Shown here: in pieces, positions 1 to 64,000 of the stretch
Layout: each line of letters opens with the position of its first letter
Position numbering within the stretch: position 1 is the stretch's first letter
Source of the DNA: Hygrophila difformis
Lineage: Eukaryota > Streptophyta > Magnoliopsida > Lamiales > Acanthaceae
DNA length: 64,000 nucleotides
Assembly (NCBI GenBank): GCA_030278955.1
Contig: JAOANR010000004.1
Span: forward strand, 15,612,428 to 15,676,427
Direction of reading: 5' to 3'
Made by a program: the position numbers and the translations under genes
The notes under the pieces: generated by a model
What the model saw: the letters and a program-made list of their open reading frames with translations, nothing else
Told to the model about the DNA's origin: nothing
Databases searched by the model: none

Positions 1-2
1 GA

Positions 3-3000
3 TTCGGGCGCGATTCTGTGAAAAAGGTTGCTAAGTATGAGGGTGGCCTGAATAACGATGATGGCTCTGTTGCCAATGTGAGTTTTCTTTCCCAATTCTC
101 AGTGATTGGATTTAAGATAGTTACATTTTACTTGCTTAGAACAGTCTCAGTTTGTCGTTGAAGCGTTATTAATTCCTAATCTGAGTATTAATTGTGAAAT
201 TGAACTTTGATTTTATCTGCATGACTACTAACACGAAAAATGATGGCTTCATGTATTATTTCATGCGTAGAATTGATGTCAAGTTGGTTGAATTAGTGGT
301 CTGATAAAAGAGATTTCAGTTTTAGTCTTCCATGCAATGACCTTGGTGGCAGAGGTATTTGTGAAATTCTGCATGGAGTACATTTATTTAGTCTATTTGG
401 ATGTCCAATAGTACTTGAAAAGATGCTGTCCTGATTTATTTCCTTTTGTTCCCTGATCCTGTTACTGTAAAGATTTAAATAGAGTAGTTATTGTGGTCGT
501 TTGGGAGCACGCCCCCTATATATACAGACATTGGAACCTGAAAATATTTGTTTTTGGTTGTCCAGTGTGTGTTTTCTTGTTGAGATGGCAGATGTTTAAT
601 ACATGGTACCAACTGTTGATTGGCATTTGTAATTTATGTTTGTTTTGACGTGCTTGATTATGGAAATGCTGTTGAGCTTTTGTCGCAATAAATTAACAGT
701 TTGTAAACATTTACTGCTAATAAAGACTGGTAATTGGTGTTTTTCTTATTGACTTCTAGCTAGACTGATGTTTTAGTTTCCTTGTTCCAATATCTCATGT
801 TGAGCATAGGATAGAGGTTTTACATGTCTAGTACTGAATGTGGAAAAGCTAGTGCTTGGTGCAAAAATGTGTTTTATCTTGTTGACGATTTATTGCTCTT
901 TTATCTCACATGTTGATTGGCACTTGTTATAGGTAGAGTTGTGTGTGTGTATGTGTTGATGTTCTGCCTGGTTATGGTTAGCCTTGTCATTCAAAGGTGC
1001 CAAACTGAAGTTCTGTCTCTAGTTTTTATCCCATAAGCGAATATGCCAGCCTATAAACGGTAGCACCATGAAGAGCGCATAGTAAAGCAGCCCCCAATAC
1101 GCGTTAGTCTAACGCACTACTTGCAATCAAACTAAAGCAAGCGTGTTTCAAAAAATGAGCAGTGCATTGCAGAATAGCTCACACAGTTTCTCTTTCTCTT
1201 GTAGTTTGTGTTTTGATATGCTTGTTTTATTCCATGCTAATATTCCAATTTTCAGTTGTTAGAATTATTATTTCTGTAACAGAAATATGATGGCTACGAT
1301 TGTGATTTGAGTTATTCTTCTGTGATCTTTCTGTATTCGTCTGTCACTGATGATTGACTATTTGAATAATTATCGCAAAATGGTTTTTTTCATTTTTACT
1401 TTCTGTAAGGGAGTGAGTTTTTAGTTGTTCCAATAGTTATGCTCAAGCCTGTATGGCATTCTATACTCATGGATAGCCCTCACGGCCTCACGCTTGACTG
1501 GTGGTTATTGTTTTGTGATTGAATTGCATATATCAAAGCAGTTTGTTATTCATTGAGAATTTATATAACACTAAACAATCTGATTGCTTTTTGATATGCT
1601 TGTTTTATTCCATGCTAATATTCCAATTTTCAGTTGTTAGAATTATTATTTCTGTAACAGAAATATGATGGCTACGATTGTGATTTGAGTTATTCTTCTG
1701 TGATCTTTCTGTATTCGTCTGTCACTGATGATTGACTATTTGAATAATTATCGCAAAATGGTTTTTTTCATTTTTACTTTCTGTAAGGGAGTGAGTTTTT
1801 AGTTGTTCCAATAGTTATGCTCAAGCCTGTATGGCATTCTATACTCATGGATAGCCTTCACGCTTGACTGGTGGTTATTGCTTTGTGATTGAATTGCATA
1901 TATCAAAGCAGTTTGTTATTCATTGAGAATTTATATAACACTAAACAATCTGATTGGCAGTTTTTTCTTGCCTGATCTAATACCAGATAAATGTGAGGCA
2001 AGATGAGATGGGTGAAGAAAAATAACTAAAAACACTTTTACAACAACAAAAGAAATGCTTTCAAATTGCTTCCTAACACTAGCAATGATTTTATGAGTTG
2101 AGGAATGTGGATTGTTTATGGTTGTGTTCAAAAATTGGGTTGTAATAGTGCCTTAAAAAGAATTTCCAACCTTTAATCTTTAACAATTACTTTTCACAAG
2201 AACAAAAAAAATAAAATTATTTACCATAATATGCTTTGATACATTTAGTTTGTTCTATTAACCAGATCATTTCATGTAATGATTTCAAAGATATATTTTT
2301 GCTATGAGAGAGCATGACATGATCATAAAATTGACAAAGCCTTAAGAGTTCTTAGCCACCATCAAATGTCAAGTATCATTATATTACAAGGCATATGACT
2401 AATTGCTGGAGAGCTGACATTCAGCCTAAGTGGGATGTGTAGATTTTCTTTTAAGATGTCTTGGTGTATGTGTTGATCTTTTATTAATGATCCGCCTCTT
2501 GAAGTAATATGTGCATCTTTATTCAAATTAGGAATATGTTTATTGTGGGTTAATGTTCATATTATGCAATAAAACATATTGGGTTACTCAAACATGTAGG
2601 TTTCAACATAGATATATATAAATTGATCATAGTTATAATGTTTTATATTCATTTTAAAGGTTTTTTCATTGAGTGGTATCAACTCACTGCACCAGTTTTT
2701 TGACATACTTCCTACAAACTTTCTTTTTCACTGTTTGTACCTTTTCACTTTTTTGAGTCATTTACTCATTTATAATTATATTTGATTGTGATAGACCAAC
2801 ATTTTGTTTTGGTGTGACTGTAGTGCTATCAAGCACATTCACAGTTTTACCTTGTTTCTGGACCACTTGGGAAGTGGTGGCAACAATAATGTATTGATGT
2901 TTGAAGTTTGCCTTCAAGATTGATCGTGCTATTTTATGTTTGGATTTTGTTGGATCTCTAATTTATATATTGCGCCATTGAGTTCTCACTTTTTGACAAT

Positions 3001-5684
3001 CTTGTGTCAGAGTACTACTACTACTGGGCCAAACTCATCTGGCACTTCACCTGAGACTTTTGTTGCCCATGGCCAGTATCCTGCTTCTAAGGTATCTTCA
3101 ATTTCCAAGACAAATGAAAATAAGGGAGTTAATATTAACAGATCTCATGAGGTTCCTGGGAAATCCAGTACAGATGGGACAGCTTCAGATGCCAGCAAGA
3201 GTGGTGGTTTGTCTCTTGATGCTTTAGCAAAAGCTAAGAGAGCTTTACAAATGCAGAAAGAGCTTGCAGAAAGGCTGAAGAAAATTCCTACAGTAAGTTA
3301 CTTATATATGTTTTGTCTACTGTATTTGCATGATGTATTTTCCCTTCACTTCGATACCTTTTCTGAAGATTTCCATTCTTTTGCATTGTCTAGTTGAACA
3401 GAGATACTAGTTCCACCGGAGAAGGCAGTGGAGCGGGTGAGAAAAAAGCTGCTAATGTTTACTCATCTGGTAAAGGCTTGTTGCCAACGCTTCCAGTAAC
3501 TTCTCAAGCCATGGCTCCTACTGCGGTCTCAAGTTCACATGTTATAACATCTAATCCTGAAATTGGACCACATGGTGGTTTGCCTAATTTCCCTGCACTC
3601 TCGGCTCAAAAATTTGAAGCAGTAAAACGTGCACAGGAGCTAGCTGCCAAGATGGGATTTCGGCAAGATCCAGAATTTGCACCTCTTATAAATATGTTTC
3701 CTGGGCAATTGCCCCCAGATGTTACTGTTCAACCGAAGCCTTCGAAAGCACCAGTTCTTCGTTTGGATGCACTAGGCAGGGAAATTGATGAGCATGGAAA
3801 TGTTGTTAATGTTCCGAAAATGAACAGCTTGAGCACCCTAAAGGTCTTTTACAAATTCGCAACTCAGATTACTTGTTCTAGGACAGTTTTTTGAATCATA
3901 GAAGAAAAATGAGAAGTTATAATAAATTATTAAGCTTTCTGTGTTTATCTTCCATGTTTTTTTTGTTTTTACTTATTGTTTTCCTCGTGTTATACCCTAG
4001 GTAAATATTAACAAGCAAAAGAAGGATGCTTTCCAAATCCTAAAACCTGAGCTTGAAGTGGACCCCGAGAAACATCCTCATTTTGATGCAAGGATGGGGA
4101 TTGATAAAAATAAGCTACTAAGGCCTAAGAGGATGACTTTCCAATTTGTTGAGGAAGGCAAGTGGGCAAAGGAGGCTGAAATAATTAAATTGAAGGTATT
4201 TCCTTTTAATTCCTGTTTTGTGTGATCATTAACTGGATCCAGGTTTTGAGTATTCAAAATTGTTTTTTGTAGTCGCAATTTGGTGAAGCAAAAGCAAAAG
4301 AGCTGAAGGCAAAGCAAGTACAGCTGGCCAAGGCAAAGGCAGAACCTGACATTAACCCAAATTTGATAGAAGTAGGAGAGAGAGTGATCTCCAAGGAAAA
4401 ACCAAAGGAATCAATTCCTGATGTTGAGTGGTGGTAAGTCAACTCTTCATTTACTGATCCACTTAGAAGATCTAGAGATAAGCTTTCCATGGAACAGGCT
4501 AATGAGTTTCTGGCATGTTCATTCAATTGGTCACCATAGATGTTTCATTGTTCCTTGAGGCAGTGTATCTTTTGGACCATGGATTTTATTTCCATGTCTT
4601 TTTGTGTATTTGGAGGTGTTTGCTATGCTCTATTTGTTTTGTTGGTGAGTGGGGGATACACACTGATACATGCATATGCCCTGTCAATATATGCAAACAA
4701 ATCTTGACAAGATGAACTATATATCTCTTGCTTTGGAACAAACGTACTTAACTAATATGCTGGCACTATGATTGACTCATTGTCTTGTTTGGCAGGGATG
4801 TGCCTTTTCTACAGTCTGGTACTTATGGTGATATGGTTAATGGTGACATCAATGATGGCAGCATTAAGATGGACAAGATCACCATTTATGTTGAACACCC
4901 TAGACCAATTGAGCCTCCTGCTGAACCAGCACCTCCTCCCCCACAACCTTTGAAGCTAACCAAAAAAGAACAGAAGAAGCTTCGCACTCAGCGTAGATTG
5001 GCTAGGGAGAAAGACCGTCAGGAGATGATTAGACTTGGTGTAGTGGAGCCACCAAAACCCAAAGTAAAAATGAGCAACCTCATGAAAGTTCTTGGTTCAG
5101 AAGCAACTCAGGATCCCACAAAACTTGAAATGGAAATACGAAGTGCTGCTGCTGAGCGGGAGCAAGCTCACATTGACAGGAACACTGCCCGCAAGCTCAC
5201 TCCAGCAGAGCGCCGTGAAAAGAAAGAGAGGAAACTCTTTGATGATCCCAGTGCAGTGGAGACTGTAGTCTCTGTGTACAAGATTATTAATCTTTCTCAC
5301 CCTCAGGCCCGTTTTAAGGTTGATATTAATGCTCAGGAGAACAGGTTAAGTGGATGCGCAATAATTTCAGAAGGGATAAGTGTTGTAGTTGTTGAAGGCG
5401 GTGCAAAATCAATCAAAAGATATGGGAAGCTTATGCTTAAGAGGATTGACTGGGCTGCTGCTGTTAAACAGGATGATGAGGATGAAGATGGAAATGAGGA
5501 TGAGGATAAACCTATTAACAAATGTTCTCTTGTTTGGCAGGGAAATGTGGCTAGGCCAAATTTTAGCAGATTCACTGTCCAGGAGTGTAGAACTGAAATG
5601 GCTGCTCGGAAATACTTTTCGGATCATGGAGTTGGTCATTATTGGGATCTAGCAGTTAACTTCACCGATGAAGATGCTATGTAG
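3..5684 (+). CDS. PRP3: U4/U6 small nuclear ribonucleoprotein Prp3 (3' part of gene)
   Basis: Spliceosomal protein of the U4/U6.U5 tri-snRNP; the Arabidopsis homologue (RDM16) also affects RNA-directed DNA methylation. The 5' end lies outside the window. Visible exons, all joined in phase by GT-AG introns, are 3-77, 3011-3292, 3394-3843, 4001-4195, 4273-4433 and 4796-5684 (stop TAG), giving about 683 residues. Exon 1 is open in only one frame. The Prp3 domain spans exons 4-6: KDAFQILKPELEVDPEKHPH, RPKRMTFQFVEEGKW and the junction-spanning IPDVEWWDVPFL. A proline run (APPPPQP) follows, then a basic stretch (KKEQKKLRTQRRLAREKDRQ). The C-terminal Prp3_C/DUF1115 domain has FKVDINAQENRLSG, VVVEGGAKSIKRY and LMLKRIDW, and an acidic loop splits it. 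The protein ends HYWDLAVNFTDEDAM. Family identity is secure. The exon 1 to exon 2 join across 2.9 kb is inferred; a small exon in between cannot be excluded. Confidence 0.92.
78..3010 (+). other. Long intron of PRP3 (first visible intron)
   Basis: The donor is GTGAGT at 78 and the acceptor is CAG at 3008-3010 after a T-rich tract. The 2.9 kb are AT-rich with no convincing coding stretch. The only structured content I see is the tandem duplication at 1211-1956. Confidence 0.7.
1211..1956 (+). repeat. Recent tandem duplication of about 370 bp inside the PRP3 intron
   Basis: Copy 1 (1211-1586) and copy 2 (1589-1956) are nearly identical. Copy 1 carries 8 extra bases near 1490 (a short CTCACGGC-type repetition), and there are a few substitutions such as TTGTTTTG against TTGCTTTG. 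The near identity points to a young duplication. Confidence 0.92.
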
Positions 5685-6617
5685 TGGTGACTTGCTGGTG
5701 AGTCTTGAGTTACTATGGCAGTATACTGTGCTTGTGTATTGGGTAATGAATACGATGATTGCTTTTGATGTGGATTTTAGTGTTGACTTACTTTTGGGAA
5801 TCCGATGGGGCCATTGTGCTTAATTTTTTTGCATTGAGAATGTACTTCATATTTGATTTTGATTTGATTAGTGTTGGTGGTTGGTTAATGCTTAAATTTG
5901 ATGAGACGGCGAATGTTTGTGAATGACGAGATATGGGTTGAACTTGAATGATATCTTGATTTCTTTGGATGAGCATGCTTGTAATGATTGCTCGCGTTGT
6001 CCAGCTCCCTTCATGCCAGGCACCATGCTTTGTGGAGATGTTTAATTGTACTCATATTTGACACTTAACGATATTATATACTTATATTGGATTGGATTCT
6101 AGCTTAACCCTGTTTCTCTTGGTAAATTATGAACCAGGGACTTGTCCTGTTTCATCAGTTTAAACTCGTCTTCTTGCGTGGTGCAGGACAAGAGTGATGC
6201 AAGTATACTTAATCACTTGGTACTTGAGAGTCTCTGTTTTTGTTCTGCTCATGTAGCATTGGATTGTGTGATTTTTTAACCTCGTTTCTAATTCTGTTGT
6301 CACTAGTGAAGACAACTCATCTTTCGGCATTTTATTTTTTATTTTGTATTTTACTATGACATCCTTCTTGGAAGGCTTTATAAACATATATAGTTGCTAT
6401 CTCCATTCTTCCCTGTACTACTTATTATCAGTAAAATTTTCATAATTTGCTTTTTGAGACTAGTACTCTGTTCTACCACTTGTGCGCATCGATATTTGGG
6501 GACATTTCTCTTCTGCAAGCACTTCTACCTGTCATCTTCTGCAAGCTCTAGAACCACCAGGTCATGTCCTTTGGAACATAAATGTGCAATTGTTTTATTA
6601 AGATTCAACACAATTTG
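5685..6617 (+). other. 3' UTR and downstream flank of PRP3, with a probable 3'-UTR intron
   Basis: Thirteen bases after the stop is a good donor (CTG/GTGAGT, 5698). A good acceptor (TTCTTGCGTGGTGCAG, ends 6186) lies about 490 bp downstream, so a 3'-UTR intron at 5698-6186 is likely. An intron this close to the stop would not be expected to trigger nonsense-mediated decay. I see no other gene before 6617. Confidence 0.4.
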
Positions 6618-6633
6618 GTTATGCACATCATTT

Positions 6634-6816
6634 TTTTTGGCGGAGCCGAAGCCAGAGAAAAACAGAAAAAACATTTAAAAGTAAAATCTAACTATAACAC
6701 CAATAACGGAATTAGAGTCTAGGGAACATCACACCGGAATAATCCGCCGCCAACTCCCCCTAAACAAAATCTGGTGGAAACGTCCACGTCGTGAAGAATA
6801 ATTCTTCCGAACAACT
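6634..6816 (-). mobile_element. Short non-LTR retroelement insertion (SINE or truncated LINE 3' end)
   Basis: A 16-bp perfect direct repeat (GTTATGCACATCATTT) flanks it at 6618-6633 and 6817-6832. The insert ends on - with an A run (T run at the left on +), as expected for target-primed reverse transcription. No coding capacity is visible, so the family is undetermined. Confidence 0.8.
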
Positions 6817-6832
6817 GTTATGCACATCATTT

Positions 6833-7475
6833 GATCTGATACTGAATTTTCCCGTGGCGTTATTCATAGTAGTCCAGTAACCATTGCGAAATGGTATGTG
6901 GTGGTGAGGAAGCATAGGTATCTTGCGTAAGTGGTCCGAAAGAAAATATTAGGAATCACTGTGTTGACGACTGTGTACTTGTCAATAGCATTCGGTTCGT
7001 CGTATGTGGCAAAATCGCCATTTGAGAGGCTATAGTATGTACAATGATTGTGAAAACCCTTGCGCAAAACAGAAAATTGTTGCAATTTACCCATTTCGCA
7101 CACTTTGTCAAGCTTTTTAGTTTGGATGATAACAATGAAACGTTATATAGAAAAAAATTTAACTTATTGGGTGCTTTATGAAGGGAAGGGCAACTTGATC
7201 TTTAGTGTTCACTCAAAGGCTTTCAAATTTCACTCTCGTTTCAAGTTTGTAAGTTGATTCTTATTCTACATGATCTCTCATTTGCATATTGACATCCCTC
7301 TACCCAAATTATAATGTTTCATTCCATTCGAAATTCGTGTTCCCCAACTCGGACCAATGCCAAATTAACAAATGATTGTATATGCATTCTTCACTTGAAC
7401 CCACTTCCTTGAACTTCAGTTTGATGGTCACTGCCCAATTGCCAATGTACTTGAAGATGCAGTGGGAGTTGAGGA
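6833..7475. other. Intergenic stretch without a recognised gene
   Basis: AT-rich sequence. A stretch on - at about 7310-7480 reads open for some 50 codons but matches nothing I recognise. Confidence 0.5.
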
Positions 7476-7484
7476 ATCTAATAA

Positions 7485-7600
7485 GAGTTAATAGTTAATT
7501 TAGGCCATAACAAGTAGTCATTTCCACTTTTGAGCCATAACAAGTTTGAGTTATGATTTTAGGCCATAACAAACCACATTTGTTTAATTTTGGGCCATAC
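7485..7600 (+). repeat. Left terminal inverted repeat of the Mutator-like element
   Basis: Begins GAGTTAATAGTTAATTTAGG. It contains iterated GGCCATAACAAG-type motifs at about 7503, 7533 and 7562, with a decayed copy near 7592. Each has a counterpart in the right repeat. Such iterations near an end are typical transposase-binding layouts (inference). Confidence 0.82.
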
Positions 7601-7776
7601 AGACTTTTTAAAATAATAATTGAACCCACCTACTCTCCTTTATTATATTTTGACCCCATCAGTTGACTTATCAACTTTTGCCCTTTTACACTTTGACCCC
7701 AAACTTTAGGTTTTTCATTAAATTTAATCCAATAGCTGCCCATCATGCTTCCGATAATTAAATTAAGCACTAAACT

Positions 7777-7950
7777 TCATACCTTGGCTTTGACCGCCTT
7801 GTTGCCGGGTTTCCTAAGCTTCGGGATTTTACGGACTTCCTCCAACCACGCAGCCGCGACCAATGGTTCACCGATTCTTGGCTCCTTCAGCAACAAACAG
7901 CACAATCCTATTTCGTTTCCTACCTTAGGACGTATCAAGATATGAATAAA
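7777..7950 (-). other. Open, GC-richer stretch; possible captured gene fragment or viral leader
   Basis: On -, about 55 codons are open to a TGA at 7777-7779. The stretch contains GEPLVAAAWLEEVRKIPKLR and is richer in GC than its surroundings. It lies between the left inverted repeat and the viral promoter. It could be a host gene piece picked up by the MULE, or part of the viral RNA leader. I do not recognise the protein. Confidence 0.3.
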
Positions 7951-8212
7951 GGGTTTTTAATAATATTATCGGAGTATTTGGGATATTTGGAAGCCTGGAT
8001 TTTACTGAAGAAATATTAAAAATATTATTCAAACATTATTTCCCCTAATGGAGAAGACATATACTTAGTTCCTCATGGAGGAAGCAAGACTCTTGGGGAT
8101 GCTCCCCATAATATTACAGACACAGAAAGGAAAATTTGCAGAAAGGAAATATTACAAATGTTTTAAAGAGTTGGGAGGATTTTTCGATGCCTTCCATCTG
8201 CTTCAAACTCCT

Positions 8213-8290
8213 TTATTTATAGGCGCCCGCGGACTTCAACCCCGGATTCCAATCTTCCTTTAAATCCTTGTGACGTCACTGCGTTCGTCA
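8213..8290 (-). promoter_or_regulatory. 35S-like pararetroviral promoter: as-1-type element plus TATA box
   Basis: On -, two TGACG motifs (TGACGAACGCAGTGACG, 8290 to 8274) are spaced 12 bp start to start, the spacing of the as-1 element in the CaMV 35S promoter. A TATA box, TATAAATAA (8221-8213), lies about 50 bp downstream. Transcription would start near 8190 and run into the leader, as for a pregenomic RNA promoter. Confidence 0.75.
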
Positions 8291-8470
8291 CTTGGCCTTA
8301 ATTTCCACCGGCTACATTATTGTCCTTTTGGAATTATTGCGTTAGGTGGCTTTTTGTCAACTCTCCACCTTCTCCTGTCGGCCACGTTCTGCCAGCTACT
8401 CTGCCCTTCTTTGTCGGCTTTTAATTATAAGTGTTGCCGACACCTCTCTTTCTTTTACATCCAGCTAATC

Positions 8471-9763
8471 TCACTTTGGCTTGTGAAAGTTTTTTGGACG
8501 TTTCTTCCCTTTGTCCTGTTCGGGTCTGGATTTTTTCTGGGTTAACCGGATCTTTGTACCGAATAGGAGTTTCTCCTGTTCTGCACAATATGGGCATATG
8601 TGGTTATCCCATTGGCCAACATGCATCATGTTGCATGCCTTTTTTCTGGTAGACTCGGTTGCTGGCAACTTGTTTTCCCAGATGAGTAACCTCTTCTTTT
8701 CGAAGGAGGTTTCCGCAAACTCTGTGCTTTTCCATGTTAAAGAATTAACCAGGAACGATACATTTAAATTGTTTGAGAATATTTTAAACGGATATTTAAC
8801 CTTTTCCATCTCGGTGAGACAGACCCAGAATCCCCATGCTCGTCTTGTGGAGATTTCATCTTCGCTGATTGAAGATACCAATGGTGCCTTCTCATCCATA
8901 GACTTAGCTCTGTTGAAGGCAATCATATCAGGTCTCTGTAATTTAATAAATTGGAAGACCGGATAAGAACCTTTTCCGACTATCTCTGGTGCCGCTGAAA
9001 TGAACTTAAGCTCCAGAATATGTCCTCTTTGCAGGTGCGGGTTGTTTTGCCATGATTCATGCACCGCGCTACTTATCCATCCCGGAAGTTTTTCGATTTC
9101 CGGAAACCCTGGTGATGTAGTATGAACAGTTGCTAACGCTCCAAAGTCATACCACTTTCGAACTTCTTCTGGCTTTGATCCTTCGAGCATCCAGACCCTG
9201 TTGTATCTCCCGGATGTCTCAATTACTGTTTTGCTTGGGTTAATTCCCCTTTTGGAAACCAGTTGTTCCCATTTTCCCTGGTAATCCAGCCAGGCTGCAG
9301 ATATGACCTTTTCCTCTGAATTAGCCTTAGAGGTACCTGTCATGGGCCTAAGGTTAATTTCTTCCTCTTTTACCCCAGAGGCTGTGGGTTGACTTGAGCT
9401 TTCGGAAATGTGACTTTCCTCTTGCTCAACATTTTTGTCGGTATCCGACAATGGTTCCTTTGAAGCAGTACTTGAGTCTGCTTCTTTATATGTGACCACT
9501 TTATCTTTTTGGGCACTTTTCTCTTTGTTTACCAGGGAGGCTGATGCTTTCCTGATTGGCTCTAATACTGTTTCCCATAGTGTTGTCATTGCTATATGGG
9601 AGGTTCGTATATTGTTGCGGACCATGTCCACATCGCTCTGTTGTATTTGGCCAGCTGCTCGTGCATTGATTTCGAGCTGTCCAAAATGCTTTGATAGCTC
9701 CTCTAGGTTTTCTCTGAGGTGCCTGAATCTCGTAATGATGGAATCAGCTTCAAATGCTTCCAT
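8471..9763 (-). CDS. Caulimovirid last ORF (position of transactivator/inclusion-body gene)
   Basis: 430 codons, uninterrupted. The ATG overlaps the end of the polymerase frame by 14 bp. The N-terminal 80 residues look helical or coiled-coil. A Ser/Glu-rich linker follows at about 100-145, then a globular part (GKWEQLVSKRG, YNRVWMLEGSKPEEVRKWYD). Near residue 375 a C-N-M-M-H ... C-P-Y-C arrangement could bind zinc, and the tail is Lys-rich. By position it corresponds to ORF VI of caulimoviruses, whose product permits translation of downstream ORFs. I cannot see a clear mini-transactivator motif, so the function is inferred from position. Confidence 0.65.
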   Translation of the reverse strand: MEAFEADSIITRFRHLRENLEELSKHFGQLEINARAAGQIQQSDVDMVRNNIRTSHIAMTTLWETVLEPIRKASASLVNKEKSAQKDKVVTYKEADSSTASKEPLSDTDKNVEQEESHISESSSQPTASGVKEEEINLRPMTGTSKANSEEKVISAAWLDYQGKWEQLVSKRGINPSKTVIETSGRYNRVWMLEGSKPEEVRKWYDFGALATVHTTSPGFPEIEKLPGWISSAVHESWQNNPHLQRGHILELKFISAAPEIVGKGSYPVFQFIKLQRPDMIAFNRAKSMDEKAPLVSSISEDEISTRRAWGFWVCLTEMEKVKYPFKIFSNNLNVSFLVNSLTWKSTEFAETSFEKKRLLIWENKLPATESTRKKACNMMHVGQWDNHICPYCAEQEKLLFGTKIRLTQKKSRPEQDKGKKRPKNFHKPK

Positions 9764-11810
9764 CTCTCGTCAAGAAATCTGCAAGAACATTTTCATGAGA
9801 TTTTATAACATCAATATCATAAGTATAATATTGACATTCAGCCTACCATCTGATAATACGAGCTTTTTCAATTTTTGATTCAAGTTTATTTTTTAGAAAA
9901 GCTCTAACGTTAGTATTATCAACTTTTAATACAAATTTCTTCGCAAGTAAGAATAAAGGCCATTTTTTAAATGTTTTTCATACTGCAAAGAATTCCTTTT
10001 CATTAATGTGCCAGAGTTTGGCTTGTTGTTCAGTGAACAACCCTCCTGTGTATCTACAGGGTTCTTGACCCGTAGTTGTTTTTCTCATGAGCACTCCTGC
10101 CCATCGAAAATCATTGACGTCTGTGTAGACTACCAGCTCATCATCATCTTGAGGTATCGCGAGTTTTGGTAAGCTATTGCAGACTTGCTTTAGTTCACGA
10201 ATTCTCTTGGTATGGATTTCATCCCATTTCCATCTAGAGCTTTCAGTCTCTTTAAGGAGTGGTCTAAAATCCTTTCTATATTTTGCAAGGTCTTTAATAA
10301 ACATACCCGCAAAATTTACAACTCCTAAGAAACTCTGAAGTTGTTTCTTGTCTTTTAATACATCAGGAAAATTGCGGATTTTCTCCACAATGTGTTCCTG
10401 TAACTCTATTCCTGCTTCATCAATTTGAACTCCCAAGAATTCAATTTTGTTAGCAGCGATAGTGGCCTTTTTCTCAGAGAGAACTAGACCTTCCCTGTGA
10501 CATGCATCAGAAAATATTTCAAGATGTTTAATATGCTCTTTAATATTTCGAGATGCAATCAGAATGTCATCTATGTAGACGAACATAAACTCTAGATAAT
10601 CCTTAAATAGATTATCCATCTTTCTTTGGAATATCTGAGGGGCATTAGAAAGCCCCATTGGCATAACATTCCAGATATATTGCCCTTGTGGGGTGGAGAA
10701 TGCTGTGAATTTCTTCGACTCATTCTCCATCTTAATCTGATAGAAACCAGATTTGCAATCAAATTTAGAAAACACTTTAGCACCTTTGATGCAATCAATT
10801 AAGTGTTCTCTACTCGGAATGTAATAACCATCAAACTGTATTATTTTATTAATACCTTGATAATTTATTACCAACCTGGGTTTACCTCTTTTTATTTCAC
10901 CGTGATTTCTTACCAAGAATCCAGGGCTACTGTAGGCTGAGACTCCAGGCTCTATGAGTTTAAGATCGATATGCTCCTTGATAATTTGTTGCATATCTTT
11001 CTTATCCTGCATATTCATTAAGATGGGTTTGTATTGAACATACTCATATTTATATTGTTCTTTTACCTGTAGAGTAGCTTCGATCTTGTTTTTATCCCAC
11101 CATGCCAGAGGATCCTCGTTAAAGTTTCTCTGAATAAGTCTTTTGACATTTTCGAGGGACAATTTAGTTTCTCCTTCAATGTCTAATGAAGTTATATTTA
11201 ATGACTTCATTTCCTGCATCGCTTCTTTGAGGTTTATAATTTCCTCAATAGAAGCTTCATCAAATCCTTGTTGTCTAAAAGACAACAAAGCCTTACCAAA
11301 CTTTCTTTTGTCCTGCATTTTTGGATGGGTTAGTTTGGCATCATTATCACCACGTTTGCTGCGAAATAATATAGGCATTAATCTGTTGAATGCCTTTTCT
11401 GTGCGCAACACCTGTATCTCATTTCCACAACTTGTGGTAAATATTAACAAATTTCTTTTGTTATCTTGAACATATTTTGTAAAGGATTGTATGAAATTGT
11501 TCCCTAACAAAATATCTGCTCCCGTATCATGAAAGTAAATAGGCGGCGTTTTTACCTTATACAAAGGTGTACCGAATGCGCCTCCGATCATGACATTGGC
11601 CTGTCGAATACCCTTATTTAGTACTAAGATTTTTTGGGAAAAATCTCTTCCTGCAATAATGGGTAATGATTCCATAGCTTTGCTAGGGAAAACTCCTGGT
11701 TTTTCCGTGCAAATACCTGATCCTGAATCAATATAAGCTGCAAAATATTCCGACTTATATTGTTCATATATTATCCCTATTGAGATATAAATGGAAAATG
11801 GACTTGTCAT
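9750..11810 (-). pseudogene. Pararetroviral protease - reverse transcriptase - RNase H (broken)
   Basis: Replication polyprotein. A retropepsin is seen as AAYIDSGSG with a partner DILLGNNF. The RT has PRLVINYQGIN, FSKFDCKSGFYQIKM, MPMGLSNAPQIFQRKMD and the catalytic box YIDDILIAS. RNase H begins at LVVYTDVNDFRWAG and includes NEKEFFAV. Two in-frame stops lie in RNase H (TGA 9978-9980; TAG 9843-9845). After them the frame continues to VLADFLTRD and a stop at 9750-9752. No integrase follows, as expected for a caulimovirid. The start is an ATGA overlap with the upstream small ORF. Confidence 0.9.
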
Positions 11811-12163
11811 TTAATTCTGATGGTGTGACCCTTCAGATTAAATTCTATACCATTGTCCTTTCTTACCCATGGTTTATGATTTTCGAGAAAACTTAATCCC
11901 AAAATCATAACCCCATTATCTTTTCCGGCGGTGCCTAAGACTCTGATCTCGTGTCCTGCAATTTCAATTGTTCCTTCATAGGTTCCAATTGATGGCTGCT
12001 GCAAGTAGTATAAGTTATCACATGGAAAATGGTTAATCTTTTCCGTGATGTCGAATATTACTCGTATTTCTTTCCATCCTTCAGGGCATTTTATCTTTAT
12101 ATTATCTACCCCAATGGATTGAGGAGTTAGATCTTTGATGAACTCCTTCCCTTTATATGCCAT
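11807..12163 (-). CDS. Small caulimovirid ORF between movement protein and polymerase
   Basis: 118 codons. It overlaps the movement-protein frame by 11 bp and the polymerase frame by the four bases ATGA, so translation is probably coupled. The C-terminal third contains VMILGLSFLENHKPWV, which resembles the second half of a retropepsin (ILGxxFL). A full protease is already encoded downstream. It may be a degenerate or duplicated protease half, or a clade-specific protein; I do not recognise a known counterpart. Confidence 0.6.
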   Translation of the reverse strand: MAYKGKEFIKDLTPQSIGVDNIKIKCPEGWKEIRVIFDITEKINHFPCDNLYYLQQPSIGTYEGTIEIAGHEIRVLGTAGKDNGVMILGLSFLENHKPWVRKDNGIEFNLKGHTIRIK

Positions 12164-13055
12164 AATTCTGTCTTCCGAAAAAAGTCATACGACTTGCGTA
12201 CTCAATTCTAGCACTCGTTGATCTGTCTAGAATTGGATGATCTGTTATTTGTATGTCTACTCCTCCTAACCTTGGAATCTGGGTAGGATTTGGAGTCATG
12301 ACTTTAGCAAATTCCTTGAAAATTCTAGGAATTTCTATATATTCTTTCCTGAGAAATAAGTCAGAATGATGACTATTGGAAAGTGCATAAGAGATTCTAT
12401 AAGTTATAGAATATGGCCTGTTCCCTTCTTTCATCAGATCTTTTCTTTTAAAATCCTGATGAAGGGTTAGAACTCTACTAAAATCTTGGTCAGCTAAGTT
12501 ATAGGAAATTCTGGGATGTATGTCAAACATTAACTTCCCAGCATATAAATTTCATACTATAGTTCCAAGAAGACCATCTCTAAGGTTATTGATTCTTCTA
12601 TCAGTGACTGATAGATGTAATTCAGAATCAATACCTTCTTTGAAGGTTGCCTTAATTACTACTTCAATGGCTCCTATGTGGATCCATTTCATAGTAATGG
12701 CGATCTCCTCCTTCATTCTGCTTAATTCCTCAAGAATTTCTTCGTTAGGAATTAATTGCATATCCATAACATTACAAGTAAGTTCCATAGGAATTGCAAA
12801 CTCACCTGCACTTACCTTGTAGATGATGTTATGTCTTCTCTGGTTGAGTCCCATCTGGTTAAGAACTCGTCCAATCCCGCCAATTCGGAATCCATCATAT
12901 GGGCTGAGGTTGGAATCTTGTCGCATTATTCTTTCCATGGTTCGATTTGAGATCGTCATCCTTGAAAAGAATCCAGACAGGTTTTCAGTGGTCTGAATCC
13001 TGTCTTCTTCAGTCAGACTCGGTTGAAGATCCATCTGAATATGAGTCCGAGTCAC
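12153..13055 (-). pseudogene. Caulimovirid movement protein, 30K superfamily (one in-frame stop)
   Basis: Cell-to-cell movement protein. Recognisable 30K-type features include the conserved aspartate context LHLSVTDRRINNLRDGLLGT and the following MFDIHPRISYNL. A TGA at 12552-12554 splits the frame in the core. The coding frame is the same on both sides, so this is a nonsense change, not a frameshift. The 5' end overlaps the coat ORF by 47 bp. Confidence 0.75.
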
Positions 13056-14457
13056 TTCTTAATTCTTCCTCGTAGATGCTTTCATCCGAGGGAATGTCCT
13101 CAAACTGATAAACTGGTACCAGCTTTCCATGGTAGACCGCTTCCACGATATCCTCCATGGCTTCGTACATTCGTACCTCACGATTCTGAGGGCAATCGGG
13201 TGAGATATGACCTCTGGCTCCACACTTCCAACAGTTGCAGTCCTTGAAACTTTCGTTGGCTCGGGTATGGGCTCGTCTGAATGTTCTCTTGGATGTTGTT
13301 CTCCCCGTGCTCCTTGCTGCTGAGCTAGTTGAACCTTGGGATGAACTCTTCGTCGTTCCCGTTCTTTGTCCAGTTTTGTATGTTCTGGCCTTGCCCTTGG
13401 ACCACCATGCTCTTCTTCTTCGGAATGGAGGTCTTCTGAAACTCCTACTGTATGAGCCTTGACTCTTCTTCTTTTTCCTCTTTTCTTCTGATCTACCTAT
13501 AGTTGTTGGAAAATCGTTATTTTCACAGCAAAGAGGAGTTCTTTTTATTTTACCTCTTAGTCTTTTGATGTTCTTTTGGGCTGCTGCCTGTTGACACCAT
13601 TCTCTGAGCTTATCCTTTAAGAAGGACATTCTTTGAGCTATTGAGTCCACTGTACCAGGGGGTACTGTGTACGATTGGATCAACATTTCTCTCCATGGGC
13701 TGCAGATCTTTGCAAAGAACATGGGACATGCTACTTCAGCTGTCATTTCACTTCGAAAATAGTATTTACGAAACCAGTAGATATACTCGTTTACTGCGCA
13801 AATACTTCTTAACTCCATACCCAACAGTGCTTGGGTATAGACTTTGATTTTTTCTGTTCTCTGTTCTTCAAAATAACCATCTCCTACAAAATGGGTTTTG
13901 AATAAGAGGCCAAACCTTTCGCAGATTGTGCTTTTGGATTCTCCTTCAAGTATTTGCTCCTTTAAAGCAGCCGTGGAGTTTTTCCAGCCCAGCTTTGCCG
14001 ATCCTTCGAGACTTAGCTCTATTAATCTGACAAAGTTTTCTTTATCGAGTTCCAGGGTGGTTGCTGCAATCTTCATTGAAGCTACCCATTCGTCGATCAG
14101 GTCTTCGATGTTTCGGAAGTCGATAACGTCGAGGTTCAGTGTTATGCCATATGGATTTAATGGTTGTAACATCGTCTTGGCCCACGGTGTGGATTCTGGT
14201 GCTCTACTTGGGTTTCGTCCTGGGTTTCGTCTTGCATTGAGATGCACCTCCGGATACCTGTTCATGTAGAAGTCTGTACTTTCTCTCATTGGGATATCAG
14301 GCGGTTCATCGTGGGTCACGTTGGATCCTGTTCCTTCCGCATAACCCAATTGAAGAACTTCATTAGGTTTTACATTAACCAGATCCATAATCCCAAGTTG
14401 GAAAAATGATTCTGCTAATTCTTGTAGATCTGATAGATCTGCCCTGGAAACACTCAT
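13009..14457 (-). CDS. Pararetroviral coat protein with CCHC zinc knuckle
   Basis: 482 codons, open throughout. Its ATG overlaps the stop of the preceding ORF as ATGA. The central coat region includes LDKENFVRLIELSLEGSAKL and MFFAKICSPWREML. It is followed by a very basic segment (PPFRRRRAWWSKGKART), then CWKCGARGHISPDC (C-x2-C-x4-H-x4-C), and a highly acidic C terminus rich in Ser, Asp and Glu. That order (core, basic, zinc knuckle, acidic tail) is typical of caulimovirid coat proteins. Confidence 0.85.
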   Translation of the reverse strand: MSVSRADLSDLQELAESFFQLGIMDLVNVKPNEVLQLGYAEGTGSNVTHDEPPDIPMRESTDFYMNRYPEVHLNARRNPGRNPSRAPESTPWAKTMLQPLNPYGITLNLDVIDFRNIEDLIDEWVASMKIAATTLELDKENFVRLIELSLEGSAKLGWKNSTAALKEQILEGESKSTICERFGLLFKTHFVGDGYFEEQRTEKIKVYTQALLGMELRSICAVNEYIYWFRKYYFRSEMTAEVACPMFFAKICSPWREMLIQSYTVPPGTVDSIAQRMSFLKDKLREWCQQAAAQKNIKRLRGKIKRTPLCCENNDFPTTIGRSEEKRKKKKSQGSYSRSFRRPPFRRRRAWWSKGKARTYKTGQRTGTTKSSSQGSTSSAARSTGRTTSKRTFRRAHTRANESFKDCNCWKCGARGHISPDCPQNREVRMYEAMEDIVEAVYHGKLVPVYQFEDIPSDESIYEEELRSDSDSYSDGSSTESD

Positions 14458-14837
14458 TCGACTGTTTTCAGGAGATCGATCATAAGCTCTTCTTGTGATT
14501 TCTGCTTTGGAACCATAGTTGCTTTACCTTTTTGATGTAAAGCTTGTACGGGTCCGAATGCATCTCTAATATTGGCTTGGTTATTCTTGGAAGATCCAGG
14601 AATATCCTTCTGCCTTTTCTTGATATCCGAAATGTCAAATTTCAGATTCAAAATCTCTTTCTTTAGATCTTGTAACAATTTCAAAATCTCCTCTGTTGAT
14701 TGATTCAGGTTATCTATTTTTCCAGGTAAAATTAATACCCGGTTACCATAATCTTGAATCGTTTTTTGGATTTCTCTTAAGTCTTATGATAGCTTAGAGC
14801 TATCCGGATCAATTTCTTTCCAGTCAGTTCCTCTCAT
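14454..14837 (-). pseudogene. First caulimovirid ORF, coiled-coil protein (one in-frame stop)
   Basis: About 127 codons from an ATG at 14837, with a TAA at 14784-14786; downstream of that stop the frame is open. The sequence is helical with heptad-like Leu/Ile spacing (LKKEILNLKFDISDIKKRQK). It sits between the primer site and the coat gene and ends in an ATGA overlap with it. A virion-associated or small assembly protein is plausible, but the function is unknown. Confidence 0.6.
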
Positions 14838-15040
14838 TTTCATGAAAGAAATTACTGTTAATAAAATCTTGTCTTATAGACAAGTTCAAGAATTTCCTCT
14901 GGAAATTTCTATTTTTTATTTCCAAAATTTGGAAATAACTCGTTGGTTTCAATTTAAATGAATCCATTAAATAATTAAGTCTTCACCATTAAGAGATAAA
15001 ATATTATAAATAATATAATTAATATGTTCTTCAATAAAAC

Positions 15041-15056
15041 CTAGGCTCTGTTACCA
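15041..15056 (-). promoter_or_regulatory. Pararetroviral minus-strand primer binding site (Met-tRNA type)
   Basis: On -, TGGTAACAGAGCCTAG differs by one base from the common TGGTATCAGAGC core complementary to initiator Met-tRNA. It lies about 200 bp upstream of the first viral ORF. Confidence 0.7.
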
Positions 15057-15199
15057 ATTTTCAAGCGCATTAGGAGTCATTTGCATAATGAAAAATTAAT
15101 TATTTTGAGAAAGGACTAAAGTAAATAAAGTCAAACTTCCTTGGGGTATGAATGAAATAAAGAAAAAGTTGTTGGATTCCTTTATTAATTTCAAATTGG

Positions 15200-15317
15200 T
15201 CCTATAGCCTAAATTTTACAAAACTGTGTTTGTTATGGCCTGTTTTCATAATTGTAACTTGTTATGGGCTAAAAGCGGAATAGCCTCCTTGTTATGGCCC
15301 TTTTTAACATTTAACCC
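15200..15317 (-). repeat. Right terminal inverted repeat of the Mutator-like element
   Basis: Read from the outside inwards on -, it begins GGGTTAAATGTTAAAAAGGG and then shows the same series of GCCATAACAAG motifs with the same spacing as the left end. Confidence 0.82.
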
Positions 15318-15443
15318 ATCTAATAAAATTAAATTAGAGTTGGCGACAGGAAGTTAAAGCGATCATATCATTTTAAAGCAAACTGAGGCAATATAATATT
15401 CATGCCAAATCTTATGGGTCTCGCCCGGCATAACCCAATTAGG

Positions 15444-15634
15444 TAGGGATGACAATGAGTCCGAGTTAGAATCGAGAATCGAGGAAGAACTGAGCTTGGG
15501 TCGGGTCTCGATTCTTATAAAAATGGACACAAAAATAGCAATGAGCCCAGGCCGAAATCAAACCAAACCCGAGGTTCGGATTGGGTCTTGGGTCTTAACG
15601 AACCCCACACAGATCCGACCCATTGTCATCCCTA
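15444..15634. mobile_element. hAT-like MITE
   Basis: Inverted ends TAGGGATGACAATGRGTC. The flanking 8-mers CAATTAGG and TAATTAGG (15436-15443, 15635-15642) match at 7 of 8 positions, consistent with an aged 8-bp hAT duplication. No coding sequence. Confidence 0.65.
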
Positions 15635-15918
15635 TAATTAGGGCACAGAATTTGTCATCATTGTCCATTAAGTTTGACTTGAAATAAATCTCTGGTCATG
15701 AAAATTCATATATGCTGAAAAGTGAAACCGAACTACTAAGCGGTTAGTTGTAGAGGACCTAAGCTTATAAAACCACACACTTATTTATAGGACAAATAAT
15801 ACTGTTTACATTTAGTGAAGTGTACAACAAATTAAAGACCATGTAATGTAATAAAATCCTAGTTAATAGTACCTTTGTTGGGGGGATAAATTAACACTGT
15901 ATTTGATCAAAATTACTA

Positions 15919-16108
15919 CTCCCTCCGTCCCACTCCAAGTGTCTTGTTACTGTTGGACACGGGAATTAAGGTAGAGTTGGTTTGTGAGTATATGGTGGGG
16001 TCCACATAATTGTTGGAGGGGGAAATTATTTCTATTTATAAAAAGAAGACATTTGTAATGGGACATCCAAAAATAGTAAGTAGGACATTTGGAATGGGAT
16101 GGAGGGAG
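15919..16108. mobile_element. Stowaway MITE (Tc1/mariner type)
   Basis: Ends are CTCCCTCCGTCCCACTCC and its inverted partner GGGATGGAGGGAG, flanked by TA on both sides (15917-15918, 16109-16110). About 190 bp, non-coding. Confidence 0.93.
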
Positions 16109-16754
16109 TATTATATATTGGACGTGGGATTTGATTCTGAAGCACCAACAGACTATAGATTAGTGACGTAATATGTTGCATTTTATGGTAGAAAGGAATG
16201 CATCATCACAGTCATCAGTCATCATTTTTATATCAATATCTGATACAGTTTGGAGCACTCACTCATCCACATTATTATTATTATTATTAGTCAAACCAAA
16301 CAATTATTTGGTCCATTTGACCCACACCACTCCAACAAACTCAAACCCCACAAATTTAATTATCCAAAATGACAAATGTATGGTACAAAATATGAATTGT
16401 GGGGAACATAGATATTGACAACAATAATGATAATTGAAGCAAGAAATCAGTATTATTGGATGATGAAGTATATCACTGTTTAAATATATAATTTCACAAG
16501 CCAATAGATAATATAACTCGTACTAGCCCCAGCCACTATACTAAAAGTAAACCAATGACCAATTATCACTTTAAAAGGAGTATCAACTTTAAATTTCAAA
16601 AATTCCTATCATATCCTTATTTTGATAGATCAACCAAAATCGAGTAAAAATATCAAATTAGCTTCAAGATTTTTGAAACTGCTTTGACAAGGGTGGCGCC
16701 GCCACATCTCCTATAGATGTCGTGCTAAATGACGTCGTTAAAATGAACAAACAT
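16109..16754. other. 3' flank of the ERF gene, no further gene seen
   Basis: AT-rich. The end nearest 16754 is presumably the 3' UTR of the ERF gene on -. A short (ATT)n run lies at about 16272-16290. Confidence 0.5.
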
Positions 16755-17378
16755 TTACCAAAGAGCATCATTCGAGTTTTGAGACGACAAACGCAGCAAC
16801 TCGTCCAAATAATCCGACCCCAAATCCTCGAACACCACCACATTTTCCATGTCATTTTGTTGTTGTTGTTGTTGTTGTTGCTGCTCCTCCTTTTTCCTTC
16901 TCGATGCAGACTTCCTCTGCATCGAGTGCTTCTTCTTCAACGCCAAAACCGGCGAGCACCCCATCTCAAGCCCCATTTCCTTAAGCGACTCCCACACCAC
17001 CTCCATGGGGAAATTGAGCACGGCCTCCGTGCCACGTATGGCTAGGGCCGCCTGGTCATAAGCCAGTGCGGCCTCCTCCGCAGTGTCGAACGTCCCCAAC
17101 CACACCCTCACACTATTCCTAGTGGAATCTCTGATCTCCGCCGCGTACTTCCCCCACGGCCTCCTCCGGACGCCTCTATACATTACTTCCCGGCAGGCGG
17201 GATCGGTCTCCTCCACCTCATGCCCTCCATCCCAATACCCTCCGCTCGAGGCTGCGGCAGCTGACGTGGCGCCCTCGGCGACAACTCCACAAAGAAGCAT
17301 CTCTTGTGGATCATTCTCATTGAAAGGCAAGTGCTGCTGGCAATGATAGTAGGATGGGTACATTGATGAATAATCCAT
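16755..17378 (-). CDS. AP2/ERF transcription factor, ERF group IX (ERF1/ERF15-like)
   Basis: Intronless. I prefer the ATG at 17378 ([11 protein letters not shown]); a further in-frame ATG lies six codons upstream (17396). The single AP2 domain starts at [20 protein letters not shown] and includes [20 protein letters not shown] and [10 protein letters not shown]. Ala and Asp at the class-defining positions ([16 protein letters not shown]) give ERF rather than DREB type, binding GCC boxes. After it come the group-typical [14 protein letters not shown] basic segment, a Gln run (nine CAA/CAG codons), and the acidic [13 protein letters not shown] motif like the EDLL/CMIX activation motif of the ERF1 subgroup. 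Such factors act in jasmonate/ethylene defence responses (family knowledge). Confidence 0.93.
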
Positions 17379-17504
17379 ATTAATTCTATCTCTCAATGTG
17401 GAATTTTATTTTATTATTATTTTTTTTCCTTCTTTTGAATTTTGGAGAAATGGGTTTTGATGGGTGTGTAGTGTACAATTACAAGACTGGTCTATAAGAC
17501 AGGG

Positions 17505-17512
17505 TTTATATA
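17505..17512 (-). promoter_or_regulatory. TATA box of the ERF gene
   Basis: TATATAAA on -, about 130 bp upstream of the preferred ATG. This leaves a 5' leader of roughly 100 bp. Confidence 0.65.
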
Positions 17513-17672
17513 GGGGCGGGAAGGGGGACAAATGTAAGAATATTTAAATGAGAATGGCCCCTTTAATGAAAGTGTTTTAATACTATTATAAAGGTTTAAT
17601 AATATACTAATATGGATATATGATACTGTATGGAGTATGGACGACTGGCCGGGGTGGGCCTTTAATTAATTG

Positions 17673-17678
17673 CACGTG
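17673..17678. promoter_or_regulatory. G-box (CACGTG) upstream of the ERF gene
   Basis: Palindromic CACGTG about 295 bp upstream of the ERF start, followed on + by GAGTCA. It is a candidate bHLH/bZIP (for example MYC2) site; a single hexamer is weak evidence. Confidence 0.4.
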
Positions 17679-18038
17679 AGTCAAACCATATGGCGGCATT
17701 GAACTCAGACAGCTTTGGAACTTCACTTTCACTGTGAAATACTAGTAGTATTTTACCTTCAAATGTTTTATAATGTGATTGAAATAAATTATACGTGGTA
17801 TATAGTTTGCTGGATTATCCTTGTGATGATGAGTTTATACATTTAAGTTGATTTTACTATATAATTGCATAGAGACGACATCTAAAATTCTAACAATGGA
17901 CAATCATACATTCATACTAGCTAGGTAGTTGCTATATATCATATCGAGCATGCTAGATATCGTCATTTTTGTGTTGTAATAAAAGTAGGAAGTCGATAGA
18001 GATTAATCCCTAGGAGGAAAATTGAACACTCGGAATAC

Positions 18039-18300
18039 CAGAAGCGGATCTAGAAATTTTGTTAGTGGTAGCACAAAATCTAACGAAAATCATATTAGAA
18101 TTAGAGATAATGATGACAATACAAAAAAATATAGAGAGAAACTAAGCTAGAATGGATAAGAGTGGTTTCACCATAAAAATTGAATGGTAGCACCAAAGCA
18201 AATAAATGCAAATATAAAAAAACTTTAGCTTAAAATAGCAATTTTATAAATTTAAGTGGTAGCCCGTGCCACCATCCCTTTACATGTGGATCCGCCCATG
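18039..18300. mobile_element. hAT-like non-autonomous element
   Basis: A perfect 8-bp direct repeat, CGGAATAC (18031-18038, 18301-18308), flanks it. The ends are CAGAAGCGGATCTA and, inverted, CATGGGCGGATCCA. Both the 8-bp duplication and the C-A-x-x-x-G-C-G-G end fit hAT elements. 262 bp, non-coding. Confidence 0.82.
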
Positions 18301-18350
18301 CGGAATACTATATATGGCTCTTGAAGTTGTTAATGTGTAGTTTTCTTAAG

Positions 18351-18504
18351 GGGTTTGGTTTTAGTACCGAATTTGAATGTCATAAACATCATACATCAAC
18401 TTTAGGGGTAAATACCCGTATTTACATACACCATTACAACAATCACATTTTCAAGTCGATGTATGATGTTTTTGACATTCGAATTCAGTACTAAAACCAA
18501 ACCC
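18351..18504. mobile_element. Fold-back MITE
   Basis: The two halves form a hairpin with arms of about 50 bp (GGGTTTGGTTTTAGTAC ... and its complement). TTAAG lies on both flanks (18346-18350, 18505-18509). A TTA-containing target fits Tourist/PIF-Harbinger MITEs, but the superfamily is tentative. Confidence 0.75.
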
Positions 18505-18603
18505 TTAAGTATTGAACAGCCTATACAGGCTTTGGCTATCAGATTTGATTTTTAATAAATTTTGTTAATGAATGAATCTTGTGATAAAATAACCAAAAAA
18601 TAT

Positions 18604-18697
18604 TGGGATGACAACTTGCCCAAATAACAAAGTCCTTGACTTCCAACCTTATGGTTGGGGTTCGATTCCTCACTTGCCCATAAAAAAAAGGAAAAAA
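18604..18697 (+). mobile_element. SINE fragment
   Basis: Contains a B-box-like GGTTCGATTCC and an A-rich tail. It resembles the complete SINE at 61781-61951 (GGGATGA start, GGTTCGATTCCTCA). The A box is not recognisable, so it is degraded. Confidence 0.6.
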
Positions 18698-19122
18698 GAC
18701 CGAGAAAAATATTTGCATTAGTGATAGATTTTCGAACTAATTAAACGCCACCCATATGAAGAGGTTAAATTTGAGAGTAAGTATTGACCGATGGTCAACA
18801 AATTCGAGAGGTTTTGGAAAGTCTTGAAGAAGTTCAAAGTGGTTGAGTGGTCAAAAGTAAGTCAGCAATATAAATTGCAAACGAGACACACTAATATTAT
18901 AGTGGAAGCTTTTTCCAATGGGCAGTGGCAATCAAATCAATGTAAATTCTTACACAAATGAAAATAGAAAAAGCAGTCTAAAAAGTGCTTGTAAGAAAGC
19001 GACACATACATAAACAAATCAATACATAATAGCGAGCTGCATGCTAGTTCAATTCTAATTTGGGCTATATTGCAAGAATACCAATATAAGAAAATATTCC
19101 CTCCGTCTCCAATCAATGTTGA
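18698..19122. other. Intergenic, with a Stowaway end fragment
   Basis: At 19097-19111 TTCCCTCCGTCTCC looks like one Stowaway end without a partner, probably cut by the neighbouring MITE. Nothing else is recognised. Confidence 0.4.
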
Positions 19123-19571
19123 GGGCTCGTTTGGATTGACTTTTAAAAAAAGCAGAAGCAGAAATGAAAGCGAAAAGCAGAAGCAGGTAACTTTTGTGTT
19201 TGGATGGAATATTTGAAAAGCAGCTTTTTTCAAAAGTGTGTTTGGATGTGTAAAAGTGAAAAGTACTTTTTAAATGTATAAATTACCAAAAAGGACATGC
19301 TACTTAATATAATAATAAGATATATTTATAGTGTAAATTATATTAAGTAATGAGGGTATTTAAGTCTTTGCATAATTTACGAAGTGCTTTTGGCTTCTGC
19401 TTTTCGGAGAAGCACCCCTGGGTTGCTTCTCCCAGAAGCACTTTTGCAGCTTTTCGAGGTGCTTCTGCTTTTTTTTAAAAAGCCAAACCAAACGTTTCTT
19501 TTTCCCCAAAAGTGCTTTTGGCAAAAGCAAAAGCCAAAAGCACATCGGTAGAAGCCAATCCAAACACCCCC
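19123..19571. mobile_element. Long-TIR fold-back MITE (PIF/Harbinger-like)
   Basis: Ends GGGCTCGTTTGGATTG and inverted GGGGGTGTTTGGATTG. A 3-bp repeat TGA on each side (19120-19122, 19572-19574) is close to the TWA target of Harbinger elements. The interior arms are rich in AAAGCAGAAGC / GCTTCTGCTTT and complementary over long stretches. 449 bp, non-coding. Confidence 0.7.
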
Positions 19572-19585
19572 TGATTATATATAAA

Positions 19586-19615
19586 CTAGTAAATAACCCG
19601 TCGAGACTCGACGGG
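19586..19615 (-). mobile_element. Helitron 3' terminus
   Basis: On -, a perfect 9-bp-stem hairpin (its palindrome CCCGTCGAGACTCGACGGG lies at 19597-19615 on +) is followed by TTATTTACTAG and then a host T. A hairpin just before a terminal CTRR with a following T is the diagnostic Helitron 3' end. Confidence 0.72.
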
Positions 19616-19959
19616 CATAACTATATATTTTATATAATATATATACTTATATTATATAGTAAAAATAATTTGTATTTTGAGTAATGAAAAATGTGTAATG
19701 ATTTTTTTATATATTCAAAAGATGATATATATATATATATGATAATATAATTTAATTATTTTTATAACTAACAAAGAAATCATATTATACCGTATCTTTA
19801 GCTTATGTGGCTTGTCCGGTACTAACCTAACAGCTCAATAAAAATAAATATTAAAATAATATTTTTATTTGATTTGAAATTTAAATTACGATAAAATAAA
19901 ATTTAAAAATAAGTATGAAATATAATATGAAAATTTTCCTAACAATTTGATGAAAATTT

Positions 19960-20495
19960 ATTTGGTGAAAATTTCATTGGTAGGGGCTAGTATAACACTA
20001 TCTTTAAAAATGTCTGAATTTGATTTGGTGCAGTTTGTATTTGTATATGTACTTTAAAAAATTACCGTTATAGGATTACCCGTAGAGTTTATAAGAATAT
20101 CATCCTAAAATGTCACATCTAATTGTACGTCTCCAAAATCAATATCCGCTTTATCATCACCTACATCCACTATCCATTTTGCAAATTTTCTATCATATAT
20201 AAATTTCATTATAAACAACATTTATTGTGGTATTTTGAGTTAATCATTCTTAATTGCATATTAATACTTTTAGCCACATCTTGCTAGTGACACAAAATAT
20301 TGCAACATAACTGTTCATGGCTAAAAACTGGTTTTGGAAGATAAAATCCGACATTATTTAAAGATTGACATTTACTTTTGTTTATAATCACAGCAAAACA
20401 AATTGTGAGTGAGAATTTTCTCATCTCAAATCGAATAAAAAATTTGGTCAAATCAAATAGGCTCGTAATCATTCTACCAATCAAGAATTTTCTAT
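19960..20495 (-). pseudogene. Helitron PIF1-like helicase remnant, copy 1
   Basis: On -, the late helicase motif is recognisable as FAVIINKSKCQSLNNVGFYL then PKPVFSHEQL, matching the family pattern NKSQGQSL..VGLYLP.PVFSHGQLY. It is followed downstream by pieces equivalent to the earlier segment FA.WI...GD and ILAPTNE. Stops and indels are frequent. In an intact helicase the FA.WI and ILAP pieces precede the NKSQGQ motif, so this copy is rearranged. It shares about 540 bp, in the same orientation, with 23603-24140. Confidence 0.75.
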
Positions 20496-20604
20496 TTTAA
20501 TGGTTTCACGAAAATTAGTTTAACCTCAATTATCTAGTTTCGCATCTTGGTTACTATCAACCTACTTCTATTACATAATTTATTTGATTTATATATATTC
20601 CTAA
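20496..20604. other. Flank between helicase remnant and solo LTR
   Basis: AT-rich; it ends in CCTAA, the left target duplication of the solo LTR. Confidence 0.5.
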
Positions 20605-23388
20605 TGTCACACCGCGTATTTTCCATGTAATTTTTGTAAATAACCAAACAAATTCAAATTTTTTTGAACTACGTTATGGCTTGATCCCTTCACAGGGTAC
20701 GTAGGCAGCTTAGAAGTGTTAATTCTAAGTTCAGTCATAAAATAAACAAAAGGATTAGTTCTTAACACGAGAAAAAGCCGAAACACAACTTCGAGGACGA
20801 AGTTGATTCTTAAGGAGGGTAGACTGTAATACCCGAGAATTTTGCAACATAAAATAAATAAATAAATAAAATAAATAAATAATAAATAAACGCAATAAAT
20901 AAATAAACAAATAAATAAACATAATAAATAGATAAGGAATCACAAGGAAATGAGAAATGAAATTTAATTTAAAAAGAAATTAAAGAGATTTAATTAAAAA
21001 AGGAATTGAATTAAGTTAAATAAATCGTTACACGGGAACCCGACACTAATGGACTCGAGAATTCGAGGCCAATATTAAATCTAGACCCGAGTAAAATTTT
21101 AGATAGGAAATTGGAGTCCGGAAATAGCCCGGAAATCGGAATCCGAGAACATAGAGGGATAGAAGTCCGAAAGAGAGGATGAAAGGCTCGACGGATCGCA
21201 CGACCCGCCCGGACCGAAGTCCAGGCGAAGACCGCGCGGGGTTTCCCCAAACGGCACGCCAACCCCGCGCCGTTGGACAGAAACGAACAATGCGAGATTT
21301 CTCGCCCGAATCCAGATTTTTCGACTTCGGTTGCTCACCTTGCGGCTCAAGACACCCTAGGGCCGACCTTGGACGTCCCCTAGGTCCCTTATGTCTATAA
21401 ATAATAACCTTATTCAACCCTGAACATTTTTCAAACCCTATGAAAAACTCTCTACATATCGAACCCTAATCCCGGAGTCGTCGGAGGCACGAAACCAAGA
21501 GAAGGGACTGACTTGGACGAAAATCTACAGGCTTCTATCGTTGTGGTAAGTTCTGGTCCGTTCTTTTTCCATTCTTGATTCGAAAACGAATCCTAATTTG
21601 ATCTTTTTCTATTCTAAACCCCGATCCGGATCTAGAACGAAGAACCCAACGAATCTAGGAGATAAACGGTGGACTGGAAGCCACGCCTTCAAATCAACGA
21701 GCCGGAACGTCCATAAATCTGTAAGTTAACCTTACCATGGTTTTTGGCGAATTAAAATACATCTAATCTAAAGATTTAATCAAGAACTTAAAATCTGTCA
21801 ACACGAAAAACTCTACGGCGCAGCGATTTTGCACGAATTTTTCGAACCCTTTAAACTGTTCAAATGAAGAAACTTAAAACACAAAAAACGTTCTTAAGAC
21901 ATTAATCTAGGTGGTGTAAAATTTTCATAATTTTTCGTTAGGTTTTGGTATCTGGAATCATCCTAAACTAATCTGTTCAAATTTTGGATCTTGAAATCTT
22001 GACAGAACTTTAGTCCGAACTTGTAGGCGTTTTTGACGATAGATCTAGGCTGAATTAGAACTTTTGCTGAACATGAAACTTGTAGATCTATGCTTTAAGT
22101 ATCGTTCTGTAAAATTTCATCGAATTTGGAGTTCGTTTGATTGGTAGATCTCGAAATCATGAAACTGCTGTGTAAAATTCGGACAGAATAATAACCTGAT
22201 GGAAATCCACGTTTTTGACTTATTTCCTTAACTCGGATCGAAAAAGTTAAAACACAAAACTTGTTAGTCTATGTGTTTTTGACTCACTGGTAAAACTTCA
22301 GAATTTTTGGACTTAAAACAGATTTTTAATTATTTTTGGAGTAAACAGTGTTTTGTCGAAGTCAAATTTTGAAAATCTTGTTGAAACGGTGGAATTGGCC
22401 TTTAAGGTTTAAACAAGTAGAAATCTCTTTTGAAATGGAATCCATGAAATTAGAATCTTTGAAATATCCCCTAACAAACTTGATCAATTAAAATTAGGGG
22501 GTGAGTGCTCTGCAGGGTGCCCCCCTAACTATTCACTTCGTGCCTTTATGGATGATGGTGACCCCGCGTGAAATTTGAGATATATTGCCAAAATGGCAAG
22601 AGATATAGGACCTACACTCTCGAGAATATCCATATGGGTTTTCCGAGGCTCAGGAGTGGTACTGGGTATGGCGGATAAGGCTGCGGCCGCCGGGCTACCG
22701 GCTAAACTTGACGAGATTGCGATGCAATCGTGAAATACTTGAAATACTAAATCTTGGGTGTAATGGAGATAGTTAAAATATCTATTTATTGTCCATTTAA
22801 ATTATTTAAGGCTTTATTGAAATTAATTATGGCTTTTATTTAAATTATGCTAAATGTGTTATTAGTTAGAATCCATGAATTAGTTATGCAAGTTATTTAG
22901 TTAATTAAATTAAATTGTTATGATTTATTATCATGCTTTTATATTAAATAATGGCTTTGAAACCTCACGATCATGTATGCGTTAACTTACTCAGCAAGTT
23001 GTGCTGACCCATAACCATTTCTTTCTTTTTCCTACAGAGCATGTGGATTATACTTGAGTACGTACATGCATGGGATTTTTGGGAGCACGTTATTTTTAAA
23101 TTTTGCATTAGACTATAGTATGAACGGGCCTGTTTAACCCGTGTTTTGGCCATGTTGGCCTATTTACATTTTCCGCTGCAATACTTATACTTAGATATTA
23201 TTTTTCCGTTGCATTATAATATTATTTTTGAATTTATATTGTATGGGCTGTTTTTAATTGTTTTAAATATTTTAAATACTGCAATACCTAGCCTTGCATC
23301 TCTTTAGTAAGCTCGGAGAAACCGTGTCTTGCTAGAGAGGTGTGGCGGTGACATCCCGACCTGGGTTACCAAAAACCGGGGTGTTACA
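20605..23388 (+). mobile_element. Ty3 chromovirus solo LTR with a 220-bp 5' extension
   Basis: A perfect 5-bp duplication, CCTAA (20600-20604, 23389-23393), flanks TGTCACACC...TTACA. The last 2564 bp (20825-23388) are a canonical LTR (TGTAATACCC...GGGGTGTTACA) with a TATA box CTATAAATA at 21395-21403. The first 220 bp correspond to the segment that lies between pol and the 3' LTR in the array at 43639-43916. They include a TTCGAGGACGAAGTTGA motif and the inner polypurine tract AAGGAGGGTAGAC. The target duplication therefore flanks the outer start, not the canonical LTR start. An A/T tetranucleotide-rich tract lies at 20850-20935. Confidence 0.85.
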
Positions 23389-23552
23389 CCTAAGAAGCAT
23401 GACTATGCAACCCTTATTCAACTATGTTTCATGGTTCGGTAATCCAAAATAATTGATCATGTTTAGATATCCCAGTGAAAATAATTCATCGGCATTATTT
23501 ATACTTTCATCATTTTGACAAATATTGTTAAAACTGATATATATATATATAT

Positions 23553-24345
23553 TTACATTTCATTTGCAAACATACGTTCCATGATGTAATTATTGATTGT
23601 AGCGACAATTTCATTGGTAGTGGTTAATATAGTAAAAATATTTGGATTTGAAGTGGTGCAGTTTATATTTGTATAAGTACTCTCAATAATTGCCGCTATA
23701 GAATCTCTGGTAGAGTTTATAAAATTATCATCTGGAAATGTCAAATCTAATTACACATCTTCAATATTAATACCAACTTTACCAATTACCATCACGTACA
23801 TGAAGTATTCATTGTGCAAATTTTTGCCACATATAATTTTCATTATAAATAAAATTTCTTATAGTATCTTAAGTTAATCCATCTTAATTACATATTAATA
23901 CTTCGAGTCCCCTCTTTATAGTGACACGAGATATTGTAACATATCACTGACATAGGTAAAAACTGGTTTTTGAAGATAGAGTCTAACATTTTTTAAAGGT
24001 TGACATTTACTTCTTTTTTTTTTTATAGTTATAGTAAAACAAACTGCGAGTGAAATATTTTCCTCTGAAATCGAATGGAGAATTTGGTTAATTCAGATGA
24101 GCTTATAATCTTTCTACCAATCAAGAATTTTCATCCCAAATATTGAGCTTTGTTTTAATGAGAAAAAAGGTTAAATAATTTTCGAGATAGATTAAATAAT
24201 TTTCTGATGTAAGTTTTTTGCAGGTAAAATTCTCGTTACAATCTAGTGGAATACCAACTCTAAAATGTGCAGCCCTACCTCTTGAGTAAGGGTGTTATTC
24301 CATTAGATGCTAAAGGCAACACAATATTACATCTACCATGAATGA
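23553..24345 (-). pseudogene. Helitron PIF1-like helicase remnant, copy 2
   Basis: In order on -: a piece resembling ASSGIA..LL..GGRTAHSRF..IPL (about 24340-24170); the late motif region ending SRVTIKRGLEVLICN (about 24080-23890); then an FAQ.ILHV.DGN piece and an open 63-codon stretch 23744-23553 with TFPDDNFINSTRDSIAAIIE and TTTNEIVATINNYIMERMF. The last stretch equals the region that in intact Helitron helicases reads as a P.DLLI... then ILAP.NE..D.IN pattern. Motif order is not the native one, and several stops are present. Confidence 0.75.
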
Positions 24346-24503
24346 CTAAACATAATATTTTCTAGATAAATGTCTTGTCGGTTCCACCACGAGTGGCGGA
24401 GCAACGTTTAGTCTGGGGGGGGGGGGGGGGGGCATGGCCCCCCTCATTAAAAAAATTTCTACTTATTATATATATAAATTTATCAATATATATATATATA
24501 TAC

Positions 24504-25341
24504 TGACAGGTCCCGATAGAAGAACACTGTAAAACTGCGTTGTGCCCACAACTTGCACACAACTGAAAACAGATAGCAAGGCCAAAAACAGATTGCAGAA
24601 TAAACAAAATAACACAAGTATTTGTTTACCCAGTTCGGATCATCCGATCCTACATCTGGGGGATCCCAATCCAGGCATATTCACTATCAACCAAGGAAAA
24701 ACAGGTAAACCCATCTGTTTACATAGAAACCCCTTCAACCCTTCCACACTAGGACTCCCGATTTGTCACCTAGACTGACTCCAGGAGGGAACAGAGTATA
24801 GCACCTATACCAGATACTAAACCTGCTGAAATTACCCTTCAATCCCAATGCTAGGCTAAGCAAGCTTCTACCCTTGTGATAGCTACTCCCAAATTCAGCT
24901 CAAAAGCACTCAACAATCAATGAACATAGCTCTAAGCATTTCCTAAAGATAAATCTTGCAAAGTAAGAAATGCTAGCTAAGATCTAATAACTATCTCTAT
25001 CAAGAACAAGAAAAAGGTTACCCCTTGCTGAGAAAAATAGCTTGATAGAGATACTCATGAAGAACTTCATATTCTTCCCATTAATCCGTAGCCCTCAATC
25101 TCTCTAGATGTTTTCTGTGTAATGCTGAAAATGTTCCAGCCACCAAATGATTGAGGCAGTACCCTAAAAACGCGGAGGGCACGGATATCCAGGCCCATGG
25201 GCTGGGGAAAAGCCCTAGACAGCTGTCACTCCAACAGCTTTTGTCTTTTCTGCTCCAGGGGATATGTCGTGAATTAGGTTGTGTTCACATCCCTCACACA
25301 ACGATCATCTGCACAAGAGTTTTGAGCACAAAAACCCAACA
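24504..25341 (-). repeat. Sirevirus 3' LTR
   Basis: On - starts TGTTGGGTTTTTGTGCTC and ends CGGGACCTGTCA. It matches 32578-33415. Confidence 0.95.
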
Positions 25342-25353
25342 ATCTCCCCCTTT
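25342..25353 (-). promoter_or_regulatory. Sirevirus main polypurine tract
   Basis: AAAGGGGGAGAT on -, directly before the 3' LTR. Two further tracts occur upstream: AAAAAGGGGGAGA just after the third ORF (25681-25693) and TTGAGGGGGAGTT between pol and the third ORF (27431-27443). Repeated polypurine tracts are a known Sirevirus feature. Confidence 0.85.
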
Positions 25354-25699
25354 GTGGGATGATCGTTCAAAACAAAACATGGGATACAGAACCAACAAAT
25401 ACAGCAAAGCAAATCATGAATACAGGGAATAAAAGATCATGCAGTTAAGCAGAAAAGCAAATCCCAATATTCGATACCCCCCAGCAGTCATTCAACACAA
25501 AGTCCCCAGACCATCCAGACAACAGAAAATATGCAGATCAAGTAAAGCAAGAGTGTTCAGCAGACAACAAAACCATCAACCACATTAGTACCAGCAACAC
25601 AGTTTGCAACAGTTCAAAAGATATGTCAAGGCAGTTAACACAACCTGTCTCCAGCATCAGCCAGCCATCCATCCCATGATTCTCCCCCTTTTTGAATGA
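25354..25699 (-). other. Sirevirus region between third ORF and 3' LTR
   Basis: About 350 bp, A-rich on +, non-coding, carrying the upstream polypurine tract at 25681-25693. Confidence 0.7.
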
Positions 25700-27262
25700 T
25701 CAGTCAGAATCAGTCTCCTCAGAGTCAGCTTGAGGATCAGGTTCATCAAAGGATCGAGGGAACAGCAAAGTCAGCCTATGAAGCCGTCTCTTGAGCCCAA
25801 GCATGTCCTGGCTCATGGAATTCAATTTCAGACTGATGGCATTGATCTCCTCCTTCATATGCTGTACCAGCTCATCACCTGCCTTGGGAGGTCCAAACTT
25901 GAAATCATTGTGAAATGTAGATAGATTTGGAGCAGGTTTATGCTTGCGGAGTTTGACAGAAGACTCCCCCTGCAAAGCAGCTATGCCCTGTGTCTCACAA
26001 AACAAGGAGATTAAACCAGGAAATGGCAACAAGGTGTTCTTCTCAATTTTGGAGCTGGCAAACTCCACCATCTTTTCCAGGACAAGCCAACCATAATTGA
26101 CAATCTCAGGGCAGTAATCAATCGAGTACAGGAGCTTTCTCATGACTGTGCTAAGTTGAGAGTTGTTCGTAGTTGGAAACACATTGGCAGCACACAATTT
26201 GAACAGACAAGAATACTTCATGGTTAACTCAGAGGGAATCACACCAGATCTACCAAAAGAAGTCTTCTTCTTATTGGAAATCTCGAAAGCAATTCTATCA
26301 ACAGGCTCATTCAGCAAATCAAAAGGATCAGAAATCTCCTCAAATAATGGTAGTGTCAACAACTCATTCACAACGTTAGGAGAGAAGTCAAGTAGCTTTC
26401 CTCTAACATAGACTTTGCAGAACCAGGGGGATGCAGGATCAAGCAAATCAGGACTCAAATTGGCATAAAATTCTCGGACTAAGACAGGATTATACCATTT
26501 CAATTTAGAAGACCAAAAACTGAGATGCTTGTTATGTAAATAGTCAACGTACCCAACATCTCTGTACAAGGAATGAGTGAACCTTTCTTCTTCAATGAAG
26601 GCCCGTTCCCTGAGTTTGGATTCCTCAAAGTTCTTAGCATTTTCAGTGAAGAACTTCTCTGAGAATGCATCAGATTCCTTCAAAGTGGGAATCTCCTTCG
26701 GTTTGGCTTTCTTACTCCGTTTGCTCTTTCTAGCAGGCTTGGTGGAAGTGGCTGCTGCTGGTGCCTTTCTCTTGGGAGCACGAGATCGCAGAATTCTCAG
26801 ACTCTCGGCCAGGGTAGCAGTTTCTTCATCAATATCGGCTGAGGTCATAGGGACTTCTCGAGGTTGTGGACCAGGAGTGTCAACATCAACAGGATCTCCA
26901 AAAGGCACTTTGGTGGGGGTTCATCCCTCAACATTTGGGGGCGAAGAGTCTTGAGGCCCAGACCCACCATTTCCACCAGCAGGAATACCCTCTTCCACAG
27001 ACGGACCTGGAGCGTTCAAATCAGGAACATTGGCAGCAAAATCATCGCCCTTAGACTGAGCAGTGTCACTCTCCTTTTCTTGATCAGCCATAAAGTCATC
27101 GGTGGCACGCTCAATCGATTCTTGAGCATCCTGAAATTGCTCAGACTCAGAAGCCTCTTTCTGACGCGCCCTATACTCCGAATCATCAACGGCAAGAGGC
27201 ACGGCATCAATAGGGTCGCCGGGAATGTCATCAAATGGATTAGGTTGAGATGAGGAAGCCAT
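25700..27262 (-). pseudogene. Sirevirus third ORF (env-position protein), one stop
   Basis: 520 codons from MASSSQPNPFDDIPGDPID (ATG at 27262) with one in-frame TGA at 26921-26923; the rest of the frame is open. The N-terminal 170 residues are acidic and disordered. A basic cluster follows (RAPKRKAPAAATSTKPARKS), then a globular region with VDYLHNKHLSFWSSKLKWYN and VYVRGKLLDFSPNVVNELL, typical of the putative plant transposon protein domain. A helical C terminus ends in an acidic tail. I see no convincing signal peptide or membrane segment, so an envelope role is unsupported despite the position. Confidence 0.8.
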
Positions 27263-27549
27263 TTTTCGAAAGAAATGGAGAGAAACTGATTTTTCGAATG
27301 AGAAAACTGAGAGCTGAGGGACGAGAGCAAGAGTGTAATGGGAAAACGCAGAGACGGTTTTCAAAAAGGTGTGAAGGACACCTGCCATAAAGCTGCCGGT
27401 TACCCCAAGTAGTAACTGCCACGTGTCCACAACTCCCCCTCAATTCTGCGTACGCCAAGCCAACATATCCGGTCACCTCTCCTTCTTGTAGGTAAGTGGG
27501 CCATTTGTTTAATAAAACAAAGAATACCAGGCCCACCACCGAGAGCTCC

Positions 27550-30500
27550 TCAATCCAGAAGACAAAGGCCCAAGCCTCTCCTCAACTCTTCAAAACGGGT
27601 AGAGTCAAGAGGCTTAGTTAGGATGTCTGCCAATTGTGCACATGACGCAATATGTACTATCTCACAAATTTTGTCTTCCACCAAATCCCTTATGAAATGA
27701 AATCTGATATCAATATGCTTACTTCGGCTGTGATTCACTGGATTTTTGCTGATATTAATTGCACTAGTGTTGTCACAATGTACCACAAAAGTATCTTTGT
27801 GAAGACCATAATCCAGTAGCATTTGCCTCATCCATATGAGTTGAGTACAACAATGAGCAGCCGCAATGTACTCTGCTTCAGCTGTAGAAAGTGCCACCAC
27901 ACTTTGTTTCTTGGAATACCAGCTCACAAGGTTATTACCAACATAAAAACATCCTCCAGTGGTCGACTTTCTGTCATCCAAACTCCCAGCCCAGTCAGAG
28001 TCAGTATAGCCTGTAAGTTCGTTGTCAGCACATCTTGAATACCACAATCCCAACTTCTGTGTGCCTTTAATGTACCGCAATATTCTCTTAACAGCTTTCA
28101 AATGTGACTCTTTTGGAGCGGACTGAAATCGAGCACATAATCCAACGCTGAAACTAATATCAGGTCTACTTGCAGTAAGATACAAGAGACTACCAATCAT
28201 GCTTCTATAAAGTTTCTGATCAACTGGGGTGCCAGATTAATCTTTAGACATCTTCTCATGTTGTCCCAATGGAGTCCTCAACACCTTACTGTCCTCCATT
28301 TTAAACTTTTTGAGCATGTTCCCAACATATTTTTCTTGATTCAAGAATATACCCTTCTCAGATTGCTTGACTTGAAGTCCAAGGAAATATGTAAGTTCAC
28401 CCATCATGCTCATCTCAAACTCAGTTTGCATAGAATGAACAAACTCATCTCTTAACGCTTCTGAAGTGGATCCAAATACAATATCGTCTACATAAATCTG
28501 AGCCACAAGTAGATGGTTGTGTTTCCGTTGTACAAACAACGTCTTGTCGACTGTTCCTCTTGTGTACCCCTTCTTTAAAAGATAAGAAGACAATCTCTCG
28601 TACCAAGCACGTGGTGCTTGCTTAAGGCCATATAAAGCCCTTTTCACTCTGTAGACGTGATTTGGAAAGTCTGGACTCTCAAATCCGACTGGCTGAGACA
28701 CATAAATTTCCTCCTTGATTGTTCCATTAAGAAAGGCAGTCTTAATGTCCATCTGAAATAATTTGAATCCGAGAGAACACGCCACGGCCAATAATAAGCG
28801 AACAGCTTCAATCCTTGCAACAGGTGCAAAAGTCTCTTCATAATCTAGCCCTTCAATTTGAGTGAATCCCTGAGCTACCAAACGAGCTTTGTTTCTGACA
28901 ACTACTCCCTTCTCATCAGTCTTGTTTCTGAACACCCATTTTGTTCCAATGATATTAGTGTCTGGAGGTTGTGGTACCAACTCCCACACATCATTTCTCT
29001 TGAATTGTAGCAATTCATCTTGCATGGCGGCTATCCACAATTCATCTTTTAAAGCTTCCATAGCATTCTTAGGTTCAACTTGAGAAACAAAACAGCTCAT
29101 AACATAAAAGGAAAGACTTGCCAGTTCAGTGTAGTCAATTTGTTGCTGTTGTTGACTCCTAGTCTGTCTTGGTGCTTTAGGATCACCAATGATGTCATCT
29201 TGTGAATGATGCTTAAACGCCCTTGGTCCTTCCTTAGGTCCTCTTCTCCTAGGAGCATCAGGTTGCACAGGTGGTTGTACCTCAGGTGTGTCATCGTCAG
29301 ATACTACAACAGGTTCAGTGGCAGATACGTCTGGTTGAACGTGTTGTTGTGGCTGAGTAGTACACACAATGTCATCATCATCATGATGTTGAGGTCTCAC
29401 CACAGGCATAACATCATCATCATCTCTAATAACAACTGGTCTATCATCAAAGACAACATTCATAGACTCGATAACTTTCTTTGTTCTGTTGTTATAAATC
29501 CTGTAAGCTCTTGAATTAGTGGAATAACCCAAAAAGATCCCTTCATCAGACTTTGAGTCAAATTTTCCAAGAGGCATCCGATCATTCAGCACGTAGCAAG
29601 TAGTCCCAAACACATGAAAGTAGGAAACATTTGGAGTTCTCCCTCTCCAGATCTCATAGGGTGTGTTCTTTGTATGAGGTCTAAAGAACACCCTATTAAT
29701 GATATAGCAAGCTGTGTGAACCGATTCAGCCCAAAATTCCTTCTTCAATGTGCTAGCATGCAACATAGATCTGGCCATCTCTTGCAGAGTCCTGTTCTTA
29801 CGCTTTACAACCCCATTCTGCTGTGGAGTCTTTGGGGATGAGAATTCATGAGAAATTCCATGGTTGTGGCAGTGTTGTTCAAACAACCTATTCTCAAACT
29901 CCTTTCCATGATCGGTTCTGATGCAAGCAATCTTAGAATCTTTCTCGGTCATAAGCTTCAAAGCAAGCTTCTCATAGACAGCAAATGCTTCATCCTTAGT
30001 TTTCAGAAAATCTACCCATGTGTATCTTGAGTAATCATCTACGCACACAAAGATATATCTCTTCCCACTGAGACTTGGAACTTCGGTTGGCCCCATCAAG
30101 TCCATATGTAATAATTCCAAGCATCTTGTAGTTTGGACTTGATCAGTGAGTTTGTGTGAAGCATGAATCTGCTTACCCTTCGCACAATCTCCACAAACAA
30201 TATTCTTCACAACAGGTAGTTTCGGCATCCCACGCACAACACCAGAATTACTGATTCTAACAAGAGACTTATAATTCATATGACCACACTTCCTGTGCCA
30301 AAGCTGCATTTCATCCATATGTGTAGACATAGCCAAGCTAGATCTATCTTTCAGCGTGTAGCAGTTGTTCTTGGATCTACCACCCATCATAACACATTTC
30401 TTTCCCTCATTTAAAACTTTGCATGACTCTTTTGTGAACCCCACAAAGTGATCATCATCACAAAGTTGACTGATTGAAATAAGATTGGTAGTAAGCCCAG

Positions 30501-32523
30501 AGACATAATATACCTTGGAGAGTATAGACAGATTTTCATCTTGAAGTGTCCCATACCCAGAAATCCTCTTCCTCACTCCATCACCAAAGATGACTTCACC
30601 ACAGTCTTCTCTAATGAATGTCTTGAATAGCTTCTTATTCCCAGTCATGTGACGTGAACAACCACTATCAAAGTACCACTTCTTGCTGGATGACAATGCT
30701 TTCTGAAGTGAAAGAATCACCAAACATTTTGCTCGAATTTTCTTAGGCATCCATTCCCTTTTAAACTTGATACGTTTCTGTAGTTCCTCTGTAGGCCACA
30801 CAATGGGTTTACCACGTAATATATCTCGAACCAATATATTACAGGTGTCAACATTGTGTCCAGGAAATTTGCAGTATTCACAACAACGTTGAACTTTAAC
30901 CGGGCAGTCATCAACATCCATATTTAGACCACTGTTATCAACAACCTTCTTGACAGGAGCAGCATGTAACATGCCACCTTTCACAAATTTCCTTGTTGAA
31001 GTAGACGTAGAAGCTTTTCCTTTATGATAGCCAATTCCAGTAAGATCTGTAGATGCTTTCCCATTGCATATCATCTCATCTAACTTCTCCTTATTCTTCA
31101 TCATGGCATCATAATGATTGACTTTAGTTAACAACTCAAGATTAATGGACATGAGAGCTTTCTTTTCTTCTTCTAGACTCACTAAAGAGCTTGTAAGATC
31201 AGCTAATTCACATTTCAATTTCTGAATCTCTTCATCTTTAACTTCACAAGCAGCATTTAGATCATCAACTTTAACCAAAAGTTTTTTATTCTCACCAAGC
31301 GCACACTTGTGATCCTCCTTTAGCTCAGCAAAGGCTTCTGCAAGCTCATCAAATTCCAGATCTTCTCCTTCTTCTTGGTCCTCATCAGAGGTGGATGAGT
31401 TTGAAGCATCATCCTTACCATGAGCAGTAAAAGCAATCTCACCATCTTCTGACTCTCCTTCACTATGTTGTGCCTCTGATGTGTCACTGACCTCTTCATC
31501 ACTGAGAGTTGCATTCAATGCTTTTCTTTCTCTCCTTTTAGCAGTGGGACATTCAGACTTCTTGTGCCCAACACCTCCACAATCATAGCACTGGAGTTCC
31601 CTAAATGATTCCGGTAGATCAGAAAGAACAATTTTCCTGGTCTTTTTCTGTTCATTGCTTGAGGAACTGCTTTTGTAGGGTTGTTTCTCTGTTGTGCGTT
31701 CCTTGCCCTTACCACGATCAAATTTGCCTTTACCAAAAGATTTAGCTCTTTTGTTCTGCAAGATTCTGGACAGCTTCTTGGACAAATAAGCTTTCTCTTC
31801 TTCAGAAATACCATCACCTTCTTCTACTTTGAATGCAAGTGCCTTGGATTGGATTTCCTTCTTCTCCAAGTGGATCATCTCATAAGTTCTCAGAATACCA
31901 ATAAGATTATCCAGTGACATGGTCTTAATCTTGTCCATTTCTTCAAGAGCAGAAATTTTAGACGAATATTTCTCAGAGACAGTTCGAAGCATTTTCCTCA
32001 CAAGAATGTTGTTATCATACTTTAATCCAAGGAGGTGTGCTTGATTAACCAGATCCTTGAATCTTTCAGCATAAGAAGTAATGCTTTCATCATCTTGCAT
32101 CTCCATTCTGTCAAAGGCAGATTCAATACGTTGCAGCTTGGTAGAACGCACATCATCAGATCCTTCATGTGCATTAGAGAGTGAAGTCCAGGCTTCATAA
32201 GCGGTAGAGCATGTCGAGATCATCTTATATTGTCCTTCATCGACAGCATTAAATATAGCATTAAGAGCAGATGCATTTCCTTGAAAAAGAGCTTTCTCCT
32301 TAACAGAGTACTCCTCATATGGTGTAGCCTCATAGGTGACAATAGCTTGTTCACCAGCCCCATCTCTAATTTCCTTCACTGGTTCCTTATACTCAGTCAA
32401 CACAGCTTTCCATGATTCTGGACCAAGAGATTTTAGAAAGATCAGCATCCTATTCTTCCAATAACAATAGTTTGAGCCATCAAACAGGGGAGGCCTTGTA
32501 GTAGAGAATCCTTCACGATTCAT
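27550..32523 (-). pseudogene. Sirevirus gag-pol polyprotein, one in-frame stop
   Basis: 1657 codons from MNREGFSTTRPPLFDGSNY to a stop at 27550, with a single TAA at 28237-28239. Gag has FDGSNYCYWKNRM, the UBN2-type region, and the zinc knuckle CYDCGGVGHKKSEC. A long acidic coiled-coil insert follows, then a second CCHC-like CCEYCKFPGHNVDTC. The protease has WYFDSGCSRHMTG. Integrase has an H/C zinc region (HRKCGHMN, CGDCAKGK), DLMGPTE and RTDHGKEFENRLFEQHC. The RT has FQMDIKTAFLNG and the catalytic YVDDIVFGST. RNase H (after the stop) has GYTDSDWAGSLDDRKSTTG and STAEAEYIAAAHC. Apart from the stop all catalytic motifs look intact. Confidence 0.95.
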
Positions 32524-32563
32524 CTTTAAAGATCGAGTTCGAAAAATACCAGAAAGAACTCCC

Positions 32564-32575
32564 GCTCTGATACCA
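32564..32575 (-). promoter_or_regulatory. Sirevirus primer binding site
   Basis: TGGTATCAGAGC on -, two bases inside the 5' LTR end; complementary to initiator Met-tRNA. Confidence 0.92.
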
Positions 32576-32577
32576 AT

Positions 32578-33415
32578 TGACAGGTCCCGATAGAAGAACA
32601 CTGTAAAACTGCGTTGTGCCCACAACTTGCACACAACTGAAAACAGATAGCAAGGCCAAAAACAGATTGCAGAATAAACAAAATAACACAAGTATTTGTT
32701 TACCCAGTTCGGATCATCCGATCCTACATCTGGGGGATCCCAATCCAGGCATATTCACTATCAACCAAGGAAAAACAGGTAAACCCATCTGTTTACATAG
32801 AAACCCCTTCAACCCTTCCACACTAGGACTCCCGATTTGTCACCTAGACTGACTCCAGGAGGGAACAGAGTATAGCACCTATACCAGATACTAAACCTGC
32901 TGAAATTACCCTTCAATCCCAATGCTAGGCTAAGCAAGCTTCTACCCTTGTGATAGCTACTCCCAAATTCAGCTCAAAAGCACTCAACAATCAATGAACA
33001 TAGCTCTAAGCATTTCCTAAAGATAAATCTTGCAAAGTAAGAAATGCTAGCTAAGATCTAATAACTATCTCTATCAAGAACAAGAAAAAGGTTACCCCTT
33101 GCTGAGAAAAATAGCTTGATAGAGATACTCATGAAGAACTTCATATTCTTCCCATTAATCCGTAGCCCTCAATCTCTCTAGATGTTTTCTGTGTAATGCT
33201 GAAAATGTTCCAGCCACCAAATGATTGAGGCAGTACCCTAAAAACGCGGAGGGCACGGATATCCAGGCCCATGGGCTGGGGAAAAGCCCTAGACAGCTGT
33301 CACTCCAACAGCTTTTGTCTTTTCTGCTCCAGGGGATATGTCGTGAATTAGGTTGTGTTCACATCCCTCACACAACGATCATCTGCACAAGAGTTTTGAG
33401 CACAAAAACCCAACA
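32578..33415 (-). repeat. Sirevirus 5' LTR
   Basis: 838 bp, same length and inner ORFs as the 3' LTR; bounded on the right by TATAC. Confidence 0.95.
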
Positions 33416-33983
33416 TATACTCCTATTAATTTATGAATGTAAATTTATTTTATGTAGCAATGTTCACTATAACAAAATTTTGGGCCACATTTATGTTGAA
33501 TTTAGCTACATAACTTATTATAGTTTATTATTTTTGGTATTTATAAATTTATTAATAGTAAAATCAATATTTAATTAAAAATAACATATCAAACTTGAAT
33601 TTACACATTTGATTAGTATTTTCAGTTGATAAATTAGGATAGTATAGAGTGTTAGTGATGATAACTTTGTAGTCAAAATTTAGGATGTATAGAGAATGTA
33701 TTCCGTTATTTTCTTATATGATTAATATTTATAATTTTCACATATGTATGCTCCAATTCTGTATACCTTTATATTGATAAACTATCTATATTCATTTTAT
33801 TTCATGACGATGTTTGGGATCCGCTTGCTTCCATATATCTAAATCATTTGACTGAATCTTCTAATTGCGTGTAGATTAATTATATGATAACTCATTGTCA
33901 ATCCTGACTATTTAAATTTGCCCCCCCCCCCCCAAAAAAAAAAGAAAAAAAAAGTCGAACCTGGCTCCGCCCTTGTCCACCAC

Positions 33984-34621
33984 GTAAAGAAAATGAATCA
34001 ACACCCTTCACTATCAACTACAGACATTATTTTATTATAAATATTCTTCTCATCATCAATCAATAAAGGTAATAACTTAGCATGATCTGCTTTTATTTAT
34101 TCCTTATTATATAATATGTCTCTTCTAGTATCAATAAGTTATTTGTTTCAGACGTTAAAACTTCATTCGGTACCGGCATTCCAGAGAAAATTTTCAAACT
34201 TATAGAACTTGCAGCAATTAGCCTTTCATTATGAACTTACTTTGATAATTCACAATCACAATTTTCTAACAAAGCTAGATTTATATTTGTTTTTTGTCAA
34301 CTGAAAATATGTTAAAATATAGATTAATGAATTACATCTTGTGTTGTTTAAATGTTACACTTCTACTTTTTGGTTGTTTGGAAATAAGTGTTACATTACC
34401 ATATTTAAAATATTTTTAAGGTTAATAGTTTTTACTAATTGTACTTAAATTATTAATTTTTTATATTCATTTAAATACAAATCAAAAGGAATAAAGTCAA
34501 ATGTGACTTATTTTATTTATTTAATTACTTCAACTAAATAAATTTTATTAACTTACCTTAAATCTTGTGTCATTTCCTAGTGTGACACTTATTATACGGA
34601 GGAAGTATTTCTTAAAAAATA
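33984..34621. other. Intergenic AT-rich DNA
   Basis: No gene seen. TATACGGAGGAAGTA at about 34594-34608 resembles a lone Stowaway end whose partner is not clear. Confidence 0.45.
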
Positions 34622-34881
34622 TTCCCTCCGTCGCACTCAAAGTGTTTCATTTTGAGTTTTTAATATTGTTTATTGATCAACTTTTTCATAATGTTATGGT
34701 AATTTGATACGAAAAAAATATAGTCAAATCCGGTCTTGTTAGATTTGTTTAATCATGTAGTTTTAGAATATATATTTTACATAATTTTTTTATATGTACA
34801 TTTCTATATATTAAATGTTAAACAAATGTATTGGACAACGTGTCCAAAATTTTTGAGACATAAATAATGGGATAGAGGGAA
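34622..34881. mobile_element. Stowaway MITE
   Basis: Ends TTCCCTCCGTCGCACTC and GGGATAGAGGGAA, with TA on both sides. 260 bp, AT-rich, non-coding. Confidence 0.8.
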
Positions 34882-35138
34882 TAGATTAAAAAATTAAATT
34901 TTTCTTCTTTATTTACTGATGGATCTATTCGCAACTATATGATTGTATATTACTTTTAGGAGAAGTGACATTTTTTTGAAAACATAGCCTATATATAGAT
35001 TAATTAATATATACAAATATTTTTTATATATTCATTAATGTATGTTTTAATGATATAAATTCCATAATATACTGCAAATTCCATTTAAATTTTAAATTCC
35101 ATTTTTTTAATAAAAAAACTAAAAATTGTGGGAACATC
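34882..35138. other. Intergenic AT-rich DNA left of the nested stack
   Basis: No feature recognised; it ends at ATATA (35139-35143), the left duplication of the outer solo LTR. Confidence 0.5.
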
Positions 35139-35329
35139 ATATATGTAACACCCCGGTTTTTGGTAACCCATGTCGGGATGTCACCGCCACACCTTTCTAA
35201 CAAGACACGGTTTCTCCGAGCTTACTAAAGAGATGCAAGGCTAGGTATTGTAGTATTTAAAATATTTAAAACAATAAAAAACAACCCATACAATATAAAT
35301 TCAAAAATAATATTATAATTGTAATACCC

Positions 35330-37920
35330 GAGAATTTTCCAACATAAAATAAAATAATAATTAAATAAATAAACAATAAATACAATAAATACCATAAATA
35401 AATAAATCCAGCAAATAAATAAATAAATAAAGATAAGGAAATGAGAAATGAGATTTTACTTAAAAAGGGAATTAAAGGAATTTAATTAAATAAAAAGATG
35501 GACTAAAGGTAAATAAATTATACACCGGAACAGGCCACCAATGAACTCGAGAATTCGAGTTCAAACACCCAATTAGACCCGAGTAAAAACTTAGAAAGAA
35601 AGTAGAAACCTGAAGAGACCCCGAAGATCATAAAACGGGAGCATAGAGGGATAGAAATCCGAAAGAGAGGAGGAAAAGCACGACGGATCGCACGACCCGC
35701 CCGGACCGAAGTCCTGGCGAAGTGGGCGCGGTGGCCGCGCGGTCAATAGGCATTGGGCGCGCCACGACCGCGCCACGCGACAGATTCGCCCGTTGCGTGA
35801 ATCTCTCGCCCGAACGCGGATTTTTCGACTTTCGGTTGAACGTCTTTCGACTCAAGACCCTTAGGGTCAGATTTTGGACGCCCTAGGTCTTAGCTATCTA
35901 TAAATAAGCTCCCTTGGAAGCCCCGAACACTTTTACAAAACCCTACAACTCTCTACACATTTGAAACCCTAAATCCGGAGTCGTCGGAGGCACGAAACCA
36001 AGTCTTGGACTGTTGGACGAAAATTTCAAGATCTCCAGCGTTGTGGTAAGTCCCGATCCAATCCATGTTCAATATATGATTCGAAAACGAATCCTAATCT
36101 TCTCCTTTTCCCTTCTACACCTCGAATTGGATCTAGATCGTAGAACCCGACGAACGGAGAGGAGAAACGGTGGATTGGAAGCCACGCCTTCGAAATAGAC
36201 GATCCCGGACGTTCACAACTGTGTAAGTTAATACTTACATGGTTTTGGGAGTAACTAAAATATTCAAACCTAAAAGTTTAAACAAATCTTTCGTAATCTG
36301 TCAATGTATGTTTTTACCGGCGCAACAGTTTTGACGAATTTTTCCGAACCCTAAAACGACTTCAAACGGAAAAACTTAAAACATGAAAAACGTTCCTAAG
36401 GCTTAGATCTATTTACTGTAAAATGTTCAGAATTTTTAGAGACGATTTGTATGTGAAAACCAACCAAAACCGAACTGCTTGAAACTAGATCTTGAAATTC
36501 TTGACAGAACTTAGGTCCGATCTTGATCACGTTTTTGACATAGGTTTCAGACCGATTCAGATCTTTGGCCGAACATGAAAGTTGTAGATAAATGTCTTAA
36601 GATGATCTCTGTGAAATTTCATCAAATTTGGAGTTGATTTGCTATGGTAGATTGCAATATCTTTAAACTGTGACATACAAAATTCGGACAGATTTGTGTT
36701 TCTGTGAAAATTGGTATTTTTGACCTATTTCGGTATCTCGGATTGAAAATGTTAAAACACGAAAGTTGTAGATCTCGACGTTTCTGAGTCAGTCATGAAA
36801 TTTTGGAATTTTTGGAATTAAATCTAATTTTAGACGAATTTTAGAGTAAACTGTGGTTTACCGGAAATCAAATCTTGAAATCTTGTTGAAACATGGAATT
36901 AACCTTTAGGGTTGAAATAAGTTGAAATATTATTTTTAAATAAATAAAATTGAAATCAGATTTTGGAAGTTAAATCCCCTTACAAACTTGATAAATTAAA
37001 ATTAGGGGTGAGTGCTCTGCAGGGTGCCCCCTAACGATTCACTTCGTGCCTTAATGGACGATGGTGACCCCGCGCGCTAAAATTGAGATATGATATTGCC
37101 AAAACGGCATGAGATACAGAGCCTACACTCTCGAGAATATCCACATGGGTTTCCCGAGGCTCCGAAGTGGTACTGGGTATGGCTGATACGGTTGCGGCCG
37201 CCGGGCTACCGGCTAAACTTGTTGAGATTGCGATGCAATCGTGAAATACTTGAAATACTGAATCTGGGATGTAAGAGGGAAATTTAAATTAAATTAAATT
37301 ATATTTTGTTTTCCAATTAAATTATTTAAATGCTTATTTAAATTATGACTTTTATTTTAGATTATATTAAATGTGTTGTTAAAGGAAGCCCTGAACTGAA
37401 TTATGCAAACTGGATAATTGATTAAATTGGATTGAATTATTTATTTTATTATCATGCTTTATTTAAATATTAAATTAATGACTTTTAAACCCTGCGATCA
37501 TGCATGCGTTAACTTACTCAGCAAGTTGTGCTGACCAAACCATTTTTATTCCTTTTTCTTACAGAGTATGTGGAATGAGCGTGTATGAGCACGATTCATG
37601 CATGGGATTTTGGGAACATTATTTTGTTTTAATTTCGTACATTAGACTATACTATGAACGGGCCTGTTTAACCCGTGTTTTGGCCATGTCGGCCCTATTT
37701 ATATTTTCCGCTGGGATACTATACTAAACAATTATTTCCGCTGCGCTATGATATTATCATTTTCGAATTATATCGTATGGGCTGTTTTGAATGCTTTAAA
37801 TGTTTTAAATACTGCAATACCTAGCCTTGCATCTCTTTAGTAAGCCGGAGAAACCGTGTCTTACTAGGGAGGTGTGGCGGTGACACCCCGACCTGGGTTA
37901 TCAAAAACCGGGGTGTTACA
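35330..37920 (+). repeat. Chromovirus 5' LTR of the array
   Basis: 2591 bp, TGTAATACCCGAG...GGGGTGTTACA, with a TATA box CTATAAATA at 35898-35906 in the promoter position. No target duplication can be checked because the right end of the array is lost. Confidence 0.9.
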
Positions 37921-37923
37921 AGT

Positions 37924-37935
37924 TGGTATCAGAGC
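37924..37935 (+). promoter_or_regulatory. Primer binding site, internal A
   Basis: TGGTATCAGAGC, three bases after the LTR; initiator Met-tRNA type. Confidence 0.93.
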
Positions 37936-38142
37936 TCGGCTATTTTTAAACTATTATTTTTAAACCCTTACTATTTTTAAACTACTATTAATATTTTGAC
38001 TATTATTTTAAATTTTAAAGTATTATTTCCATGGAAAATTTTTATTTTTTTAAAACCCATGGAAAAAAAAAATATATATATGGTGCATTAAATTATTTTT
38101 GGGGGGATCATCATTTGCATTTGCATATTGCATCTCTTCTAT

Positions 38143-38211
38143 GAACTTAGGATCTTGGCGAATTTGAACTTAGAATCTTGGCGAAATTGAACTTAGAATC
38201 TTGGCGAATAT
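38143..38211 (+). repeat. 23-bp minisatellite in the element leader, 3 copies
   Basis: Unit GAACTTAGAATCTTGGCGAA plus three bases, just upstream of the accessory ORF. The sister copy at 45922-46080 has about 7 units. Confidence 0.88.
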
Positions 38212-38237
38212 TAACGTAGAGCTCTTGCTTGCGCTAG

Positions 38238-38573
38238 ATGGCTAGTCAAGACATGATGCAGTTGATGATCAGGATGATGAGCGTTCATCTTGATTCCCAC
38301 CAAACCCTAGAGCAAATGAAGTACCGTATGGCTTAATTGGAGGCCAATTTGCACCACATGGGCAACTTGAGAGAGGCGGATCACCACCGCATAAACCAAC
38401 TCGAACGCCAAGTCCAAACCCTCACTACACAAAACCTAATATTGAAAGAACACATCGATGCTCATGGACAAGACTTGAACACTATCTTTGACGATCTACT
38501 GCCGCCGAGTTCGGAGGAGGAAGACCCGGAGGAGGATTCTGCTACCCCACCGGAGGACGTCTTGAGACGCTAG
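38238..38573 (+). pseudogene. Accessory ORF between primer site and gag (internal A), one stop
   Basis: 111 codons, MASQDMMQLMIRMMSVHLDS at the start. It has a Leu/Ile heptad region (INQLERQVQTLTTQNLILKE) and an acidic end (PPSSEEEDPEEDSATPPEDV). A TAA at codon 33 (38334-38336) is shared with internal B, so it predates the duplication. The counterpart in the element at 49075-60055 (56766-57236) is intact and has the same layout. No known domain; a nucleic-acid or Gag partner is only a guess. Confidence 0.65.
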
Positions 38574-38884
38574 AGATTCTATTTTTAAATACTATTTTGC
38601 TAGGAAAATATTTCTACCTTTGTACTAAAATTTCTTTTGAGATAATAAAATGCCCGATTTATTTATAATAAATCGAAAAAAAAACGGACAGATATGTCCG
38701 TACGAAAAAAAAAACAAACCAAAACAAAATAAAACAAATCAAAATAAAACCCCGAAGCGTACGACGCTTCTTAGATTCAATCGAGCACCACATGCTAAAA
38801 TTACAAAAACGCATATGCATTTATAGAAATTGCTTAGCCTATATGTTAAATTTACAAGTCCTAATCCACCCTATTTGTACCAGA

Positions 38885-41800
38885 ATGGCACCCAGAGGAA
38901 GAGGAAGATGAAGAACCCAAACCGCTCCCCAAACCACTACTGAAACACCTACCGAAATACCTACAAATGTCACGGAACCGGCCCAACCTGTAGAGGAACA
39001 ACCCCAAGGTGCGCAGGACGCCCCCGCACCGAACAACGTGGGCAATCGTCTTCGGACGATAGAGGAGGTTTTGATTGCGCTAGGGAACGCGCAAGACAAC
39101 CAAGGCCAAGCTGCGGCGGTACCTCTGCCCCAAGCTCGCCCTAACTATCTGGCTATGGTGAACCCCTACTAGCCACCCCACTATGCTGGTGAGGAGGATC
39201 CAGCCAAATTGGAGGAATGGATCCGGACCTTCGACAAACTGCTGGGAGCAGTTAAATGTCCGGAAGGAGAAAGGGTGCATGTCGCCTCATACTACTTGGG
39301 AGGCGAAGCTGACGACTGGTGGCAGGCGACACAAGCCAAACTGACGGAGGATGACGGGCCCTTCTCATGGGCGGAAATGATGGAGATGCTCAGGGATCGA
39401 TTCTATCCCCTGGGTACCAAATCAGCGATGTACGAAGAGTTCCTGTCGCTGAAGCAAGGAGGCCAAACTGTGCAAGAATACTACACACGCTTCAAGGAGC
39501 TGGTGAGATTCGCACCAAGGCTAGTGCCCACTGATGCAGAGAAGGCACAAAAGTTCGAGATGGGACTGAACCTGTCTGTTCGGGAGGTGATCGCGGGGGT
39601 GCACTACCCCGACCTGCAAGCTGTATATGACCGCGCCGTGGCGGTAGCTCGTGTGCAGCAACTGAAGAGAAGGGTGAGTGGGGAGTCCAGCAGGGGTCCC
39701 CAAGATAAGAGAAACCCGGACTCGAGAAGCGAGAACAACACTGGAAGGAACGAACAGCGGAGAGGGCCGAATAGGCCCCAACAAAACAACAATGGGAGGA
39801 GGTTCAACCAGGAAGATCCGGTACCACCCTGCCCAAGATGTGGACGACCCCATCTGGCGAGGGGATGCCCGCAACAGGGTGCCTGCTACCGATGTGGTCG
39901 AATAGGTCACGTTCGACGGGATTGCCGAACCAGGGTCGAGAACATAACGAGAAGGGACGATTTGGTCACGGGGCAAGAACAGCCTCAAAATCAAAATGGG
40001 CGGAACGGAAATAACAAGGGGTACAGACCCCCTCAAAATAGGCCGCAGAACCAAAATCAGAACCAACGACCTCCGCCCCCTCAGAACCAAAACCAACAGC
40101 AAAATCAGCAGCCGAATGCGAATCAGCAGGGCAATCAGGGACCCCTATGGGGAGGCTTAACGTGGTTAATCAAGCGGACGTGCCTGCTCAAGGAGAAGTG
40201 ATGGCAGGTACATTTCATGTTTTGAATACGCCCCTTAGAATTCTATTTGATTCTGGAGCTAGTTGCTCAATTATAGCATCAAGAATAGTGCCTAAGTTAG
40301 ATCTACCTAAGTGCGAGAGAATTAGCTTAGGAATTCAATTGCCTTCTGGAGAAGTAGTATCTTGCTCTAAACGATATAACGGAATTCCTATAGTGATAAA
40401 GAACGTAGAATTCTTCGCGAACTTAGTAGAATTTAACTTAAGAGACTTTGACATCATACTGGGGATGGATTGGTTATCCCAGTATAAGGCGGTGATCGAA
40501 TGCCAAAAGCAAAAGATCACCTTGTCAAAAAAGTAGGGGAAAGAGAGTTATCTTTTACTCTCAGCCCCCTAAGAAGAGTAACAAAATCGTTAGTGCACTT
40601 AAACTAAGTAACTTGATGCGTAAGGGGTATGAACTATATGCGTGCTACGTGCACAACCTTGAGGCGGAAGAGAACAAGGTTGATAGCATACCAGTGGTAA
40701 GAGAATACCCGGATGTGTTTCCCGAAGACATCCCGGGCATGCCACCTGAGAGGGATCTTGAATTCACTATAGATCTCATTCCGGGCACAGAGCCTGTCTT
40801 AAAAGCTCCGTACCGGATGGCACCACTGGAAATGAATGAGTTAAAAGACCAACTCGAGGAGCTGTTAGGAAAAGGATATATAAGGTCGAGTACTTCCCCC
40901 TGGGGAGCACCGGTTTTATTCGTTAAGAAGAAAGACGGAGGACTACGTCTTTGCATAGATTACCGAGGATTAAACCAAGTGACCATCAAGAATAAATACC
41001 CTTTGCCGAGAATAGAGGATCTATTTGATCAACTGAAGGGAGCTTCAGTATTCTCGAAGATTGACTTACGATCTGGGTATCACCAGCTGAGAATTGCCGA
41101 GAAAGACATTCCGAAGACGGCGTTTCGAACTCGGTATGGTCACTACGAGTTCACAGTGTTATCCTTTGGGTTAACAAATGCTCCGGCAATGTTCATGAAC
41201 CTCATGAACAATGTATTTCGAGAGCTGTTAGATCAGTGCGTAGTGGTGTTCATTGATGACATCCTGATCTGCTCGAAAAACGAGGAGGAGCATGCCCAGC
41301 ACTTGCACCAAGTGTTAGGGACCTTGCGAAAGAATCAGCTATACGGCAAACTGTCCAAATGCGATTTTTGGTTGAAGGAGGTAGCATTTCTTGGACATAT
41401 AATATCCGCTGATGGAGTTTCAGTGGATCCGGCAAAAGTTTCTGCTGTAACGGAATGGGCAACTCCCAAGAGCCAAACCGAGATAAGGAGTTTCCTTGGC
41501 TTAGCCGGGTACTATAGACGGTTCGTGAAGGATTTTTCTAAAATCGCACGACCTTTAACCCAGCTACTTAAGAAGGGAGTAAAATACGTGTGGACAGAGG
41601 CTTGTGAGACAGCGTTTCAAGAGCTGAAGAAACGACTCACAACCACACCCGTATTAACACTACCATCAGAGAATGGTGACTTCGAAGTTTACAGCGATGC
41701 TTCGAAGGAAGGTTTAGGTTGTGTTTTGATGCAAGACTCGAGAGTCGTAGCGTATGCATCACGCCAACTGAAACCTCACGAGGAGAATTATCCGACACAT

Positions 41801-43615
41801 GACCTGGAGTTGGCAGCGGTCATTTTCGCTCTAAAGATATGGAGACATTATCTTTATGGGCGGAAGTGTCGAATGTTCACCGACCACAAGAGCTTGAAAT
41901 ATATATTAACTCAGAAGGAGTTGAATTTGAGACAGCGAAGGTGGTTGGAACTTATTAAAGACTACGATTTAGAGATAGCATACCACGAGGGGAAGGCGAA
42001 TGTGGTAGCCGATGCCCTAAGTCGGAAAACCCAACACGTGACAAACTCGTTGGTAATTCCGCCGGCATTGTACATGGAGTTGGCATGATTGGAATTAGAA
42101 CTTGTGCATCCTGGCACAGTGAGTGAAACGATCAACGCCATGGTCGTAGAAACTCCAATATTGGACGAGATTAAGCTCGCCCAACCGGGCGATGCGAAAC
42201 TCGAGAAGATAAGGGGGTATATTGCCGAAGGAAAGGCAATAGGATTTGCTCTCCATGAGGATGGAAGCATTAGTTTCAAAGGGAGATGGTGCGTGCCCCT
42301 TAAATGTGCCGAGTTGAAGCAAAGGTTGATGGAGGAAGGGCACAACACGCCATATTCCGTACATCCCGGAGGTGACAAGCTATACAAAGATCTGAAGAAG
42401 ATCTATTGGTGGCCGGGAATGAAGAAGGAAGTGGCAAATTTCGTGGCGAAATGTCTCACCCGCCAAAAGGTTAAGGCAGTGCGACATAAACCCCTAGGAC
42501 TGATGCAACCACTAGAGATTCCAAGTTGGAAGTGGGATAGCATCTCAATGGATTTTGTCTCGGGATTACCCCGATCACCTAAAGGCATGAACAAGATTTG
42601 GGTGATTGTGGATAGGCTAACGAAGACAGCCATATTTATCCCAATGAAAGACACGTGGACTATGGACCAATTGGCCCGAGCCTACATTGATAATGTGGTA
42701 CGACGTCATGGAGTACCACATGACATCATTTCCGATAGAGACAGTAGATTTGTCTCTCACTTTTGGACGGAGTTACAAAAGGCTCTCGGTACTCAAATCA
42801 AAATGAGCACCGCATTCCACCCGATGACGGATGGTCAAACCGAGAGAACAATCCAAATACTAGAAGACATGCTGAGAGCATGCGTGTTGGAATTTAAGGG
42901 AAATTGGGAATCCCATTTACCCTTAATCGAATTCTCTTATAATAATAGCTACCATGCTAGCATTGGCATGGCACCTTTCGAGGCGTTGTATGGACGAAAG
43001 TGCCGAAGCCCGTTGAGCTGGGAAGAAAACGATAAGTCAGTGGTAGTGGGACCACAACTTATCGAAGACATGGCTCAACAAATCAAGGTGATTCAAGGAA
43101 AAATGAAAGCCGCACAAGACCGTCAAAAGAGTTATGCCGACGTGAGACGACGAGACCTAGAATTTCAAATGGGAGATAGGGTCATGCTAAAGATATCACC
43201 CATGAAGGGGGTGATGCGCTTTGGCAAACGAGGGAAGTTGAGTCCTCGATACATAGGTCCTTACGAGATTCTAGAACGAGTCGGAAATTTAGCCTACCGA
43301 CTGGCTTTACCGCCACAACTAGATCGAGTTCATAATGTCTTCCATGTCTCACAACTAAAGAAGTATGTGCCGGACCCGACACATGTACTTCAACCGGAGA
43401 TAATTGAGCTCGATGAAGATTTGACTTATGAAGAAGTCCCAGTGCGTATTCTCGACACTAAGGAACGAGTAACGAGGAACAAAACCGTCAAAATGATCAA
43501 GGTTCTTTGGTCAAACCACGAAAGTGAGACGGCAACTTGGGAAGTGGAATCCGACATGAGAAAATGCTACCCGACATTGTTCCAAACTGATACCGACACA
43601 GTTATGGGGTCATAA
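38885..43615 (+). pseudogene. Ty3 chromovirus gag-pol, internal A (broken)
   Basis: Starts MAPRGRGR. Breaks: TGA 38909-38911, TAG 39170-39172 (CAG in internal B), a one-base loss near 40142, TAG 40534-40536 (shared with B), TGA 42086-42088. Domains: retrotransposon gag (WIRTFDKLLGAVKCPEGERV), CCHC knuckle CYRCGRIGHVRRDC, protease [13 protein letters not shown] with [14 protein letters not shown] and FIDDILIC, RNase H with [18 protein letters not shown], integrase with [14 protein letters not shown] and DSRFVSHFW, and a C-terminal chromodomain (VKMIKVLWSNHESETATWEV). The integrase zinc finger reads CLTRQK where the intact relative has CITCQK, so a zinc ligand is lost. Confidence 0.93.
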
Positions 43616-43625
43616 CTGCAATCTT

Positions 43626-43916
43626 AAGGGGGAGAGGATGTCATACCACCTATTTTTCGCACATCTTTGTAAACTGATGTCATACCACCTATTTTTCGCA
43701 CATCTTTGTAAACTGATGTCATACCACCTATTTTTCGCACATCTTTGTAAACTTTTGAACTACGTTATGGCTTGATCCCTTCACCGGGTACGTAGGCAGC
43801 TTAGAAGTTTTGATTCTAAGTTCAATCACAAAATAACAAAACAAACAAAAGACCTTAGCACGAGAAAGGCCGTAACACAACTTCGAGGACGAAGTTGATT
43901 CTTAAGGAGGGTAGAC
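43626..43916 (+). promoter_or_regulatory. Double polypurine tract region between pol and LTR
   Basis: Outer tract AAGGGGGAGAGGA (43626-43638) is followed directly by TGTCATACCACC, an LTR-like start. The inner tract AAGGAGGGTAGAC (43904-43916) is followed by the real LTR start TGTAATACC. Between them are three tandem copies of a 39-bp unit (43639-43677, 43678-43716, 43717-43752 partial) and the TTCGAGGACGAAGTTGA palindromic motif. Confidence 0.85.
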
Positions 43917-45685
43917 TGTAATACCGAGAATTTTCCAACATAAAATAAAACAATAATTAAATAAATAAACAATAAATTCAATAAATACCACAAATAAATA
44001 AATCCAACAAATAAATAAATAAATAAAGATAAGGAAATGAGAAATGAGATTTTACTTAAAAAGGGAATTAAAGGAATTTAATTAAATAAAAAGATGAACT
44101 AAAGGTAAATAAATTATACATCGGAACACGGCACCAATGAACTCGAGAATTCGAGTTCAAACACCCAATTAGACCCGAGTAAAAACTTAGAAAGAAAGTA
44201 GAAACCTGAAGAGACCCCGAAGATCATAAAACGAAAGCATAGAGGGATAGAAATCCGAAAGAGAGGAGGAAAAGCACGACGGATCGCACGACCCGCCCGG
44301 ACCGAAGTCCAGGCGAAGTCGGCGCGGTGGCCGCGCGGTCAATAGGCATTGGGCGCGCCACGACCGCGCCACGCGACAGATTCGCCCGTTGCGTGAATCT
44401 CTCGCCCGAACGCGGATTTTTCGACTCAAGACCCTTAGAGTCAGATTTTGGACGCCCTAGGTCTTAGCTATCTATAAATAAGCTCCCTTGGAAGCCCCGA
44501 ACACTTTTACAAAACCCTACAACTCTCTATACATTCGAAACCCTAAATCCGGAGTCGTCGGAGGCACGAAACCAAGGCTTGGACTGTTGGACGAAAATTT
44601 CAAGATCTCCAGTGTTGTGGTAAGTCCCGATCCAATCCATGTTCAATATATGATTCGAAAACGAATCCTAATCTTCTCCTTTTCCCTTCTACACCTCGAA
44701 TTGGATCTAGATCGTAGAACCCGACGAACGGAGAGGAGAAACGGTGGACTGGAAGCCACACCTTCGAAATAGACGATCCCGGACGTTCACAACTCTGTAA
44801 GTTAATACTTACATGGTTTTGGGAGTAACTAAAATATTCAAACCTAAAAGTTTAAACAAATCTTTCGTAATCTGTCAATGTATGTTTTTACCGGCGCAAC
44901 AGTTTTGACGAATTTTTCCGAACCCTAAAACAACTTCAAACGGAAAAACTTAAAACATGAAAAACGTTCCTAAGGCTTAGATCTATTTACTGTAAAATTT
45001 TCAGAATTTTTAGAGACGATTTGTATGTGAAAACCAACCGAAACCGAACTGCTTGAAACTAGATCTTGAAATTCTTGACAGAACTTAGGTCCGATCTTGA
45101 TCACGTTTTTGACATAGGTTTCAGACCGATTTAGATCTTTGACCGAACATGAAAGTTGTAGATAAATGTCTTAAGATGGTCTCTGTGAAATTTCATCAAA
45201 TTTGGAGTTGATTTGCTATGGTAGATTGCAATATCTTTAAACTGTGACATACAAAATTCGGACAGATTTGTGTTTCTGTGAAAATTGGTGTTTTTGACCT
45301 ATTTTGGTATCTCGGATTGAAAATGTTAAAACACGAAAGTTGTAGATCTCGACGTTTCTGAGTCAGTCGTGAAATTTTGGAATTTTTGGAATTAAATCTG
45401 ATTTTAGACGAATTTTAGAGTAAACTGTGGTTTACCGGAAATCAAATCTTGAAATCTTGTTGAAACATGGAATTAACCTTTAGGGTTGAAATAAGTTGAA
45501 ATATTATTTTTAAAAAATAAAATTGAAATCAGATTTTGGAAGTTAAATCCCCTTACAAACTTGATAAATTAAAATACTGCAATACCTAGCCTTGCATCTC
45601 TTTAGTAAGCCGGAGAAACCGTGTCTTACTAGGGAGGTGTGGCGGTGACACCCCGACCTGGGTTATCAAAAACTGGGGTGTTACA
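43917..45685 (+). repeat. Middle LTR of the array, internally deleted
   Basis: 1769 bp. It matches the 5' LTR but lacks about 0.8 kb. The break joins TAAATTAAAAT to ACTGCAATACC, near a short AAAT-type microhomology. Confidence 0.9.
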
Positions 45686-45688
45686 AGT

Positions 45689-45700
45689 TGGTATCAGAGC
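45689..45700 (+). promoter_or_regulatory. Primer binding site, internal B
   Basis: TGGTATCAGAGC, same spacing from the LTR as in internal A. Confidence 0.92.
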
Positions 45701-45827
45701 CCGGCTATTTTTAAACTATTATTTTTAAACCCTTACTATTTTTAAACTACTATTAATATTTTGACTATTATTTTAAATTTTAAAGTATTATTTCCATGGA
45801 AAATTTTTATTTTTTTAAAACCCATGG

Positions 45828-45862
<35 letters not shown>

Positions 45863-45921
45863 TGCATTAAATTATTTTTGGGGGGATCATCATTTGCATT
45901 TGCATATTGCATCTCTTCTAT

Positions 45922-46080
45922 GAACTTAGGATCTTGGCGAATTTGAACTTAGAATCTTGGCGAATTTGAACCTAGAATCCTGGCGAATTTGAACTTAGAA
46001 TCTTGGCGAATTTGAACCTAGAATCTTGGCGAATTTGAACTTAGAATCTTGGCGAAATTGAACTTAGAATCTTGGCGAAT
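45922..46080 (+). repeat. 23-bp minisatellite in the element leader, about 7 copies
   Basis: Same unit as at 38143-38211, with alternating ACTTAG and ACCTAG variants. The alternation suggests growth by two-unit steps. An (AT)n run lies just upstream at about 45830-45860. Confidence 0.88.
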
Positions 46081-46108
46081 ATTAACGTAGATCTCTTGCT
46101 TGCGCTAG

Positions 46109-46441
46109 ATGGCTAGTCAAGACATGATGCAGTTGATGATCAGGATGATGAGCGTTCATCTTGATTCCCACCAAACCCTAGAGCAAATGAAGTACCGTAT
46201 GGCTTAATTGGAGGCCAATTTGCACCACATGGGCAACTTGAGAGAGGCGGATCACCACCGCCTAAACCAACTCGAACGCCAAGTCCAAACCCTCACTACA
46301 CAAAACCTAATACTGAAAGAACACATCGATGCTCATGGACAAGACTTGAACACTATCTTTGACGATCTGCCGCCGAGTTAGGAGGAGGAAGACCCGGAGG
46401 AGGATTCTGCAACCCCACCGGAGGACGTCTTGAGACGCTAG
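46109..46441 (+). pseudogene. Accessory ORF before gag (internal B), two stops
   Basis: 110-codon frame equal to 38238-38573, with the shared TAA (46205-46207) and an additional TAG (46379-46381, TCG in internal A). Confidence 0.6.
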
Positions 46442-46747
46442 AGATTCTATTTTTAAATACTATTTTGCTAGGAAAATATTTCTACCTTTGTACTAAAATT
46501 TCTTTTGAGATAATAAAATACCCGATTTATTTATAATAAATTGAAAAAAAAAACGGACAGACCTGTCCGTACGAAAAAAAACCAAAACAAAATAAAACAA
46601 ATTAAAATAAAACCCCGAAGCGTACGGCGCTTCTTAGATTCGATCGAGCACCACGTGCTAAAATTACAAAAATGCATATGCATTTATAGAAATTGCTTAG
46701 CCTATATGTTAAATTTACAAGTCCTAATCCACCCTATTTGTACCAGA

Positions 46748-48516
46748 ATGGCACCCAGAGGAAGAGGAAGAGGAAGAACCCAAACCGCTCCCCAAACCAC
46801 TACTGAAACACCTACCGAAATACCTGCAAATGTCACGGAACCGGCCCAACCTGTAGAGGAACAACCCCAAGGTGCGCAGGACGCCCCCGCACCGAACAAC
46901 GTGGGCGATCGTCTTCGGACGATAGAGGAGGTTTTGATTGCGCTAGGGAACGCGCAAGTCAACCAAGGCCAAGCTGCGGCGGTACCTCCGCCCCAAGCTC
47001 GCCCTAACTATCTGGCTATGGTGAACCCCTACCAGCCACCCCACTATGCTGGTGAGGAAGATCCAGCCAAACTGGAGGAATGGATCCGGACCTTCGACAA
47101 ACTGCTGGGAGCAGTTAAATATCCGGAAGGAGAAAGGGTGCATGTCGCCTCATACTACTTGGGAGGCGAAGCTGACGACTGGTGGTAGGCGACACAAGCC
47201 AAACTGACGGAGGATGACGAGCCCTTCTCATGGGCGGAAATGGTGGAGATGCTCAGGGATCGATTCTATCCCCTGGGTACTAAATTAGCGATGTACGAAG
47301 AGTTCCTGTCGCTGAAGCAAGGAGGCCAAACTGTGCAAGAATACTACACACGCTTCAAGGAGCTGGTGAGATTCGCACCAAGGCTAGTGCCCACTGATGC
47401 AGAGAAGGCACAAAAGTTCGAGATGGGACTGAACCTGTCTGTTCGCGAGGTGATCGGGGGGTGCACTACCCCGACCTGCAAGCTGTGTATGACCGCACCG
47501 TGGCGGTAGCTCGTGTGCAGCAACTGAAGAGAAGGGTGAGTGGGGAGTCCAGCAGGGGTCCCCAAGATAAGAGAAACCGGGACTCGAGAAGCGAGAACAA
47601 CACTGGAAGGAACGAACAGCGGAGACGGCCGAATAGGCCCCAACAAAACAACAATGGGAGGAGGTTCAACCAGGAAGATCCGGTACCACCCTGCCCAAGA
47701 TGTGGACGACCCCATCTGGCGAGGGGATGCCCGCAACAGGGTGCCTGCTACCGATGTGGTCGAATAGGTCACGTTCGACGGGATTGCCGAACCAGGGTCG
47801 AGAACATAACGAGAAGGGACGATTTGGTCACGGGGCAAGAACAGCCTCAAAATCAAAACGGGCGGAACGGAAATAACCAGGGGTACAGATCCCCTCAAAA
47901 TAGGCCGCAGAACCAAAATCAGAACCAACGACCTCCGCCCCCTCAGAACCAAAACCAACAGCAAAATCAGCAGCCGAATGCGAATCAGCAGGGCAATCAG
48001 GGACGCCCTATGGGGAGGCTTAACGTGGTTAATCAAGCGGACGTGCCTGCTCAAGGAGAAGTGATGGCAGGTACATTTCATGTTTTGAATACGCCCCTTA
48101 GAATTCTATTTGATTCTGGAGCTAGTTGCTCAATTATAGCATCAAGAATAGTGCCTGAGTTAGATCTACCTAAGTGCGAGAGAATTAGCTTAGGAATTCA
48201 ATTGCCTTCTGGAGAAGTAGTATCTTGCTCTAAACGATATAACGTAATTCCTATAGTGATAAAGAACGTAGAATTCTTCGCGAACTTAGTAGAATTTAAC
48301 TTAAGAGACTTTGACATCATACTGGGGATGGATTGGTTATCCCAGTATAAGGCGGTGATCGAATGCCAAAAGCAAAAGATCACCTTGTCAAAAAAGTAGG
48401 GGAAAGAGAGTTATCTTTTACTCTCAGCCCCCTAAGAAGAGTAACAAAATCGTTAGTGCACTTAAACTAAGTAACTTGATGCGTAAGGGGTATGAACTAT
48501 ATGCGTGCTACGTGCA
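46748..48516 (+). pseudogene. Ty3 chromovirus gag-protease, internal B (truncated)
   Basis: Starts MAPRGRGRGR and is intact where A has its first two stops. A TAG at 47186-47188 replaces CAG, and one base is lost near 47450. It continues through the zinc knuckle and protease ([11 protein letters not shown]) to the shared TAG at 48397-48399, and is cut at 48516 just past YELYACY. RT and everything after it are missing. Confidence 0.92.
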
Positions 48517-49074
48517 ATAATGTCTTAGGAACGTTTTTCATGTTTTAAGTTTTCTTGTTCGATCAGTTTCAAGGGTACTAAAAATTCGTGCAAGAACGCT
48601 GCGCCGTAGAGTTTTTTGTGTTGACAGATTTTAAGTTCTTGATTAAATCTTTAGATTAGATATGTTTTAATTCGCCCAAAAACCATGGTAAGGTTAACTT
48701 ACAGATTTATGGACGTTCCGGCTCGTCGATTCGGAGGCGTGGCTTCCAGTCCACCGTTTACCTCCTTGATTCGTCGGGTTCTTCGTTCTAGATCCGGATC
48801 GGGGTTTAGGATAGAAAAAGATCAAGTTAGGATTCGTTTTCGAATCAAGAATGGAAAAAGAATGGACCAGAACTTACCACAACGATAGAATCCTGTAGAT
48901 TTTCGTCCAAGTCAGTCCCTTCTGTTGGTTCGTGCATCCGACGACTCCGGGATTAGGGTTTGATATGTAGAGATTTTTCGTAGGGTTTGAAAAGTGTTCG
49001 GGACCGATTAAGATGGTTATTTATAGATGTGCAAGACCTAGGGGACGTCCAAGGTCGGCCCTAGGGTGTCTTGA
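48517..49074 (-). repeat. Middle piece of the outer inverted LTR
   Basis: Reverse complement of the region equivalent to about 21350-21900 in the solo LTR, including its TATA region (ATTTATAGA near 49020). It ends in CTTGA (49070-49074), the target duplication of the next element. Confidence 0.88.
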
Positions 49075-51400
49075 TGTAACACCCCGGATTTGGTAACCCA
49101 GGCCGGGACGCTACCGCCACACCCTTCCAAACAAGACCCGATTAAATCGAGTTTGTTTAAAAGGATGCTAAGGCTTAAGTTGCATCATCGACTTAAAAAT
49201 ATTTAAAACCATTCAAATAAGCCCGAATTTAATCAGAGTATATCACGCATAATGATAATAATAAGCAGTGCGGAAGCAAAAATAAACAGGGCCAAAACAT
49301 GCGGCCAAAACCAGAGTCTAAGTCCAATGCATAATTTAAAATAAATAAAATGCGACAAGTCTTCTTTTTAAAACAAAGTGGAAATCCCATCCCTCCATGC
49401 GATGCTTACTCTGCGAAATCTGAAAGGAAAAATAAAACAACAATTTATCAGTACAAAGGTACTGCGTAAGTTAATATATAGCACAACGAATTTTAAAAGT
49501 TTTAGGAGAATATACAAAATAATATATTTATTTAAAAGACGAGTAGATAAATTAATTAAAAATTCTTACACATATGCCACGAACATTTACCAATGTTAGT
49601 TATGATCGAGGACACCCCATTAACATATCCTAGGGACGAACCCACAGGACCAACCTTTGGGACTTTATACCCACAAGGACTCAAACATATCCTAGGGACG
49701 AACCCTTGGGATCAACCTCTGGGACTCGTACCCACGAGGTAAGTGCATGCAGCGGACCCTATACAGACACACTCCGGAGCCCTAGATAACCCATACGGAT
49801 ACATCTAGGAGTATAGACTCATACATCACAATAATCAATGCCGTTTTGGCTATAAAAGAGGGGGCGACATAATTCACCACATTGGCATCCCACTCGATCA
49901 AAACTTACAAAGTTTTAAAACCACATTTTATCATTTCATAATATTCACAACATGTTCAGATTTCATATATATCCAAAACCGAGTAACAATCGACTCGTAG
50001 TTCATCGAATAATCAAAATAGCATTTACCGATTAAAAATGCCATTACAACAGTTTCTGAAATCGCATTTAAAAATGCAGTAAACGATTTTTAAAAATTCT
50101 GGAAAAATTACAGTAGCTAGAAAACATCAAAATAAGCATTTTTCATAGAAATAGCCATCTCAAAATTCGGACTCTAAGTAGGTCATTTTAATCGATTTCA
50201 GAAAGCTATTGAAATTCAAATTCTATTACTTCAGTAACTTCGACCACAGTGAACTCAAAAATTCATAACAATTCCATACATGCTCCAAAAATCACGAAAT
50301 TTTGCAGGGATGTTCTAGACACATATTAGAACAAGTTTCATGAAGACATCAATCACTAAAAACGACCATAGGCAAGAGTAAATCGAACAACAAAACTGAC
50401 TACATACATACATTAAATCTGTTCCCAAATGCGCAGAAAATACCAGATCGAATTTGAGTGACCAAAACTTGTCCAAAAATTATAAAAATTTACAGAGAGC
50501 ATCTTTAGGACGTTAGGAACAAGTTTCATTTTGGAAGTTTCTCCTAAAAATGTACGGATCATGGTCGAATTCATAGAACAATAAGATTGGTCACAAGAAA
50601 ACCCTATTTGACAGATTTTATAAGAAATAGAGATGATCCAATATCTCGAGTTATACTCAACCAAAACTCCTAAAAATCGACGTGCACAATACTAACTTAC
50701 TTGAGATGAGTTTAGGATCAAAAATCTTCTTGGAGGAATTCTGGAAAACGACCAACTCGACCCCAACAATCAACACTTCTACCGAATGCACCTATTATGG
50801 AGTTGTTGGAGGAAATTCTCAATTCTAGGACAAGGGATTCGAATCTAAGACCAAGGAAATGAAGTAGAACTCTTACCTACACGTAGGAGAAAGGTTTGGA
50901 CCACTTGAACACGTCCAACTCTCTGCCAAGGATGATGAACAACTCACAAAACTCTCACTACTCTCTCTTGAACTTAATTTTCGGATGGGATGCAAATGAG
51001 TGAAATGGAGGCTGAGTAGGGGCTATTTATAGAGGGGTAATTGCTCCAAAAGCTGCCATGAGGTAGTGGGAATGTGAAGGAACAAATTCTAACCCATAAC
51101 CCCCGAATTAATCCCCTCAATCATCATCCAAAACCCCCACTCTCCCATGACTTCCATAGGATCCCCTTGGTGCCCAAGTTCCATCATTGAGCTGACTTTG
51201 TGGGACTTTATTACACCCAAAACCTATCCAAAATCATCCCCACACATCCTCCAACGTCTGGAATTCAAATTGGAGTCGTTTGGGGTCGCCCACCACCAAT
51301 TCATGGCATGAAACGCATGGAGCGTTTTGAATCTGCCATAACAGCAGAGTGGCGCGCTGGTGGCGCGCACCGCGCGGCCACCGCGCGACCATCTGCTGTC

Positions 51401-51442
<42 letters not shown>

Positions 51443-51638
51443 ATTATGATTTTAATCTCTTAAAAATCATAATATGAATTATCCGAGATTTTTGGGATAA
51501 TTCGATACATCTATCCCGAGTTGCGATTATCCGAAATATTTAATTCCGTTCTCTCGGAATTAATTCGATTTCGATAAATAAATCCAAATTCTTAATCTTC
51601 GGATTTTAAAACTTAATGTCGATTTCTCGGGTATTACA
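49075..51638 (-). repeat. Chromovirus 3' LTR (young element)
   Basis: On - TGTAATACCCGAGAAATCG ... CCGGGGTGTTACA. It contains an A run of about 35 on - (T run near 51402-51438). Confidence 0.95.
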
Positions 51639-51831
51639 GTCTACCCTCCTTAGAAATCAACTTCGTCCTCGAAGTTGAGTCGCACTCGGATTGATAGTAA
51701 TGCATGTAATGATTCGCACACATAAAATATTTGAGGTTTGAAAATTAAATTCTTACCTCGGCGTGCGACGACTCTCTGCGGGGTATCACATCCTCCCCCC
51801 CTTAGGACTACAGTTATGTCCCCATAACTGC
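51639..51831 (-). promoter_or_regulatory. Double polypurine tract region of the young element
   Basis: On -, the outer tract AAGGGGGGGAGGA (51803-51791) is followed by TGTGATACCCCGC. The inner tract TAAGGAGGGTAGAC (51652-51639) is followed by the LTR start TGTAATACCCG. The TTCGAGGACGAAGTTGA motif lies between them. The layout is the same as in the array although the families have diverged. Confidence 0.85.
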
Positions 51832-54800
51832 TCACGAATCGAGTTGAAAAAGGTTGGGATATTTCTGCTTCATATCCACTTCCAACTCCCACGTCGCTTC
51901 TTCGGTACCATGATTAGACCATAGTACTTTTACCATCCTCACGGTCTTGTTCCTTGTGACTCTTTCTTTGACGTCTAGTATCTCGATCGGATACTCCTCA
52001 TACGTCAGGTCATCATCCAGCTCAATCACATCAGTTTGCAAGACGTGAGTTGGATCGTGCACATATTTCTTCAGCTGAGACACATGAAACACGTTGTGCA
52101 CCCGTGATAATTCCGGTGGAAGAGCCAATCGGTAGGCCAAGGTACCTACACGGTCTAAAATCTCGTATGGACCAATGTAACGAGGACTCAGCTTCCCTCG
52201 TTTGCCAAATCGCATCACCCCCTTCATGGGTGACACCTTTAGCATAACCTTGTCTCCCACTTGGAATTCCAACTCTTGTCGCCTCGTATCGGCATAGCTC
52301 TTTTGGCGATCTTGTGCGGCCTTCATCTTTTGTTGGACAATCTGGATCTGTTTACTCATATCTTCAATGAGCTGAGGTCCAACAACTACAGAATTTTCAT
52401 CCTTTGTCCAGCAAATCGGACTGCGACACTTGCGTCCATAGAGAGCTTCGAACGGTGCCATGCCAATACTAGCATGGTAACTGTTGTTATACGAGAATTC
52501 TATTAGCGGTAAGTGGTTCTCCCAACTTCCCTTGAATTCAAGTACACACGCTCTAAGCATATCTTCAAGTGTTTGTATCGTCCGCTCAGTTTGACCGTCA
52601 GTCATCGGATGAAAAGCTGTACTCATCTTGATTTGGGTTCCCAAGGCTTCTTGTAATTTTGTCCAAAAATTTGAGACAAATCTACTGTCTCGGTCCGAAA
52701 TAATGTCATGCGGTACACCATGCCTTCTGACCACATTCTCGATATATGCCTTGGCGAGTTGATCCATCGACCAATTGTCTTTCATTGGTATAAAGATGGC
52801 AGTCTTTGTTAACCGATCAACTATTACCCAAATTTTGTTCATCCCTCGAGGAGATCTTGGTAAACCCGAGACAAAGTCCATGGAAATACTATCCCATTTC
52901 CAACTCGGGATCTCCAACGGTTTCACCAATCCCAATGGCTTTTGCCGTACTGCCTTTACCTTTTGGCAAGTTATACATTTAGCCACAAAATCCGCAACAT
53001 CCTTCTTCATTCTCGGCCACCAATAGATTTTCTTCAAATCCTTGTACAGCTTATCACCACCAGGGTGTACCGAATAAGGCGTACTGTGGCCTTCCTCCAT
53101 CAATTTCTGCTTCAATTCCTCACACTTGTGAGGAACGCACCACCTTCCTTTAAAGCGAATACTCCCGTCATCGTGGACTGTGAATCCTACCGCTTTTCCC
53201 TCGTCCATCTTCTCCTTGATCCTCTTGAGATTCTCATCGTCCGGCTGAGCTGCCATAATCTCGTCAAATACGGTAGATTCAATTGTCACGGCATTCACCC
53301 TTTCTACCACAGTCCCATAATGGACTAGTTCAGTTTCCAACCTTGCTAAGTCCATATATAGTCCTGACGGTAAAATAAGAGTGTTTGTCGTGTGCTTCGC
53401 CTTTCGGCTTAATGCGTCTGCCACGACGTTTGCCTTTCCCTCGTGATAGGCTATATCCAGGTCGTAGTCCTTGACTAACTCAAGCCATCTCCGTTGCCTC
53501 ATATTTAACTCCTTTTGAGTAAATATGTACTTGAGGCTCTTGTGGTCCGTGAACATCCGACATGTTCGTCCGTATAAGTAGTGTCGCCAAATCTTGAGAG
53601 CGAACACCACCGCGGCTAATTCTAGATCGTGCGTCGGATAATTCTCCTCATGCGGCTTGAGCTGTCGCGATGCGTAGGAAATAACCCTCTGGTTTTGCAT
53701 AAGTACACACCCGAGTCCTTCTTTTGAAGCGTCACTGTACACTTCAAAATCTTCCGTTTCTGATGGAAGTATCAGGACTGGCGCTGTTGTAAGTCTTTTC
53801 TTGAGTTCATGGAAAGACTTTTCACACTCTGTAGTCCATTCGAACTTTAATCCCTTCTTCAGCAGTTGGGTCATTGGCCTTGCAATCTTGGAAAAATCTT
53901 TCACGAACCTTCTGTAGTATCCGGCTAGTCCAAGAAAGCTTCTTACTTCTGTCTGACTCGTCGGTGCCGGCCAATCAATCACTGCCGATATTTTTGCCGG
54001 GTCAACCGACACTCCCTTAGCCGATACTATGTGCCCCAAGAATGTGACTTCCTTCATCCAAAACTCGCATTTCGACAGTTTTGCGTACAACTGATTTCTC
54101 CTCAGAGTTCCGAGCACTTGATGCAAGTGTTTCGTATGCTCCTCATCGTCCCTTGAGTAAACTAGAATGTCATCGATGAATACGACGACACAAGAATCTA
54201 GCAACTCTCGGAAAACACTATTCATGAGGTTCATGAATACTGCGGGAGCGTTTGTGAGACCAAAGGACATTACGGTGAATTCGTAGTGCCCATATCTCGT
54301 ACGAAACGCTGTCTTCGGTATATCCTTCTCGGCTATACGTAATTGATGGTATCCAGATCTCAGGTCGATCTTGGAAAATACCGAAGCTCCTCTCAATTGA
54401 TCGAAAAGGTCTTCGATCCGGGGTAGCGGGTACTTGTTCTTAATCGTGACTTGATTAAGACCTCTGTAGTCTATGCATAACCGAAGTCCACCGTCTTTCT
54501 TCTTAACGAATAGGACTGGCGCTCCCCAAGGTGACGTACTCGGTCGAATATAACCTTTGGATAACAACTCTTCTAGTTGTTCCTTCAGCTCTTTCATTTC
54601 TGCTGGTGCCATGCGATATGGTGCCTTGGATACCGGTTCGGTTCCAGGTACCAGATCAATCGTGAACTCAATCTCTCGCTCAGGTGGCATCCCTGGAATA
54701 TCTTCTGGAAAAACGTCAGGATATTCTTTTATGACTGGGATCTCGTCGATTTTGTTTCCCTCGTCGTTGAGGTTATGCACATAGCATGCATATAAGTGAT

Positions 54801-56529
54801 AGCCTTTCCGTATGAGATTGTAGAACCTCAAGGCATTCACTACCTTAGCGTTTTTCTTTCGAGGCTGCATGTAATACACAACCTTCCTCCCTCGACTCTT
54901 GGCTAAGGAAATCTTCTGCTTTTGGCACTCAATAACAGCTTTATATTGAGTCAGAAAATCCATGCCTAAGATGACGTCGAAATCCCCAAGATCAAACTCA
55001 ATTAGATTCGCGAAGAATTCTATATTCTTGATTACTATCGGGGTTCCATCGTATCGTTTCAAACACGATATCACCTTGCCCGATGGTAATTGAATTCCTA
55101 AGTTAATGTTCGTAGGCGCTGGTAGATCTAAGGCAGATATAATCCTTGTAGATATTAAAGAACAGCTCGCGCCTGAATCGAACAAAACTTTAACGGGTAC
55201 GCTTAAAGTAGTAAACGTACCAGTGATCACTTCTCCCTGAGCGGCCAAATCCGCTTGGTTGATCACGTTCAAGCGTCCCACAGCTCCGCCTTGATTTCTC
55301 TGATGGTTGTGATTCTGGGGTGGCCCTTGAGCTTGTTGAAACCTTTGTCCTTGATTGTTATGCTGATTCGGCCCAGTTGGGTGATTCCCAGTTGGTCGAA
55401 TCACTAAGTCCAGCCTCTTTTCGATTGTCTCCTCTCGAATTCTACAATCCCTTCTCAGGTGGCCATCTCTGCCACATCTATAACAAGACCCAGGTTTCGG
55501 GCATTCGCGCACCAGGTGCGGAATGTTGCATTGCGGGCATCGGGGTATGAAAGCACCCTGATTCCCAGGCCTCCGATTTCCATTCCCTCCTTGGTTGAAC
55601 CCTTTGTTCTCAAATCTTCTCTGTCCTTCATTCTTCGCCAGGTCGTTCCCTCTCCTAAAGTTGTTACCATTGTTGTTGCTCCGATTCCTCTTATCAAATT
55701 GATTCGAGCCCTTGCTCGACTCCCCATGGTCCTTGCGCTTCAGCTGTTGAACCCGTGCGATTGCCACTGCACGATCGTAAACAGCCTGCAGAGTTGTGTG
55801 CTGTCCGCCAACTAGAATCTCTCTGATGCTGAGGTTCAGCCCCATCTCAAATTTCTGGGCTTTGTCAGCATCAGTCGGTACCAATCTTGGAGCGAAACGG
55901 ACGAGTTCCTTGAACCTCGTATAGTACTCCTGTACTGTCTGAGTACCCTGACGGAGGTTAATAAACTCTTCGTATTTAGCCGTTTTCGTGCTAAGAGGGT
56001 AAAATCTCTCTCTCATCATCTCCTTGAATTCTTCCCAAAAATAAACTTGCTCGCCATCCGCTAGTCCCCCTTGGTGGTTCTGCCACCATTCATCTGCCTC
56101 CCCACTTAAATAGTATGTAGCTACTCTCACCTTCTCATTCTCGGGACATCTGACGGCGTTCAAAAGCTTGTCAAATGTCCTCATCCAGTCCTCTAGCTTT
56201 GCGGGATCCTCTTGTCCCTCGTAATGGGGCGGCTGGTATGGGTTTACCATTGCCAGATAGTTAATACGGGCTGCCGGCGGAGGTACCGCCGCTTGGGCCC
56301 TATTAACTTCGGCGTTGCCCAGTGCTATGAGGACTTGCTCTACAGTCCTCAACCGTGCGTCTACAACATTGGGTACAGCGCCCGCCGGTCCTCCAACATT
56401 AGGTGGGTTTGCACCCACTGGCCCATTTGCCCCGTCCGGGTTCAGTGGTGCGCCACCTTCGACTGGTACATTAGGGTGGGCGTTGTTAACAGCGGGGTTT
56501 TCCCTTCGCGGTCTTCCCCTTGGCGGCAT
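51832..56529 (-). CDS. Chromovirus gag-pol polyprotein, intact
   Basis: About 1565 codons. I take [12 protein letters not shown] (ATG 56529) as start, because MAPRGRGR opens the relative's gag; the frame also extends 11 codons further upstream. Approximate domains: gag 85-200 ([20 protein letters not shown]); knuckle [14 protein letters not shown] near 370; protease [13 protein letters not shown] near 450; RT 600-790 with [14 protein letters not shown] and [11 protein letters not shown]; RNase H with [14 protein letters not shown]; integrase zinc site ending CITCQK, then [29 protein letters not shown] and GQTERTIQ giving the DDE triad; a GPY/F-like RYIGPYEIL; and a C-terminal chromodomain ([20 protein letters not shown]). 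The chromodomain places it among chromoviruses and is thought to steer integration to modified chromatin. Confidence 0.96.
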
Positions 56530-56765
56530 TCTGTTAGATAAGCACGCAAGGGTAAGAATCAAATTCTACGGTAGGTTAGTAGTCAAGTTAGTAAGTTCCA
56601 ACATCTCAAGTACGCAGAATTCTAAAAGAGACGACGCAACAAAGGAAAGGGGAAAATGCTTCACTAGATCATTTAGGAAAAATATTATAAAGCAGCTACA
56701 ATGGAAGGCAAATCAAGGTAATATAAAATACGGAAAGCAATAGATACTCCAACGATATGATGCAA

Positions 56766-57236
56766 TCAATCTAGTAGATAATCGGGAGAATAGCCGAGGA
56801 GTGCCCTGTCATGCTCATACTCCCCATCGGAGTCAAGAGGTATCGGTGGGTCCACTATCTCTGCCTCTGGTTCCTCCTCATCCACGCCCTCAATATCAAT
56901 ATACATGTCCGGGTCCTCCTCTTCTTCCTCTTCCTCCTCAGGTTCCGGTGCATTGAGTCGGTTTTGAAGGTCAACAATCTCATGCTCCAAAGTAAACACA
57001 CGCCCCCTAAGCATGTGGTTGTTGTGTTGCTCCTCATGAAACAGAGTTTCAAGAGCAGCGATACGGCCCAAATCCTCCTGTCGAGCATTCCTCAATTTCT
57101 CCAACTCTTTCTCGATACCTTTTACATGGTCCTTATATGCACTAACCTCATCACGGCTATGTCTTAACTCATGCATGATGCTAGTCATCGAACATAGCAT
57201 ATCGGTCATCATGTTAAAAAGCTTTGGGTCTGCCAT
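56766..57236 (-). CDS. Accessory coiled-coil acidic ORF between primer site and gag
   Basis: 156 codons, intact: MADPKLFNMMTDMLCSMTSI, then a long heptad-bearing helix (KGIEKELEKLRNARQEDLGR, LRGRVFTLEHEIVDLQNRLN), a run of eight Glu, and an Asp/Glu/Pro-rich tail. It shares Met-rich start, coiled coil and acidic tail with the 38238-38573 ORF of a diverged family in the same position. No known domain. An extra ORF before gag is known from Ogre elements; I do not recall one as a described feature of Tekay elements. Confidence 0.75.
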   Translation of the reverse strand: MADPKLFNMMTDMLCSMTSIMHELRHSRDEVSAYKDHVKGIEKELEKLRNARQEDLGRIAALETLFHEEQHNNHMLRGRVFTLEHEIVDLQNRLNAPEPEEEEEEEEDPDMYIDIEGVDEEEPEAEIVDPPIPLDSDGEYEHDRALLGYSPDYLLD

Positions 57237-57477
57237 CTATAAATAAATATTTAACGAATCAATATCTTGCACATTTCAAGCACATATGTTAATGCATATG
57301 CAACCCCCAAAAATAATATTTCGAGACTTGTCGAATTTTTGAGATATATTTTTCCATGGGTTTTAAAATAAATTTCCTTTCCATGGAAATAATATTTAAA
57401 AAGCTTAAAAATAATATTTAATATTTTGGGCCTCTATATTGGGCCGAAAATAATAGTTTTTTTTAAAAAAAATTCGG

Positions 57478-57489
57478 GCTCTGATACCA
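57478..57489 (-). promoter_or_regulatory. Primer binding site of the young chromovirus
   Basis: TGGTATCAGAGC on -, three bases inside the 5' LTR. Confidence 0.93.
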
Positions 57490-57492
57490 CTT

Positions 57493-59818
57493 TGTAACAC
57501 CCCGGATTTGGTAACCCAGGCCGGGACGCTACCGCCACACCCTTCCAAACAAGACCCGATTAAATCGAGTTTGTTTAAAAGGATGCTAAGGCTTAAGTTG
57601 CATCATCGACTTAAAAATATTTAAAACCATTCAAATAAGCCCGAATTTAATCAGAGTATATCACGCATAATGATAATAATAAGCAGTGCGGAAGCAAAAA
57701 TAAACAGGGCCAAAACATGCGGCCAAAACCAGAGTCTAAGTCCAATGCATAATTTAAAATAAATAAAATGCGACAAGTCTTCTTTTTAAAACAAAGTGGA
57801 AATCCCATCCCTCCATGCGATGCTTACTCTGCGAAATCTGAAAGGAAAAATAAAACAACAATTTATCAGTACAAAGGTACTGCGTAAGTTAATATATAGC
57901 ACAACGAATTTTAAAAGTTTTAGGAGAATATACAAAATAATATATTTATTTAAAAGACGAGTAGATAAATTAATTAAAAATTCTTACACATATGCCACGA
58001 ACATTTACCAATGTTAGTTATGATCGAGGACACCCCATTAACATATCCTAGGGACGAACCCACAGGACCAACCTTTGGGACTTTATACCCACAAGGACTC
58101 AAACATATCCTAGGGACGAACCCTTGGGATCAACCTCTGGGACTCGTACCCACGAGGTAAGTGCATGCAGCGGACCCTATACAGACACACTCCGGAGCCC
58201 TAGATAACCCATACGGATACATCTAGGAGTATAGACTCATACATCACAATAATCAATGCCGTTTTGGCTATAAAAGAGGGGGCGACATAATTCACCACAT
58301 TGGCATCCCACTCGATCAAAACTTACAAAGTTTTAAAACCACATTTTATCATTTCATAATATTCACAACATGTTCAGATTTCATATATATCCAAAACCGA
58401 GTAACAATCGACTCGTAGTTCATCGAATAATCAAAATAGCATTTACCGATTAAAAATGCCATTACAACAGTTTCTGAAATCGCATTTAAAAATGCAGTAA
58501 ACGATTTTTAAAAATTCTGGAAAAATTACAGTAGCTAGAAAACATCAAAATAAGCATTTTTCATAGAAATAGCCATCTCAAAATTCGGACTCTAAGTAGG
58601 TCATTTTAATCGATTTCAGAAAGCTATTGAAATTCAAATTCTATTACTTCAGTAACTTCGACCACAGTGAACTCAAAAATTCATAACAATTCCATACATG
58701 CTCCAAAAATCACGAAATTTTGCAGGGATGTTCTAGACACATATTAGAACAAGTTTCATGAAGACATCAATCACTAAAAACGACCATAGGCAAGAGTAAA
58801 TCGAACAACAAAACTGACTACATACATACATTAAATCTGTTCCCAAATGCGCAGAAAATACCAGATCGAATTTGAGTGACCAAAACTTGTCCAAAAATTA
58901 TAAAAATTTACAGAGAGCATCTTTAGGACGTTAGGAACAAGTTTCATTTTGGAAGTTTCTCCTAAAAATGTACGGATCATGGTCGAATTCATAGAACAAT
59001 AAGATTGGTCACAAGAAAACCCTATTTGACAGATTTTATAAGAAATAGAGATGATCCAATATCTCGAGTTATACTCAACCAAAACTCCTAAAAATCGACG
59101 TGCACAATACTAACTTACTTGAGATGAGTTTAGGATCAAAAATCTTCTTGGAGGAATTCTGGAAAACGACCAACTCGACCCCAACAATCAACACTTCTAC
59201 CGAATGCACCTATTATGGAGTTGTTGGAGGAAATTCTCAATTCTAGGACAAGGGATTCGAATCTAAGACCAAGGAAATGAAGTAGAACTCTTACCTACAC
59301 GTAGGAGAAAGGTTTGGACCACTTGAACACGTCCAACTCTCTGCCAAGGATGATGAACAACTCACAAAACTCTCACTACTCTCTCTTGAACTTAATTTTC
59401 GGATGGGATGCAAATGAGTGAAATGGAGGCTGAGTAGGGGCTATTTATAGAGGGGTAATTGCTCCAAAAGCTGCCATGAGGTAGTGGGAATGTGAAGGAA
59501 CAAATTCTAACCCATAACCCCCGAATTAATCCCCTCAATCATCATCCAAAACCCCCACTCTCCCATGACTTCCATAGGATCCCCTTGGTGCCCAAGTTCC
59601 ATCATTGAGCTGACTTTGTGGGACTTTATTACACCCAAAACCTATCCAAAATCATCCCCACACATCCTCCAACGTCTGGAATTCAAATTGGAGTCGTTTG
59701 GGGTCGCCCACCACCAATTCATGGCATGAAACGCATGGAGCGTTTTGAATCTGCCATAACAGCAGAGTGGCGCGCTGGTGGCGCGCACCGCGCGGCCACC
59801 GCGCGACCATCTGCTGTC

Positions 59819-59859
<41 letters not shown>

Positions 59860-60055
59860 ATTATGATTTTAATCTCTTAAAAATCATAATATGAATTATC
59901 CGAGATTTTTGGGATAATTCGATACATCTATCCCGAGTTGCGATTATCCGAAATATTTAATTCCGTTCTCTCGGAATTAATTCGATTTCGATAAATAAAT
60001 CCAAATTCTTAATCTTCGGATTTTAAAACTTAATGTCGATTTCTCGGGTATTACA
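57493..60055 (-). repeat. Chromovirus 5' LTR (young element)
   Basis: 2563 bp, colinear with 49075-51638 at a constant offset of 8418 up to the long A run, where the one-base length difference most likely lies. Confidence 0.95.
59441..59450 (-). promoter_or_regulatory. TATA box of the young chromovirus 5' LTR
   Basis: CTATAAATAG on -, the best TATA candidate in the LTR. The 3' LTR has the same box near 51023-51032. Confidence 0.6.
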
Positions 60056-60060
60056 CTTGA

Positions 60061-60524
60061 GCCGCAAGGTGAGCAACCGAAGTCGTAAAATCCGGATTCG
60101 GGTGAGAAAATCTCGCATTGTTTGTTTCTGTCCAACGGCGCGGAGTTGGCGCGCCGAATGAAGGGAACCCCGCGCGGCCACCGCGCGGTCTCCGCCTGGA
60201 CTTCGGTCCGGGCGGGTCGTGCGATCCGTCGAGCCTTTCCTCCTCTCTTTCGGACTTCTATCCCTCTATGTTCTCGGATTCCGATTTCTGGGCTATTGTC
60301 GGACTCCAATTTCCTACCTAAAATTTTACTCGGGTCTAGATTTAATATTGGCCTCGAATTCTCGAGTCCATTAATGTCGGGTTCCCGTGTAACGATTTAT
60401 TTAACTTAATTTAATTCCTTTTAAAATTAAATCTCTTTAATTCCTTTTTAAATTAAATTTCATTTCTCATTTCCTTGTGATTCCTTATCTATTTATTATG
60501 TTTATTTATTTGTTACGGTTATTT

Positions 60525-60555
<31 letters not shown>

Positions 60556-60582
60556 TATGTTGCAAAATTTTCGGGTATTACA
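60061..60582 (-). repeat. Last piece of the outer inverted LTR
   Basis: Continues the 49074 side after the young element. It ends in the A/T tetranucleotide tract and GGGTATTACA, followed by ATATA. Confidence 0.88.
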
Positions 60583-60587
60583 ATATA

Positions 60588-61306
60588 AATTAAAAATTAA
60601 ATATCTTTTAAAAACTAAAAATTGAGATTTTCATGTACACATTAATATATCTTTAACATGAATAAATAAATCTGATGTGCAATGTACATTTTGTTTACAT
60701 CATTCACCACACAAAAAGAATATATAATAAAAAATGAGACCAAATCTACATAAAATTACCGGTATTACAATATGTTCATCATATTAAAATATAAACACAA
60801 CATAGTTCTTAGTTGCCAGTGCAAAAGCTCATCATAACAATCCTTAGTGTATAAATTGAAAAGTTTTAAATAAATACTAAATGCACCAATAAAATTTAAA
60901 ATAATTAAAATAAAAATGCAAAATAATAAAATTTAAAATAGATAAAATAAAAAAATACAAATAAATAAAATCCAACATAGATAAAATAAAAAAATACAAA
61001 ATTTCAAATTTTATCTTCAAATCTTTTTAAAAGTGAATTTATAGTGACATGATATGATGATGGAGTGAGAATTCATAAGTAAATGTCAGATTTATATACG
61101 ATAGACTAAAATCTATAATGAATAAATAAATAAATACGAAAATTTAAAATTAGTAAATTAAAAATACAAAATAATATAGATAAAATAAGATAGGCAAAAT
61201 TTCAAATTTAAATCTTTCAACTCTTTTTAAAAGAGAATATGGTATAAATTCCATATATTTCAAAAACTAAAAATCTATAATAAATAAATAAAAGAAAAAA
61301 TCTAAA
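60588..61306. other. AT-rich intergenic DNA
   Basis: Rich in AAATA/ATAAAA short repeats; no gene or intact element recognised. Confidence 0.5.
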
Positions 61307-61410
61307 TTTTTTTTGGTGAAATCGGGTATCCCAGGCCACATTGGACCCAAGACTAATCCCTCGAGGATCTGCAGGGGCAATTAAGGGCGCCTCTCCCAAA
61401 GCAGTTTTTC
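61307..61410 (-). mobile_element. Fragment resembling a LINE 3' end
   Basis: On - GGAGAGGCGCCCTTAATTGC, then ATCCTCGAGGGATTAGTC, ending GATACCCGATTTCACC plus an A run. A short 3'-end type sequence with tail; target duplications are not clear. Confidence 0.4.
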
Positions 61411-61555
61411 ACTAGAGGATGGGTTGTTTACTAATGCTTTAATATATATATATATATAGATAAAAATTCTATAAAAATTATATGTTTTAAAACTATATTA
61501 TTAGACGAATCTAACAAGATTGAACTTAGTTATTTATTTATTTTTTAAATATATA

Positions 61556-61990
61556 CTACCTCCATTTTCTAATAACTGCACCCTTTTTATTTTTCATGAT
61601 ATTCAAGATATATTTTTAATCATGAATAATTCGAATTGTATACAAATAAAAATTTGATGTTTAAAAAAAAAACGTAATTAAATGAATCCACCAACATGAT
61701 ACTTAGACCATATTTTTTTCTATATAACTATACTAAAAGTTTAAAGAAAATAACTCAATAAACAATAACAACTATGTACAGGGATGAGAACTTAGCCTAG
61801 TGGTCAAGTCTCGTGACTCCTAGTCTTTAGGTTGGAGGTTCGATTCCTCAACTGGCCCCTTATCCCTTCCATTTGTCCCTTTGTAATTTGTGGCATGGGC
61901 TCTCACCACTTATTTCCTAGCCTGTATAGGTTGTTAAACAAAAAAAATAAGAACTATGTACATGGAGCAAATAAAAGAAGACGGAGAAAG
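61556..61990. mobile_element. Stowaway-type MITE containing a SINE
   Basis: Ends CTACCTCCATTTTCTAATAA and, inverted, CTTTCTCCGTCTTCTTTTAT, with TA on both sides. Without the nested SINE and its duplicated target it is about 253 bp. Confidence 0.72.
61781..61951 (+). mobile_element. Complete tRNA-derived SINE
   Basis: A perfect 11-bp duplication, AACTATGTACA (61770-61780, 61952-61962), flanks it. The A box TAGCCTAGTGG and B box GGTTCGATTCC are correctly spaced for RNA polymerase III, and it ends in an A-rich tail. 171 bp, inserted into the Stowaway element. Confidence 0.9.
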
Positions 61991-62456
61991 TATAGTTAAA
62001 ATTAAACAATAAACAATATTAAAAAGTCAAGTATGACATGAAGTAAATGCTTATTTTAATTAATTTTTTTATTATTACCTAAATTAATGAAAGTGGACGA
62101 AGGGATTATGCCATTTCAAAAATTATTGTAATACACTTGGACACCTCATCTCCAAAGTGGCCAAAATTTCAACAATTGTTACTGTGCATTATAAATAAAG
62201 TATAAATGTCACTGTTCGTGTAGGGGACACATCTTAGCTGTAATGCTAGCGTTTGTAAGGCGAAACAAAATTCAACTCCTACTTAATCAAAATATTTTAA
62301 AGATACTAGTATTACCCTAGTCGAATGGACTGGGACGTGATACGACATATTAATATCGTTTGAAGAATTAGATACTATAATTTAAAGTATTTATTTATTG
62401 ATTGAACAATAATTAATTCGTCAACAATTAAAAATAAAATATCAATTTTCCAAATC
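61991..62456. other. Intergenic AT-rich DNA
   Basis: No gene or element recognised. Confidence 0.5.
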
Positions 62457-62471
62457 TAGATTATGAATCTT

Positions 62472-62887
62472 TTTTGGTGAACAATGCCCGAAGGCGGCTA
62501 GAAGAAAAACAAAAGGAAAATATAAAAAAACAAACAAATAAACAAACGCTCACTCAAGCCCGAAGCACGCCATTGCCCGATCTGTCCTCATGCAGGAGTT
62601 GTATCACTTGGTCTGACGGGAAAGCCCATGTCGTAAAGAATTGCTCCTCATCACACGCCAACTTAGCCAGGCCATCGGCCACTCTATTCCCCTCCCGAAA
62701 TATATGACGGAGCGAACATTCATCAAAGGAAGCCCTTAACATGCGTATTCTCTTCACCAATGGCCAGAATTGATGCCGGTCTTGATCAAGCCGAGACACC
62801 AATCTGAGCGCTTCCCTGGAGTCCGAGAAGAGTGTCACCCTTCTCTCGCCCATGTCCTTCACCATCTGAAGCCCTTGTATAATGGCA
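62472..62887 (-). pseudogene. 5'-truncated LINE: RNase H domain and 3' end
   Basis: A perfect 15-bp duplication, TAGATTATGAATCTT (62457-62471, 62888-62902), flanks it. On - the insert opens inside an RNase H domain (GERRVTLFSDSREALRLVSR, then SLRHIFREGNRVADGLAKLA) that stays open to a stop at 62554, followed by a short 3' UTR and A run. This is the C-terminal RNase H of plant LINEs; endonuclease and RT are absent. Confidence 0.85.
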
Positions 62888-62936
62888 TAGATTATGAATC
62901 TTAATAGGAGTATATATATATATATATATATATATA

Positions 62937-62970
62937 CTAGTAAAGCTCGCTGTGCGATGCACATCCTGCC
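62937..62970 (-). mobile_element. Helitron-type 3' terminus
   Basis: On - a GTGCATCGCAC hairpin, then AGCGAGCTTTACTAG and a host T. The stem is shorter than that at 19597-19615. An (AT)n run follows immediately (62911-62936). Confidence 0.5.
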
Positions 62971-63776
62971 TATAAATATACAACTGCCCATGGAAGCATG
63001 ATAAAGAAGTTTTGGTGAGCATTATATTTTTTTAGATTTTATGGATGAAAAAACGTTGTTAGCGTGTAGAGTTGTATAATATAATTGAAAGCATTTTTGC
63101 ATTACTATATGGATCCATTTTCATGGAAGGATATAAGGTAACCAAGATACAATGAAGAATGTGATGGACAGGAAGTCTTATACAAATTGGAAAATGCCAA
63201 GAAGAAAAAACAAACAAACAAACAAAACAACTAAATAGCTGTGAAAGATAAAGACACATTAACAAATATTATGATTCTATTTAACCTTAGTTCCAAGATA
63301 TCTGCAAATTAGTTTTGTGCTGAAATAATTGAACATATAAAGAACTTTATGTATCATAAGCAGAAAAAGGACAAATCTGAGTAAATATGCAATACACAAA
63401 AATTCATTGTTACAAAATTGAACTTTGGAATAACGATTACAGGAATCAGAACGCAAATATGTTAACACTCGGAAAAATTCAATTCTTCCAAACTTACTAT
63501 CTACAGAGTCATCATATTTGCTTAACCCAAATATGTTTAATCATTCTAATACACAGAGCACAGGGACATATCAAATTTAGCTAAGATTAACTCATATAGA
63601 TCAAAGAGTAAAATGCCAATACGAAGAGATGTAGGTAAGAGATGTAGGTAGTCTTGGCAATATGTCAACAATGAAAATACTATTTTAATTACTTTGGGTA
63701 AAAATTGAAGCAATGCAGGGGAAAGCCAAGACAAACCCGTCAAACTGAAATATTTAATGTCTCGATAATCTGCACA
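62971..63776. other. Unassigned AT-rich DNA, possibly 3' UTR of a gene on -
   Basis: No repeat signature and no convincing coding frame. The part next to 63776 could be a 3' UTR if the exon at 63777-63884 is real. Confidence 0.35.
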
Positions 63777-63884
63777 TCACAATTGCCAATAATGATACAG
63801 ACGCCTCAAATTACTGTTAGTAGCACCATCATTAACCCTGCTAAATGCCCCATGAAACTTGGCTCTGGGCAGTTTCCGCATTTC
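63777..63884 (-). CDS. Possible last exon of a host gene running off the window
   Basis: On -, a T-rich tract and acceptor (GGGTTATCAG) precede 36 codons that are open and in phase: EMRKLPRAKFHGAFSRVNDG, then ATNSNLRRLYHYWQL and TGA at 63777-63779. Composition is less AT-rich than the flanks. I do not recognise the protein; it could be chance. Confidence 0.3.
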   Translation of the reverse strand, partial: EMRKLPRAKFHGAFSRVNDGATNSNLRRLYHYWQL

Positions 63885-64000
63885 CTGATAACCCAGACAC
63901 TCCATTTCAAAACAAAAAATTCGATCAATTGATCAAATCGTTATTTTAGAAATCCCAATTAGTAATTATAACAGGAATTATTACTAATTAATTAATTGAT

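What the first reader, a model, noticed from the sequence alone, without database searches (positions are those of the whole stretch)
7476..15326. A near-complete pararetrovirus lies inside Mutator-like terminal inverted repeats
The sequence shows about 115-bp inverted ends with iterated GGCCATAACAAG motifs and a perfect 9-bp flanking repeat, ATCTAATAA. Between them the only coding content is a caulimovirid genome from primer site to promoter. MULEs are known to carry host gene pieces; a whole viral genome as cargo would be a route for moving and amplifying pararetroviral DNA that lacks its own integrase. The alternative is viral integration into an old MULE.
Basis: partly seen in the sequence, partly recalled or inferred. 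Interest (0 to 1): 0.9.

Follow-up and report, generated by a model that had tools for sequence, protein, structure and literature searches.

The report
Plant pararetrovirus with transposon-type ends

Summary
The element is window 7485-15317: about 206-bp terminal inverted repeats (TIRs, 72% identical), a perfect 9-bp duplication, and inside a caulimovirid on the minus strand with coat, movement, protease-RT-RNase H and transactivator genes. This copy is defective. The 915-Mb host genome (Lamiales by inference) holds hundreds of relatives. Of 20 copies ranked by TIR, 12 had both ends recovered and 10 of these have perfect, mutually different 9-bp duplications, so TIRs plus virus insert as one unit. 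Twenty other copies picked by RT similarity all show TIR homology at the one end read. Eleven of 11 listed TIR matches on one contig join the virus; no virus-free relative was met, in a limited sample. Passive MULE cargo does not fit: the TIR1 and TIR2 lineages differ at dS 0.40 but dN 0.035. I read it as a pararetrovirus lineage that carries DNA-transposon ends and is inserted by a transposase acting in trans. The transposase was not found, no joined-end circle was seen, and spread between plants is untested.

The parts
7476..7484 (.). Target-site duplication, left copy, ATCTAATAA
   Evidence: Identical to 15318-15326; 10 of 12 TIR-ranked copies with both ends have a different perfect 9-bp duplication
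7485..7690 (+). Left TIR (type T1), starts GAGTTAATAG
   Evidence: Inverted match 7487-7686 to 15315-15110, E 2e-18; 40 of 978 first-look candidates scored in the own genome, 98-100% identical
7503..7573 (+). Three iterated GGCCATAACAAG-like motifs, 29-30 bp apart
7691..7740 (.). Inner edge of the TIR and joint with the viral leader; similarity of T2-type copies to the window ends at 7727-7737
   Evidence: joint 41-mer found 531 times in the genome with up to 3 mismatches, reversed control 0
7741..8210 (-). Viral leader downstream of the promoter; stem arm 7992-8061 is complementary to 14976-15047
   Evidence: 0 of 1000 shuffles reach the arm score; sequence; folding the piece 7700-8065 alone was not informative
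8211..8222 (-). TATA-box-like CTATAAATAAAG of the viral promoter; TGACGTCA at 8271-8278
   Evidence: read by eye; function inferred
8471..9763 (-). Transactivator/viroplasmin (TAV) ORF, 430 aa
   Evidence: No Pfam match over cut-off; model of mean pLDDT 62 against viral structures: the 13 matches with E<=0.001 are 11 named caulimovirid TAV, ORF VI or inclusion-body proteins and 2 unnamed, TM-scores 0.26-0.49; PDB none at E<=0.001; Lamiales homologues
9978..11810 (-). Protease-RT-RNase H ORF, 610 aa, frame ends within RNase H
   Evidence: PF02160, PF00078, PF17919
11807..12163 (-). Small ORF, 118 aa, unknown; conserved in Sesamum proteins
12153..13055 (-). Movement protein, split over two ORFs
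   Evidence: PF01107 in both pieces
13009..14457 (-). Coat protein with CCHC knuckle
   Evidence: PF22909 at its cut-off, PF00098
14454..14684 (-). Small coiled-coil-like ORF upstream of coat
   Evidence: no Pfam match; role inferred
14976..15047 (-). Second arm of the leader stem
15044..15056 (-). Primer-binding-site-like TGGTAACAGAGCC
   Evidence: 1 mismatch to the recalled tRNA-Met site consensus
15110..15317 (-). Right TIR, inverted copy, motifs at 15229-15299, ends CATTTAACCC
15318..15326 (.). Target-site duplication, right copy

Best explanation
This is one defective copy of a caulimovirid lineage whose genome carries DNA-transposon-type TIRs as a standing part. In the linear copy the TIRs lie in the leader region beside the primer site, so in a circular genome they would meet near the top of the leader hairpin. 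SHOWN, for the copies sampled: TIRs plus virus insert as one unit with 9-bp duplications; TIR homology is present at the end read in every RT-sampled copy; TIRs have diversified with the virus; the viral proteins were under purifying selection along the replicating lineage. INFERRED: a MULE-type transposase from host elements recognises the iterated TIR motifs and inserts the DNA, and replication runs through a circle with abutted TIRs, viral RNA and the viral RT. By its layout a single linear copy could not give a terminally redundant full-length RNA, because its promoter points out through the left TIR.
For: Unit insertion: of the 20 best TIR-ranked copies, 19 continue from TIR into leader past 8184 (one, L006, leaves the match at w7868); both ends were recovered for 12, and 10 of these have perfect, different 9-bp duplications; one copy sits inside the RT gene of another. 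Constitutive TIRs: 20 of 20 RT-sampled copies have TIR homology at the 3' end, 18 to within 3 bases of the outer end. TIR1 and TIR2 look homologous: right arms 0 of 500 shuffles, left arms weaker, 2 of 500. Selection, with the two other reading phases as controls: RT, window against 11 copies, dS 0.120, dN 0.011, ratio 0.09 (controls 3.39, 1.20); TAV piece, window against 5 copies, 0.17 (controls 1.31, 1.98); T1 (6) against T2 (4) TAV, dS 0.403, dN 0.035, ratio 0.09 (controls 2.22, 1.60); coat dS 0.111 and dN 0.021, one pair. Recombination: at diagnostic sites the window copy follows another lineage at 14826-14995 (18 of 22 sites) and its own at 15061-15317 (32 of 33); the switch lies between 14995 and 15064, at or near the primer site, as template switching in reverse transcription would give.
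Against: No transposase with these TIRs was found: 0 of the 30 fetched of 150 scored PF10551 loci, within 1.5 kb. No head-to-tail TIR1-TIR1 joint in the assembly: 0 exact matches, so a circle is unproved. Two of the 12 TIR-ranked copies lack a duplication; of two more T1-type copies with both ends read, one has an imperfect duplication and one only A-rich, non-identical flanks; for 8 of 20 no right TIR was found. The young T1 copies give 0.35 (controls 0.73, 0.64) and T2 copies among themselves 0.86 (controls 0.54, 0.55), weak contrasts. dN/dS figures are pairwise counts without a tree. Gene conversion could also explain the mosaic, and one site at 15034 would put the switch just beside the primer site rather than across it. 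The 20 RT-sampled copies come from the 51 scored of 24,660 first-look candidates and only one end of each was read, so distant copies without TIRs could exist.
Confidence: 0.72

Rival explanations
1. Pack-MULE: a MULE captured a viral genome once and its transposase has copied it since as passive cargo.
For: TIRs of about 200 bp, 9-bp duplications, no transposase recognised inside, movement as a unit. T2 copies among themselves show no clear constraint (ratio 0.86).
Against: Strong purifying selection between sublineages; TIR homology on all 20 RT-sampled copies; no other cargo and no empty element met among the TIR matches examined.
Confidence: 0.1
2. The inverted ends are the virus's own leader hairpin, not borrowed from a MULE, and another host or viral activity inserts the linear DNA at the hairpin top.
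For: The TIRs lie next to the leader stem and primer site, nested with the stem arms; no MULE with these TIRs was found in 30 loci.
Against: Exact shared ends and a fixed 9-bp duplication point to a DDE transposase; evenly spaced motifs look like protein-binding iterons. No DDE domain among the seven viral ORFs given to Pfam.
Confidence: 0.14
3. A virus integrated by chance into an old, immobile MULE.
For: Would explain the single locus seen in the window.
Against: The same joints occur at many loci with different duplications.
Confidence: 0.01

Closest known systems
Endogenous caulimovirids (florendoviruses, petuviruses and others)
   Same: Caulimovirid gene set and size, high copy number, no integrase recognised
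   Different: Known ones are described as lacking LTRs, which makes their boundaries hard to define (PMC10741241, section 3.1.4); often flanked by TA repeats or in tandem arrays, with integration mechanism 'speculative' (PMC10377300, passages). Here the ends are exact TIRs with 9-bp duplications, and no tandem TIR1-TIR1 joint was found
Teratorn and Teratorn-like herpesviruses
   Same: A whole viral genome bounded by DNA-transposon ends and amplified in a host genome (PMC10175614, abstract start and passages)
   Different: Teratorn is a 180-kb herpesvirus fused with a piggyBac-like transposon including its transposase; this is a 7.8-kb reverse-transcribing plant virus with MULE-type ends and no transposase recognised
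Pack-MULEs
   Same: Long TIRs, 9-bp duplications, non-transposase cargo (family traits recalled)
   Different: Cargo is a full replicating gene set under purifying selection, of the same kind on every copy sampled
Banana streak GF virus next to a Ty3/Gypsy element
   Same: Proposed help from a transposable element for integration (PMC10377300, passages)
   Different: That case is reported as two allelic copies; here TIR homology is on every sampled copy

Membership tests
Caulimoviridae (endogenous) | Protease-RT-RNase H, movement and coat proteins in a 7-10 kb genome | tested here: met
   (coat match exactly at its cut-off); element 7833 bp
Caulimoviridae (endogenous) | tRNA-Met-like primer site, promoter, structured leader, transactivator | tested here: met
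   promoter read by eye
Caulimoviridae (endogenous) | Circular genome replicated through terminally redundant RNA | not testable with these tools
   no RNA or episomal DNA data
Mutator-like element (MULE) | Long TIRs and 9-bp target-site duplication | tested here: met
   TIR; duplication perfect in the window and 10 of 12 TIR-ranked copies with both ends, not perfect in two further T1-type copies
Mutator-like element (MULE) | MURA-type transposase in the element or in a partner with the same TIRs | tested here: inconclusive
   none in the viral ORFs; none of 30 fetched of 150 scored PF10551 loci carries the TIRs within 1.5 kb
Pack-MULE | Cargo that evolves without being needed for copying | tested here: not met
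   dN/dS 0.09 between TIR lineages in TAV, 0.09 in RT between window and 11 copies
Teratorn-like chimera | Transposase gene carried inside the viral genome | tested here: not met
   for the 118-aa ORF only E<=0.01 was tried, a looser scan failed

The most novel reading that the evidence does not exclude
A pararetrovirus lineage has TIRs as a fixed part of its genome and routinely uses a host MULE transposase as a borrowed integrase: copied by reverse transcription as a circle, inserted by cut-and-paste chemistry, and perhaps released again by excision. It would be a life cycle that joins the two great classes of mobile elements.
Probability: 0.5. Interest if true: 0.96.

Novelty: new variant of a known kind. 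Interest (0 to 1): 0.92.

Why it matters
How caulimovirids without an integrase multiply in plant chromosomes is an open question (PMC10377300; PMC10175614). A virus bounded by transposon ends and 9-bp duplications gives a concrete, testable route, and would be a second kind of virus-transposon fusion after Teratorn, the first with a reverse-transcribing virus as far as my nine searches show. It also gives such elements exact boundaries, which their annotation lacks.

Tried and rejected
RT query in viral contigs: 11 pattern matches, none a relative. Folding part of the leader: z -0.83, 21 of 100 shuffles fold as well. I first read the G+C-rich piece 7775-7945 as a captured host exon; it is also in the TIR2-type outer copy, so it more likely belongs to the virus leader. 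TAV model against PDB: 0 matches at E<=0.001. A search for exact TIR1-TIR1 joints gave 0. The second end of the TIR2 copy at C10:31963088 was not found. L056 was included, aligned badly and was dropped; L057 had no match; L025 was left out of the family state. I had taken the 98% TIR identity against 12% dS as a sign of constraint; since copies were picked by left-TIR identity that figure is biased and is not used as evidence. The right-TIR query and PF03108 did not complete. Nine paper searches showed no report of a TIR-ended pararetrovirus in the titles, abstract starts and passages seen; subscription papers are mostly not held.

Papers: PMC10377300, passages and section 3.2; PMC10175614, passages; PMC10741241, passages and section 3.1.4; PMC13308828, passages only; all others, search listings only.
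Full report
What is there. The element spans 7485-15317 (7833 bp). Each end carries three GGCCATAACAAG-like motifs 29-30 bp apart. The cargo is a caulimovirid on the minus strand, from the primer-site-like 15056-15044 through a small coiled-coil-like ORF, coat, movement, a 118-aa ORF, protease-RT-RNase H and transactivator to a promoter near 8222 (read). Leader stem arms 7992-8061 and 14976-15047 are complementary; 0 of 1000 shuffles reach their score. The window copy is broken in the movement gene and in RNase H.

Host. The named RT relatives listed (120 of 878) are Sesamum; the transactivator list (120 of 134) adds Perilla, Phtheirospermum and Phlomoides. The neighbouring ERF gene is 68% identical to Paulownia and Sesamum proteins; its top-scoring hit was a Hibiscus protein at 60% over 66%. 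I infer a plant of the Lamiales that is not Sesamum. The genome has 915 Mb in 246 contigs.

Copies. The left TIR gave 978 first-look candidates; the 40 scored are 98-100% identical. The outer 42-mer occurs 197 times with up to 3 mismatches, reversed control 0; the TIR-leader joint occurs 531 times, control 0. I took the 20 best of the 40 other than the window. Of these, 19 continue into the viral leader past 8184 and one (L006) leaves the match at w7868. Right ends: 11 of 20 at the expected place and one more behind an insertion. Of these 12, 10 have perfect 9-bp duplications, all different, and 2 (L003/L010, L038/L025) have none. For the other 8 no right TIR was found; 6 of these were followed 8 kb further without reaching it, L006 was looked at in two further 2-kb stretches, L002 was not followed. 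Random 9-mers from the fetched loci matched 14 times in 200000.

TIRs are part of the lineage. A second TIR type (T2), with a possible 11-bp duplication in the one copy where both ends were read by eye, bounds a diverged lineage: 518 candidates, 40 scored at 96% or more. Six of 6 fetched T2 loci, one of them the query's own, join the virus at w7727. T1 and T2 right arms, with their inner edge, are similar beyond 0 of 500 shuffles; left arms 2 of 500; crossed pairs 4 and 31 of 500. Three copies from the RT search were read at both ends: the C9 copy has T1 ends with an imperfect duplication (8 bases, shifted by 3); the C107 copy, 81-83% identical to the window there, keeps the same two TIR ends, with A-rich flanks that are not identical; the C10 copy has T2 at one end and no recognised second end. 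To avoid choosing by TIR, I took 20 further copies from that RT protein search (51 scored of 24,660 candidates), near the top of its list and with only two of its ten equal-score copies, and read 271 bases at the expected 3' end: all 20 have TIR homology there (E<=1e-4), 18 to within 3 bases of the outer end. Their other ends were not read. Conversely, all 11 T1 TIR matches listed for contig C1 (0-1 mismatch) join the leader: 7 by coordinates, 4 by sequence. I met no virus-free member among these.

Selection. In 1749 bases of RT, the window against 11 copies gives dS 0.120 and dN 0.011 (0.09; other phases 3.39 and 1.20); the 11 among themselves 0.35 (0.73 and 0.64); the T2-type outer copy against all 0.19 (1.13 and 1.16). 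The transactivator end, 5 copies besides window and outer copy, gives 0.17, 0.34 and 0.15. T1 (6 copies) against T2 (4 copies) gives dS 0.403, dN 0.035, ratio 0.09 (2.22 and 1.60); within T2 0.86 (0.54 and 0.55). Against one further copy: coat 0.111 and 0.021, RT 0.126 and 0.010, first MP piece 0.069 and 0.010; the second MP piece has no synonymous change. So the replicating lineage needed its proteins between sublineages, while settled T2 copies show no clear constraint, as endogenous viruses do and passive cargo does not.

TIR identity. The window's left TIR is 98.1-98.5% identical to 19 copies and its right TIR 97.6-98.6% to 10 of 11 copies, 89.8% to the eleventh. The copies were picked by left-TIR identity, so I draw no conclusion on constraint from this.

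Recombination. The window copy is a mosaic. At sites diagnostic between its own family (L025 left out) and the outer copy it follows the outer copy at 14826-14995 (18 of 22) and its own family at 15061-15317 (32 of 33, as its T1 end demands); 14601-14825 is mixed (5 of 9 with the outer copy). The switch lies between 14995 and 15064, at or beside the primer site, where minus-strand synthesis starts and ends. Conversely the outer copy has a body close to the window (92-96%) with T2 ends, while other T2 copies are 79-84% there. Template switching explains both; gene conversion is not excluded.

Mechanism. Shown: insertion as TIR-ended DNA with 9-bp duplications, and a protein-dependent replicating lineage. 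Inferred: a MULE transposase in trans as the inserting enzyme, and a circle with joined TIRs as the template for full-length RNA. Not found: the transposase partner, in 30 loci, and any exact TIR1-TIR1 joint in the assembly.

Print. Two reviews call the integration or propagation mechanism of endogenous pararetroviruses speculative or unknown (PMC10377300; PMC10175614); the second calls Teratorn the first fusion of a cut-and-paste transposon and a DNA virus. Nine searches showed no TIR-ended pararetrovirus in what I saw of their results.

Noticed in passing
window 24504-25341 and 32578-33415: Two identical 838-bp direct repeats around a copia-type frame 28237-32754 without internal stop: a very young LTR retrotransposon.
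   Followed up: no
window 49075-51638 and 57493-60055: Direct repeats of 2.56 kb, 99.96% identical, probably long LTRs of a very young element.
   Followed up: no
window 1211-1586 and 1589-1956: Tandem duplication of about 370 bp, 97% identical, upstream of the PRP3 gene.
   Followed up: no
own genome, PF10551 loci: 150 of 2395 candidates scored, many with the same score and a 353-aa frame: a young, much amplified MULE transposase family.
   Followed up: partly
window 11807-12163 (-): 118-aa ORF between movement and RT genes, 65-72% identical in the 15 best of 90 hits among the fetched proteins; its function is unknown.
   Followed up: partly
window 7775-7945 (-): G+C-rich leader piece with an open frame of about 57 codons, also present in the TIR2-type outer copy.
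   Followed up: partly
L002, C15:41491096-41494301: One element copy inserted inside the RT gene of another copy.
   Followed up: yes
L006 position 1884 on: A copy whose match stops at w7868; what follows was not identified.
   Followed up: partly
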